Of a stretch of DNA of 64,000 nucleotides, positions 1 to 64,000 are shown in pieces; within the stretch, counting starts at the first letter, position 1, and every line of letters starts with the position of its first letter. Origin of the DNA: Hydractinia symbiolongicarpus (taxonomy: Eukaryota > Cnidaria > Hydrozoa > Anthoathecata > Hydractiniidae); the NCBI RefSeq assembly GCF_029227915.1, contig NC_079882.1:22201001-22265000 (forward strand). Direction: 5' to 3'. Made by a program: the position numbers and the translations under genes. The notes below the pieces were generated by a model, which saw only the letters and a program-made list of their open reading frames with translations, was not told the DNA's origin and searched no databases.

Positions 1-691
1 TTTCAGAAAATAAATCTAAATTTTGTGTCAAAATATTAAGTTTTTCGAGCTAATACAAATTATTAATATTTATTTTAAACCTTTGGCAATTGATAATATT
101 CTTATACACTTTTTTTAAAAGAAACATAATTTTAAGAAATATGGGGCTGAGATTACAGACTCAACTCTTAAGAAAATTAAATTATATAAATGGATAATGT
201 TGGCAGGGCTTTTGTCAAAAAAGCATTGTTTTAAGTAATAAAATTATTAACTGTTAAAACATACTTCTACTTTAATTTCGACTTAGACTCATTGATTATT
301 ATTGATTATATGAAGTTATAATATGTAAAGTTAGTTATAAATCCTATATTTTAAATTATTATATTTTACCAAACAAGCAGGCTTTTTCAAGAACATCGGC
401 ACGTGTGCAGCAAGTGTAAGGAGGGGTAGGGGGGGAGGTGGGTGGGAGTGCCTGAACAAATGTTAAAAACAACTGTTTTTCACTGCCTTTATTACACATT
501 TTGTTTTTAGCAATATAATTTAAATTTACTCTTATTCTCTTCTTTTTGTTATTTCAGGATGTTAGCATTTCTAGTGTCAAAATGTGGCATCAAAATAATT
601 CAATATTTCTTCGGTAGATATAATTAACACTTAGAATTCAACAAAACATGTTAATGTCGAGCATAAACAAAGTTTATAATAAGACACTTAC
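1..691. other. Spectraplakin intron, no exon identified
   Basis: Sequence downstream of the last recognised exon (754-692). It is AT-rich except for a G-rich patch at about 419-450. The rest of the SH3 domain should be encoded further along but no exon with matching phase was found here. Confidence 0.6.
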
Positions 692-3600
692 TTTCCATCT
701 ATAAGGATCACTATTATCTGTTAAATCTAATTGATCTCCACGACACACAACATCCTACCAAAGAGCAAATTAAATTAGAAAGTAATTCTATAACTCAGCA
801 ACACAAAACAAACAAAATCTTTTCACAAGTAAGTTTTATCTGATTCTAGCAGTTTATTGCTTAGAAACTGCTGTTTATTGCTTAGAAACTATGCTGCAAG
901 CTGCAGCTGCAAAAATCCAGATAGCAGATATATATACAAAAGTTTTCTGTTTGGAAATTAATTTAACACTATATCATGTCAAAATATGTAAAGAATAAAT
1001 AATTTTAAATACTTTTGTAGTCTTTTAAGTATAAACATATGCTGATAAAATTAAAAATTTAGAATAAAACATCAAAATATCAGTTTACAAATGCATAAAA
1101 AAACATTTTAAGTGCTGATAATGATACAAAATCATAAAGCTTCTATCAGAATTTAAACATTAAACAGTTCCACTTAACAATAACAAAAACAAGCATAAGC
1201 ATAATCTTCATTATTAGAACAGCTTTCTGTCTTGTTATTTAAAAAAAGACTAGGCAAATTGCACACTTAAAATTGTTTTTACAGTGTCCGGGCAAGTGAT
1301 TTTTAGTTCTCTGTCTACAAAAAATAAACTTTTGCATGTTCGATATTGGTTTTACGCGTGTAATTAAGAGCCGGAAAATTGAAGGCATGCAAGTGTGATT
1401 GCACACAAAAGTATTGCAAGACTGAGCATTTTTACACAATAGCACTTGCTTTTCTTCAAACAGAAAGTGATTTTTCATTTATTTTTTGGTTTAGAAGGAG
1501 GGACTTCTCCTGTCAATGTCATAAAAATATTATGGGTTTAATATCATTCTTAGAAAAACAAATATCTACGCTAGTAGTTGAAAACATACCTGTTCTTGAC
1601 TATAGTCACACACTGTTAAAATGGACTTTGGTTCTTTAATCTTTTGCTTTCGTTGTCGCAACGGAGAAACATCTTTACTCAACTTTTGCAGTGAAGATGC
1701 TATACCCTGATGATCCATAAGTTGTTGACGAATTTCCTGAAAATTATATAAAAAGTGAAACTTTCAAAAAACGTCTGTTTATCTTTTTAAGCTAGGCACC
1801 ACCTTGCAAAACCCTACCCCTGATTGATTAAATCGTTTTATCCATACTATTCTCACAGAGCGTAATGTAGAAATTTGAAACAGTGGCCATTAGTTCTAAA
1901 TTTGATTTTCTCTCTTACAAGGTTGGCCAGGAGAGAAACAATAAGAACATCTTAGTATTCAAAAAGTTGAGGAAGTCAAATATTGGATTACTTCTGTTTC
2001 CATGTTGTCACAAATATAATTTTTTTTTTGAGTTTTTAGAACATTGCTAATATTTTGCAAAAAATTAAGAACATCTTAAGAATGTGAAAAATTAAGAACA
2101 TCTTAAGAATGTGCTGAGCCTTGACCAAATTTAGAAGCCAAATAATTCTATCCACAATATTCAATTTAGGTCCGCAATTGAGCACATTTTTTATTGTTAG
2201 ACCTGTGTTAAAAAAGTTGAACAAAAAACTAAGTATATCTATATATCTATCAAAACTGAAATCTTCCCATAAAAAACATGTATTCAATAAAAGTATTCAA
2301 AATCAGCAAAATAAAGTTAAATCTGGTTATATACTTCATTTTTGTAATTTTCCATTCTTCATCTTTTCAAATCAGTTTAACGTGGATTAACACCTTTAAG
2401 GGGACCCAAGGTATAAAATTGGCTTATATTATAGATCTTAAAAAGTTGTTTAACAAATTTTTTTAAAAGCTCTTTTCATTCTTAAGATATTTACATTTAA
2501 AAAAAAATTATATTTAATTATGCTGCATAAATTATGATGTCATATTTAAGTAATATCAAATTTTGACATTTTCTGTCATTATTAGTATTTTAGACCTGTT
2601 AAGGGATGTGTATTCAAGCTTTATCAATGTATTGATATTATAATTTTTTTTGCCCAAATGACACTTATTTTCTTGTCCCAGGCCTCCTAACTTTTTGCTG
2701 ATAATCCTATAACTTGGAATCTGCATGTAGGTCCAGCATCTTTTTATAACTCAGGTTCCCTTTAAGTTTTTAATTTAAGTCCAAAAAGTTTCTATTTACT
2801 GTTTATAGTACTGGCCATTCTAAATAGCTAACAAAGTTTGTATATAGTTCTTAATTTATAGCTTTTACATTGCATATTATACAAAACATTGAAATTTAAT
2901 TTCTGAAAGCTTTTCTGAAAGCTTTATAAACTAAATTTTTTTAATTATGTGAAAAATGAATCCAGCTTTATTAAGTAAACAAAAACTTTTACAGGGAAAT
3001 AATTTTCTATATAAACGTTTATAGTTAAAACGAGGTCAAATATATTTAGTTATCATTCTATAATGTCTAGTGAGTTGGCGCTAGCTAGCAGGTGGTGTTA
3101 AAAGCATGATAAAGGTCATTCCCGTCCTTAACTAATAAAACATTTATAAGAAAAATCATTATTAGAATTAGAGTTTTTATTCATGTTTTTGAAAGTTGTT
3201 CATTTTACTTTTCAGATTAACATGTTAACTTCATTCACAACTGTACTAAAGCATTGTTACTGATATAAATTAAGATTAGTTATATGTTGTTTGAAGAGAG
3301 TTTACCTGACGAAACTCAAGCAAATCTTGCATAACGTTTGCAAACCTTCCCTGTGTTTCTTCAACACACCATGATTTTAACCCTTTGAATATAAACCCAA
3401 ATTTTTCATTATTTCCGTCTTCAAGCCTCTCACTGAATGCTAGATTCCACAACGTCTTTTTGGAATAAACACAGTGAATTTTGCGTTCAGTTTTTGTAAT
3501 TCTTAGCACTGGCTTTAAATCACTAACATTCAATTTCCTATCATTTGTTTGTGGTAGCCTCTCATGCTTACTAGCCCAGTATGTGTTGTAAAGGTAGTCA

Positions 3601-6600
3601 TAAAAACATTTTTCTAAGTTTCTCCGATCTTCTTTGTTTACATGAGCGTTGCCATGTTTATATTCGTTTTCTATGTTTGATTCTGCCACGTGGTTTTTAA
3701 GACTTTTTAATGATTTGCAGCAACGTATTAACGTATGAAGAAGAACAACGAAAAGATATATTAAACAAGACTCTGCTAACAATATAATTCCATTGACAGT
3801 GAACGCTTCGTCAAAAATATCTATAAATTCGCTAAATACTCCCATCTTTTTCAGTTGTTCTTCGTTTTTATGATAGCTAAAACTCGTGTTATTTCCTTCA
3901 CCGCACAAAGCAATAATTTGAAAAACAACTATTTTAGCGTAAAACAACTATTTCTTTTCTCCATACAAATTAAAATTATCACGTTTGGTTTACTTTGCTA
4001 AATATGCACAAGATTGATAGCTGGCGTAGCGCTTTCAAAAACTCGCGCTGTTTACCATTTACAGTACTCTCAACCTCAAGGAGTTTGTTGTTGAGTTGTA
4101 GGGGGGAATCCCCTTCTATTAAGGTCGCGCTAATATATATAAAGGAGAACGTTTTACCGATTTTACGCTGTAATAAAAATAAACAATGCACAGCAGGATT
4201 AAAGTGTATGATTGTGATAAAACGTGATTTCTTTGTGAAAAGGTGCCAACTTAAAAAAGTAATCTCTCCATTTATCAATAATGTATCAAAAATGTTAAAA
4301 TATCTTACCAGCAAAATCTGAATAAGAGAGACCAGAGTATCTGCACTTCCAAAATCGACGCCATTTAGCATGGGCTGCAGACGATCAACTCGTTCAACCA
4401 GCCACTTTTCATATAAAGTTGCCTCTCGAAAGAACTAGAATAAAATAAAATAAATACAAAACTTTGTTTTTAGTGGCTACATTCGCGATTTGTTAGTCCC
4501 TGTTAAGCACAACTAAATATTCACAACCTCAACCCCAGGACTCTTTGCCTCTTTTTTATACCCCATATAGGGAAGAAGAAATACCCTGGAGTCGAGGTTA
4601 AATGAAGTAGTCATGATGTGTGAAAAAAAATTTACGAGATACTTTTAAACCAATCACAGATCAGTGTCTTATAAAGCGGCCTATTGTTGGAGGGGGGACT
4701 GTCGTAAATCAAGGTTGATTTTTGTCAGTTTTCTAGCTTCAAATCAACCTCGTACCCAACGGGCGTTGGGAACGAGGTTGCCTTGTACACGGCGCCTGTT
4801 GTCTTATTTTATATGGGAACGGCGATATAAAAGACAACCGGTGCTGGGAACGGGGTTAGCTTGAAATCAAAGTAATAAGGTAACTTGGTTTAGCTCTTGC
4901 GTTTTTTTCTTACATTATTGCTGTGAGAAATCCGTGTTCTCCCTCTCCATCCCACTGCAAATGCGGACATTCATTCTGCGCATGCGCAGTCTGAATGTCT
5001 GGCTGTGAACTACCGTGACGTGTGTTTCCGTTCATTTTTTAGAGAAGTATTATAAAGTTGCAAAATTACTAAGAAATTATCTATATTTGACCCTGAAGAG
5101 TAATATGATATCTAAAGTTGAGTATATCAGTCAAGTCTATCTTTTTCGTTTATTTTGTTTATATCCAAACATTTGTTATATATAAACATTGACTTATTTT
5201 GTAATCTGTTAGAAATAGACAGTTGGGCGGTTTATTTTTTATATGTCACAGCCTTTCTTGAACTCACTACATCAATCAACTAACAGAGAGCTCTGAGGTG
5301 GTTGTTATATTAGAAAACGTGTCCCCGGAGCATTTGATACCAACAGCTCCTACAATACTATGATGCATCTGTGTAATACATGAGATCACATAGCTGAGGC
5401 TACCTTTGACAGACCTATTGTTTTACTCCCATCCCTTCCCTCCCCTCCGGCCCTTAAAATTGATAATTCATCAGCAAAAATGTTTTTTATTACACCGAAA
5501 AATTATTGTCCGAAATTAATTTTGCCTCATAAGGTATCTTTGTGTCTCATTTTGTTAGTTTCGTTTAATTTTTAACTTTTTACACAAAAAGATAAGCAAT
5601 CAAATGTCTCGATTACTACAAAATGTACCTTTTGATAGATAGAAGCATTCTTATGATGTGCTTTGTACGCAATCTGTAGCTGGCATATCCATGTCCATTG
5701 AGCTTCCAACACGGTGATGTAAGCCTAAAACAACATTTTTAGATAATAAAAAAAGAGCAGAATAGTCATAAAACTACTGTTTGTTTTAACTTTTACCTCG
5801 ATTGCAGCAGGTGCTGGGTGGCCTTCTTGAATAAGGTCTTTTCCACGTTTGACAACATCATCAATTGTTTTTTCACGTGGTTTCATCTCTTTTTGTAGTT
5901 CCTATATCAATGTTTTTGATACAACAAATGGAAACATTTTCAATTTACTCAAGATGACTCTAAAAGCCGGGTTCGCGCCAAAAAAGAATGTCCATACATA
6001 ATTGCGTGCGCTTGCGCAGTCAAATAAGTGAAACAGATTCAAGTTGTATCATATAAGATATTTTCCATGCTTTAGAACAACAACAAGTACAACCGAACTT
6101 GCTTTTCCATTTTTTATTTTTTTATTTTTATTATTTTTGCTTAAGCTTGTTCCGGTAATGAGAAAAATGGTAAATCATTTTAAAAGCAAAAGCAAAGACT
6201 AAGATTTGCTAGTCCGAAACCCGCTTCATTCAAAACATTAGAAGCGCATGATAGGTGCAATTTTTTTTATAAATTTCATCGTATGTTTTAACTGATTTCT
6301 TAGTACTGGTGACCTTTGTAAATGAACAAGGGATATTTTATTGTCTAACATATAGCAACGTCATTCCCTGGCTTCCTCGTCTCCTAACGACCCTGAGTAA
6401 AAGGTGTTTACATTACAATTTTTTAGTGATTTGTAGGCTATCTTCACTTTAAAGGTGAATCAGCCTTACTGTGCTTATGTAGCACTCATTAACTATCGAC
6501 GTTCTCCATATACACATAGGCTACACTCAACAGAAAAAATTAAATTGGCGACGTAAGCGAAACATACATTACTACACATATCTTGCTATTTTTTTAATCT

Positions 6601-9600
6601 CAAAGAGCTCTGGGGACGAGAATGTTATCTGTCAGTTTAATCAAATAGATATCTATTAACAGGAAAAAGGTTGTGGTAGTAAATTCTGGCGACAACTGTT
6701 ATTACACAAAAACTATTTTTAAAAGCAGAACACACCTTACTATACTTGTCAACTTTGTTGAGATCGATATCTTTGTCACTCCAGTCACGTGTCACTTCGA
6801 TTTCTTCTTTTTGGTTCATCCAAATAAGTTGTTGCGTGGCGTCCTTCATAAAGCTGACAAGATCTGTCAAATACTTGTGACGTTTTGCTACAACGATCTG
6901 TAATGTAGAAAAATAGTTTAATTAGACGGAGTAGTGCTAAGAAACCAAGCCTTGGAACTATCAACGACATTTGGCAGTATTGTAGGAGTGTCGACAGTGT
7001 GTACAAATTTTTTAGTCATCCTAAATCAGTAGTAAGAAGTCAATGTTCTTCAAGACAATAAAAAAAAAACTGTTCGAAATTATATAGCAAGTTTCAAAAT
7101 AAAGTGCCAACACAAAAGTTAATTAAAAGCTGTTTATATTAAGCAAGTTCGATTTGCGTAAAATCTACTGATCAAGATCCATCAATAAATTCTCATCTCG
7201 TCTGGTTTTCTTCATAAACAAGACCTCATGTGCACAATTTTAAATGGCAGTCAAACTTTTAAAAATATCCATTCTTGGAGAAATGTAGGCCAGGTAAACA
7301 ACATCAACAAACGCGCGAAATACAGCATCTGCGATGTCCCCATGTCGGAAAAGTTAGAAACATGGGGCGTGCTGACGTCAGCAAACGTTAGGATCGTATG
7401 AAATTTTATATCTAAACGAATAACCTAAAACTCCAAGTTGCTTATGACCATCAAGTGCGTGTTTCCTTTACGAAGACAGTGTTTACAAAACAAAATTTCT
7501 TACCACTAGTAAAGAATAAGCATCTTCAAGTTCTGTTATCTTGTATTTAATTTCGTCGGGAGGATCTCGAAGCTAAATGAGAAGTAACAATAGGTAAAAA
7601 TTCCTCCCACTGGTAAGCACGACTTCACTTCCCAGCTCTTTAGCCTATACAAGTGTTTTTTGCATAAAAACAAAAACAAAAAAACATCTTCGTCATCTGA
7701 AGTACCTCTAACTTGCACACCTTTTCCACTTCGATTTTAAACATTCGAATTTCTTGAAACTGTTTTTCATTTTCTACCAAATATGATTCGTTGGTGGGCA
7801 AGTCCATCCCGTATTCGCTATCTTCTAGTGTTTTCTAAAACAAAAATCATCACGTTCAAAAAATTAGTTCTGTAGAGAAAAAAAAAAAAAAAGCAAAACA
7901 TATTTCTACGCAAAAGTTAAAATACATAGTTGCTATTTCCTGTCTAGGTTTTAACATCTGTATGTAATAAAAATCCAGAAATCACCATTCACCAAAACAT
8001 TCAGCTTTTAAGAAATACACATACATCAACTTGTGTAGATTAGCGCACGAATGGTGTACCCTAAGATTCTCATTACACTTTTTTTCTAAAATAGTTTTTT
8101 ACCTTTTTAAATTGTATCCAGTGATGTGCTACCCGTATTTCTTGTAATTTAGCATTCAACGTCATATCCGGCCATCCTTCAACTGGTTTTGTATCAGAAG
8201 TTTGACTCACATCTTCATCACTGGAATCCGTTTTAGCAACTTTACTTGCGCAATTCCATGGCGCTGTTAATGTCTTCTTGGATTTCTTCAGTTTCTTTTT
8301 CGGCACATCTGGCGTTTGCGCCGCTTCTCTTTTTGATGAAATTGTGATTTTGGTGGAGGTTGTGGTTTGTGGCGGTTTTTCATCCAACACCACAGGAGCT
8401 TCTTCAGCCACAGGAGCATTGGAGGGTTCAACTAGTGCTTCTTCAACAACTGGTATCGAAGGTGCTTCTTCAGCCATTGGAACTTGTACGGCTCCAATAG
8501 TTTCTTCATCGCCTGGCTTATCTGCTGTCACTTTTATTTTATAGCTTGTCCTTGGCTTACCAACCACAACTGTCCTCGATCCTCTTGACATTACCTTGGT
8601 AGAAATACTTGCATCTTCTTCATCCATTTCGAAAGCAGGCATCTCTTGATCGAATGTAATTGGAGTAGCTTCAACTGTCTGTTCTTCATCGACGATGATT
8701 GGTTCTTCTATAGGTAAATGATCGTCTTCAATTGACGATACTGATGTTCTGGTACCAATCAGGTTTTGAATGTTAATGTTGATGCGTTTCTGCAGTTGCT
8801 CCCAACGAATTGTGATATTATAAACCCTTGAAAGATATGAAAAACATTAATTACGAAGGTTTGGGCCTAATAAAGAATAACGAATGGAGATGTAAGCATT
8901 AATTATTTCTCAGTGTAGGAGTGTGGTTAGTTTACCTGGTTTTGAAACTTTCGCTGTCGTAGTAATTTCCTTCAATAAGAATTGCTACTGAAGTGGTCAT
9001 AGTTTTGATACTCAAGTTGAACATCTAATACACAAAACATAATTTGGGTAGAATCAAACGAAGAAATCCATAAAGCATAAAAATTGGTGCCAACCAGTTT
9101 CGTGGATGAAAAAAATTGTTCAATTTTCGTTGGATTTTAATTTTGCGATAACGTAATTCTATGTTTCTATAATAATTTTTTTGCGGTATTGATTGGTGCA
9201 GACGAATTGTATCAAAAGTTAGAAAAGATAATTTCATTAGAAAAAGAAAAGATAATTTCATTAGCCAGCGTTTTCTCTCTTTCAAAAACTGAGAAATACT
9301 TGTTTTTGACAATATTTAACCTAAAATAATATGCTTTATGATATGTCATCGAAAAAGCAAAAAAAAGGAAAAAACGAAAAAAAAAAAGAAAACAAGAAAA
9401 AAAACAGAAAAATACAAATAAAAAAGAAAAAAAAAAGAAAAGAAAAATGAAAAAATCATTAAACTAGTTGAAATTCACTGCGATTTGTGGCCGTGTTAGA
9501 TTTTTTATACAAAATGCGACTACAATAGATAGACAGAACAGATCTTCTTTGGCTCAATTTCTTAACAAGACACACAGTAATAGCGGATACTTAACCTTCT

Positions 9601-12600
9601 TTGATGTAGTCAATGTGGCAAGATCTTCATGTACTTACCATCAACGCTTTATTAATCTGGTTAAATTTCTGTAAATAGGTGACCTTCGTGTTATCATTAA
9701 TTTGAGTTTTTTCCATTTTCTCTTCAACCTGAAAGTACGACACATTATATAATACATGTTATATCATTCACTGGTATAGAAGCGAAGCAATAATATAACA
9801 ACTCACAACGTCTAGTTCTGCTTCGACATCGTTTAAAGAAGACTCTACTAAAGCAGCCTAAAAAATATTCAATTTAAAAAATAACTGATCATTCATGATA
9901 ATGTTTTGTTAGCCCCAAAGGGTTTATGTGTAAAAAAGTTAAAAAAATGTATTGAGTGTGGTTAGGCATTAAATTTGCAAACGGTGTAAAAAGTGCATTT
10001 TCGAAAAAACAAAAAGCTTTTTTCCAACATACATCTGTCTCCACTTTTTCCGCAATGTGACTCAAATGTTCCAACCTAAAACAGAGAACAAGGTATATAT
10101 CTTCCATACCTTCTTTCAAGCATACGCGTGTAAAAATAGTGTCTGAGGATATCCTACCAAGGCCCAAGTTTAATATCTAGTTTGTGTGACCACGGTCGCA
10201 AGATCAAATCTTCTAAACTAACATGGTTTTCACGTGCAACCTGTTGTGAATTTTGCGAATCGCTTGTTGATAATGTACAAGACATGATTTCAGTGCTGTT
10301 GTTCAAATGAACGTAGGATCATTGCAAATTTAATGTGGAAAGAAATCTTTCCAACCTGTGATAACAATACGTCCGACAGTTCTACACCAACAAAAATATC
10401 CAGCTATTTTTTTAAGTTATATAATCTTGATGCCGACAAAGCAATAACCAAATAGCTACTCAACTCGACGAATTTTCTCACTCTTTTTTTGTTACAAACA
10501 TATGTATGTCTTCAAAAATAAAATAAAAAACTGCAACATCAAAAAAGTTAAAAAAAAAATCAAAAAAGTAGTAGAAAAAGTTTAATTTTTAATTCATCAA
10601 GGTATGTTATCTGTACCTTGGATATTTTATAAAGCTTGACTGGATGTATACAAAATGGATTAGAAACAGTAATTTTTATATAAAACGTAGCAGGAAAAAT
10701 TAAAGCAAGGAACAACAAATTAACAGAGAATAAAGAAGAAATAGAATAAAAATAAATACAGTGTATACAAAAAGCTGAAAAATTAACAAACAGAGAATGA
10801 AGAAGAAAATGAAGATTTGATTCAAAGAAAATAAGGTAAAAGATGAAAACTTATGGATGGTAGAAAAAAATAGCATAACTCAAACCCGCCATGAAGAAAA
10901 ACAACATTTAAATTTTAGCGATTGAAAAGCATGTTGATAACATCTGCACTATATAATAGTTCAACGAAAAGAAATAAATCATTTAAAATGTTTTTTTTAT
11001 TTGTAACTTTTGTTCCATGTTTTAAAATGAAAATAATATTCGTAAACTGTTAAGAGATAATTTAAACGAACTTACACATTTTTTTAAAACTTAATATACA
11101 ATAAATGAATTTATTTTTTCACACAAACACAACAAAAGAAAAAATTTACCTTTCGATTTCAGCCCTCAAATTTACGTGTTTGTTTTCATGAGACGTCAAA
11201 AGTTGGGCCCATAACTAACAGAGAAAAAAAAACGAAGGCATCTAAATTTAGCCACGCAAAAACCCACAACAAAGACTGCAAATATTATACAAAATACAAC
11301 ATCATTTCTTAAAGGATGGAATTCGACTTACAGCATCTATTTCATCAGGAGAAAGTCCGTCAGGTATTTCAATTTTCCTTTTCATTGGGTTTTCCATGGC
11401 CTAAATACAGAAGGGATCCAATTTAAAGGATATTTTAGAACATATTTCAAACATTATTGTTACAGTACAAACCTGTATGTCTTTGTACAAGACGTTAATT
11501 TGTCTTCTTTCTGCGTCCTTCTGTGGCAAAATATTGATCTTCAAAAACGTGTTCTGGTTGTATACATCCTAAAGAAAGGAAATTTTTCCTCAATTATCTC
11601 CAGGCTTTAAAGTATATGACTTCTTGAAGAAATCAAAACATATACCTGAACCATGAAAAGCTGATTTGGAATTTCTTTGTTGTCCAAAATAACAATGATG
11701 CTCCTTGCCCATTTAACCAACACAGTGGCTCGTTCACAATAAGTTTTATGAGCCATTTTAAGATCCTTTAAAAGAAAATCATCAAACATCAAATCATTAG
11801 GTGATTTTGCAAGCGTAAGTATTGTTGAAAAATTGGTTATATTTCATACAGGCTAAACAGAAAAAAAATCACCTCATCTAGTTGAGTTAATAGCACAGGT
11901 GGTTTGGATGGAAGAACTTTATGAATGGATGAGACATATGTCACGATTGATTTGTCGTCAGGACTGCGAATGACATCTAGCAATAAATTACGAATTAATA
12001 AAACACAGTCCCAAAGATGATTAATGTTGTACTAGAAAACCTTTTACTATCTTTGCTTACCTTCAGCGTCAAGAAGGCGATGTATTCCAAGTTCTTTTTC
12101 TGCAACACTAAATGCGTTTTCAAGTCGAACTGATGGACTGGCATTCTCCATTGATTCATAGTCGATTAATTCTGGCCTAGATAAGGAAAAGCAATTAAAG
12201 TCACAAAATTACAATTTTTTAAGACAAGTAGGTCTGGATCAGTATTTTTTTTTTCTATACAAAGATTTAAGAAAAAGAGAACTAATATTTATTTTTCTTC
12301 TTTTCCTTCCAAAAACCTGTCCACAAAATATAGAGTGCATACCTGTGTCTATGAATTATAGCATTGAATGCCAAACCATCTGACCAACTTGTTGTAAAAT
12401 TGGTGATGTTTACATTAGGATATCTAAAGATGTAAATAAAAAAAACAACAAAGTGCAAATCAATAATCTTCATCTTTAGATTTATTTATATGTGTGCACG
12501 ACATACCCATCGCAATATGCTTTGCACCATAACAAAAGTGTAGTTTTTGGAGAGACTTTTTCTTCGTCAAATAACACTTGAACTTGAGAAATCTAAAAAG

Positions 12601-15600
12601 ATAATACCATTTTTAAGATTTTGCGTCGAAGTGCTTTAAAATTAAATAATATTTAATGCAATATATTTCGCGAATTTTCGACTCTACGAATAAGTATTAA
12701 AAAAAGTGAAGATTGAAAACTTGCTTGAAAATGTAGAATGATCGTCCAAACTAAACCAAGAGTTAATTTTGAATTTCCATCCACAATGTCATCATTCCGA
12801 ATGTTGATGAGTTTTATCTAGAAAAAAAATCAACAATAAAAACATTTTTTTCTACAAATATTGATTTTGTGAATGATCATGAATATTTCAAACCTTTCGC
12901 GAGCGTAAGAAATCTAAAGCAGTTGAAACGTTCTGCAGAAGATGAAATCGAAGTGATCCTCTCTGACGCGGCTAAAATACGAGAGGGAAAAAGCAGTTAA
13001 CGATAATGGTAATACTAATGACATAATAGAAGGAAGAGGATAACACAATTTTCTTAGGCTATTTCAAAATCACATTTTTTGTATATTTTTGTTATTCTCG
13101 AACGCCTTGAAAATTTCTAACTCTACCAGAAATTGTTAACCTTCTGGATTTTGCAAGCGGGCAATACGGGTTATTAGGCATTCTGATTTTGAAAATATCG
13201 CACTCAGTCATTGCACCGACCTCGCAAATCGGTCAGCACTTAGACCTCGGGCGATATTTTGCGGTACAGCCCGGGGTAATCGGTTATTATTGTATTAGTA
13301 CTTTTTTTGTAGTATTCTTATCATGGTGAAAGCATTTGCAACCTTAAAGAATATCAGATTCAATCTAAAAGTGGTATAAACAATTAGATAAACATTTGTA
13401 ACAGACTATTTGGCCTGTATGATCTAAAGTAAGTCAATTAAGGAAACGTTGATCGCCATGGTTACCAAGACAACAATTGAAGGATGAAGACATGGGACAT
13501 ACCAGTTTTTCATCTGTAAGAATCTCCAAAAGTAGGATCAATTTCTTGCCATCTCGAAAATCTTCAAACAAATCTTCAATTTCAGCATTTGCCTATAAAA
13601 CAGATTAAGTGATACAAAATATGAATCGCATTTTTATTTGCTTTGTATTTTTTTTGCGCATTTTAACTATAACCAAAATCTATTTATTAAAACAAAATAG
13701 TGAAATAAAATAAAATAAAATAAAATAAAATAAAATAAAATAAAATAAAATAAAATAAAATAAAATAAAATAAAATAAAATAAAATAAAATAAAATAAAA
13801 TAAAATAAAATAAAATAAAATAAAATAAAATAAAATAAAAAAATGAAATGAAATGAAATATAAAAAAAAAGATACAGAAAGTAAAAAAATAAATGAAATG
13901 AAATAAAATAAAACATAAAAAATATAAGAAATTGCAGCATCTAATATACCTTTGACAAGTGAATATTACACCATTTTGTGAAAACCTTTTTCTGGATATA
14001 ATCCCTCTCATCTAAAGTAGCATAAATTAAAAGTTATAAAACTAAAAAAATGTTTTTGATACGGCAGTATTGTTCTGAATTTCCTTTTGTTATTGATGAT
14101 ATTCTTCAATATGTCTCATATAAACACCTTATTTTATTTAACATATTTTTATCCTAATGTGGATATTTCTTAATTTAAATATTTTTTATATAAATCTACT
14201 CATTTTAGTCCCGGGAAATGTCTTTCAGTAAATAAATTTTAGTACAAGACTTTCCAAAACACTTAGATGTAGGCAGTACCTTATGTACTTAGGAAGTTAT
14301 ATACGACAAGTGTCAATGACATCAATGACACTCAGCACATGTATGACTGGATAGCTTTTCTAATAATTCAATAATTTATTCTATTTTTTTCTTTGTTTGT
14401 TTCTGTAGCAACGGCCTGTGTGACGATCTATGCTATAATTTAAAAAATCTGCCAATTCAACATCCTAATATAGAAAGGTCATTGACAGAAAAATAATTTA
14501 ATACAAATTCCATTCCAAAGTGAAAAACCTGAAACCACTTGTTATTGAAAGTTTAACAGCTTTTTCACTTAAAAAAAGCACAATTTTATTTTCACAATAT
14601 TGGATAGAAAATTTAAAGCCATATAAACACCTCGAAGACTTTGTTGATGATTCTCAAACATTGTGGTGATTTCATTTTGTTCATCTGATAAACTACTCAT
14701 GGTGGTATGTTGTTTCCACAATTTAAAAAGCAGTCGATCCAATATCCATTTTCAAAGCTTTCACGAGCACAATTCAAATGACAATTCTCTTGTTATTTTT
14801 AATATAAACTCGAACTCGCTTAGACTATACTTTTCTTGACACCATCAAATATATACTTTTATTGTTTAGATAAAGGCTTTGTGTAAGTCGTTCAAAGCAA
14901 ATAACGTTAAAAAACAATACACTTCGTATTCACAATATCGAAACTATTTGGCATCTGATATCCGTTGTATTTATCCATCGATGGTCAATGTATGTTTACA
15001 ATTTGCACTTAGGCTATAAATAATGGTCTGAAGATAGATGTACTTGATGCTTGATCATTTACACTGTTGCTTAATGAAAATAATTTTTTCCGAAAAAAAT
15101 ATTTACAAAGAAAAATTTTTTTCATCTGTCATACAAAAATCTCGAATGCATCTGTTATGTAGCTACTGTTGCTAATTACTATAGACAAAAACCCATTTAA
15201 AAGGGCTTAACCATTTATAGTGTTTAATCTTATTGTATTTCAAAAGATATTATTTTTTTAATAACATGATTAATAAAGATTAATTGACCAATCCAGACTT
15301 TCTTTAAAGATTGTTACAAAGTTGTTTTTAAACCTTTGTACCTTCGATTTTTATCTCTTTTTTTCATGTGGTCTCGTTTAAACGCAGAGAAATCGAAAGT
15401 GTTTTAGCTAACTCAACGGTCATTTCCTTCTTACTCGACAAAAGGGGGCGTTTCCCCCGTTTAAGATTTTTTTTACCTCGGAGAAATGATAGAGAATAAG
15501 ACTGAAGACTGAACGAATAAGAATAAAATATTGTACCTGCAACTCTTGAAACAGCTTCGTCTGCTAGTGATGGCTGAGTCGCTGGGCTTCGAGATGGTTC

Positions 15601-15633
15601 TAGCCTTGGTGGAAGCTTTTTTGAATTAGACAT
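692..15633 (-). CDS. Spectraplakin (MACF1/dystonin/short-stop family), 5' part, truncated at left edge
   Basis: Giant cytoskeletal cross-linker linking F-actin to microtubules and adhesion sites. Coding exons, 5' to 3': 15633-15537 (first exon 1a), 14011-13950, 13592-13503, 12971-12894, 12817-12725, 12592-12507, 12423-12343, 12176-12061, 11976-11873, 11765-11646, 11568-11473, 11400-11332, 11214-11150, 10075-10033, 9857-9807, 9728-9639, 9024-8936, 8826-8103, 7834-7706, 7572-7504, 6897-6736, 5901-5797, 5724-5629, 4434-4309, possibly 3350-3306, 1736-1590, 754-692. All phases agree, giving about 1030 residues. CH1 is about residues 33-140 ([34 protein letters not shown]), CH2 about 141-260 ([23 protein letters not shown]), then a plakin domain ([26 protein letters not shown]) and the start of its SH3 ([10 protein letters not shown]). 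The 5'-AG of an intron may lie just upstream of exon 1a, implying a 5'UTR intron. Spectrin-repeat rod and Gas2/EF-hand ends lie beyond base 1. The family call rests on CH and plakin similarity; plectin-like is the main alternative. Confidence 0.94.
2060..2113. repeat. Tandem duplication, 27-bp unit x2
   Basis: Two exact head-to-tail copies of a 27-bp unit containing AAGAACATCTTAAGAATGTG, inside a spectraplakin intron. No function is suggested. Confidence 0.9.
3306..3947 (-). CDS. Intronic ORF with membrane segment; candidate internal first exon of the spectraplakin or nested gene
   Basis: An open frame of 214 codons to the donor at 3306/3305 (223 codons to its own stop at 3276) lies in the intron between exons 4434-4309 and 1736-1590, same strand. 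It opens with a signal-like segment ([15 protein letters not shown]). Residues 51-75 are strongly hydrophobic ([17 protein letters not shown]) followed by basic/cysteine residues, then about 130 polar residues. A second Met is at residue 35 (3845-3843). It reaches a GT donor in phase 0, exactly the phase the next plakin exon accepts, so transcription from inside the intron could yield a membrane-anchored isoform lacking the CH domains. No promoter was identified and I do not recognise the sequence. It could instead be a separate small membrane protein. Confidence 0.5.
4525..4600. repeat. Short foldback repeat with AACCTC..GAGGTT arms
   Basis: Arms at 4525-4543 and 4583-4600 are imperfect reverse complements (AACCTCaaCCCCAGG versus CCCTGGagtCGAGGTT). 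It is one of several such elements in the window; see 4745, 17237 and 36851. Confidence 0.65.
4745..4861. repeat. Foldback repeat, CAACCTCG..CGAGGTTG type
   Basis: CAACCTCGTACCCAACG at 4745-4761 faces CGTTGGGAACGAGGTTG at 4764-4780 with two bases between and one mismatch. A third related end, GGTGCTGGGAACGGGGTTAG, lies near 4840-4860. It sits in a spectraplakin intron and is probably a miniature non-autonomous transposon. Confidence 0.75.
8103..8826 (-). other. 724-nt exon encoding a disordered acidic/Pro-rich insert in the plakin domain
   Basis: This exon is far larger than its neighbours (43-162 nt). It begins with helical plakin sequence ([14 protein letters not shown]) and ends with QFKK before the next exon's EYGMDLP. 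In between are roughly 200 residues rich in Glu, Pro, Val, Ala and Thr with imperfect repeats of the type (P)VAEEAP(S/V), then a lysine-rich stretch ([10 protein letters not shown]). From memory, mammalian MACF1 carries an S/T/P-rich linker at about the same point of the plakin domain, so the site is a known soft spot, but this acidic sequence is different. The lysine cluster resembles a nuclear-localisation or microtubule-binding patch; that is inference. Confidence 0.85.
9354..9450. repeat. A-rich low-complexity tract
   Basis: Almost pure A/G purine run on the plus strand within a spectraplakin intron, between exons 9728-9639 and 9024-8936. Confidence 0.9.
13703..13840. repeat. (AAAAT)n pentanucleotide microsatellite, about 27 copies
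   Basis: Perfect 5-bp repeats over 138 bp in the intron after the first CH1 exon, followed by decayed AAATG units to about 13860. Read on the minus strand it gives long artificial FILFY-type reading frames that are not genes. Confidence 0.98.
14631..14700 (-). CDS. Alternative first coding exon (1b) of the spectraplakin
   Basis: ATG at 14700-14698 opens 23 codons (begins [19 protein letters not shown]) ending in phase 1 at a GT donor (exon end 14631). The upstream exon 1a (15633-15537; begins [16 protein letters not shown]) also ends in phase 1 with a leftover G. Either exon can therefore splice to 14011 and make an Asp codon that starts the conserved DERDY of CH1. Alternative N-termini from separate promoters are typical of mammalian and fly spectraplakins. 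No promoter motif was identified, so use of both exons is inferred from phase and open frames only. Confidence 0.7.
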
Positions 15634-16323
15634 CTCAAATTTTCTATACCTAACAAAGTTGCATGAGAAACTGTTATTCTTACTTCACATGGATAGGAAA
15701 AACGAAAGTAAAAACGGATAAATAAAAACAAAGAAAATAAAAATAAGTTGAAATAAATAATTTACCCTGTTCTCAGTTACCAGTTTATTTAATCCGCTGT
15801 TGTAAACATGTAGCTTTTAATATGCGTTATAAACAGAGAAGAAATGATGTGCATTAAGCGTAGAACTGTGTTTACAAGTATCCTCTTGCAAAATGAACAA
15901 TCAATATTGACAAAGATAACAACCTTTTTATAATAGTCCCCAGTACACCTAACAACAATAAATTTCGTTTACATTTTAAACCGAAAATATTTGTGTCGTT
16001 ATTGTTCTTTAATTACACACTAAACTATGAGGCTTAGAATTAATTACATTAACAATGAACAGAGGGATATCACCACGATGCCCTACCACGTTTCTTCTAT
16101 TATACGATCACAAATCAAAAACGTCAAGGACTCTTGTCACGATCTAGATTGACGTGTAATTGTCACGTTTGAAGCAACTTCGTTCTGGTATCTTTGGCTA
16201 GGCGTATAACAGTTTTCGCCGTCTTTTCTCATATCAAAAAAAGGAAAAAGCCCTGGGACCAACTATGCCACTATTTTATTTTGATAGCATTGTTTTATCA
16301 AATTTCAAAGGTTTTTTTAAATT

Positions 16324-16371
16324 CATCCGCAGAAATGGCTTTTATTTGAACAAAAGCCATTTCTGCGGATG
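16324..16371. repeat. Perfect 20-bp hairpin with 8-nt loop
   Basis: CATCCGCAGAAATGGCTTTT at 16324-16343 is the exact reverse complement of 16352-16371, separated by 8 nt. The stem is more GC-rich than its surroundings. It could be a foldback transposon core or a recent inverted duplication. Confidence 0.9.
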
Positions 16372-17236
16372 CGTTGTTTGTTCGGTTTGCAAATAATTTT
16401 TATGGTTATCAAATTATGTCTGGCCAAACCACTTCTAGTTATACAATGTTCGGACTGTCTACAGAACCGCATAAAGAAAAACCGTGTCTGTACTTTACTC
16501 TAAATATACTAGCCATTTTAAGATTCATTTTCGTTCAACGTTTTTAACTTTGTTCTTCGATCTGAAGCATTTATTTATCAACTTCTTAGGATTTATAACA
16601 TTTATGGCAATTATATTATCTTTCATCGTATCTCTAAGTTTATGACTGGAAGTAAAGAATAAGTAAAATTTAACGTTGTAATTATAAAATGTAATGTTTG
16701 ATTATCGTTAATCCCCGAAATCTTGTGTAGATAAAAAATCAATTTGAAATACGGACCACCCCTTAAAAAAGAATGTCTTGCTTATTAATGCCAGTATGAC
16801 GTTTAACGTCTACATTTAAATTATCACACCCAAATGGTCCGGTACTCTTTATATTCAGTATTCCTCAATTATTGCAGAAGATGGCTATATTCAAAAATTT
16901 TTAAGTCATTCGGGCATTTAGTCTTTTCACTTTAATTGGGGTGCTTAACTAATTTAAACAAGGTAGGGTTCCGGTAAAAATTATCGATCTCGTATTTCGT
17001 AAGGTTTTATGCAAATTTTGTTCCCTGAAAACCTAGGGGGAGCATATTTGTTGGTCTCAGTTTTTCAGGGACTTTTCCACCATCTTTTATATTAATTCGA
17101 CTAAGGATTTTTACCTCCTAAAGAATGCGCAAATTTAAAAAAACAAGTCTAATTTGTTTATCGGCTATCTAAACATTACGTCATTACAAAGAATTGAAAT
17201 AACTTTCGTCTTTTTATTTGGGAAAGAATTTTGATA

Positions 17237-17322
17237 CCAGGGCTTGTAGCGTTTTTCATATGAGGATTAAATGTGTATGCGTATGCATTTCACTCTCATA
17301 TCAAAAACGCTACAGGCCCTGG
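17237..17322. repeat. Foldback repeat with 28-bp arms ending CCAGGGC
   Basis: Arms 17237-17264 and 17295-17322 are reverse complements with two mismatches. The right arm runs straight into GATCGAGGTTG, the same end motif seen in the foldbacks at 4525, 4745 and 36851. Confidence 0.85.
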
Positions 17323-17636
17323 GATCGAGGTTGTAGAGGAAGCACATTGTTTGCTTTTATAGTGTAAATTTTTGACAGTATAACACTCAATCAATGTAGA
17401 CATTATACGTGGAAAGATTACACAAAACATTGAAAAGTTGACACTGCTATAACAACACAAACTAAAATAATGATTTAACAGATTTAATAATTTTCACGGA
17501 TGATTGAGAACTCGTTTGTGATCAACACGTCGTTGTCGCCGTATTACGGACAGAAATTTTTTTGAACCACGTTGATATAAAGTTGTAGAAAATAAACAGA
17601 ATTTTGCGCTTCAGTCACGCCACAAAACTCCCTTTG

Positions 17637-20573
17637 TTTCATTTCTTTTTTCTGCAATTAGGTCGGCTAGTTTAGATATGACAATGCTTGTTTCTTGTCC
17701 TGTATCCGACATGATGCGTCTGTTGTAAGCTCTTTTTTCTCTTTTTCTTGAAAAGCAAATAACGATGATATTGTTTTGCGTTGATGACTTAAGGCGATGG
17801 AATTAAAAATCCTTGCTTTTTAGTAGAGAGGATAATGAGATCTTCTCTAGCCAAAACTTTCTACATTAATGCTGCAGTAAGGTAGCTATTAAATCACGTG
17901 ATTCGTTGTGGCGGATATTCACAAAACCATCAACATGACATGACAATGCATGCTCAATCGAATTTTGTTTGCCACATGCACAAAATAGAGACAATCTTTT
18001 TCAACTCCATCAATGACGTAGCAAACACTGTATTCAAATAGAACTCAAGTTCTTTAAATGGTGTTGTTGTTAGACATCTGGAAACTCCAGTCAATTCTGC
18101 AATTTCGTTCAATTTTGTTGTATCTTGGGATAACCGTGTAGTTACATCTTTCAGCTTTTTCAAATTGAATTTATTCCTTCCTTGGACACCTTTGCTTAAC
18201 CCTATTCGGTCCGGGGTTTTTCGAACATACTATGACCGGGGGGGGAGGGGGGGGGGGCGGATTCCGCCCCCCCTCAATAACTTTTCATAGGGTTGATCAT
18301 ATTGAATCAAACTTGGCACACTTATAGTACGTCATAAAAGGAACAAAATGGCGCCAAAAAAAATTTTCTTGCGTCAGCACATTTTCTGTGACGTCATCAA
18401 AAGCTTAAAAATTTTTAAAAATGCCACAATCTGCTTAAAATATAATTACTTTTGTTCTAGAGCGAATTTTTACATTCTGTTTGAAGTTTCTGAAAGCTAA
18501 ATAAAAGTTATTTAACATATCTTCCGGTTTTTACATGGATCGGATAAAAAATTGCCAAAAATTGCCCGAAAATCCGTTTTTTCCCGATTTTCGGGTAAAA
18601 TCCGACAAAATCGGGAAATCGGATTAGTCACGTGTTCAAATTATTCAAAATGATTCTTCTTAATGAAACAAAGGTGTGTTGCAAGTTTCAAGTTCTAAGG
18701 ATAATCCTAACAGGAGTTATTATATTTTCTCCATTATAAGGATTTCATAGAGATTTTTAGGGGTAGTTTCGAGTAATGGCCAATATCAAAGCCTCTGAAA
18801 GGTATGGGACCTAAAAAATTTACATGCAGGTGTCTAATAGATAAATGTTAAAACTCAGTAAGTATCATAGCCATATAACAAAGCAATCAGGAGTTATTAA
18901 AAAAAAACCGTCAGGGGGGGCGGAATCCGCCCCCCCCGGACCGAATAGGGTTAACTTGAAGCTGTTGTTGTTATCCTCAGATTGTGATGTTCTATCTCTG
19001 TTTTAAGTTCGTTCGTTACAAATTTTAAAAATTCATATTCCAGTTGTGAGATCTCGACAACGTTTTTCAAACCAAGACCTCCCAATTTTTCACTGGAAGG
19101 GACAAGAACACTCCCTCGTCATGTTACATGTCCTTCCATCACATAAGGCTTGAATCAATTTTGTGCGAATTATTTCTATTGGAATACCAGATATTGTTCA
19201 TGAACTAGTTGAATTCATTCCTGTATCCAGGTTAGATAGAGTAGAGTAAGCAGCTTAATTTTCAGACTTGATTTCGTGAAAATAATCTAAGGCAGCCAAA
19301 AATTATTACGCAGCGAACTAGTTTTGCTATATCTAAAAGAGGACCACGTCTATGGAATGACTTTTTAGACAGAGATTTAAAAAAGTTAACATCATTGCAT
19401 AAGCAGTGTGTGAAAAATTTTATTGCGAATTTTGAAAACGAAGTTACTTTCTTTTAAACAACAATAAGGAATAATAACTCTCTACTGTAACGAAACTTAT
19501 GGTGGGGCTTGGTGATAAGGCAAAATTGCTTTCTTCAAGCTCCAGTCAGTCTTGTCTATATTTTCTATCTACTTTTAAACGAAACGAACTTGTGTATATA
19601 AACGAACTTGTAACTCTCTTTGACGAACGAAAATGCACACTACTAAGATTGAACTTCTGCAATTGCTGATAATCTCAGTAGAGTCCGTTCACCCATGTAT
19701 TGACCAAATTTTCTACGTAACCTTTCTTGTATTCAAGCGAACCAATTAAGGCTCCAAAATGTTTTCTTTCTTCAGATGTTATGTTAATGCTGAAGTTTTT
19801 GAACACTTTTATAGCCACCTCCTGGTTGTCTGCTTTCACTGTCAGCCTTGATTTGGATGCTTCTGATAGTGGCCAAATAACGGGCCCATTTTCGACAAAC
19901 CAGTAACAATTAACTCGCTTGAATCAGATAGCAGCTGGTACCATAAATTTCGGAATATAATTTTATACAATAATTTTAATAATTTATGCAATAATACTCT
20001 TCTGTTTAAACTGTTAAAAGCGTTCCATGCGTGTAATAAAAGCACAACTTCAGTTCCTTGATCTTCAAAAATATCCTTCATCGCATGAACCACTGCTTTG
20101 CATCCGGAGTCTTGCTTAGCACACAGTTGGAGGTTTACAGCTGCATCAATAACATTCGCGTTCAACAAGACACATTATAGATTTGCCAATGATTTGTCTA
20201 ACACCTCACCAATACCAATGGTACTTACTCCAGGTGATTTGTCCAAAGATATGAGGCCAGCATAGCATTCTCACTGATTTCTTCTATATATTCGTATTGC
20301 ATCACCGTTAAAATCATTGAATGCAGCACTATCGATCAATTCAACAGGTCCTTGAAAAAATTTTATCAAGACGTTCTTGCAATGCAGGGTGTTTTTTAAA
20401 GGGTTTTTTAGGAGCTGACGCCTCCTGCGTCGGTAACTAGCGAACACCCGGGACCAATTTCCTAAAGCAGGGTCAACCCCGCCTATTTGGAACAGAAGAG
20501 TTGATGACGTCATCAAAATACTTTTAATCCCCAATAGCTCTTCACAATTGTCAGAGTACATGATCATATACAT
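17637..20573 (-). pseudogene. Decayed reverse-transcriptase retroelement, split by a piggyBac-like insertion
   Basis: Scattered fragments in one orientation match a reverse-transcriptase family common in cnidarian genomes. About 20250-20190 reads GVSTIGIGEVLDKSL. 20168-19842 reads LQLCAKQDSGCKAVVHAM and NAFNSLNRRVLLHKL, a degenerate palm region. Near 19780 is SEERKHFGALIGSLEYKKGY, and 18163-17954 holds GVSRCLTTTPFKELEF followed by a C-x-W-x2-K remnant of a zinc-binding tail. Frames are broken by stops and shifts throughout, so it cannot encode a working protein. I infer one element from order and strand; the exact class is unresolved. The 751-bp element at 18200-18950 lies inside it. Confidence 0.7.
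18200..18950. mobile_element. piggyBac-like non-autonomous element with TTAA target duplication
   Basis: Both ends are flanked by TTAA (18196-18199 and 18951-18954), the target-site hallmark of piggyBac. Terminal inverted repeats begin CCCTATTCGGTCCGGGG at the left and are mirrored exactly at the right. Just inside are G/C-rich inverted motifs GGCGGATTCCGCC and GGCGGAATCCGCC. At 751 bp with no open frame of note it must rely on a transposase supplied elsewhere. It sits within the older reverse-transcriptase relic. The CCC terminus and TTAA fit the superfamily; there is no transposase to confirm it. Confidence 0.85.
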
Positions 20574-22352
20574 TTTCTTGATCAGTATTTGAACGAGTTT
20601 GCAATTGCTAATTTCATCAAAATTTATATGGCATATCTATTTCATTGTTTTTCTGTAAGGTGTATTTCCACTCAAAAACTAATTGGAACGGATAGGAACG
20701 ACAATTGCGATGTCTTAAAACAGATTAGTTGATAAAATTTTCCTTTCGCGAGTTTCGCGAATTATCCTCAAATTCGCGGAATGAAACTCTTGCATAAAAT
20801 TTGATTTTCTATAATGCACAAACAAAATTAAATTCCGTAGAAAAACAACAACTTTTTTTATGTTAAATTTTTATTTAAACAATATTTTGATTTCTCCGAG
20901 ATCGCAAAAATAAATTCTCGCCAATAAATTGATTTTTAGCAATTTGCGAAATTAAATTTCGCAAAAATCCGACGATGATCACTGTAGGAAATTTAGTGTC
21001 TTTAAAAGAAGTTAAAAATTTTTAATTTAACTAATCAGTGTTGACATCTCTTAAAAATAGCTTTTCTGTTCAAAGTTTGCACGCAGCTTAATTTCGGAAT
21101 CACAGCAGAACCAGAAAATAAAAGCTCACGAAGGCCTTTTTGATTTGGGAGTTACAAAGACATTCACAAAAACCTATTTGCTTTTTCCACACAACGCTGT
21201 TCTTTCTCATACTTTTGATAACGGTAGAAGATTCGGGTATTAAACTTTGCAAGGGTGAAAATTTTATACGTGGAATTTGTTCTCGCATTTTGCAATGCTC
21301 GAGATCCTGTTCGCAAATTTTAATTCCGGCAATCTTATATTTTGCAACGATTTTTCTGTGAAAGTTATTCCTTTTAGATGTAAAGAAAGTTCTGAAAGCT
21401 TTTTTACTCTAAATCTCAAGGTGTTTCAGGAAAATCCCAGTGCGCACTCACCCTTTTATTCCGATAATAATTTCCCTTTTATTCCGATATTTTACAGAAA
21501 GGCAATTTTGCATATTTATGCAAATCAGGTTCCCAAAAAAACTTGGCAGCATAGAATAGGGCGGTTTCCAATCACTAAGTGTTGAACAACAGTCGCACAA
21601 CAACCACCATTATCATTTTATTGGCAACACGTGCTGTACAACAAAGCAACGTAAGAGATGCTGCGCAACAATCTTGTAGAGACAATCTCTTCCATGGCTA
21701 CAATATTTGCATGACAATGACTGACTTCAATGGAAACTGAGCTAAAGTCAGTAAAATGTCGTTATACATCATCCACTCGAAAAATCTAATCAGTGGAATT
21801 CTCACAAGTGTTAAAAAAAAAAATTAGGATACGGCATAAAAAAAACCACCCGAGGGTCAAGAAATTTGTGGCGAGGGGAACAGAAAGGAACCAAGCTTTT
21901 AACATGCTAGTAAAATATAGAAGAAATGCTCCGTTCATAAAAACTATTTCGAATTAAGATATAAATAAATAAATCCAACACAATTCAGACGAAAAAAAGT
22001 ATGTAAAATTAAAATTAGCGTAGTAAAAATTTCACTCTTGTAAAAAGTAAACAAAACGCAATTTTTTCTTCTTTCAGTACTTAAATCTGAAGTTGTTTCA
22101 TTTGAAAAAATTGTTGTGAAGGAATTTTTTATAGAAACGTGATAATAAAATAGTCAAAAAATATCTTTCTGGCGTATGTATAAGTTAACATAAATTCTAT
22201 TATCATATAATACTCTTTCCCCATCCATCAACAATGGGGTAATTCATTTATTTTCCTACATTAAAGCAAGTAACTGAGTCCAACGATTTATTTATTTATT
22301 TTTATTCATGAGTTCACCGTATTATATTTTTTTTTTCATTACTGAGTCCAAA
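20574..22352. other. Intergenic, no gene recognised
   Basis: AT-rich. Around 20735-20975 are CGCGAATT/TTCGCGAA motifs in both orientations resembling miniature transposon debris. Open frames at 21100-21585 are short, overlap on both strands and resemble nothing I recognise. Confidence 0.6.
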
Positions 22353-22358
22353 TTTATT
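22353..22358 (-). promoter_or_regulatory. Polyadenylation signal AATAAA of SND1
   Basis: AATAAA on the minus strand 16 bases after the SND1 stop codon. Further copies occur at about 22287-22305, so the true cleavage site may use one of those. Confidence 0.6.
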
Positions 22359-22373
22359 TACTCCTGTACGAAA

Positions 22374-25300
22374 TTATGCGCCGAACTCTGGAGCATCGTC
22401 TTCGGTGAAATCTCCATATCGCCATAAGTTTACCTAAAAAAACAAAACAGTAATGGTTATCTCCTATACGCACTGTACGTAACACTTTAGATTCCAGGTA
22501 AAAAAATCAGGAAACAAAATATGGCAGAAAAGCTCACACTCTAAAAAAAGCAAACTTTGAAAGCAGATAATTTAGCGATGGTAGTTACAGATAAATGCGG
22601 TGGTATATGTGGTGGTATAGATAGGAAAGGGGGTATAGATGAAGGGGATAAAGAAAGGGAATATAAATGGAGAGGGTTTTAACATACATGAATAAATGAA
22701 GTCTACGTAAATATCAATACAAACTTACCCTATTTTTACGAGCTTTTTCTTGGGCAGCAACGTAATCATGGACAAGCTTCTGGAGACGTTTTTCTCTTCT
22801 TTTGTCAAGTAAAACAACACCGTTAGAAAGTAATGTACTTGCCAAATCTTGCTTCGTCTCAGGATTGCTCAAAGTTACAAATTCCTGCCCATTAAACTTA
22901 TACTCCATGTTCAAAGAAAACTCTTTGTTCTAAATAAAAAAAAAAAAAAGTTGAAGAAATTAAATAAAAAAAGCAGACTTTCTCTTCAAAATATGGCAAC
23001 AGTACAAAACGCAAATAACAAACCAGGGCTTCCTTGGCGAATGCATTGCTTAAATCATACATGTTCTCTTCCTAGAAAGGAGAAAGGAAAAAAGAATGAG
23101 TAAGTTTGATGGCCAGGATGGTTTAAATATGTTCGAGTAAACACATTAACAAAACCTGGATCCAATCGAAGATTTAAGTAACATCAAAAATTAGTAAAAA
23201 TAAGTAAAGATCTTACATCCTTAGGTGATTTCAAACATGCTAGACTGTACAAACGCGCTTGAGGTGGAAAACTAAAAATAGAAAACGTTGCAACTTTTAT
23301 CTGACAGCTCTCGAGTGTTTACAAAAAGAAACTTTAAAGAAAATTCTTAACAAACCTAGTGTAAGGTTGTGGTAGATTGGCTAACTTCGTGGAAGATACA
23401 ACTTCACGCTAAAAAAAACAAAACATCAATATTATATAAAAAACATACATCCTCTCAGTTAAACACTTAACAAAGTAGATCCTTACGTTTCCATAGTCAA
23501 CATAAAGAACATGAATCTTTCCATTTTGCTCAATCTTTTCTATTTTAGCACGGTACCTAAAAATAATTGGATGGCATATAAGAGCAAGATATGTTGTGCC
23601 AGATATATAAAAGCAACATATCGAACGTCACCATACCATAAGTTATCAACAAACAAGGATGCAACAAGATCTCCTCTTCTTGGTTTTAACGAACCAGGTA
23701 GTGGTGGACTGTCTGTCATCTCGGTTCTTAATTGTTGCTGCATTTGCTCAAATTGTGCAGCTAAAAAAAATATACGGTTGAATATAAACAACCAATAGGA
23801 TGACTTAAAAATAAGTACCAATAAAATGCACGTTCAAACTTACCATTGTCAATATGTTGTGCCCAAAATTCTACACCGCCAACAATTTCAGTAACAATGA
23901 CCTGAAATAAAGGATTGGATATAGTTTCAACTAAACACTAAAAAGGGAAATCGCAAAACACTTCGTAGTTTAACATCCAGACTACTTTTACTCAATATTT
24001 TTCAGTATTTACCTTTTTGAAATTAGTCTTTCGTTCACTGTCTTCAATCACAACAGCTTCGTGGGTTTCTTCCACATAATCTTTCCATACACCAAGCTTC
24101 TTAGATTTCGCACGTTCTTCAGCTGCTGACAATTCCTTATAATAAGATGTTCTCTCTGCTGTGAAATGTACTTTAGACAAACCTTGTTCAACCAAGGCGA
24201 GAGATAAATTGACATTGTCTACGAAAAGAAAACCAATGAAGTTTCCACCTTTGTCAATGTTTTCCACTTGAAACTCCACCTAAATTACGAAGGATAAGAA
24301 TAGCAATAAAAACACGTCATTCATCATAATCTAATCGAAACATAATATAAAATTGGAATGAAATTTAAGAGAGAATCGCAATATTATTTTAACATTTTAA
24401 CGCAAAACATCATAAACAGTACTATGTTATACACTTACATCACGCTGCATGGTGTGTTCCTTGCTGTAGTCGTATGCTTCTTTGCCCATTAATTCATCTT
24501 CAGATATTTGAGCACCAGCAGGATTAAACGCTTTCATACGTGGGCAGGAAATACCAGCTAATAAGAACGTAAAGAGGCAGCTTTGGCTTGGTACAAAAAA
24601 TCTGAATCTTGAGCCACTTGCAACAAATTCAACAATAGCTTGTGATCTTCCTGCTCGTTGCATGAATGGAAGGTATTGCCTTGATTTGCCAGCATCACCT
24701 GACAAATCAGCAATTCTATGAGCTGGCGGATCTTTTTTGTTGTGGAGGCCTTTGTTGTTTTTGAGAGCTCGACTTTCAGCAGACAGCAATTCATCATAGC
24801 ATGAAGAACGAAGATCATCGTCTGCTCTATGACGAAGACAGGTGGCAAGACCTTTGCTGATTAGCATTTCTGCTATGTTGATTTCACCAACAGTTACAGT
24901 AGCACACTGACGTTCTGGATATCCATCATTAGCTGGCTTCACATAGTCAATATGCACATTAACCTTTTTACCAATTAATTTTTTACGAAGGAATTCACGA
25001 GCCTCAAACATATATGGAATGTCATATAATGGGCGACCCCTTTTTCCATCTCTGGACGGTCCATTCTCTACAACACCATCATCTTTGGGTTGTGCTCTTG
25101 GTGGACGCAGACTACTTAAAAATATCTTTCTGATATCCCCACTAGCTAATTTCACCATAAGGGCATCAGCATTGATGACTTCAGTGACCTAAAACAGATC
25201 ATCGATTTGTTTATAAGTAAGGACGTGCATTAAATACTCAACAGAAGCATCAAAGGTAAAAAGTCTCATACCTTGCCAGTAAATTCATCAATGGATGTCA

Positions 25301-28300
25301 CTGTAGCAACATAATCTTTCCACAGTCGTAACTTTTTGTCTTTGGCAGACCTAAAGAAAGAAACAATTTTGAATTCTGGGTGTTAAAACGAAAGGCGAAC
25401 AAAAATTATTTCGTGGCAGCCAGAAAATATATTTTAAGCAAGAAATTTTTTTTTATAGATTTCTAAATCCTAAAATCCACTAAGATAACTACTATAATAA
25501 CAAATAAATAACTAAATATCTTCCTGGCAACATTTTAACAGAATTTTTATGGCTGCATGGGGTGAAAATAAGTTGGTTTTGGATGAACTCACCAGTAAAC
25601 ATAAAAAATAAGATCCTTGACTTGAAAAAATATTTTACGTAAAATAAGAGCATTTTATAACCTTTGTTTAAACTTTTTCGAACTTAAGAAATATCTGTCA
25701 TGACCAACAACAATATTTTTTTATGTTTTGAGACACTTTCTACAACATATTAAGAGTCTTTGAACGACGAAGTATGTTATGAGATGATTACAATTTTAAT
25801 AAATACACAGGCCGTTAACATTCAACAGTAAATCCAATGTGCAATATAGAGGCTTTATCTATGTTTTTCCTATTCTGATCTTCAACTTTCAACTTGTTTA
25901 ATTATATTGTCATATTGACCCATGATCATCACAATAAGGAGAAATATATTCCAATGTTTTTAATTTAGCCACCCGTTTAAGTAAATGTGTAAAATACTGA
26001 ATTATAAATAATTGAGCACTTATTAAGATGTAAACAAAACAATATGTAAACAAAACAACATCAAAACATTCTCAGTCTTATTTTTTTTGTTATGATGGCT
26101 GTAACATGTAAGTTGATTTATAATGGAGCAAACCAAGTCAGACAGTCTTGTCTTCAAAATAACACTGTCTGAACTTTTATTCAGCAGCCGTGCTACATCC
26201 AATACTTCTTTCCTTTACGCTAAATGACTTTTGCATTTTTTGATCACATTAAATTTTACTTAAATTTTTTTTTTGTATGAATAGAGATTACAGTTGATTC
26301 CAGAATAACAATGAAAAATGCATATTTCAGCACGCAGCAAGTTTGAATTCGATCACTGCCAGCAGGTTTGGATTCAATTGAAATTTGCTGCAGGATCAAA
26401 CGGAAAGTGAGTCTAAATCATTTAGAAGCTACTATACATTTTAAAAACGCTACGCATAACATTTTTTCAGTGCGTACTTAGCATAACAAAGTGTATAATG
26501 ATAAAATAAAAAAGATCATCCCCGAGAAACGTTATATTGTGCGTATTTTTGAAAACATCAAAAATCAGTTTAGACAATTTATTCTGCTGTTAAAACATCA
26601 TTGTATTTAGATAGTTTATCCTTTAATTCTTTCCTACCAGATCTGTTTTCATGTTGTTTGCAATCAATAAGGTACATGAACCAAAATTAAGAACTAATAT
26701 CTTCGCTGAATAAACACTATTAGCCTTACTTTTCTATGCTTATTAAACTATGCACCTTTATTTTAAAACTCTGCAATTTTTGTTAATTCAATTTATAAGG
26801 TGGCAACATTTTTATGCAAAAGAGAAAGGTTTCAGCACCCATATGTAGAAAGACCTAGATAGAGTTTTTTTAAGTAGTTACCTAACACAGGTTAGAAAGC
26901 AATTTACAAACTAACCTTTCTGCTAGTCTGTATTTTTTGTGACCATTCGTTAAAACCCCCATGCTCCAATCAACACATTTAGCAAATCCTTCTTTTAAAA
27001 GCAACTCAGCAATATTTCCAGCTGGATGTAGGACAGTGCCCAACAGGTTTTGGTTTGACACTCCTTCAAGAATAATTTGAACTTCACGCTGCAATATTCT
27101 GATTTCAGTGAAATATTTTGCTTCTTCTGCAAACATTTCAGGAACCATTTCTTCCTTGCCAGTTTCTTTGCTAAGTTCTCGTCTGTATGAAGGACACTAC
27201 AAACACAAATTATTTTGTACTAATAATAATTTTAGGGTGGTAAAATAATCAAATTGTAAAAGGCTTTATTATATATATACACCTATCACCCAATAAATGG
27301 GCATAACATAGATAAATAGAGATAAAAGTACAACTTTAGACCTAGTCAAAATAAAATAAAATATATTATATAAGTTAAATATATGAAATAGAAAAATAAA
27401 TAAATAAATCAATTCATGATACTCTAGCTCTCTTCTCCCTTCTTCGCTCATACCGAATAATTCTTAACTCATTATTATTCAGAAACACCTGCGATACTAG
27501 ATCCTTCCAAAGAGATCTATTGGCAAAAGTTTCTTGCCATTCATTAAAACCAACCCATGTTTCAAACTACTTTTCCACGTGTGTTTATACCTTAATTTTG
27601 GTCGACTAATAGCATGTGTTCCTTCCACAAACTCACCATAGAGAAGTTCCTTAACATGACTTTCACTTCTCATTCTTGATACATGGCCGAGCCATCGTAG
27701 CTGGTTTCTCGAGAGCGTCAGTTCGATGTCTTCAACGTCAGCATGAAGTAGAACATCCTCGTTGCTAATGTAATCATCCCATTTGAGTGACGCTGTTGTA
27801 CAGTACGCAATTGATTGATGCTTTTGCGATACAGTGTCCAAGTCTCATTGCCATAGAGAAAAAAAGGCAATAAACATTGCTTCCACTCTTTGATTTTTGT
27901 AAAGGTAGTAAGGTCATGCGAATCAAAAACTCTATTTCGCAAACGACCATATGCAGATGAGACCTGAGCCTGAATACGAACAGTCAGTTTATTTTTCATC
28001 GAGCAGTCTCTGGCTACAAAACTATCAAGATACTTGAATTGCTTGACGTTAATAAGTTCTGTACCGTCAATAAAGAATTTACACTCTTCTCCGATGCACA
28101 TAGTTTCAGTCTTACTGATGTTAATTGAAAGACCCATCTTTTCTGACATTTCATTGTAAGCTGTCAAAAGAGCCAGCAAACCAAAGGATGAATTGCTGAA
28201 AATAGCTATATCATCTCCATATTGTGCTTCCCTGATAAATTCAAGATAGCATTTTGACGTTTCTCTCTAGCCTTTTCCATAAGTTTTCCGAGGGTGAAAA

Positions 28301-31300
28301 TACCATCAACCGTACTTCTACCATCTTGATAGCCTGATTGGGACTGAGGATATATTCTTTCTGCAATGTTTTTCAGTCTCTACAAAAGGATGTCAGCAAA
28401 AACTTTCCTTACAACACTGAGTAGGGAGATTCCTCTGTAGTTGCCACAAAGACTGTGATCCCCCTTTTTTAAGGGGAAAAAAGATATTGGGGTCTGTTAA
28501 GTTGGATGGTATGGATTCAGTATTCCAAAATAACGTGATGGAGAATGGGAATGCTCTTAAGCGAACTCCTCCATGGGCAAGGATTTTAGGTAAGATACCG
28601 TCAGGTTCTGGACTTTTTATAAGTCTGGAGTCTTATAGTGCTTTTTCTAGCTCAGCTTCGCTAATTGGTGCATCAAGGGATTCATCAATTGGGAGTTGTT
28701 CAATTTCATCCAAAATTGTTGAGTCGACTGCAGATGGTTGATTAAGAAGATCACTGAAGTGGTCAAACCATTGTTCTGTTATGGCAACAGATGATGTTAT
28801 AAGTGATCCTTCTCTAGATCTTACAGGATGGGAATTGTTGCTTTTGGGACCGTAGATTTTATCGATACTTGTGTTCAGCTTCATCAGGTTTTTTCTGAAA
28901 ACATTGATTATTCAACATCCTGATACGAGCTCTCAGTTCATTCCGATGAAGTCTCTTATTTTTCACAAGTTGTCATATTTCTTTGTTGTGGTCATCAACG
29001 AAGTCACCAGATTGCTTCATTTTTTTACCAAAAGTATGTTTCACAGCGTCTTGGACGAGAGTTTTAAATTCTTTCCATTTCACTGTGCATTCTGGTAGTT
29101 TTTCATCAAGATATTGGTTTAGCATTTGTTCCTTCTCATTAGACATATGGGTATCTAACTTCTTTGGTGGCCTTGTACCTTTTTCTATTTTGCTTATTCT
29201 GAAATTACATTTACAGATTAGAAGTTTGTGGTCAGTGAAAAAATCAGCTATAGGACATACTTTAGTAACTGTGATATTTTGCTTTGCACTCCTGTTGGCT
29301 AGTATGTGGTCGATTTGGTGCCAGTATTTTAAGTGTAACTTGTTTATGTTCATTACCGCTGCAAAAGATTGTGTGACTTTTTTCAATTGCATTGCCAATT
29401 CCTGTACAACGTACTTCACTCAAAGCACATATATCAATATCAGCTGCATCAATTTCACTGCATATTATTGCGGTTGCGCGCTCCGGTCTGACAGATTCAA
29501 TACTGTCATTAGTTGTCTGTAGTTCCATGCACCAAGATTAATCTTTTTAAAGTTTCTAACACTTGCTTTATTAGAGCACAGATATAAGAAGAAAGCCTTT
29601 TAACCAGTATATATTATAAACAAAGTATTATTAGACCTTCCAAAGACACCATAACAAAATTAATTGGCTCAATTAAGGGTGAATTGTGAATAAAGGCTTT
29701 AAATGAAGTCATGACAATGTAATAGACTTACTTTGATGCCAGTCAGCATTACAGTGACATGTTCAAAAGTGGGAAGTAAAAATGCTCTGACTGTGCTTCC
29801 ATCACGAACCATTTCAATAATAGCTGCAAGAGAGAATTAAAAGGTAGTAACAAAGAATTTCATAATTGACAAAGTTGACAGGGGAGCTGGAATTCTAACC
29901 ATTGACAGGCTTTCCTTTCTTTTGATCAACAAAAAGCTTTGGATCCTCTATGTTCCATGTGACTGCACGAACATGATTCTATAAAAACACAAGGTGTAAA
30001 TAAAAAATAAACCAAACAGTTATCAACAACAAAATCAATAAAAAGATAAACAGGCTACCTTAGCATCATCTGACCACAGTCCCTTCTTAGCAGCTTTAGC
30101 AGCATCTTCAAGTTCAATTAATTTTGTACCCCTGAAACAGTAATTATAAAAAGTAAGAAAATATTCTATATATAACCTGAAGAATCTTTTTGATCCAACA
30201 CAGCATAAAAAAATTGAAATAATAGCAAAAATATATATTGACATGTACCACTTATATATATATGGGCAACTTACTCTGAAGGTGGTCTGATTGCAAGCCG
30301 TTGTACAGTGACTAAACCTTCTGCCACTAAGTCTTCGGAAATATTCTTCAATTCACCATTGCCTACAAAAATTGTTTAGTTTTATATAGGTTTATTGCTT
30401 TAAAGAACATCATACAAAGCTAGCTATTAATGCTCTTGCGTAACACAAAAAATAAGTTGAAAAAAACTAAAGCACTTACTGTTTCGTACAAAAACTGATC
30501 CATATTCTCGTCTTGCACCGGGAGGATTATATTCAGAATGGAACTGAACCTCTTTTCCAACTAACCTCTTGCGCAAATACTCACGACTTTCCCATGAATA
30601 AGGCTAAATATTAAATTGTTGCATGAGCATCTCACAAGGCAAATTTTATACTTACAAAGTAAAGTACAAGCAAGGTATGTACAATTTTTTAAGAAATGTG
30701 GACATAATGTTAATGACCTAAACAGTGAATCCAACTAACACCTAGTATTCTTATATGCTAATGACTATAAAAACTATGGTTGCTGGGAAATAACAATTCT
30801 GTAAGTCCACATTCAGGTAGGCTGAAAATATCTCATCATAAGCAGCTTATAACACATCTGAAGAATAAATAACCTTTTAAAATGAAAAAGCAAAAAAGGC
30901 AGTTTTTCTATCATTTGCCTGTGTGAGATAAAAGAAAATCTGTCCCTAAAGTCATTGAACTCAAAGCACATTAAATTTTCTGATATTTGTAAAAAAGGTA
31001 TAAAAAATAATTACTGCATCATCAGAGCTTTTTGTTTCTCCAGTTCCACGTCTTGCTAATCTTGGTGCAGCCACATTAGATAAGGCAACTTGTTTTTCTG
31101 GAGGAGGACCACCTTTAGGTTGGCCACGAATGACAAGATTGTCACCAGATAAGACCTATAAAAATATATGCATGCAACAATCATTTGTGGTTCCTTTATA
31201 GCTTAGCAAAAGGATAAATAAAATTGAAGCATGATAGCTTATCAAGTATATTGATCTACAATAGCTTAGTTTTTTCAATGAAAAATACTACACGTCTGTG

Positions 31301-33213
31301 TACTGAAATATTTTTTTATGTGTATCAGGGTAAAAATTTAATACTTCTACACCCAGTTTTTTTGTGACAAAGGTTGAAAATCTTCAGCTCGCAAGTACTT
31401 ATGTTGCAAACCCGGATATGAAAAAATCGCAAGTGAAACCAGCCGTAAATATGCATAATAAAACAATAATATTCTAGGATTTGGATTAACATGTTTAAAA
31501 TGTTAAAAAAAGATTGACTAACGTACTTGACTTCAGCATGAAAATTTATGGAAACATGCAAGTTTTTAAGTTTATACACTAAGTACAACTGACTGTATTA
31601 GTAACCAAACTTTTTATGTTTGATAAAGAAATGAGTATCAACTGCAGTTGATCAAGTATTTCTCACTTATTTTCCTAAAAAGTTTCTTGTTTCCTTTAAA
31701 CTTGATGCTGTTAACCCGGATCCATAAATTAATGATAAGTACGCATCTTGTTTAAATAGTTTTTACAATCCATTCTAAACTTGTTCTCAAAATCTATCAT
31801 ACTCAATGACTGTTTTTTAAAGTCACAAAATAACATATGTGGGAAGATAACATGGATATGTATATTATTATTATTTTCTCAATCCATAGCTTTACTGGCT
31901 AAATGTGAAAAATTTAGTTGAAAAATAGGGTCTGTCAGGTAATTCTAACGCCAAATAATTGCCATCTAAAAGAGGAAACAAATTAGTTTTGAGGAAAATG
32001 AGTGGCATATTTTGATTTATCACATAAAATTATATATGATTGAAAATTTGGAATACCAGACCAATATCAGAACAGCATTTATTGAAAGTTAAAGTTATTA
32101 CATTTTATAAGAGTTTTAACGTGATATTCAACCGCAGTGAAACATTCACGGTGGTTGAATATCACACAGGTCCCAAAAAATTAAAAATGAGAGTTTGTGG
32201 TAAGGACTTGGTACTTATTATCAGTACTATGTTCTCTATCGGTTATGCACTACCTACTGCTCTAGTGTCTATGAATATTTTGTACCTGGAAAAGGACAAA
32301 GAATGGGATTCTGAAGGACAGAATAATAAGCAGAATAATAAATAAGGATGAAAGAAATGATAAGCAAAACTATTTATTAAAAAAAACAGACCACCGCAAC
32401 AATTAATCATAGAAACCATCCCCACAGCTGCAGTTCATACATATGTAAATTATGAAACCTGTCGATATTTGCAATGTTGAACTTAGTGCATGTTCAAGGA
32501 CTTACATGAACACACAAGACATTATTGGTGTACTTCTTGAGGAAAGTGCATCTTTATCTCATTTAACATGTCTCACCGACAACATATTTATTTTTTTATG
32601 CTTACAATCAAAATTTCAACCAATCAGCCATGTGAATTCAGATTGTAAATTCAAATTTTAAGGAGAGTCTACCTGATGCTCTTCTGTTTAATTCCTACTT
32701 TGGATTTTTGCTACTTTCCACAGCCTTGTACCGTAGTCGGCGTAATGCTGATAAGAGCATCAGGAATTTGTGTGGTCTTTTCTTCATAAATTAATAAAAG
32801 CAGTTGTACTCAGTGCATAAACTTGAAAATTTACATGTTTTCATGAATTTTGATGGTGAACTTAAATATGCTTGTCATTTTTGTTAAAAACGATCAAAAA
32901 TTTTTAAGCATGCTAACCAGATTCGAGAATACTATGAATGCTGCCCCACAAACTCATAAGCAAAGTTAAATTTCAAATGTTAGCTAGTCATAAATATGTT
33001 GCATTTTTTGTTTTATATCTTAAAAAAAGAGTAAAATTTGTCAATTTACCAGAAAGAAAGAAAGAAGGAAACTCTGGCTAGATATTAAAATTAGAACGAA
33101 TCGAAATCCTTTACACTGGTTTTTCAACTAAACACCTATAATTTAACTAATTTTTACCATACCTGTTTTACAATGCCAGTAAATATTAATCCAGGTTGTG
33201 AAGGCTGAGCCAT
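22374..33213 (-). CDS. SND1: Staphylococcal nuclease domain-containing protein 1 (Tudor-SN), complete, 19 coding exons
   Basis: Multifunctional RNA-binding protein of stress granules, RISC, splicing and transcription co-activation. Exons: 33213-33163, 31155-31015, 30603-30480, 30362-30275, 30131-30059, 29978-29900, 29823-29732, 27196-26916, 25350-25272, 25188-24439, 24279-24013, 23901-23844, 23760-23637, 23556-23487, 23408-23356, 23271-23217, 23071-23024, 22929-22729, 22433-22374. All phases agree and sum to 897 residues; human SND1 is 910. Four N-terminal SN-like domains ([56 protein letters not shown]) precede a Tudor domain at about 715-760 ([24 protein letters not shown]). A split fifth SN domain ends [17 protein letters not shown]. 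The start Met begins MAQPSQPG in the first exon. The window shows no sign of damage. Intron 7 carries a LINE relic and intron 1 dispersed repeats. Confidence 0.97.
27420..29530 (-). pseudogene. Decayed APE-type non-LTR retrotransposon inside SND1 intron 7
   Basis: Fragments in order on the minus strand. 29528-29262 is the start of an apurinic-like endonuclease ([14 protein letters not shown]). 29419-28973, in a different frame, holds its C-terminal half ([22 protein letters not shown]). 28884-28633 is a linker. A reverse-transcriptase palm near 28226-28203 keeps a YGDD box followed by [12 protein letters not shown]. 28179-27497 holds the thumb and tail ([10 protein letters not shown]). Frameshifts and stops between segments mean it is dead. 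It lies in the same orientation as SND1 but away from splice sites. Confidence 0.85.
31475..31611 (-). repeat. Dispersed repeat, copy 1 (inverted)
   Basis: Read on the minus strand it resembles 32800-32935 and 49560-49725 (shared elements: a CAGTTGTACTTA start, a cATGTTnnCATnAATTTT middle and an AAGCATGTTAAC-like end). It lies in SND1 intron 1. By-eye similarity only. Confidence 0.6.
31920..32935 (+). repeat. Dispersed repeat, copy 2, in SND1 intron 1
   Basis: Shares blocks with 49270-49725 in the same order: ACTGCAGTGAA-like text around 32130-32160 versus 49520-49545, and TTAAATATGnTnGTCATTTTTGTT at about 32865-32890 versus 49650-49675. No coding potential was recognised. A short hairpin (32672-32764) lies inside. 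Confidence 0.6.
32672..32764. repeat. Inverted repeat CCTGATGCTCTT
   Basis: CCTGATGCTCTT at 32672-32683 and its exact reverse complement at 32753-32764 bound a 93-bp segment in SND1 intron 1. Probably a tiny foldback element. Confidence 0.7.
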
Positions 33214-34894
33214 TGTTTTGCTGATTGACTTTTCTAGTTGAAGGTCTTTAAATCTACCAAGCTGGATAATTTTTAAATTAAAGTCTTCCCCTTCTTCTTC
33301 TTCAGATCAGATGTTTTGAACAAAAGAACGATTAACCATTATGGAAATCGTGTACAGGAACACTGGGGCGAGCATTAATGTTTACGTGTTGTTCTCGGTA
33401 TCACAGATATCCCCAAATGAGCATGGTGGATTATCGTAGGAAATATTAGCAAAAGCTAAAAAAAATTTAGCTTTAAATGTAGAGTAAAATAAATATATGT
33501 GAAATATTAGTCAAAGTAATAGATGTAAAACATAAATACGGGCTAGTAGATGCAAATAGCCCTTTTAATGACGTCATTTAGGTGATCTCACCACGGTGAC
33601 TTTGACTCTTATTGTCTCGATTATCCCTAACACATTGTTAACCGTGTGGCGCCCGTTTGGAGCTCAAGTGATAAAGGAATGCGTTTTGATTCCCGATCAA
33701 ACGATCATAAACTAAACTTACACTCAGTACACTCCTAACACTGCATTTTCACCAATTAGCATCAGGCCGAAGCTAACACTTTAAAGAAACTAGAGTCATG
33801 TTAGTCCTAGATTTCAAAAGAAAACTTTTTAATCAAAACTCGATGAAATAGGTTTTGCTGGACTTATTTTATATAGGTCTTCCAAGGTGCATTTACTTTT
33901 GTGGAATTACTAATCTAGTCATTCAAAAAGCGGCTGGAAGGTCAAAAATATTTGGTGACTTTTCGAATCCACTTAAAATTGAGGGCCATGCAGGTTTGTT
34001 TGAATACAAGGATCTGTACGTGCACGCATTTCATCTTCATATATCATATATAGGCCAGGATCAAAGTTGGACTATCCCAAATCTGAAGAAGTATGATACC
34101 ACTACCCGAAAACTCGTGTAGCTTTATCCATCCGATTTAACTATGTGAAATGTTATAACTAATCAAATTCGTTACTCTACGAGCCAGGACCAAGGCATTC
34201 TTCAGATTTCCTATAAAAAAAATAAAAATAAAAATAGAATTAAATTTTTTTGGGACGTTGTTCGCCTACAAAAAAATTGAAGTTTTAAGAATATTTTCTA
34301 ACCTTTATGTTAGACACAAAATTAAGAATATAGCAAATCGTGTTTTCGATCAAATATGTTCAGGAGGCGGCATTGCAGCATTAGCTGCGAGGGTAATTGC
34401 ATGGCAACACCCGAAGCGACTATTTCAACTGATTTTAAATAGCTTTTTGACAAATTTACCTTTTTTCACCACCGTGCATGGAATTTTCTAGGGTCTTAAA
34501 ATAAGATTCTATTCTCAGGAATGTTAAAGTCGTGAGATAAAAATCTCACACTATTTTTAGGTCCTTGGTTTTAGGTTTTAGGTTTAAGAGTATATAATTA
34601 TATGTAGACAAAGTAAACGGTTAAGGCTGCCAAATCAGGTTATTGCAGTCCAAACAGCTAACCACTTGCTGTGAAAGTGTTGACACGGCCAAAAGACTGT
34701 TGGTGCCAATTATCAGTCTTACCAGCTTGACACTTGTTGTAACTCTAGCGTAGTTGGAAAGTGTTGATTTTACTAGTGGTTGAATTTTGTGTAATTGGCT
34801 TTTACTCAAGATCTTACTTATAATGGATGTGGATCTTACAAAGATAAACATCGATCACAAACACTTATCTACTTGAAAAAACTGGATTCCCAAC
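33214..34894. other. Upstream of SND1, no gene recognised
   Basis: Should contain the SND1 5'UTR and promoter, but no core motif was clear. Plus-strand open frames at 33855-34121 and 34258-34491 are short and unlike anything I recognise. Confidence 0.5.
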
Positions 34895-36786
34895 ATGGGT
34901 ATTGTTCATGATCAACTGGTTGGAAATTTTTCTGGTTCCAATGGTGTACTTATTGGTCATATAAATATAAATGGACTGCAAAGAAAACTTCATGAAGTTG
35001 GAATTTTATTAAATGAAGTTAACTTTGACATTCTTGCCATAACTGGGACGCATTTATCAACGGAAATAAGTGATTCAGAAATCTCAACAGCAAGGATCGG
35101 AACAACGGCAAAGACCACTGAGGAGATTGTCTAATGTACATTTCCAATGTTTTAAATGTATCAGAATCTTTGGCGATGAAATTGTAAATTTTTTTTTTGA
35201 ATTCATCTGGTTAAATGTTATTGTGAATTCTCAAAAGACATTAGTAGCTTGTATTTATCGACCTCCAAGTGAAAAGAAATTCTTAAATAAATGGGTGCCA
35301 ATATTGGAATCAATGTGTTCAAAACGTAAACACATGGTCTTACTCAAACAAAACTGACAATGTGGTAACTAACAGTTTTGCAAAGCTCTTGTATAATTTT
35401 AATTTAGTGAACTTGATTAAACAACCAACACGTATAACAGATACATCAAGCAGTCTAATACATCTCATTATAACAACGCAACTTTTCAGCAAACCTCATA
35501 TTTGTCTGACTGGATGTTACGATCCATGTATCTCCGACCATCACTTGGTTTATACATCACTTAATTTTAAAAAACCAAAGCGAACACCAAAATTCATCGA
35601 AGTGTCAAAGTGCCTTGATGAATCAAAATTAATAAAAGATTTTGAGAATGTTCCTTGGCAGATTTGTTCTATTTTCGTAATGTCGACGATTCACTTTGGT
35701 GTTGGAAACACCTTTGTAAATCGACTGTAACAAAACATGTAACTTTCAGAAAAGTTAAGGTGAGACAGAATTCAAAACCATGGATAAATGATGAAATACG
35801 AACAGAACTAAACAACAAACACAAGTTGCTTTTAAAAGCTCGTAAAACATCAAAAGGCTCAACAGAATGGAAGGCATATAAGAAGTTGAAGGACAAATGT
35901 ACAAAATGGGAACGTTTCACCTGACCATAGCAATGTATTAACACCATCGATTGTTCGTAGGAGTTGTATGAAAAATCATTTAAAAACAGCGTAAGAAAGT
36001 AAAGCCTTTGGTGCTGATCAGATATCTGCAAAACATTTAAAACTTATTGGACCTCAAAACTGTGGCCTGTATAAAGTAATTAAAGGAAGTATAAACTCAG
36101 TTAAATATCCATCTAGTTGGAAAACAGGGAAAGTAAAATGTTTATTTAAGAAAGGTTCGAAACAAGACTGTGATAATTATCGCCCTGTAACACTGTTAAG
36201 CATCCCTAGTAAGATCTTTGAGAATATGCTTTCAGCTCAAATAGACAATCATCTTAACCAATTCAACCTCATAAGTGAACACCAGTGCGGTTTTCGGCCA
36301 AATAGATCAACAGAATATGCCCTATTACACATGACTAATATATGGCAACAAGCCATTGATCAAGGAAAGATTGTTGCTGCTCTGTTCATCGATTTTAGGA
36401 AAGCATTTGACTGTGTTTCACACGATATCTTGAAAAAGAAATTAATAGCTTCTGGAATTTTAGGAAATATGTATTCTTTGCTTAGTGACTACCTTAGTGA
36501 ACGGAATCAGTTTACAGAGGAAGTGGAGTTTAGAGCACCTCAAGGCAATTGTCACCATCTCCTTTAGCATCTCTGGTTGAAAAACAATCGACCACTTGCT
36601 GTACTTCAAAAAATATGCTCATCAAACAGCCACAATTTAAAATTATTTGATATGAAACATCATTTCGTTATAGAGCCTCGGCATTGTGGAACAAGAAAAG
36701 ACTTGGACAATGAAAGACTTGAAACAATGATATACATAGATCTTGGGGTAAAAAAGAAATTACAGACTCGCTTATCAAATCGATAG
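34895..36786 (+). pseudogene. Internally deleted non-LTR (LINE) retrotransposon
   Basis: Plus-strand fragments in order. The endonuclease begins GHININGLQRKLHEVG with FDILAITGTHLS and continues in other frames (CIYRPPSEKKF; RITDTSSSLIHLI; ISDHHLVY). The reverse-transcriptase fingers and palm carry NYRPVTLLSIPSKIFE, CGFRPNRSTEYALLH and FIDFRKAFDCVSHDIL, breaking off at RAPQGN. A C-terminal tail follows (36577-36786) directly, so the segment that should hold the YxDD catalytic box is missing. Several stops also interrupt the frames. The element is dead and different in sequence from the LINE in SND1. Confidence 0.85.
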
Positions 36787-36850
36787 GTCAGAACTATATG
36801 CGTTGTTGTTGTTTATTTGTTTTTTCTAAGCAAGCACTCTGTTAAGTAAC

Positions 36851-37055
36851 GGCAACCTCGAACCCAACACCTTTTGTCCTTTTTTGCACATCGGACGGCG
36901 AGAAAAACATTAATAAGCGCAGTGCGGATGAGAGACAAAAAGCCATGGGGAAGAGGTGAAGTAACGAGTTTGTTTGTTTTTTCGCACTTAATAAATTTTT
37001 TTTCGCTGATTCTGCTTCTATAATAATCATGAGAAAGTACTGTTAACGAGGTTGC
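36851..37055. repeat. Short element bounded by GCAACCTCG / CGAGGTTGC
   Basis: GGCAACCTCGAACCCAAC at 36851-36868 is mirrored by GTTAACGAGGTTGC at 37042-37055. It belongs to the same end-motif group as 4745 and 17237. Confidence 0.6.
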
Positions 37056-37526
37056 TACTAAGCAAACAGTAAATGAAAAGCTCAAAGAAGTTCAGACGAA
37101 AAGGCGAGTTTCAGCTACTCTAAATGTGTAATTTTTCTCATTTCAAATGACGGGTTACATGGCGTAAATAAAGCATCGTTTAAATAATTTCTGCAGCGTA
37201 TTAATATAAAGGGACCAAGGGACCAAAAAAATAGTTCGAGTTATCGAATGTTCGACTTACCGGGGCATTCGATAACTCGAACTTTGGCCGATAAGTAAAA
37301 TAGTTCGAGTTATTAAAAGTTTACGGGAGAAAAAAAGTCAACTTTGGAACAACAATTTATATTATTGAAAGAAAAGTAGTCAATTTTTACTGAGACTGAG
37401 ATTGTTTTCATTTTTCCTCTGAAGTTCGAGTTATCGGGGAAATTTCTGTCCAGGAGACATGAAAAATGGTTCGACTTAAAGTGTGCTTAAGTTATTGGGC
37501 GTTCGGTTATCGAATGATTTTTGTAA

Positions 37527-38359
37527 AGGCCGTTTCACATTACAGAAATATATTGAATCCAATATATTGGAAATTATTGATAACTATTGAAAAATATTGC
37601 CTCAATTAATTGACATAATGTGAAACCAACTTTTGAGACACGTTCGAAAAAACATTACGCAATCGCTTTCAATACTTGTCAAGACTTTTTAATTCAAACA
37701 CGGTTTGAATTAAAAAATATTGCAAGGGAAATTCTTTTGTTGTGAGAAGACTCAATTGTTCTCCGAACAATAGAAAAATCGAATCAGCAAAGTATTCGAA
37801 ATTTGTCTGTCTGAAATAAACAGTAAATGAAACATACGATCGAAGATAAAAGATGGAGCAAAATAACATTTATTATTTTGAAAGTCAGCCACACGATTTT
37901 GCTACGAATGATCAAATACTATTTCCTCAAGCTACGACGCAACAGCAACATGCCGCACATGTCTTCACTCAGAGCTCACCAAAACCAACCTCGTCAATCT
38001 TGAGCCAAAACACACAAATATTCGGTCGGAGCGTGCCACAGCAACTTCAACCTTCACCTTTTCGTTTTTTCATCCACTCCTTCACCCAAATTCTACGCGT
38101 AACCTTAGGTTTGGAAAAGTTTGTCGGAAGTAAAGTTGTAGCAATAATAATCGCAGCAACCGCTTTTCTCTGTTCCTCAGACATTTTGAATTACAACAAA
38201 ATTTAAATGGACATTTAAAGAGACATTTAAAGAGACAATTTGCAATAATTCGAAATATTTTCCAATATAATGAATTCAATAATTTTCAATTGATATCATT
38301 ATTCATAAATATATTGCTGTCAATATTTTTCTATATATTGCTGTAATGTGAAACGGCCT
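37527..38359. mobile_element. PIF/Harbinger-like element with TAA target duplication
   Basis: Terminal inverted repeats AGGCCGTTTCACATTACAG are exact at both ends, flanked by TAA on each side (37524-37526 and 38360-38362), the 3-bp TWA duplication of PIF/Harbinger. The 833-bp element keeps only the start of a transposase-like frame on the minus strand (38184-38047), so it cannot move on its own. It inserted into the GTTCGAG-repeat element. Confidence 0.85.
38047..38184 (-). pseudogene. Remnant N-terminus of a Harbinger-type transposase
   Basis: A 45-codon frame begins MSEEQRKAVAAIIIA and contains RRIWVKEWMKKR, which resembles the RRxWVxPW segment near the start of PIF/Harbinger transposases. 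It stops long before any DDE catalytic region. The identification fits the TAA duplication and the TIRs of the host element. Confidence 0.6.
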
Positions 38360-38460
38360 TAAGAAAGTATTAGTGAATAGGTTCAAAGGGAATTCAAAAA
38401 CAGTTCGAGTTACTGAAAGTTCGAGTTATTGGGGGTTCGAGTTATCGGGAGTGTACTGTA

Positions 38461-41400
38461 CTTGCAAGTTCTGATTTTCTATGTTTTCCTTCAAGTCAGT
38501 AATGCATTTCCATATAAAAAAGGAATCCTGGAGATGAGATTGACACGCAAATGGTTATTGAGTATTCCTGATTTTTTGAAGTGAGTATCTCTGGTTATAA
38601 GAGTAAACTAACTTCGTGGAATCTTGCGAATGTTTAAAGCTTATCCAAACAATTGTTGGACGTGAACTATTTTTGTTGACACAGTGTGAATGAATGTGAA
38701 GAGCAATGCCTGAGCTCACGTTGTATGAATGGAAAGTTAACGATGTCAAGTTTATTGAAACACGTTATTTTTTAAAGCGAACTGTTAAACTGCTTGGAAA
38801 CGTTTAAATTACTGAACGTACTCACACACACGCAAATAAATGTTAAATAATGTTCATCATATTTCACGCAACATCATTGTGATAGACCTCTCGTGGTTGT
38901 TGTGTAAAACTGTCCATATTTTTTTTAAAAAAAAGAAGGTGCATGTATTTTATACATTCATCTAAAAGACAGTAGAGTTCAAAGAACTTACCTTAATTTG
39001 ATTTCTTCACTACCTTATGCAATATCCGTCCGGTTTATTGCGTCATAAAGAAGACGTGCTAATTGTCTGTCATTTTAAAACGCTTCGATAGAACAGATCA
39101 AAAGTGCAAAAAACCTTTTTTCAAACTTGGAATTTACAAATATTCTTCTAAGTTTTTCCTTCTTCTTTTTGTGGAACAAAAGAACAGGAGTTTTCAGCGA
39201 GTATTTACAAGTATGTAAAATCAATATCGCCATTTTTTTTTTCAAGAAAGCAAGTATATCCATTTTCTAAGAATACAACGGTTATGATTGCAAACTCGTT
39301 GTTATCAAAAAAAGAAAAAAAATACGAAAAATTGAGACATGGTCGGAGAAATCAGATACGAAAGATACGCTGAAAATGTTAAGTATTGTGGTTTTATGTG
39401 AAACCAATTGTTTTTCTAAGAACAAAAACATGTAAAAATGGAAAATAACGTAGATGGAATCGCAAACATGATGCTTGAAGATTGAAGTTGCTTGGATGGA
39501 AATTATCTGTTGTTTTCTCATTGATGTTTTAAATTTTTAAATATTTATGCGAATAATAGTCAAGCTTGGGATTGTATCGATTATGTTGAGATATCCTTAT
39601 GGATTTAATAAGTTTGTATATCTAGACTAATCTTATTCACGTAAACAAATTTGTTCTTCTGGAGGAATTGAGGGAGGCTGAGGGCTGTTATCAAGAGTTT
39701 AAAATATAGAAACACTTGTTAAATTTTACAAAGAACTTCTTTGATCATACGTCAATTGACATACGAACAAATAAATGTCAGTGGTGATAAATAATTCTAA
39801 AGAAATATAACACTTATACACCCGATTATTTTTAAGGTCGTTTTCTTTTTTATTGTGATTATCATTGGGTTTATTTTACGATTTCATGACAATACGATAA
39901 TCACAAATGGAAAAACCTTTTATAATAAAGATCTGTTGGCTACTTTCGCTCGCAGATTTTAAGATAGTTATAAGGTGATATGTCATTACAAGCTCGTGAG
40001 CTTGTATTAAAACGCAAATGTGTCCTACAAGAATGGAAATTTTTGCCTCTCTGAGCACCGACACGGAAGTAGTCGTGTGTTCGAATCTCATCTTGGTAAC
40101 TATTTTTACTTTTTTTTTCTTTTTACTATCTCGCCCGCGAGGACGTGTTTACAGACTGACCTAACGAAAATTGAAAATTCGAGAAATTTTTTATCAATAT
40201 TATTACCTATCCGAATAGCAAAATATGTCGTGTCTATCTTCAGCTTTTTATACACTTTTTTGGCGAGGTTGTTTGCGTATATCATACGTCTTGTTCATTT
40301 TCAAAAGAACATGTTGTTTTGAAGTATATAAAGGAAGAAAAACGCGTGATTGTTATTGTGCAAATATTCCTTCATCAAAATCAACATTTGTTAATCCAAA
40401 CATCAAACCATTTAAGATGACAGGAAAAATTTTATTTTATTTTTTTGACTATCTGGTGTAGATCATAATCTGTCTTTTATTCTAATTTTTCCTTTTACCA
40501 AGAAGGTACGGATAGGAGTTTAATGATTGGAGATTTATCAGAATTGAAAGCTACCTCCTTGCATCAAGGGAAGCTTTAGGGTTTCTTATCAAATTTTCTA
40601 ATAAAACAGTCACAATATTTTTGTTCACAACCCATCAAATTTGTTTTGTTTTAAATTTTAAAACGGCATTTACGTTGCAAGTTGTTTTAAGAAGATATAC
40701 TATAGAATTGAACACGCTGACTTATAGACTTGTGGTCAGCTGAGTTTATGTAACATTTCAAGTCTCCTTTGTCCATGCATTTGACACCCACACCAAGGAC
40801 AATGTATCTCTCGGAAATGTTGTCATGTTCTTTGATGACAAAATCATTGAGGTTTGACACAACTTTTAAAAACCACAGCCTGAGACAGCTTAGAAGGGTT
40901 TATTATTGCGTTGTTTAAGAGCACTGTGATTATATCTTTCTTGGCGCGAAGTTTATTTTTCTGGCGAGAAGTTAATCAGATTGTTGGAAATATATCCCTT
41001 TGTAATCTGATTAGCAAAAAATATGAACGTCATAAAATCCCGAGAGAATTGAAATGGACTTTGTTTGCATATAAATGTAAAAATTTGTAAACATATCATC
41101 GCAAAAGTGTTTATCTGTTGCTGACATGTCTTGTTTCAACGTGACATTTAAAGTCAGCATAAAATGTTTCAAAACGTGGTAAGCACAAAGGTGGTACATT
41201 ACAAACTTGCAAATACTTTTCGTTATTACAAGTCAACAAGATCTGCAGGTGGCTTCCAGAAATTACATTTATAGCAGAATACAGACAGGATAAATGTTTC
41301 AAGGACCAACTTAATTGGAACTTAAATTATTGTTTCTTCTAAAAATATAATTTTTATGGTAAAGTTATTTTAAAAAACAGTTTGTTTATCTGAACTGTTT

Positions 41401-41573
41401 CATGAAGCTTGTAAACAAACATAAAAATAAGTGAGCATGTTTATTTTTGCATTTGTAAAAATCATGTCGTTGTCGTGTTGTTTTTTTGTTGGATTTCTAT
41501 TATATGCTGGGTATCTGGATATATTAGATTTTTAAATTCAATAATAATGATAACAATTTCTTGACTATTTTAG
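38461..41573. other. Intergenic, no gene recognised
   Basis: AT-rich. Open frames here are under 100 codons, overlap on both strands and match nothing I know. A TTCGAATC motif near 40080 is tRNA-like but the rest of a tRNA is absent. Confidence 0.55.
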
Positions 41574-41620
41574 ACCATTTAAATATAAATATAAAAGTAA
41601 AAAAATTTTTCAAGGCAAGC

Positions 41621-43997
41621 ATGCGAGATTTAAAAGAACAAGATATACGACTCGCATTGGCAGGTGCAAAGAATTGTGGGAAATCTGGTAAGTTGTTGTG
41701 GTAATTTTAAATCCAGAAAAGTTCACACAAGAAATTAATTTTTTGTATCACGAGATTCTACGTATGCCATGTTAGAACAGAGAAGAAAAAATTCTTACAG
41801 TTTTTGAAAAATAAAATGCAAATATATACGACTACACGCTATATATTCACGATAGCAAATCGTGAAAACAAAAAAATGCTTCATTCCAACTATTATTTTT
41901 CCCATGGTGATATTTTTAGATGTTATTTTTAAACTTGCGGTCGTGAAACTTTAAATAGTTCTTACATTTTAGAAATACATACACGCTTTCTCGTTTTCAA
42001 TCCTTTATTTTGATATTTATTTATTTATTTCCTTATTTAATTACTTATTCATTTTGTTACAGTATCCACAAAATTGGTTTGTTAACAACACCCTTTTCAA
42101 AATTAAGGTCCTGGTTTTTCATTCCCTTTCAGTTTTTTCATCGACTGTTCAAAGATAATTAACAAACCGAAAAGTATACACTGAACGTAAGGCGAAAGGG
42201 GGAAACTTTAAAATATCGATGTTTTGGAGAATAAAGGCTTAGACTCGATTACCTTAGATGTACTACTTTGTACGTGGTGATAAAAGGCTTAGACTCGATT
42301 ACCTTAGATGTACTATTTTGTACGTGGTGGTAACTTTGTGCTAAAATTGCTACACAAAGACACAGAGAAAAAAGCTGAATGAAATATGTGAATGAAAAAA
42401 ACAAAAACAAATAGCATTGAATTTGCTAGTAAATATATACAAAAAAAATAAAGTAGGAATGTTTTTATGTGAGTACATGTGATTTACAACATTACAACAT
42501 TAATTTATTTGATTTTAAAGTTTAAAAAAAAGGAAAGGGAGTTGAAATTAAATGACGGGTTGACGTTCGGTGTGTATCTTGCGATTTGTGAGCCAGTAAA
42601 TTCTGGTTTGTTTTATGGATAAATTTCAAAAGCTTCGGGTGATTGCTTAAATTGTCGATTGTTCAAAAAAGATATTAATGTTGTTATAATTTTTTTTTTG
42701 TTTAGCACTAGCAGTTCGATTTTTAACTCGAAGATTTATCGGCGAGTACGATTCGCACAAAGGTATGTCTGAAACCACTCCTCTTCCAGTTCTTTGCATT
42801 CGTTATTTAGATTCGATTCTGTCATAATAGTGCAATTTCGTTCCCAGGGCAGTTTGCCTTTTCAATTAGCATCGTAATAACGGCTCAGGGGCCAAGAGTA
42901 CGAGGATGATAACAGTGAAGTTTTTGTCATTTTTTAAAAAACTGATTAAACGAAATCAATTGTTGAAAACATTGCTTTCGACTACAATTTCTCCTTTTCG
43001 ATATTTAAGAAAAACTTCCCATTTTTATATTTAGACACCACAATCACTCGAAGCATTGAAATTGCCGACCGTGCAATTAATTTGCATCTTAGAGATACAA
43101 CAGGAACGGTATGCTTTACACATAACTACAAGAACAACCTACAAATAATTATTATGGGCTGGAGTTTCTTTCGCGGTGTTAATAGATCATTTAAGAAATT
43201 ATATAGCTCAAACATTTTAACCCACTCCGTTCTAAATTCTAATGCGAAAATTTTTTTTTAGTGATTTGTCACCCATCTTTTCCGTTACGTCATTTTGGAT
43301 ATCCCCTACCAGGAGTCGAAAATTTTTATAAATTCTTAAAATTGAATGTTTTTTTTAGGATTGGATGAAATCTGCTACCAATGTTGTCAACTGGTCTTCT
43401 GCTCTTATTATTGTATACTCCATCACAGACCGTGGAAGTTTCTTAGTAGCCAATCATATTTTAGAAATCATACATAAACTGAAGCCTTTAAACTCTGGTT
43501 GCACCTTGTTACTAGGCAACAAAAATGATTTAAAACATTTAAGACAAGTTGAAAAGAAGGAAGCTAAAAGATTAGCGTTGGATTTCGGTGTGCGTTTTAT
43601 AGAATGTTCTGCGTCAGAATCGTATGATGAAATACATAGTTCCTTTACACGGTTAATTCTAGAGGCGTTACTCGTGCAAAATGCTAAAAGGTTGTCCTTT
43701 GAATCGTCTGAAGACGAGAAATCGAAACCAGCTAAAGAAGTTGTTCGAACACGACGTCGTTCGTCTTCTCAACCGCAACCTCACTATGTTCCTTCGTGTA
43801 ATAAATCTCCTGTTATTGAAGAGAAAAAAGACACTTTTCATCCATTCAAATCTATGGATTTAATTCGAACTCCCAGCCCAGCGGAGCGCCGACGTGAGCA
43901 ACTTCGCGATATGCCACGACAAGCTAGAAAGCAATCATTACGGAGAAAAATATCTGGCATTGGGTCGAGAATAGTGGGCTCGCAAAATACAAGATAG
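41621..43997 (+). CDS. RERG/RASL11-type atypical Ras GTPase, 278 aa
   Basis: Small GTPase, exons 41621-41687, 42706-42762, 43035-43108 and 43359-43997, all phases consistent. A good acceptor at 41573 suggests a noncoding 5' exon. G1 is GAKNCGKS (residues 15-22), followed by VRFLTRRFIGEYD, a stretch typical of RERG and RASL11. The G3 box reads DTTGT (62-66) where Ras has DTAGQ, so the catalytic Gln is absent. G4 is NKND and G5 ECSAS. The C-terminal 100 residues are basic and Ser-rich (RRRSSSQPQ; SPAERRREQL; SLRRKISG) and lack a CaaX box, so membrane attachment would not be by prenylation. RASL11 proteins have a comparable basic tail. Signalling role is unknown; RASL11 versus RERG cannot be settled by eye. 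Confidence 0.88.
42233..42332. repeat. Tandem duplication, 50-bp unit x2
   Basis: Two head-to-tail copies with about two differences, in intron 1 of the Ras-like gene. Each starts AAAGGCTTAGACTCGATTAC. Confidence 0.9.
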
Positions 43998-44079
43998 CAC
44001 CGGGTTCGCAAAATACAAGATAGCACCAGGTTCGCAAAATACACAATAGCACTAGCGCTTGCACAATACGAGATAGTAG
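43976..44079. repeat. 26-bp minisatellite spanning the Ras-like stop codon
   Basis: Four units, the first two nearly identical and the last two diverged, starting GGGCTCGCAAAATACAAGAT. The first unit encodes the last residues (GSQNTR) and the TAG stop of the Ras-like protein; the rest lie in its 3'UTR. Confidence 0.92.
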
Positions 44080-44206
44080 TGGGTTCCCTAGTTTCGAGAC
44101 ATGCGTACGCATGATTATTTTTCAAAATGGTAGCAAATTTTTCTACTAAAAGTTACTTTGACAGAGTTGGCATGTTGTAACTGAAAAATAATTTTTATGG
44201 TTTGAG

Positions 44207-44212
44207 AATAAA
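44207..44212 (+). promoter_or_regulatory. Polyadenylation signal AATAAA of the Ras-like gene
   Basis: Canonical hexamer 210 bases downstream of the stop codon, just past the minisatellite. Confidence 0.65.
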
Positions 44213-45317
44213 ACTAGATGTTTATACTGACAGGTAATTTATTTTTAACGAATTTTGTTTTTTAAACGAATTTTATTTTTAACAAAGTTTATGTGTGATT
44301 TTGTCAAAATCTTGCGTAACAACAAAACACTTTTTTAGGATATCTGTTATCAGCACGAGACTGATTTGTCTGTGCGTGTAGAAATGAAAAAAATAATATT
44401 TTGAAAATCTCTTCAGCCTTTCTTAAGAGAGATTCAATGAATTTTACAATGTTCATACTGTAGTAAAAATTAAAGAATTATAAAGTGTAAAGTATAAAAT
44501 TACAGAGTAAAATTGAAAAGTTTTTTGTTGGACATAAAATCAAAAAGGAAAATCAATCGTCGTAGTTTTCTCTCTCCATCATGTCACCCCTTAGTCTATA
44601 CCGCTGCTTTTGAAGTTAAAACTCTGTTAAGTTTTAAATAATCTTGTGATGAAAAGCGAAAAATTGCAAAAATTATGAGAACTTTTTAAATTACGCAAAC
44701 TTTGAAGTGTCTTGAAGAGGCGAAAATGAGTGAAATACTTAACAACATTTTCCCGTTCTCACGACGAATGACAGCTAGAGCATTAAAACGTGTACACAAA
44801 CACGTTTAACAAGCGCGCATGCGCGCTATTAAATCAGCTAAACAATTAATAAAACAAAGATTTTGAGAATAAAGCCACGATTTATATTTTATTTTTAAAG
44901 AAATTTCACATAGGTAAATAAATACTAGGCTAGATAAATACGGCAAATTTAATTTTCTATCTACTTTATATTTCAACTGAACGAAGGGAGTCATGATAAA
45001 GACTGACCTCTAATTGTTGAAATAATTCCCGGATAAGAAAAATTCTAACATGGGCGTGCACATTAAAATATGTTTACAGCAGTATCCGGAAATTTTTCAT
45101 GGAATAGGCGGAATTTTGAAATTTTCTCCGAAAATAATCTTATCTAGGTAATAAAAATGCGAGAAATATATCACGTGTGTAAACATTGGAGGAAATTGTA
45201 AAAAGCATTGCATTCAAGATGGCGGCTGATATGAAAAAAAATTTTTTGTCCGGGATTGGAAATAAGCCTTTACACTAACCTAAAAAAGAAAATTAAACAT
45301 AGATCAAAGCAAGGGAA
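44213..45317. other. Intergenic between two convergent genes, nothing recognised
   Basis: AT-rich spacer between the 3' ends of the Ras-like gene (plus) and the glutamate carrier (minus). No open frame or repeat worth reporting. Confidence 0.6.
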
Positions 45318-45323
45318 TTTATT
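45318..45323 (-). promoter_or_regulatory. Polyadenylation signal AATAAA of the carrier gene
   Basis: Minus-strand AATAAA about 147 bases after the stop codon at 45472-45470. Confidence 0.6.
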
Positions 45324-45469
45324 TGTGACCAAGCACGTAAAAAAAACTTAAAAGAAACGTTTTGCATCAGATTCCTATGTACCTATTCTTCAATTTTAAG
45401 TAGCTAGGCAAGACCGTGACCGATGTATTTTAAAAAATCTTTCTAAAATTTAAAATATTATAAACCATT

Positions 45470-48400
45470 CTAATTGTCTATTTGCTTCCGTTTTCTAAAA
45501 TTTGATGTTCGCTCGAAAATATTCTCCGCCAGGCCGAAAAAATATACCATCTGTGCAATGCCAAAAAGCGGCGCAACTGCTATCATCCGAGGTACTGCAC
45601 CTTTAAAGAAGGCTGGAATACCTTCATTCTTATAGATCTTTATAGCTGCGTCAATAATTCCATTATAGACTGGTTCTCCTTCCATTCGTTTAAGAACTTG
45701 CAGTCTAGTTTTAATGACGTCTAAGGGAGTAACAAGTCCAGAACTAAACATAGCAGAAAACAGACCACATGCCATCGAGTGAAGAGGGTGTGGCTTCTTG
45801 CCATCATCACCATATCCCTAGGGAGAAAAGAACAGTCACAGAAATCTGTATAGCATATTGTACTATTTCACGCAATACTATAAAAAGGGACACGCAATAC
45901 TGGCAGTAATTTATTAGTGAAGTGTTCAACTTGATTGTAAATATTCATGATGAATAAAAATGAATGAATAAATGAATGAATGAATAAACGAATGAATGAA
46001 TGATTAAACATCACGAACAATAAGGAGGCACAAAGAAGAGTACCACTTGTAACAACATACCTTCGAATTAAGAAAAGCGAAAAGTGGAAAATATACGCTT
46101 GAGAACGGTATATCCCTATAAATATTAAAAATATAAATATGTGATGGACAATAATCATATCTAACTGGGTTGTGGTTATTTTCTGCTTGATTAGGTAAAC
46201 CTGATTGGTTAACAAATTTTTATGTTAAGGTCTAGTAGTTTAGTTATACTTTCCACAGAAACGAAATCTATATAGCGAACTGAAAGCATTAACAAGAAAA
46301 TATAATTAAAACCCTACTGAAAAACCTTAGCTACATACATGTCTAAGTTTTGGATATCATGCATGGTAACTGTTTAGAAATTACACAGATACAAGAATAT
46401 AGAATTGTCAGCATTTTAGAACTTGTGTTTCTCCATTGTTTAGGCTGTAAGACATTGTGTGATTTAAAATGTTTTGCTGAAAAAATGGGGATAAAAATCA
46501 AAAACGAACGGTACATTATAAACACTTGGGCTTTAAAAGAGAAAAAAATCTTGCCCATTCGCTTAAGGATTTTGTTTTGTAGCATATTAGGAAGTTATAG
46601 TTTCTTTTACAGTTACAAGAGTTCATAAAAGGCAAACTTGTACTAAAAATATGATATTACCTCGCTAAGGTGGCACCAAGTCCCTTGTATATTCCACCTA
46701 TTCCCTTTTCACGTATCAAATTCATAGCTACTTGTGTTGCACTAACTGACGCTTCCCCTGATGTGTCTGCAAACAAAATTAAAATCATACAAGATGCTTT
46801 TACGTTATCACAACATGTGTATTACATAAGAATCTTTATGAATACTTAAATCACACACTTCTTCCAGCTACTTGCATCTGAATTTTTAAAAACTCCATGG
46901 GCGTGGTCACAGTTACCTATAAAAAAAATCAACAAATATTCGTTTAAAATAGTTAGGCGATAACTACAACATCCATTTTTCACAATTTTTATTACATACC
47001 TGACAAATGCCAGCAATAGCGCCAGCCATTGTTTCATAGTGCAGCGGTAAGAAGGACCTAAAAAGGATGTATCAATTAAATACCAACACATCCCAGGCCT
47101 TTTTTATGATTAAAAAAATTTAAAATCTTAATATGAACAAGTTTTGATTGGTTTGACAATTCTTATTTGGCTTCAAAAAAATTAGACCTTTTACCCCTTT
47201 GTTGCACCAAAGTATTGTCTAGCTTGATCATTTACTGCTAGTTTGATTGCTTTCTCTGGATTGACTAGGACTAAATTAACACCAAGTCCTAAAAGAAAGA
47301 GGTGTCATTTGCATACTCTTTAGCATTTTTTAAGTCTGTAATCCACAAAAGTGTAAGCTGTTGCGACAAAATACAAAAAACAAAAATAGGCACAAAAAAA
47401 GAACCTGTTACCTTTGTATAAACCACGAATGCCTTCAGTTTTGCCAACAACATACATGCAATGAAATCTAACACAAAATTTAAATAACTAAATAATTGAA
47501 AAGTGTTTCCCAAGACGTCACTGTTTTTGTAAACAAAGTCACTTCAATGAATTGTGGTGGTTTTGAAAGTGTACTAGGTTTTTTTAATTCTAGTATTTTG
47601 TTAGTTTTAATAGAAGAAAGATGCAACAGTAAATCTAGAAGAGAATGGTAGAAAGTAGTTAGCATTGAAACAAAAATTTAAAACAATGATAAATATTAAT
47701 CTCATATAGTCAGTGCTGAGGTGAATCTTTAATAAAATACCAGTCTCTGGTTACTTAACCTTTTCATATTTGACATAAAAATATAAAGATAAACCATTAC
47801 CATATTTAGATAAAATTAGGCCACATATTAAGTAAGTCTAAATGCTCATAACTTATAAAAAATAGTATTAATCACATGATTTATGATGTTGATCAAATTA
47901 TTTATGAAATTTTATCTTGTTGCAGTTTTCCTTAATTATTATTCTCTATTTTTTATGTAGTGCAAAAGATTGTGAGGTTTATTAGAGTTTGGGTAATTGA
48001 TTGCAATTACAGTAAGCTTATTACATTCCAGTATTGACGACTTAGTCTCTTCAATTGCTTCTGACGCTTTCCTTATATCTATTTGTAGGGATTGTGAAAT
48101 AGTATGTTAGGAATGTTAGACCATAAACCATTGCAACTGAGGTAACAGGTTCAACAAATAAGGCAATCTTTAAACGATGTATAGTATGTAATATTACTAC
48201 AAAATATTTTTCTTGCCAAAAAAGTACAAAACTTACAAATTTTTGTAAAGTCTTTTCACTACCTGGCCACCAGCTCTGGAAACAGTACGCTGATCCTGCA
48301 GTCTTGTTTTTGCAAGATCCAATGGAAATACACAGCATGTACCAACTGATCCAGCAATAGCGCCATTCAGCAATTTTGCTGAGAAACTAAATAAAAACAA

Positions 48401-50114
48401 TCTACAGTTAAAATTTTAAGGCTCTTAACGAGTGAGTATGCGAAAAAGGTGCGATATTTTAAAAAAACCATAAATTCACCAAAATTTTTAGATAGCTTGT
48501 ATGACTTCATATATTATAGCTAAAAATTTTAAGAAAAAATTAAGTTTGACTGTTCAATAGACACGTTCAATAAAAAACAACCCCATTTACAAAACTACTT
48601 GGTTCTCATGTTTGCTGGGTTTTTTTTGTGACCACAAAACATTAATTTACAGTAAAAACGATTTTTAAAATCTTCTTAACATTCTTTACTTTTGGAGATA
48701 TTTAGTATTACAATTTTTTCCACAATTTTTAACCTGCAAAAACTCGCGTTCTGCTTAAACTCATGAAACAAAAAAAATCGTTTTTGGATTAAACACTCTA
48801 AGCATGCTTCAAACCCCAGAGCTTTTATAGTTCATAAAATAGGTTTTAAGGTACTCTCTTAAAAAATAACATGGTGAAAAAGAGCTTTAAAGGTTTTAAC
48901 AGAAAATACTTCTGGTTCGATTGGTCCCTATGGTAACGAGCATTAGCTAACACGTTTTTTGAAGGTTTTTTTATGCTGCATGTTTTTTTTCACATAATTG
49001 AGTAGCAAAAACTGATACCTAAGATGATTATGTGGAAACAAATATTTGATCTTCCTCACATAGCAAAAAGTTATTTATTAATTTTTTCAGAAAAGGATTT
49101 TGATATGTACAAAAAGGAATAGGTGAAATATACAAGGACTTGGTGTCACCTTAGTGAGGTAATATCATATTTCCAGTCAAGATTGTTCTCCTGCTAAAGT
49201 GGATTTCTCTATGGGCCAGTATCTACTAGTATATACATAATAAAATTGAAATTAATCTTCTTTACTGTGATTGCAGTATATAACAAAAAAACTTAGCCTA
49301 ATTCCAACAGACATTTTCCGCAGTTAAAATTTTAGGCTATTATTAGCATTATCAAATTTTGAAAAAGAAGAAAAGGAAACTTTTGAGAAAAATGAATCGC
49401 ATATATGGATTTATCAGCAAAAATTGTACAACATAGGAAATTTAGAATAGATTATTAGAACAGGATTTATTGTAATTTAAAGTTTTTAAATCTTATAAGA
49501 GTTTGACCATAATATCTAACTGCAGTGAACACTTTTCACTGCAGTTAATTTTTGTTTATATATAAAACATCAAAAGTTTGGTTACTAAAAGAGGCAGTTG
49601 TACTTATATAGTGTAAAAAATTTGCATGTTCATGACTTTTGGTGCCGAAATTAAATATGTTGGTCATTTTTGTTGAAAATGATCAGAAAATTTCAAGCAT
49701 GTTAACCCGGATCAGAGATTTATAGCTATATTTTTCTCATAAATCAGGGCTTGAATAGTGTCCCTAGCTAACTCTTTTATGATCGTCAGTATGACACAGA
49801 TCACATTTGGGAGATTTATCTATTTCCAGAGATTTCTATCTTAGTTAAAGACCTTTTGCTCTTTACAGAAATTTTTGTCCCTCTAAACGAAAACGTGCTT
49901 TTGTTTCAAGAAACAAATATTATCTCCCAACAAGAGGCAATAAAATGTCTATTTTTGACAAGAAAATCTTTCATTTTAGAAACAATCTCCTAAAATAAAT
50001 AACAACATAGCTATAATCTTCCTTAAAACATCTGTCTGTTCTCTGTGCCGTACTGATCTTTGAATCTTTGATGTTGCAAAAAAAGCTAAGCTACCTTGAA
50101 GTGCGATCACTCAT
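45470..50114 (-). CDS. SLC25A22: Mitochondrial glutamate carrier (SLC25A22/SLC25A18 type), complete, 9 exons
   Basis: Inner-membrane carrier expected to import glutamate with a proton. Exons: 50114-50095, 48386-48237, 47467-47412, 47288-47195, 47057-47000, 46916-46859, 46766-46661, 46115-46061, 45817-45470; phases agree and give 314 residues (human 323). The three carrier signatures are PLDLAK (residues 28-33), PMEFLK and PLDVIK, one per repeat. Diagnostic stretches for the glutamate subgroup are [25 protein letters not shown] and [12 protein letters not shown]. The first exon holds only six codons plus two bases (MSDRTS) and was placed by phase and the expected distance to KLLNGAIAG. The tail (RKRKQ) is basic. 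A18 versus A22 cannot be told apart and the invertebrate gene may predate the split. Intron 1 holds a dispersed repeat. Confidence 0.95.
45951..46005. repeat. (TGAA)n microsatellite
   Basis: Imperfect TGAA/TAAA tetranucleotide run in the last intron of the carrier gene. Confidence 0.9.
49270..49725 (+). repeat. Dispersed repeat, copy 3, in carrier intron 1
   Basis: Matches blocks of 31920-32935 in the same order, and of 31475-31611 in reverse. The best-kept part is around 49650-49715 (GTCATTTTTGTTGAAAATGA, then AAGCATGTTAACCCGGAT). Confidence 0.6.
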
Positions 50115-52786
50115 GATACCTTTCGCATTTGTTATTTAAATCCAACGTTCAGTAGAAGGGATTTACTTTAACTAGGTACAAACTTATTTTGCAGTTCAAT
50201 TCTGTTCGCATGAGAAAGAAGAAAAAAGCAACCAAATTCGCCATTATTATTGCCTCGCTCATCCAAGATAAAATGATTTGCCCAGGTTGTTATTCGTAGC
50301 CGTCACCACATCAATGGATCACACATGAAACTGTTGAAAAACATCTCATTTTCTTATGACTATGATTAAAATGATTATTTGCAAAAATTTAGTCAGTGCA
50401 AACTTTTTAAATCGAAGAAAGTACATCACTTATTTTTTTTTTAAAACAATCTTATAAAATGTTTTACTTTTTAAATAGATAAGAAATTAATCCAATAAGA
50501 CCCTGGGGACGAGGTTGACAAGTTTTCTGGGATTTCATATACGTTTTCCCCTTTTCTATCATTAACAATATAGGCCACCCTGCATACACACAAAAAAGAA
50601 GTTGTTGCATTGCTTAATTATTACCATAGGGTAAATACAAAGTGTCCATCTTCTGCAGGACATTTATTTCAAAAATGAACTTCTTTTCTCAGCGAGCAAT
50701 TTGAAAAGGAATCGGGAAAGTTTATCTATTTCCACTTTCAGAAGTCGCAGAACTTTCAATTTGTAGGATTACCAAAAGGTTACCTAAAAATCTTGCGAGT
50801 TTTTGTATTCGCGAAAGTTTCCCTGAAGTAATTGATAGCAAACGCAACCTCGTTTTTAGGACTTTTCTAGTCTCATTATAACAAAATCTTAACGGACACT
50901 TTTTTATAAGCAGCTTTTATAAATGAGAAACGTGCGTCTTTAATTCTTTATAAACGACGCAACTTGTAGGCAGGACCAACCTAAAACTAGCTAAGGTAAG
51001 TACATTAATGTCATAAGCTCCGTAGCAGGACTAGACGTAATTATAACAGAAGTTTAAATTTGATTGACGCACCAGCCTACAACAAGCAAACACGTGCATT
51101 GAGTCTTTCGAAGGGGGCTATCACATGAGATAAACCAACCGGGCAAAACAGGCTGGCTCGATTTGTCGAGATCTCATCTTTATTAACAAACCTTTACAAA
51201 GCACAACGTGCTATCACTTAAGAAACGCACTGGTCCGGTTAACCGATAACTTGCTTTGTCAAAGCAAGATCCCGGCAACGCGGCTGAAAAATTTCATGTG
51301 ATAGCTCCAGCCCGGAGCTATCACATGAAACCAGAGTTTTTTTGTTTTTGCGTATAATACAAACGCAACAAGAACGAGAAGAAATGATTGTACAGCCAAC
51401 AATTTCTCCAAGAAAACTTTTAAGCCATTAGTATTTACATATTACGAAGAGATAAGCCGAATGTAGTCGTTTTTTCCACAAATATTAAAAGATTTAGCGG
51501 GAAAACAAAAGTAATCCAAAAGTATTGTTAGTGTGTAAATAAAAATTTAGAACATGGTCTCACTGCATTCGTGGGTAGAGTAGTGTTAACCAGCCGGTTT
51601 AGTGGTACACAAAGGCCTGTTAAATTTAAACTATACTTTACCATTATTGCGCATGTGTACCGGACTATGACCCCTGCAACAAATTCTATTACTTCGCCCA
51701 CACTCTTCGTGTTATTTTTTGACTTATGTCAAGTATTTTTTGACCCTTCCTACTGCATGTTTGAGTCAATACACTATTTTAAACATGTAATTTATTCTCT
51801 ATATTCAAATTTTTTATATCCTTACGCGAACACTACTGATTTTTTCTGAAACGGTATCAAAAAGGAAAAGAGAAACTTTTAGGGTGACGCAGCTCTTTGT
51901 TATAAGATACGCTAAAGAATATAAATGGGAGCTTTTGCAGTAATTTACAATTCCTTCAAAGTACTGGAGTATTTATAAAAAGCAAATGATTTATTAAGCA
52001 GGACCAGTATTTTTTTGAAGCTCTGCTTTTTTACGTCAAGCCAGCGTATATTTGATTACATTACGCATGCGTCTTTTAATATTTCAAATATTTTCCGTAT
52101 AAGCAAGAAAAATGAAGCTGAATCGAATAAAGCATCGCATAATAAATCTTTTGTTATGAAATTCGCCAAAAGGTTGGATAAGGTCACGTGGCATGTTGGT
52201 GACGACATTTTACTTACAGGCTAGTCACGTGTTAAATATAGTAACCGTCAACTTTCAAAATTGGGGAAAAATTTATTGCGTATATCTCTCATTGAACGCT
52301 GACACAATTCGTGTCTCATGTTACATTGCAACGAAACAATAAGGATATCACCATAATGTATTTTTGACGTCAAAATACAGTCAGCATCAGACGATTATGA
52401 TTTAAATGGCATTCTTTACTTCCAATCTATTTTTAGTTATGATGGAACAGTTCCAATTGTCTCACCTCGTTTAATCAAGAACAATGCTATTTTCATTAGA
52501 TGGATTCATTACTTCATTAATAGCTGATAATTACAAAACCTGTCTAAAGTGAACTTTACTGAATAGGCATTCATCATCCACATGCGAGGACATTTCGCGT
52601 GTGTATTTAGTAAGCTAGTTACATCCCGTTGCAAGTGCTGTAAATTATATTTTGACATGGAAATCCTGTTGCAACATTATTCTTATAAAAATTGGTTTAG
52701 CAGAAGCCGCTTTGTTTTATGTTCCAATACTCCAACGCTTCCTATGATAGATTTATAACCGACTAACATTAATTAGACATTTGATG
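50115..52786. other. Upstream of the carrier gene, no further gene recognised
   Basis: Contains a miniature inverted-repeat element at 51113-51332 and an isolated CCCTGGGGACGAGGTTG near 50501. Open frames at 51571-51849 and 52015-52224 are short and unrecognised. Confidence 0.55.
51113..51332. mobile_element. MITE with GGGCTATCACATGA termini
   Basis: GGGGCTATCACATGAGA (about 51113-51129) is mirrored by TTTCATGTGATAGCTCC (51292-51308). A further inverted copy of the end, GGAGCTATCACATGAAA, follows at 51314-51330, as if a second copy began there. No coding potential. Confidence 0.75.
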
Positions 52787-52861
52787 TATAAAAAGAAAGA
52801 AAATTGAGACGTCCAGCATTAGCAAGTAACACACACAAGCAACATACATCTTTCTAAAAAG
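52787..52861 (+). promoter_or_regulatory. TATA box and noncoding first exon of peptide gene A
   Basis: TATAAAAAG at 52787-52795. A start about 30 bases downstream (near 52820) would give a short exon ending at the GT donor after 52861 (AAAAAG then GTGAGC). A second noncoding exon, 53209-53274, has good acceptor and donor sites, and the coding exon starts at 53591. Confidence 0.55.
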
Positions 52862-53603
52862 GTGAGCATATACATATTTTCATTGAGCATGAATCGAAAC
52901 ATCTGATTGTGACGTAGCGGCGGTATCATGACAAAAAATTTCGGTTATTTGTAATGTAATATTTGCATCTGGTTCGCAGAAAAGGCTCAAATTTATAATG
53001 TAATCAACCTTCTCGTAAAATCTTTTGCTTATAAAACAAGATATTGCTAAAGATCACCTGTGAATTTATCAAATTACAAAATTCTCTGTGTCTCATATTC
53101 TCATTACGATTGACATTTCATTATCTGGTACGCATAGTCATATGAAATTAGATTCTCAAGAATTTAAGTGAAAAAATATATAACTATCTTTTTCCTTCTT
53201 TATTTTAGTTAACAAGAAAATTCGAATTATCAAGACAGCGTAAATTCAGAACACTCTAAAGATTATCTCTAAAGGTAAGCTTCTCATTTATGTAGGTATG
53301 GTTTGCTAATTCTTGCTGAATCTGCTGTATCTCATTTTGGGTCATTACAATCGCTTTATTTGAAAATATTAAAATCTTTATTTACCGCAACAAACGAGTT
53401 TAAAAAATTGCCTAGTTCCGTCTTTAATAATCTGTAATTAACTACCCCGCAAAAAAAAGAATTAACAACCTGAGTGACAGTTAATACGTGTGTAGTAATT
53501 GCTATTAATTTTCACATTAATTAGTAACATCCTTTTCAACCGTTATGTCTTTACCGTCTGGTAAATGTATTTATTTATTTATTTTTTTAGTATCACGCTG
53601 AAA

Positions 53604-53939
53604 ATGACCAAATCTTTGATTTTCATCATCGCGATGTTTATAGCTGTGCTTGGTCTTACGCTATGTAGGCCACCACGACGTGTTTTAGTGCTTAAAAAAG
53701 CAATTGAACCAGCATCCAGTGTATTACATACCACTAGCAAAAAGGATAGTTCGGAAGTTATGTTTATATCACCATTACAAACAACTGGGTTCTCAAGTCC
53801 TACAAATAATGAAAGACTTCGTTCGAGACGATCTGCTAAAAATTTTGTCTTTAAATTATGTGTTGCAAAAACAAAGGATCAAAAAAAATGTTTGCGATTT
53901 AAGAAGTTTGGGATGTGGCACCAACCTGACGGCAACTGA
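53604..53939 (+). CDS. Secreted cationic two-cysteine peptide precursor A (novel family)
   Basis: A 111-residue precursor in one coding exon (exon begins 53591). Residues 1-21 form a clear signal peptide (MTKSLIFIIAMFIAVLGLTLC). A roughly 55-residue pro-region with no Cys follows. At RSRR a furin-type cut would release a 34-residue C-terminal peptide reading FKLC, nine residues, CLR-x3-FGMWH and ending DGN. The peptide is strongly basic with exactly two cysteines, so one disulfide loop is expected. There is no C-terminal Gly for amidation. The Met at 53604 was chosen over an upstream in-frame Met (53565) that lies before the splice acceptor. Its partial paralogue is at 63747-64000. Possible roles are peptide hormone, antimicrobial or venom-like peptide; none is shown. 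I recognise no named family. Confidence 0.8.
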   Translation: MTKSLIFIIAMFIAVLGLTLCRPPRRVLVLKKAIEPASSVLHTTSKKDSSEVMFISPLQTTGFSSPTNNERLRSRRSAKNFVFKLCVAKTKDQKKCLRFKKFGMWHQPDGN

Positions 53940-54097
53940 CTCTTTGAGAATTTCAATTTTACTTGATTAGTCTGGAACTAACTGCTGAAAAGTAAAAAGA
54001 AGAAAAAAATGAAAATAAAAATCAAATATGGACTACTTTTAACTTTATATATATGTTAATATTGTTAAAAAAGAAAATTTATATTTGTATATATTGA

Positions 54098-54103
54098 AAT
54101 AAA
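54098..54103 (+). promoter_or_regulatory. Polyadenylation signal AATAAA of peptide gene A
   Basis: Canonical hexamer 159 bases after the stop codon. Confidence 0.6.
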
Positions 54104-54880
54104 TTTACGTTATTTAAATCTACGTTATTTAAAAATCCTTCTTTTTTAATGTTATTTTCTTAATTAAGTAAAAATGGTTGGTTTGTAACCATGGTGGTTA
54201 GGAGTCAAGGTGGTAAAATATATAACTGTGAGATACCCAGACAGTGTTTAAGCTACTCATCCGTAAAGGCTCGTTTCCATTGGACTGCATTCGCGAAAAG
54301 CTCACAAGTTTTTTTGTACGCGCGTGCGACAAAATAAGAGATTTGAGCAAGTTGCATAAAGAAAAAAAAATTTTTTTGCAAGACATATGCAAGTTAAAAC
54401 CCTTGAAAATTCCCTACCATCCTCAGTTCTTTTGAAAAAATTAAACTAAGCTTTTCGGTTTTGCTTTTCACGTTAGGATATATTTTGAAATCCCGATTTA
54501 TTTCTTTGGATGGGGATATATATTTCCTCCATACTGTTTTTTCTTTTCTCCTAAATTTCTTGTCTAATAATATTGTATGGATATTGTACTTTGTGAGGTC
54601 TCAATTCCTAACTCCCTTAAAAAAAATCATAAGTTGGTTTGCTCGCTGAATGATTCAGTATATAAAAAAGAAAGAGTTTAATTATTATCATAAATACATA
54701 GAAATAAAAATAAATGAAAAGATAAGACAAGTAAAAAGACGGAATATTTATCTAAGCTTTTATGTTAAATGAAAATCAACATATAATCTTGCTGGCAATT
54801 AATTTTTTCTAGAACTGTCCTTGTTGTAGATATTGAATAAAAAATTCCATAAAATTGAGTATATGTTCCCTTAGCATTCA

Positions 54881-55131
54881 TAGTGGCCTTGTAGTTACGA
54901 AGTTCGCTTCGCAATCACAAGGTCCGTGGTTCGGTCCACAGCGCAGGCACGTTTAGCAAGTGTCTTTATCACAGCTACGGGTCAATCCATGCCATTTGAG
55001 GGAAAGTGGGTAGGCAGTGCGGCTGTATACTTAATGTATGCATTCAGAACACAGGACCCACGTTATAACAGTGTTTTCAACACTGAAGTGGCTATATCAT
55101 ATATAAATATTCGGAATAATAATAATAATAA
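54881..55131 (+). mobile_element. tRNA-derived SINE
   Basis: The head has an A-box-like TAGTGGCCTTGTAGTTACG and a B box GTGGTTCGGTCCAC at 54926-54939, spaced as in a tRNA promoter. An unrelated body follows and ends in (AAT)n at 55115-55131. It cannot fold as a whole tRNA. The three-part layout is that of a SINE mobilised by a LINE. Confidence 0.7.
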
Positions 55132-56820
55132 CAGGAACATTAGATTCTTTTTTTTTTCTTTACAGTGAAATGTGTCTTTTTTTCCTGTATGATAGAAGAA
55201 CTGGTAACGATACGTTACATATGCTACAAGTTATCAAATCGATACTATATCTCAATAGTGACCGACATGAGAACTCATGTTGGTGAAAAATGATATGAAT
55301 CATACAATATTGCTTTAACGAATGTGAACAAAGCCAATACGAGTGTTGCAATTGAAGTTTTACATCTTGTTAAGATTTTGTGCATATATCACATGCCACT
55401 TACAATTTATATTTCTTAGATACGAAATAAAGAACCTCTCTTTAATTGTTGTTTTTGCAAAATTGATCCAAATAAGTACTCTTTTCAATTTAAACTCTGC
55501 TGACGTGTTTATATTACTTCTCACGACGACGCCTCTTTCAATCATGTACATGTGCACATAGATTGTGAGCGAAGATACATTGTATCATGTTTTGTCAGGA
55601 TAAGCAAATTTTTTATAACGACTTCACTTGTGAAATACAAAACAATAAACTTACGTTATCACTTATAATAACTGTTTCCTTATATATGATTTGATTTCAA
55701 AAATGTTCTCCGCCCATTTTTTTTTCAATTGATCAAAGAAAGGAAGGAAAAACTAACAGGATTTCTTCTGATTTCGAAATGATACAAGAATGTTTGAATA
55801 AGCGAGGTATTTTAGAGACGAACATGTCAGTCATATTATCATCACAAAATTGAAGTTATCTTACAAAATGTTGGCTTTCGCTTTTCGTGTCTCTGTTTAC
55901 ACGAATCATATATCTACATCAAAGTTTAATGATAAAATGTGAAGAAATTTCCTTTGTGTCTCAGACATGGGTCTTTTTTCTTGAAGGAAAAGATTCTTCT
56001 ATGAAATACAATTTCAATTTTATTTCGTGTAAATTGTACATTGCTCCATGGCTGGACATACGAAAGCAAAAGTGGAACAAAGTCGTTTACGACATCAGCA
56101 TTTATTGAAATTTTGGAAAGCAAAAAATGTAATTTAAAGGGCAAGAAGAGCAAAATGATAAAGATGTATATACTTAATAGAAAAGCATAAACAGAGTAAC
56201 GCCCTAAATCACGTGATATTCTTTCTTATTTACCCGCAAATTATTTTTCCCAACTAAGAAAAGAAATTAGACTTTGAGCGTACTCTCCCACTCTCCCTCT
56301 CGAGGTTTTTTAACTATTGTCTAGATTTTTAATCCACATTAAAAATGTCAGGTGAGACAGTTGATCACTGATTTTGTAATCCAAAAAAACTTGATTAAAG
56401 CAATTCATCATAGTCTATTTTTCCATAGGGGAAATCCGAGTTAAAGTTTCATGTTTTATATACAAAACAACACGAAAAAAAGCGGAAATTTGAAAATCCG
56501 TCTAGTTTTAAAATATTTTTATTCAGTTATAAAATTTATTATATACCTTTTTTTGCCAAAGCTTCAAGATCTATAAAATATCTATAAAAGACTGAAAGGA
56601 AAGCCTGACTAACAAATTAAATGACTAAACGAGAAAGCATTTGTCTCATTTATTGCAAACATTTTTTGTTAAGAAGTATTAGAAGTAGATCTTCTTCAAT
56701 TCCACTGATGGACACGAATAGTATGACATCAAAGGTTATATCATCTCTGGATGGTGATAATGATAGTAATGTAACGGTAGAGAACTTAAAATGTGAATAA
56801 TTTTTATTGTTCTTAATGTC
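55132..56820. other. Intergenic, nothing recognised
   Basis: AT-rich; short unrecognised open frames on both strands (for example 55887-56153) look like shadows of each other. Confidence 0.55.
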
Positions 56821-56911
56821 TATATAATGTGCGGAAAAGATATATGGTTATGGAAAAGATATATGGTTGACCATATATGGTTGACCATATATCTTTTCCT
56901 CACATTATATA
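56821..56911. repeat. 91-bp foldback with 28-bp arms
   Basis: Arms 56821-56848 and 56884-56911 are reverse complements with one mismatch; the arm begins TATATAATGTG. The AAAAGATATATGGT part of the left arm is repeated once more in the centre, next to a CCATATATGG palindrome. Confidence 0.85.
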
Positions 56912-59900
56912 TTCTCGAATATTACGTCAATGTCTGTTCTAACAGAAGTAAGGAGGAACCAGAAGAATTCGTATCATTTTAGAACAATAATTACAAAAAA
57001 TTACATCCCAAATCATTATTATCTATTGAGCAACTCAACTATTTTAAAAATGAACAAAATTGTGCCAAGATCGTTAAAAATTTTGGTATTTCCTCAAGCA
57101 CATATCGATTGCAAAGTAACTTTACAGAAACATTATTTGAGCAAATCAGCATGACCTAGCATTTAAAATTAGAAAAGATATTTTTTATCCAGCATATTTT
57201 AGAAAAGGCTCAGAATAGCTGACATAACACACTTCAATCGATTCAGAACAGTGCGAGGAACAACGAACTTCATATTAACATTTTTTAACGTGACTTACAT
57301 TATAATTTGACAATAAAAACATGTAGATTCATTCTTTTTAAAACCAAATTACCAAGGTAGTTTCCAGGTTCATCCAATTGATATTCTAATGTTAAACATA
57401 GTATAGACCACTTTCTGCGTGACGTAGTAGTTTTGATTTTATTTTAAGAACAATGGGCATGCGCGCACTTTTGTGTAGGTAAAAAAGCAGGACTCACGCA
57501 GGGATTGTTATTAATGAAGATTAAAAATTTATTGTGGTAGTGTCAGATCTAAGAGGAACTGGAAATAAATTTTAGTATATTTTTTTAACTCTTTTTAAAA
57601 ATTTCACTACTTTTAAGCGAATATTTCTTCTTTTGGATGGATATCTGTGATTATTGTGGTCTGTTGTTTATATTTTCTACCTACTGAAATGATCGCGCAT
57701 GTGTAAAAAAAACATGATCTTATGAAGACGAACAAAATCTTCGGCTTTGTCCAAGGTATTAAAAAGAGGAAAAATGCTTGATCACAATATGGATTTAGCA
57801 AAAAGGCACTACATGCCATGAAATGCACGACCTTAACTAACTTAAACTAACTTAAATTAACTAAAAGTATCTGTCGAACGTTAACAAATGTTTGCTAAGA
57901 TAGCCAAGAAGCTTTGTTTTGCTTCGCTGCTGCAATGATTATGATGTGCCGAAATCCAATAGCTTTCTCGTTCTGTTGTGAAAAAAAGCTAACCAATCAT
58001 CTGGGGTTATCATTTTTCTACAGTAACCCAACAATTAACAACAGCGGGGGAGATATCGGTAAATAAATAGAGGGGGAGCTGAAAGAAGTATTGGAAATTA
58101 CCAATTGGGCGGAGTTGGGGTGAAGTAATGAGGGAGGACGGGTCTTGAAAAATAGAAAACATGGATATCTCTAGAAAAAGTGCTTGCTTTATTCATTTAG
58201 ATAACATGTGAGCACAATGTAACATTGTTCTTGAAACTTTTCCTCAGACTACTGGCATTCTAATATACTGTTCCAAATTGATTACAGGCAAAGGTGGATT
58301 TACTGCATGTTTTCAAGCATTAAATTCGAGCACCTAACAATAAATTAATATGAACAGTGCAGGGGGGCACAGTCATGGTGGGGATATTATTTGATGCTCT
58401 ATAATAGAAACAGTATGAGAACACAAAGAATCAACGAAATAATATTGAGGGTACTTACTAGCCTCCCTCTACTTTGACTACATTTTAAACAACTCCAAAA
58501 ATGGACACACGACCAATGTAATTTAAAAGCAAGAGTTCCTGTCTCTTCACAAGTTTGGGAAAATAATATTTGGATAATTTAGGCATAGATATACTTCCTT
58601 ATTTTAGTGTATGATATGCATATTGAATTTGTTTCTTGCTTCTAGACTTACGCAAAAATACCAAAAATGTTATCTTGTGTGCTAAATGAATTGAGTTTTT
58701 GACCCTTTTTTGGCGAAAGATTTTGCCTTTACAAATTTCAAAACGCAAAAGTTTTTTCACGCGAAAAATTATTATATTAATACGTATACAATTTCTCCAT
58801 TTTCAGTTTATTATTCTATTACAACTTTAGTCTCTTTCTTTCTCTTTGCTATGTTAAACATTTCTCTAATATCTTTACTTCTGCCAGTACTTGTCGCAGC
58901 ATTCTCCTTTTTTCTATTTTACTCTGAAACAAGTGGAGTGTTCACAACTGTAGGTGAAGTCATTAAAAAATTGAAAAGGTTGCCAACGGGTATGTCTTCT
59001 ACATGCTCAATATAACACGGTAAAAGAATTTAAATTGTTATGTGATAGCAAAATTCAGCGGTACATTTGTGAAGATGAAGAAACTGATGACGGAACTGAT
59101 TCGGAGTGGAAAGTTAAATAAATTTTTTTACTTTAAACAAAGCAAAAAAAATAATAAAAATTGAGAAAAAAATCCTATTTTTTTATCATTAGCGAAAGTT
59201 TTTTTACGCGAAAATAACCTTTTTCTTTGATTTGCGAAAGTTTTTCCCACGAAATTTGTTCAAAACACCACAAAACGTGAAAATTTATTCCATAAATTTT
59301 GCGTTTTTTTATACGCAAAATCTTCTTTCTCATATTAAAGTAGTAGTTTACCTGATTATATGTTACATGAAGGTTTTAGGTACTAAATAAATAGATAAGG
59401 TCTTAAGACTTGAAATATTGCCTAACAAGGGTGGGTGTTACTAGATTTGTTATGGTGCGCTACAAGGAGTAGGGGTGGTGAACAATGGCGAATTTGGGTG
59501 TTACATAATAAAATGACAGTAGCTGGCTAGATATCACAGATGATAAAGCTAACTGCATTCTAAGTTCCGAGTGTGGTTGCATTTTTACGTCATTTATTAG
59601 AAAACCACGTACCATGTACCTATGCAACGAAACCCGAAAACTCACTTTTATTGTCGCTCGTCGGGTTATTTTCGTAGTTTTTACTAAGAGTTTTATGTAA
59701 AGGAAACACTAATTAGTGAACTTTCCTTCCCAACAAAAACTGACTTTGCGTGTTAATACTCATAATCCTATAAGACTGATGTAATTATTTATTTTCAATA
59801 GAATGATTAAGCAACATTTTTAAGTCTCGATTCTCGCGGATTATTTCGTGGGAAGTGAATATAATTTAAAAAATTCTGATTGGCTTACGAAGCAAACTGC

Positions 59901-59955
59901 CCCAGTAAAAGTAGATATTTCCACCAGCCAACAGAAGTTCAAGATCATTTCGTTC
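56912..59955. other. Intergenic, transposon-like debris, no gene recognised
   Basis: About 58690-59330 contains repeated GCGAAAGTTTTTTCACGCGAAA-type motifs at both ends, typical of a miniature element. The open frame inside (58710-59015) is hydrophobic and not recognised. The rest shows nothing. Confidence 0.5.
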
Positions 59956-61966
59956 TGTTGTGCCCCAAATTGTAATATTTACCCCATTTTGTAATACCTG
60001 CCTCAATTTGTAATACCTCCCTCAATTTGTAATAACACCTGCCCCAATTTGTAATAATAGAGTTGCCCCAATTTGTAATTATTCAAAGCTGCCTCAATTT
60101 GTAATAACACCTTGCCCCAATTTGAATAACATGAAAAATACCATAATAACTTTCCTGCAGTTTTAGCTCGCCGAATTGACAGGACACACTATCTACTAAG
60201 AATTTTTTATTAATCTAGCACAAGCGCTGTCACGGGTATAATAACGGAAAAAATGGTTGAAAGAACAAACCAAAGTTTCTTTTTCTTTTAAAAAATTAAA
60301 TATACCAAAATATATTCAAAAGTAAAAATGTTCAATCAATTTGATAAGCAAGATTGCGTACCATACATACGTTAAGGGTTGCAACGGCTTGATCCCATTT
60401 TAACCATCTTCAATTAAATTTTTGGAACCTTTCCGCTATCATCTCCCTCATCAACCAATCTATTTTCATCAAACACCTCTTCGCTAACATCTCCCTCATC
60501 AACCAATTCACTTTCATCGAACACCTCTCCTCCACTATCAATTGCCTCCCCTAATATTTCATTCCATAAGGTGACATAATGAATACCTTGTCCCTCCGCA
60601 AAATGTCCCAGTGTGATATCACCTCGTGGGTTGGGATTCATTAAGCGAATTACGGTGAATGCGTCTCTCCCTAATGTAGAAACAACTCTTACATTGACAT
60701 CATATATATCTGCACAAGCACGAAGTGTTAGCTCGTTACCATATACCCCATTTATAGCCATGTTTTGAATGTATTCGGAACAAGAAACTTCTACGTAAAG
60801 TTCTATTGGCCAGCCGTCTACGTTAACGTCATTAATCCGTAGGTGATTGATAACATCTTTTCTAACATCTTTTGGTTAAAAATAAATGCTATATTCTTGT
60901 AGTGCATAGAATATAGGTAAAAAATAACTATTTCCATCAAAGCGGATTATAAGAAACGTAAAACCCTCAGTCGGACAGGCTTTGCAATATATCTTCCTGC
61001 GCGAGAGGAATGAGAAAAATTTTACAACGCTGGTACCTTTATGTACCTTTTTCTTTTTCTTTGACATTTTTTTCATATTATTTTTCAAATTATAGTCAGA
61101 AATGTCTTCAACGTAGAATTCTATCACACATGACTTTTTGTGACCGGGTAGAGTTATTGAAATATCATACTCTCGATTCTACTATGCTTTTTCAAAACTT
61201 TTCCAGGAATAACATGTTCGGTACTTTATCATTTTTCTTGCTTCCGATACGTAAGAAAATCTCTATCGCCAATCTTGTACTTCTTGTAGACATTTTTTGG
61301 AGCCCTGAGTATTTGATTAGTTTTTCTCTTGCTACATTCACGTGCGATTTCACGAAGGTGTTTGATTTATCATTCTTTTATTGATATCTTTTGCAGATGG
61401 TCAATTAGAACGTCCTATTGATATTGTTAGGTTTTTCATGGAAACACCAGCCTTGACAAGTTTGTTAGATTTTCTTTCTAAATATACTTCAAAGGCAGCA
61501 CTTCATCCCAATTCCACACGCGTTTCATTATTTAAACACCGCATTTTTTACCCAATAATGTTAAAGATATCAAGATAGGAAAGAACAAAAGTATCTTCAA
61601 CAGTAATGTTGTTGTTTACACCAAAGTCATTCATTCACTAACACATCAAACATTGCGACGCAACCTGGTTTTTATGCATTGCGATCCTATTTCTTTCCGT
61701 TAATATCAGTCGTTGCAAAGATGAAAAGAATAAACTAAAGTTACATGAAAAATTAAATGTTTATTTTCCGAATGGCCCTGTGCCAAGGTTGCAAGTTTCT
61801 TTTCTCTTCCTAAGTTTTACAATGGATTCTCCAAATTAAATATTTTCGAGAAAAGAAATTATTTCAAATTGGGGAAGGTGTCATAACGAATTGCGGCAGC
61901 TTTGAATTATTACAAATTGGGGCAAGCGTTATTACAAATTGGGGCAGGTATTACAAATTCGGAACA
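59956..61966. mobile_element. Ginger-like DNA transposon relic with CCCCAATTTGTAATA subterminal repeats
   Basis: The left 170 bp hold about seven copies of (G)CCCCAATTTGTAATA; the right 100 bp hold about four in reverse orientation. Reading inward, both ends start TGTT (59956; complement of 61966), which suits the TGT..ACA ends of Ginger elements. The minus-strand interior has a short integrase-tail-like stretch (KYKIGDRDFL, near 61270) and then a broken OTU-domain frame. From memory, OTU domains accompany integrase-type transposases in some Ginger elements. No clean target duplication was found, so boundaries and class are tentative. Confidence 0.5.
60414..61127 (-). pseudogene. OTU-domain (deubiquitinase-like) pseudogene with lost catalytic Cys
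   Basis: One reading frame with an internal TAA (60878-60876). Upstream of it is RFDGNSYFLPIFYALQEY, matching the OTU motif DGNC-F but with Ser in place of the catalytic Cys (codon 60929-60927). Downstream the frame continues RKDVINHLR, NELTLRACADIYDVNV and the His motif GHFAEGQGIHYVTL, which is typical of OTU. A tail repeats EVFDE-x2-LVDEGD twice. The stop and the Cys change make it inactive as a protease. It belongs to the transposon at 59956-61966. Confidence 0.75.
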
Positions 61967-63681
61967 GGTTCGGAATATGTTGCCCAGTGCAGATAATGAA
62001 ACGCTTCTTTGAAAAAATTTTGAGGTTATAAAAAAAATAACTCCAAGGACACGTACACCACCGCAATGTAAGATCATGTTTATATTTTCTTTATGATTGA
62101 TAAAGTTATCAAATTTGCTAGCAACGGTATTGTTGCTTAGATCGTCGCAGTATACTAAAATAGAATCGAATAAAATGTTTACGCAAATAACTATAGCTGT
62201 AATTACAGAACTGCCCTAAAACTCCGCCTGTTTAAAGGTTGTCTTTAGAAGGGTGGGAAAGAAGGATGGCTAATAGCCATGAAGTCTTGGATACGACATT
62301 TGTTTTTATTGTCTGATAATTGAGGAGCAGCAGTCAATATTTGCAGTCATAATTGTCAAGAAAATGTTATACAATAGTCATAATAGTCGACTGTAGTAGA
62401 AACACGAAAGTTTTAGAGATAGAAAATTTCCTCTGTGTAATTGTTGCACTGCGTTCACCGAGTTTTATAGGAAAAAAAGCTAACCTTTTTAATAAATTCG
62501 ATGAACGTTGTTTTTCAAAGCAAATAGCTACACGTCTTTCTAATTTTGCATTGTGTTATAATCGTGCTGGTTAATGCAAGGTTTTACGACTTCTGACAAG
62601 TAACGATGTAGAAAAACATGAAAGAAAAATGATTGATTAAAGCATTTTCTAAGTGTTTTTCAACTATTGTAATCAGCTTCTCCAGACTTCAGCCGTGATT
62701 GGTGGCTGATGACAAGAACTAGCGGTTTATATACCAACCCAACTCATCCTATTTCTAAAACAAGGGGAACATTTTTCATGACAATCACGTTTTCAGGAGT
62801 TACAGAAGTTCAACCGTGGGATTGTTTGCCCGCCTTTGCTCGGATATTTGCGTTTCCCGTCCTTTAGGGTTAATTTAAGACTTAATTATGTATTTTTGCG
62901 TACATTTAGATTTTATATTCGTTAGGGTTACTTCACATGTTTTAAAATTTAGTGTTGTCAAACTTTTTTAAAAAATTGATCCATTGCTTTCAACTTCCAC
63001 AGATATATACATATATACAAGGAGTTATACAAAGAAAATCAAGGGCCTCAATATGATAACTGTCAGCAAAAATCTGAAAATCATGAAACAGAACCACATA
63101 TATTTTTTAAATTACGCAAGCCTCATTGATGGCAAGCACACCAAACCATTTGAAAGCGGCTTTCGCAAAGAGTTAGCTAATTTCTGACATGTTAAAATAA
63201 CAGTTATATCAGTGAGCAAAAGAAACAAAGTCGCTTTGTGAAATGACCATTGTAATAACTAACAAAATTTACTGCAACATGCATTCTCCTTATACGTTTT
63301 TGAGGTACGGTGAATGGAACTATCCATAAAACTTTTAAGTGAATCATCGAAGTCATTCTTGTCTAGATTAAATCGTTTTCTCGTGCCAAAAAAAAGGACA
63401 GACATTTTTTAGTATTACTGTTTTTAAAATAGAAACCTTGCCAGTTGGAGATCTCCTTTGGCACACAGCAAACAGAATAACGTAATGAAATAAATTAATG
63501 ACGATGATTTTATATTAGCACAAAATGGTGATAAAAACTAACTACAAGTATATACACCTAAATAAATATAATAATATAATATACAATTTATCCTTTTTAC
63601 ATAATTTCATTTTTGTTTTATATTTTTTGTCTATTTCGTGTCTTTTTTTCGATCATATATATGTGACTTTTTGTGATCCCA
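61967..63681. other. Intergenic, nothing recognised
   Basis: AT-rich spacer between the transposon relic and peptide gene B; only short unrecognised frames. I looked for a third copy of the FGMWH coding motif and did not see one. Confidence 0.55.
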
Positions 63682-63687
63682 TTTATT
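63682..63687 (-). promoter_or_regulatory. Polyadenylation signal AATAAA of peptide gene B
   Basis: Minus-strand AATAAA about 60 bases after the stop codon. Confidence 0.55.
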
Positions 63688-63746
63688 GGTTCGTTCAGCG
63701 TTTTCAGAATTTCTAACCATAGTATAAACTTTCTTAGTAGAGTCGT

Positions 63747-64000
63747 TCAAACGTTACCATCTCCTGAATAGTGCCACATTCCAAATCTTCGAACACGTAG
63801 ACATCTTCTGCGATTTCTACTTCGTAAAATACAAAGTTTGAAGAATCGGTTGCCAGTTGAGCGCCTTGTACGCGATTTACCAGATAATCTAAAGCGAATT
63901 TGTTTTAAAATAATAGCAGGCTTGGAATTTTTGACTTCGTTTGATTCTCCATTTGTGAGTATAGCCACCCTGTTTCCAACTTGCGTTCTGAACACAACAG
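63747..64000 (-). CDS. Secreted cationic two-cysteine peptide precursor B, partial at right edge
   Basis: Open frame from the window edge to a TGA at 63749-63747. It is the paralogue of precursor A. After RTRR comes a 36-residue peptide with FKLC, nine residues, CLR-x3-FGMWH and an end reading GDGNV. A uses mainly Lys where B uses Arg, so charge positions are kept while residues change. The pro-region (GESNEVKNSKPAIILKQ) has little similarity to A. No ATG is present in frame, so the signal peptide and 5' exons lie beyond base 64000. The gene converges on A, with stops 9.8 kb apart. Confidence 0.78.
   Translation of the reverse strand, partial: VVFRTQVGNRVAILTNGESNEVKNSKPAIILKQIRFRLSGKSRTRRSTGNRFFKLCILRSRNRRRCLRVRRFGMWHYSGDGNV

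What the first reader, a model, noticed from the sequence alone, without database searches (positions are those of the whole stretch)
53604..64000. Pair of paralogous secreted peptide precursors defining an apparently new two-cysteine FGMWH family
Precursor A (53604-53939, plus) and partial precursor B (63747-64000, minus) share R-S/T-R-R-S, FKLC, exactly nine residues, CLR, three residues and FGMWH, then DGN near the end. A has a clear signal peptide; B's is off the edge. Outside the mature peptide they are barely alike, so selection appears to act on the released C-terminus. I know no named hormone, antimicrobial or venom family with this signature. C-x9-C loops recall MCH-like or hairpin antimicrobial peptides only superficially.
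Basis: partly seen in the sequence, partly recalled or inferred. Interest (0 to 1): 0.9.

Follow-up and report, generated by a model that had tools for sequence, protein, structure and literature searches.

The report
Two-copy family of secreted disulfide peptides
Two neighbouring genes in what is probably a hydroid genome encode small secreted proteins that likely release a positively charged two-cysteine peptide matching no named family we could search, and what it does is unknown.

Summary
A (53604-53939, +) is a complete 111-residue precursor. B (63747 to the window edge, -) is its paralogue; all of B was recovered from the assembly (109 aa, own signal-like N-terminus). Both have a hydrophobic N-terminus, basic propeptide, R-S/T-R-R site and a cationic 35-37-residue C-terminal peptide, FKLC-x9-CLR-x3-FGMWH...DGN. 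They are true paralogues (E 3e-13 genome-wide) and the only members found in the 481-Mb assembly. Conserved residues show many synonymous codon changes. Unnamed orthologues of each exist (88% and about 85% identical); the mature peptide is significantly more conserved than the prepro part for B (p=0.010), not for A (p=0.75). No named relative was found. Best reading: a furin-released, single-disulfide, non-amidated signalling peptide; an antimicrobial peptide is the main rival. Secretion, expression, cleavage, disulfide, structure and function are unshown. The host is probably Hydractinia symbiolongicarpus, from assembly statistics only. New sequence family, ordinary architecture.

The parts
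53604..53939 (+). Precursor A, 111 aa, complete open frame including stop
   Evidence: orthologue P0003 88% identical over 100% of the query
53604..53666 (+). Predicted signal peptide of A, residues 1-21 (cleavage after TLC inferred)
   Evidence: Hydrophobic run, best 11-residue Kyte-Doolittle mean 3.37; helix with block pLDDT 76-78; no signal-peptide program was available
53667..53831 (+). Propeptide of A, residues 22-76, ending in the furin-type site RSRR (53820-53831)
   Evidence: sequence; net charge +7 including the site
53832..53936 (+). Predicted mature peptide A, 35 residues, Cys at 53859-53861 and 53889-53891, FGMWH at 53907-53921
   Evidence: net charge +7
53571..53590 (+). Possible 3' splice (or spliced-leader) acceptor: pyrimidine-rich tract ending in AG, 13 bases before the ATG of A
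   Evidence: sequence only; inference, not tested; I see no equally clear site before B
54098..54103 (+). AATAAA downstream of A
   Evidence: sequence only
63747..64000 (-). Precursor B, in-window part; the whole gene (109 aa plus stop) is G000:C8:22264747-22265076, 76 bases beyond the window
   Evidence: orthologue P0005
63861..63872 (-). Furin-type site RTRR of B
   Evidence: sequence
63750..63860 (-). Predicted mature peptide B, 37 residues, Cys at 63831-63833 and 63801-63803, FGMWH at 63771-63785
   Evidence: net charge +9
63682..63687 (-). AATAAA downstream of B
   Evidence: sequence only

Best explanation
A and B are paralogous genes, one peptide per precursor, for a secreted signalling peptide. 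Inferred steps: the signal peptide takes the precursor into the secretory pathway; a furin-like convertase cuts after RSRR/RTRR; the only two cysteines of the mature peptide close a nine-residue basic loop; and the invariant tail FGMWH, almost free of charge, is the receptor-contacting part. No glycine stands where amidation would need it, so the C-terminus stays free. Inferred: secretion, cleavage, disulfide, ligand role.
For: Hydrophobic N-terminus, R-x-R-R site and C-terminal peptide in both paralogues and both orthologues. Only A and B found by two full-length protein queries, one mature-region query and two DNA patterns in 481 Mb. Of 35 aligned codons 8 are identical, 9 synonymous, 18 non-synonymous; dN 0.41, dS not computable, read as saturated: an old pair with a kept core. 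Against the orthologues the core from F to FGMWH has 0/26 changes in A and 1/25 in B, against 10/76 and 15/72 in the prepro parts. A fixed, nearly uncharged FGMWH fits a binding epitope better than a charge-driven membrane action (inference). A bioactive non-amidated peptide is reported in Hydra and a cyclic one predicted in Clytia (passages of PMC12440616, and PMC8638164).
Against: No transcript, peptide or receptor evidence. The conservation contrast is significant only for B (p=0.010), not for A (p=0.75) and not for either core (p about 0.06). The site is R-x-R-R, not the G(K)R/GKK sites by which cnidarian neuropeptides were mined, and the peptide is strongly basic (+7 to +9), which also suits an antimicrobial peptide. 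The two structure predictions disagree and are poor.
Confidence: 0.45

Rival explanations
1. A host-defence (antimicrobial) peptide: a cationic single-disulfide loop, secreted and furin-activated, that acts on bacterial membranes; the lysine-to-arginine exchange between A and B keeps the charge.
For: Net charge +7 (A) and +9 (B and both orthologues) in 35-37 residues; 6 of 8 lysines of mature A are arginine in B. One low-confidence model gives a beta-hairpin with the cysteines on facing strands.
Against: Hydra AMPs are described as mostly having a bipartite charge distribution and complex cysteine patterns, and as many clustered paralogues (passages of PMC10945409); here the propeptide is basic too (+7, +11), there is one cysteine pair, and two copies were found. 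The fixed FGMWH tail needs another reason.
Confidence: 0.27
2. A second cut at the conserved dibasic pair (KK in A, RR in B) directly before FGMWH releases a short linear peptide FGMWH...DGN(V), the cysteine loop being a separate product or a spacer.
For: The pair is kept as KK or RR in all four sequences, immediately before the longest invariant stretch.
Against: All four loop lysines of A are arginine in B as well, so the pair may be kept for charge alone; LC and CLR are also invariant in all four; no amidation signal.
Confidence: 0.12
3. A nematocyst or gland-cell secreted effector peptide (venom-like).
For: Small basic disulfide-bearing secreted peptides are common in cnidarian venoms (recalled).
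Against: One cysteine pair, two copies, conserved core against the orthologues; no significant Pfam or PDB match.
Confidence: 0.08
4. Pseudogenes or unexpressed frames.
For: No expression data here; the library type of the contigs behind P0003 and P0005 is unknown.
Against: Four intact frames, in the host and in at least one relative, with synonymous drift at conserved residues.
Confidence: 0.05

Closest known systems
Hydrozoan amidated neuropeptide preprohormones (X1PRX2amide, GRFamide, GLWamide; PMC8638164)
   Same: Signal peptide, propeptide, basic cleavage sites, probable hydrozoan host
   Different: One peptide per precursor, no GR/GKR/GKK string, no amidation glycine, a cysteine pair. 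The published script needs at least three such sites (methods section), so it would not see these genes; the authors also ran TBLASTN with known precursors
Clytia GPPCRWGCamide (predicted cyclic) and Hydra non-amidated LW-peptide (PMC8638164, PMC12440616; passages)
   Same: Cyclic or non-amidated hydrozoan peptides
   Different: No sequence resemblance to FKLC-x9-CLR-x3-FGMWH that I can see; the Clytia peptide is an octapeptide among several peptides of one precursor
Hydra AMPs: periculin, arminin (PMC10945409; passages)
   Same: Small secreted products of paralogous genes
   Different: Bipartite charge, complex cysteine pattern, clusters of up to 28 (periculin) or 9 (arminin) paralogues; not so here
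MCH, elevenin and beta-hairpin AMPs such as arenicin (all recalled, none fetched)
   Same: Single-disulfide loop
   Different: Recalled spacing C-x8-C for MCH and elevenin against C-x9-C here; no Pfam match for A at E<=10

Membership tests
Cnidarian amidated neuropeptide preprohormones | Several peptide copies with GR/GKR/GKK amidation sites | tested here: not met
   None of these strings in P0001 or P0004, read by eye; one peptide per precursor
Cnidarian amidated neuropeptide preprohormones | Signal peptide | tested here: met
   Hydrophobic N-terminus in A and B; by hydropathy only, no signal-peptide program
Hydra-type AMP families (periculin/arminin) | Bipartite charge distribution in the precursor | tested here: not met
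   Propeptide net +7 (A), +11 (B), +5 and +8 in the orthologues, furin site included; mature part +7 to +9
Hydra-type AMP families (periculin/arminin) | Many clustered paralogues | tested here: not met
   Two copies in the assembly; no other in the window plus 50 kb of flank
Hydra-type AMP families (periculin/arminin) | Antibacterial activity | not testable with these tools
   needs an assay
Beta-hairpin AMPs | Disulfide-stapled two-stranded hairpin | tested here: inconclusive
   Strands 82-88 and 94-100 in a model of mean pLDDT 47; two helices in a model of the mature peptide of mean pLDDT 65
Any Pfam-A family | Match to the family profile | tested here: not met
   No family over its cut-off for A and B's fragment (E<=10) or for full B, P0003, P0005 (E<=0.1); weak chance matches of B's fragment to DUF2428 (E=0.091) and of P0003 to Proton_antipo_C (E=0.096)
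Furin-processed secreted peptide precursors (general kind) | Signal peptide, R-x-[KR]-R site, conserved C-terminal product | tested here: met
   RSRR or RTRR in A, B and both orthologues; cleavage and secretion themselves untested

The most novel reading that the evidence does not exclude
An unrecognised hydrozoan peptide-hormone family: furin-released, disulfide-cyclised, non-amidated ligands with an FGMWH tail, outside the amidated repertoire and invisible to a miner that counts amidation sites.
Probability: 0.35. Interest if true: 0.6.

Novelty: new member of a known kind. Interest (0 to 1): 0.42.

Why it matters
The hydrozoan-wide peptide screen whose methods I read (PMC8638164) counts repeated amidation sites, so a two-copy, furin-type, one-peptide family would be a class it cannot see. 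If the host is Hydractinia, where gene knock-down is established (title of PMC7393174), its role can be tested directly. If it is an antimicrobial peptide instead, it would be a compact one without the bipartite charge described for Hydra.

Tried and rejected
Chance resemblance: rejected. Larger family in the host: rejected within the limits of the search. B as query at E<=10 added three weak places (E 0.54, 0.54, 2.1), not followed further. The pattern for CLR-x3-FG[ML]WH with up to 2 mismatches gave 13 places against 4 for its reversed control; only A and B have no mismatch, and the other 11, translated, show no such peptide. The exact FGMWH DNA pattern gave 6 places against 4 for the control; besides A and B they lie in unrelated frames, three of them variants of one repeat-like frame. 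Window plus 50 kb of flank held no further copy; the 2e-9 hit L008-127 is B's own 5' end. Copies split by introns within the motif could be missed.

Homologues in other hydrozoans: not testable here. Protein searches gave only P0003 and P0005 (11 and 440 candidates); a third, with B's mature region, found nothing (P0005 is over its length limit). A scan of viral contigs matched 121 stretches, none confirmed. Genome and metagenome collections were not scanned.

Structure: two AlphaFold runs, four and two sequences deep, disagree; no fold search was made on them. PDB sequence searches gave only chance rows (E=1, E>=3.2) or none. YN00 failed, so only NG86 stands.

Literature: FGMWH occurs in one listed paper, an unrelated public-health text. 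Listings 12, 31, 39, 54, 60, 72, 80 and 107 showed no description of this peptide in titles or abstract starts. Supplements were not available (cap 0, not tried), so a supplementary table could hold it. Passages of PMC9545775 and PMC9449814 were seen and added nothing.

Species: a pattern test for the KPPGLW repeats reported for H. symbiolongicarpus (PMC8638164 section 8) did not complete. The search for COX1 found only a non-cnidarian-code mitochondrial contig, which speaks against a cnidarian host unless it is a contaminant; the 500-N gap after it and zero PF00379 matches favour that, but the tool warns that nothing rang in its controls either. ARAGORN found no tRNA in those stretches, which I could not interpret.

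Full report
What is there. Precursor A occupies window 53604-53939 on the plus strand: 111 residues, a hydrophobic N-terminus, a 55-residue basic propeptide ending RLRSRR, and a 35-residue C-terminal peptide with two cysteines. Precursor B runs from 63747 to the window edge on the minus strand. Fetching the assembly beyond the edge gave the whole of B: 109 residues, its own hydrophobic N-terminus, a 52-residue propeptide ending KSRTRR and a 37-residue C-terminal peptide. The genes point at each other, about 10 kb apart; between them lies a small element with inverted repeats at its ends (59.96-61.96 kb).

Is it real. A and B match with E=1e-8 pairwise, 1.0e-12 and 2.9e-13 across the assembly, and far above shuffles. 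In the 35 codons aligned from just before the cleavage site to FGMWH, 17 residues are identical and 9 of these use different codons; dN is 0.41 and dS could not be computed, which I read as saturation. This is an old duplication whose key residues have been kept; the estimate rests on 35 codons.

How many. Two full-length queries, one mature-region query and two DNA patterns over the 480.9-Mb assembly returned only A and B as members (other pattern places translated). Copies split by introns inside the short motif could be missed.

Relatives. In 5.8 billion predicted proteins A finds P0003 (88% identical), and the profile of A, P0003 and B adds P0005, an orthologue of B (93 of 109 aligned columns identical, from the counts) with a longer open frame upstream. 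Both are unnamed contigs of one source; whether they come from one species is unknown. In the host, the frame upstream of B has a stop before the start codon, so the start at MVNT is the likely one. Changes between host and orthologue: A, 10/76 in prepro and 3/35 in the mature part (Fisher p=0.75), 0/26 in the core from F to FGMWH (p=0.061, core chosen after the fact); B, 15/72 and 1/37 (p=0.010), core 1/25 (p=0.062). Conservation of the released peptide is thus supported for B and only suggested for A. A second conserved block, TLCRP-x2-R-x2-V, lies where the signal peptide ends.

Mechanism. Most likely: secretion, furin-type cut, closure of the Cys-x9-Cys loop, receptor binding through the constant FGMWH tail; all four steps are inferred. 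The charge of the loop is kept while lysine in A becomes arginine in B at 6 of 8 places; the arginine of CLR is the only basic residue of the mature peptide that is the same in all four sequences. A KK/RR pair just before FGMWH leaves open a second cut that would free a short linear peptide. An antimicrobial role is the main rival because of the charge, but the basic propeptide, the single cysteine pair and the two-copy status differ from Hydra AMP families as described in PMC10945409 (passages). Structure prediction does not decide: hairpin at mean pLDDT 47, two helices at 65.

Known or new. No significant match in Pfam-A, NCBIfam (which covers bacteria and archaea) or PDB sequences. One hydrozoan screen required three or more GR/GKR/GKK sites, complemented by TBLASTN with known precursors (PMC8638164 methods section), and its script would miss these genes. 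A newer pipeline with modified parameters covered Hydra, Nematostella and Clytia (passages of PMC12440616); whether it would catch such genes I cannot tell. FGMWH is not in the searched papers apart from one unrelated text. As a sequence family it looks new; as a kind (secreted, convertase-released, two-cysteine peptide) it is ordinary.

Host. G000 has 480.9 Mb in 76 contigs and C8 is 33.08 Mb. The H. symbiolongicarpus assembly HSymV2.0 has 482.9 Mb in 84 sequences, N50 33.3 Mb at L50 7, scaffolded with 3D-DNA (passages of PMC10411563). These fit, but the window's GC (32.7%) is below that genome's mean (35.85%), and no diagnostic nuclear sequence was tested. Against it stands mitochondrial DNA at the start of C2 whose COX1 reads sensibly with the invertebrate code (AGA=Ser, ATA=Met), not the coelenterate one; from recall it looks arthropod. 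A 500-N gap separates it from the chromosome and no arthropod cuticle domain is found in the assembly (no positive control), so I take it for a mis-joined contaminant, possibly food.

Noticed in passing
G000:C2, about 9.9-39.9 kb (L036, L037, L039, L040): Mitochondrial DNA in tandem (shift 15.84 kb; per-kb identity 92-99.5% over 10-24 kb) whose COX1 reads sensibly with the invertebrate code, not the coelenterate one; a 500-N gap follows at 39,940. Probably a contaminant or food contig mis-joined to a chromosome.
   Followed up: partly
window 59961-61962: Element with inverted repeats of AATTTGTAATA-type units at both ends and a small open frame (60414-60761, minus) that looks like the end of an OTU protease (recalled; Pfam gives only a sub-threshold YunG match, E=0.078).
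   Followed up: partly
window 24427-25158 (minus): Exon(s) of the staphylococcal-nuclease-domain protein SND1 (PF00565; PDB 3bdl E=1.1e-86).
   Followed up: partly
window 43365-43997 (plus) and 45470-45775 (minus): Ras-family GTPase piece (PF00071) and mitochondrial carrier piece (PF00153).
   Followed up: no
window 36226-36567 (plus): Reverse-transcriptase fragment (PF00078).
   Followed up: no
window 53571-53590: Pyrimidine-rich tract and AG 13 bases before the start codon of A, a candidate cis- or trans-splice acceptor.
   Followed up: no
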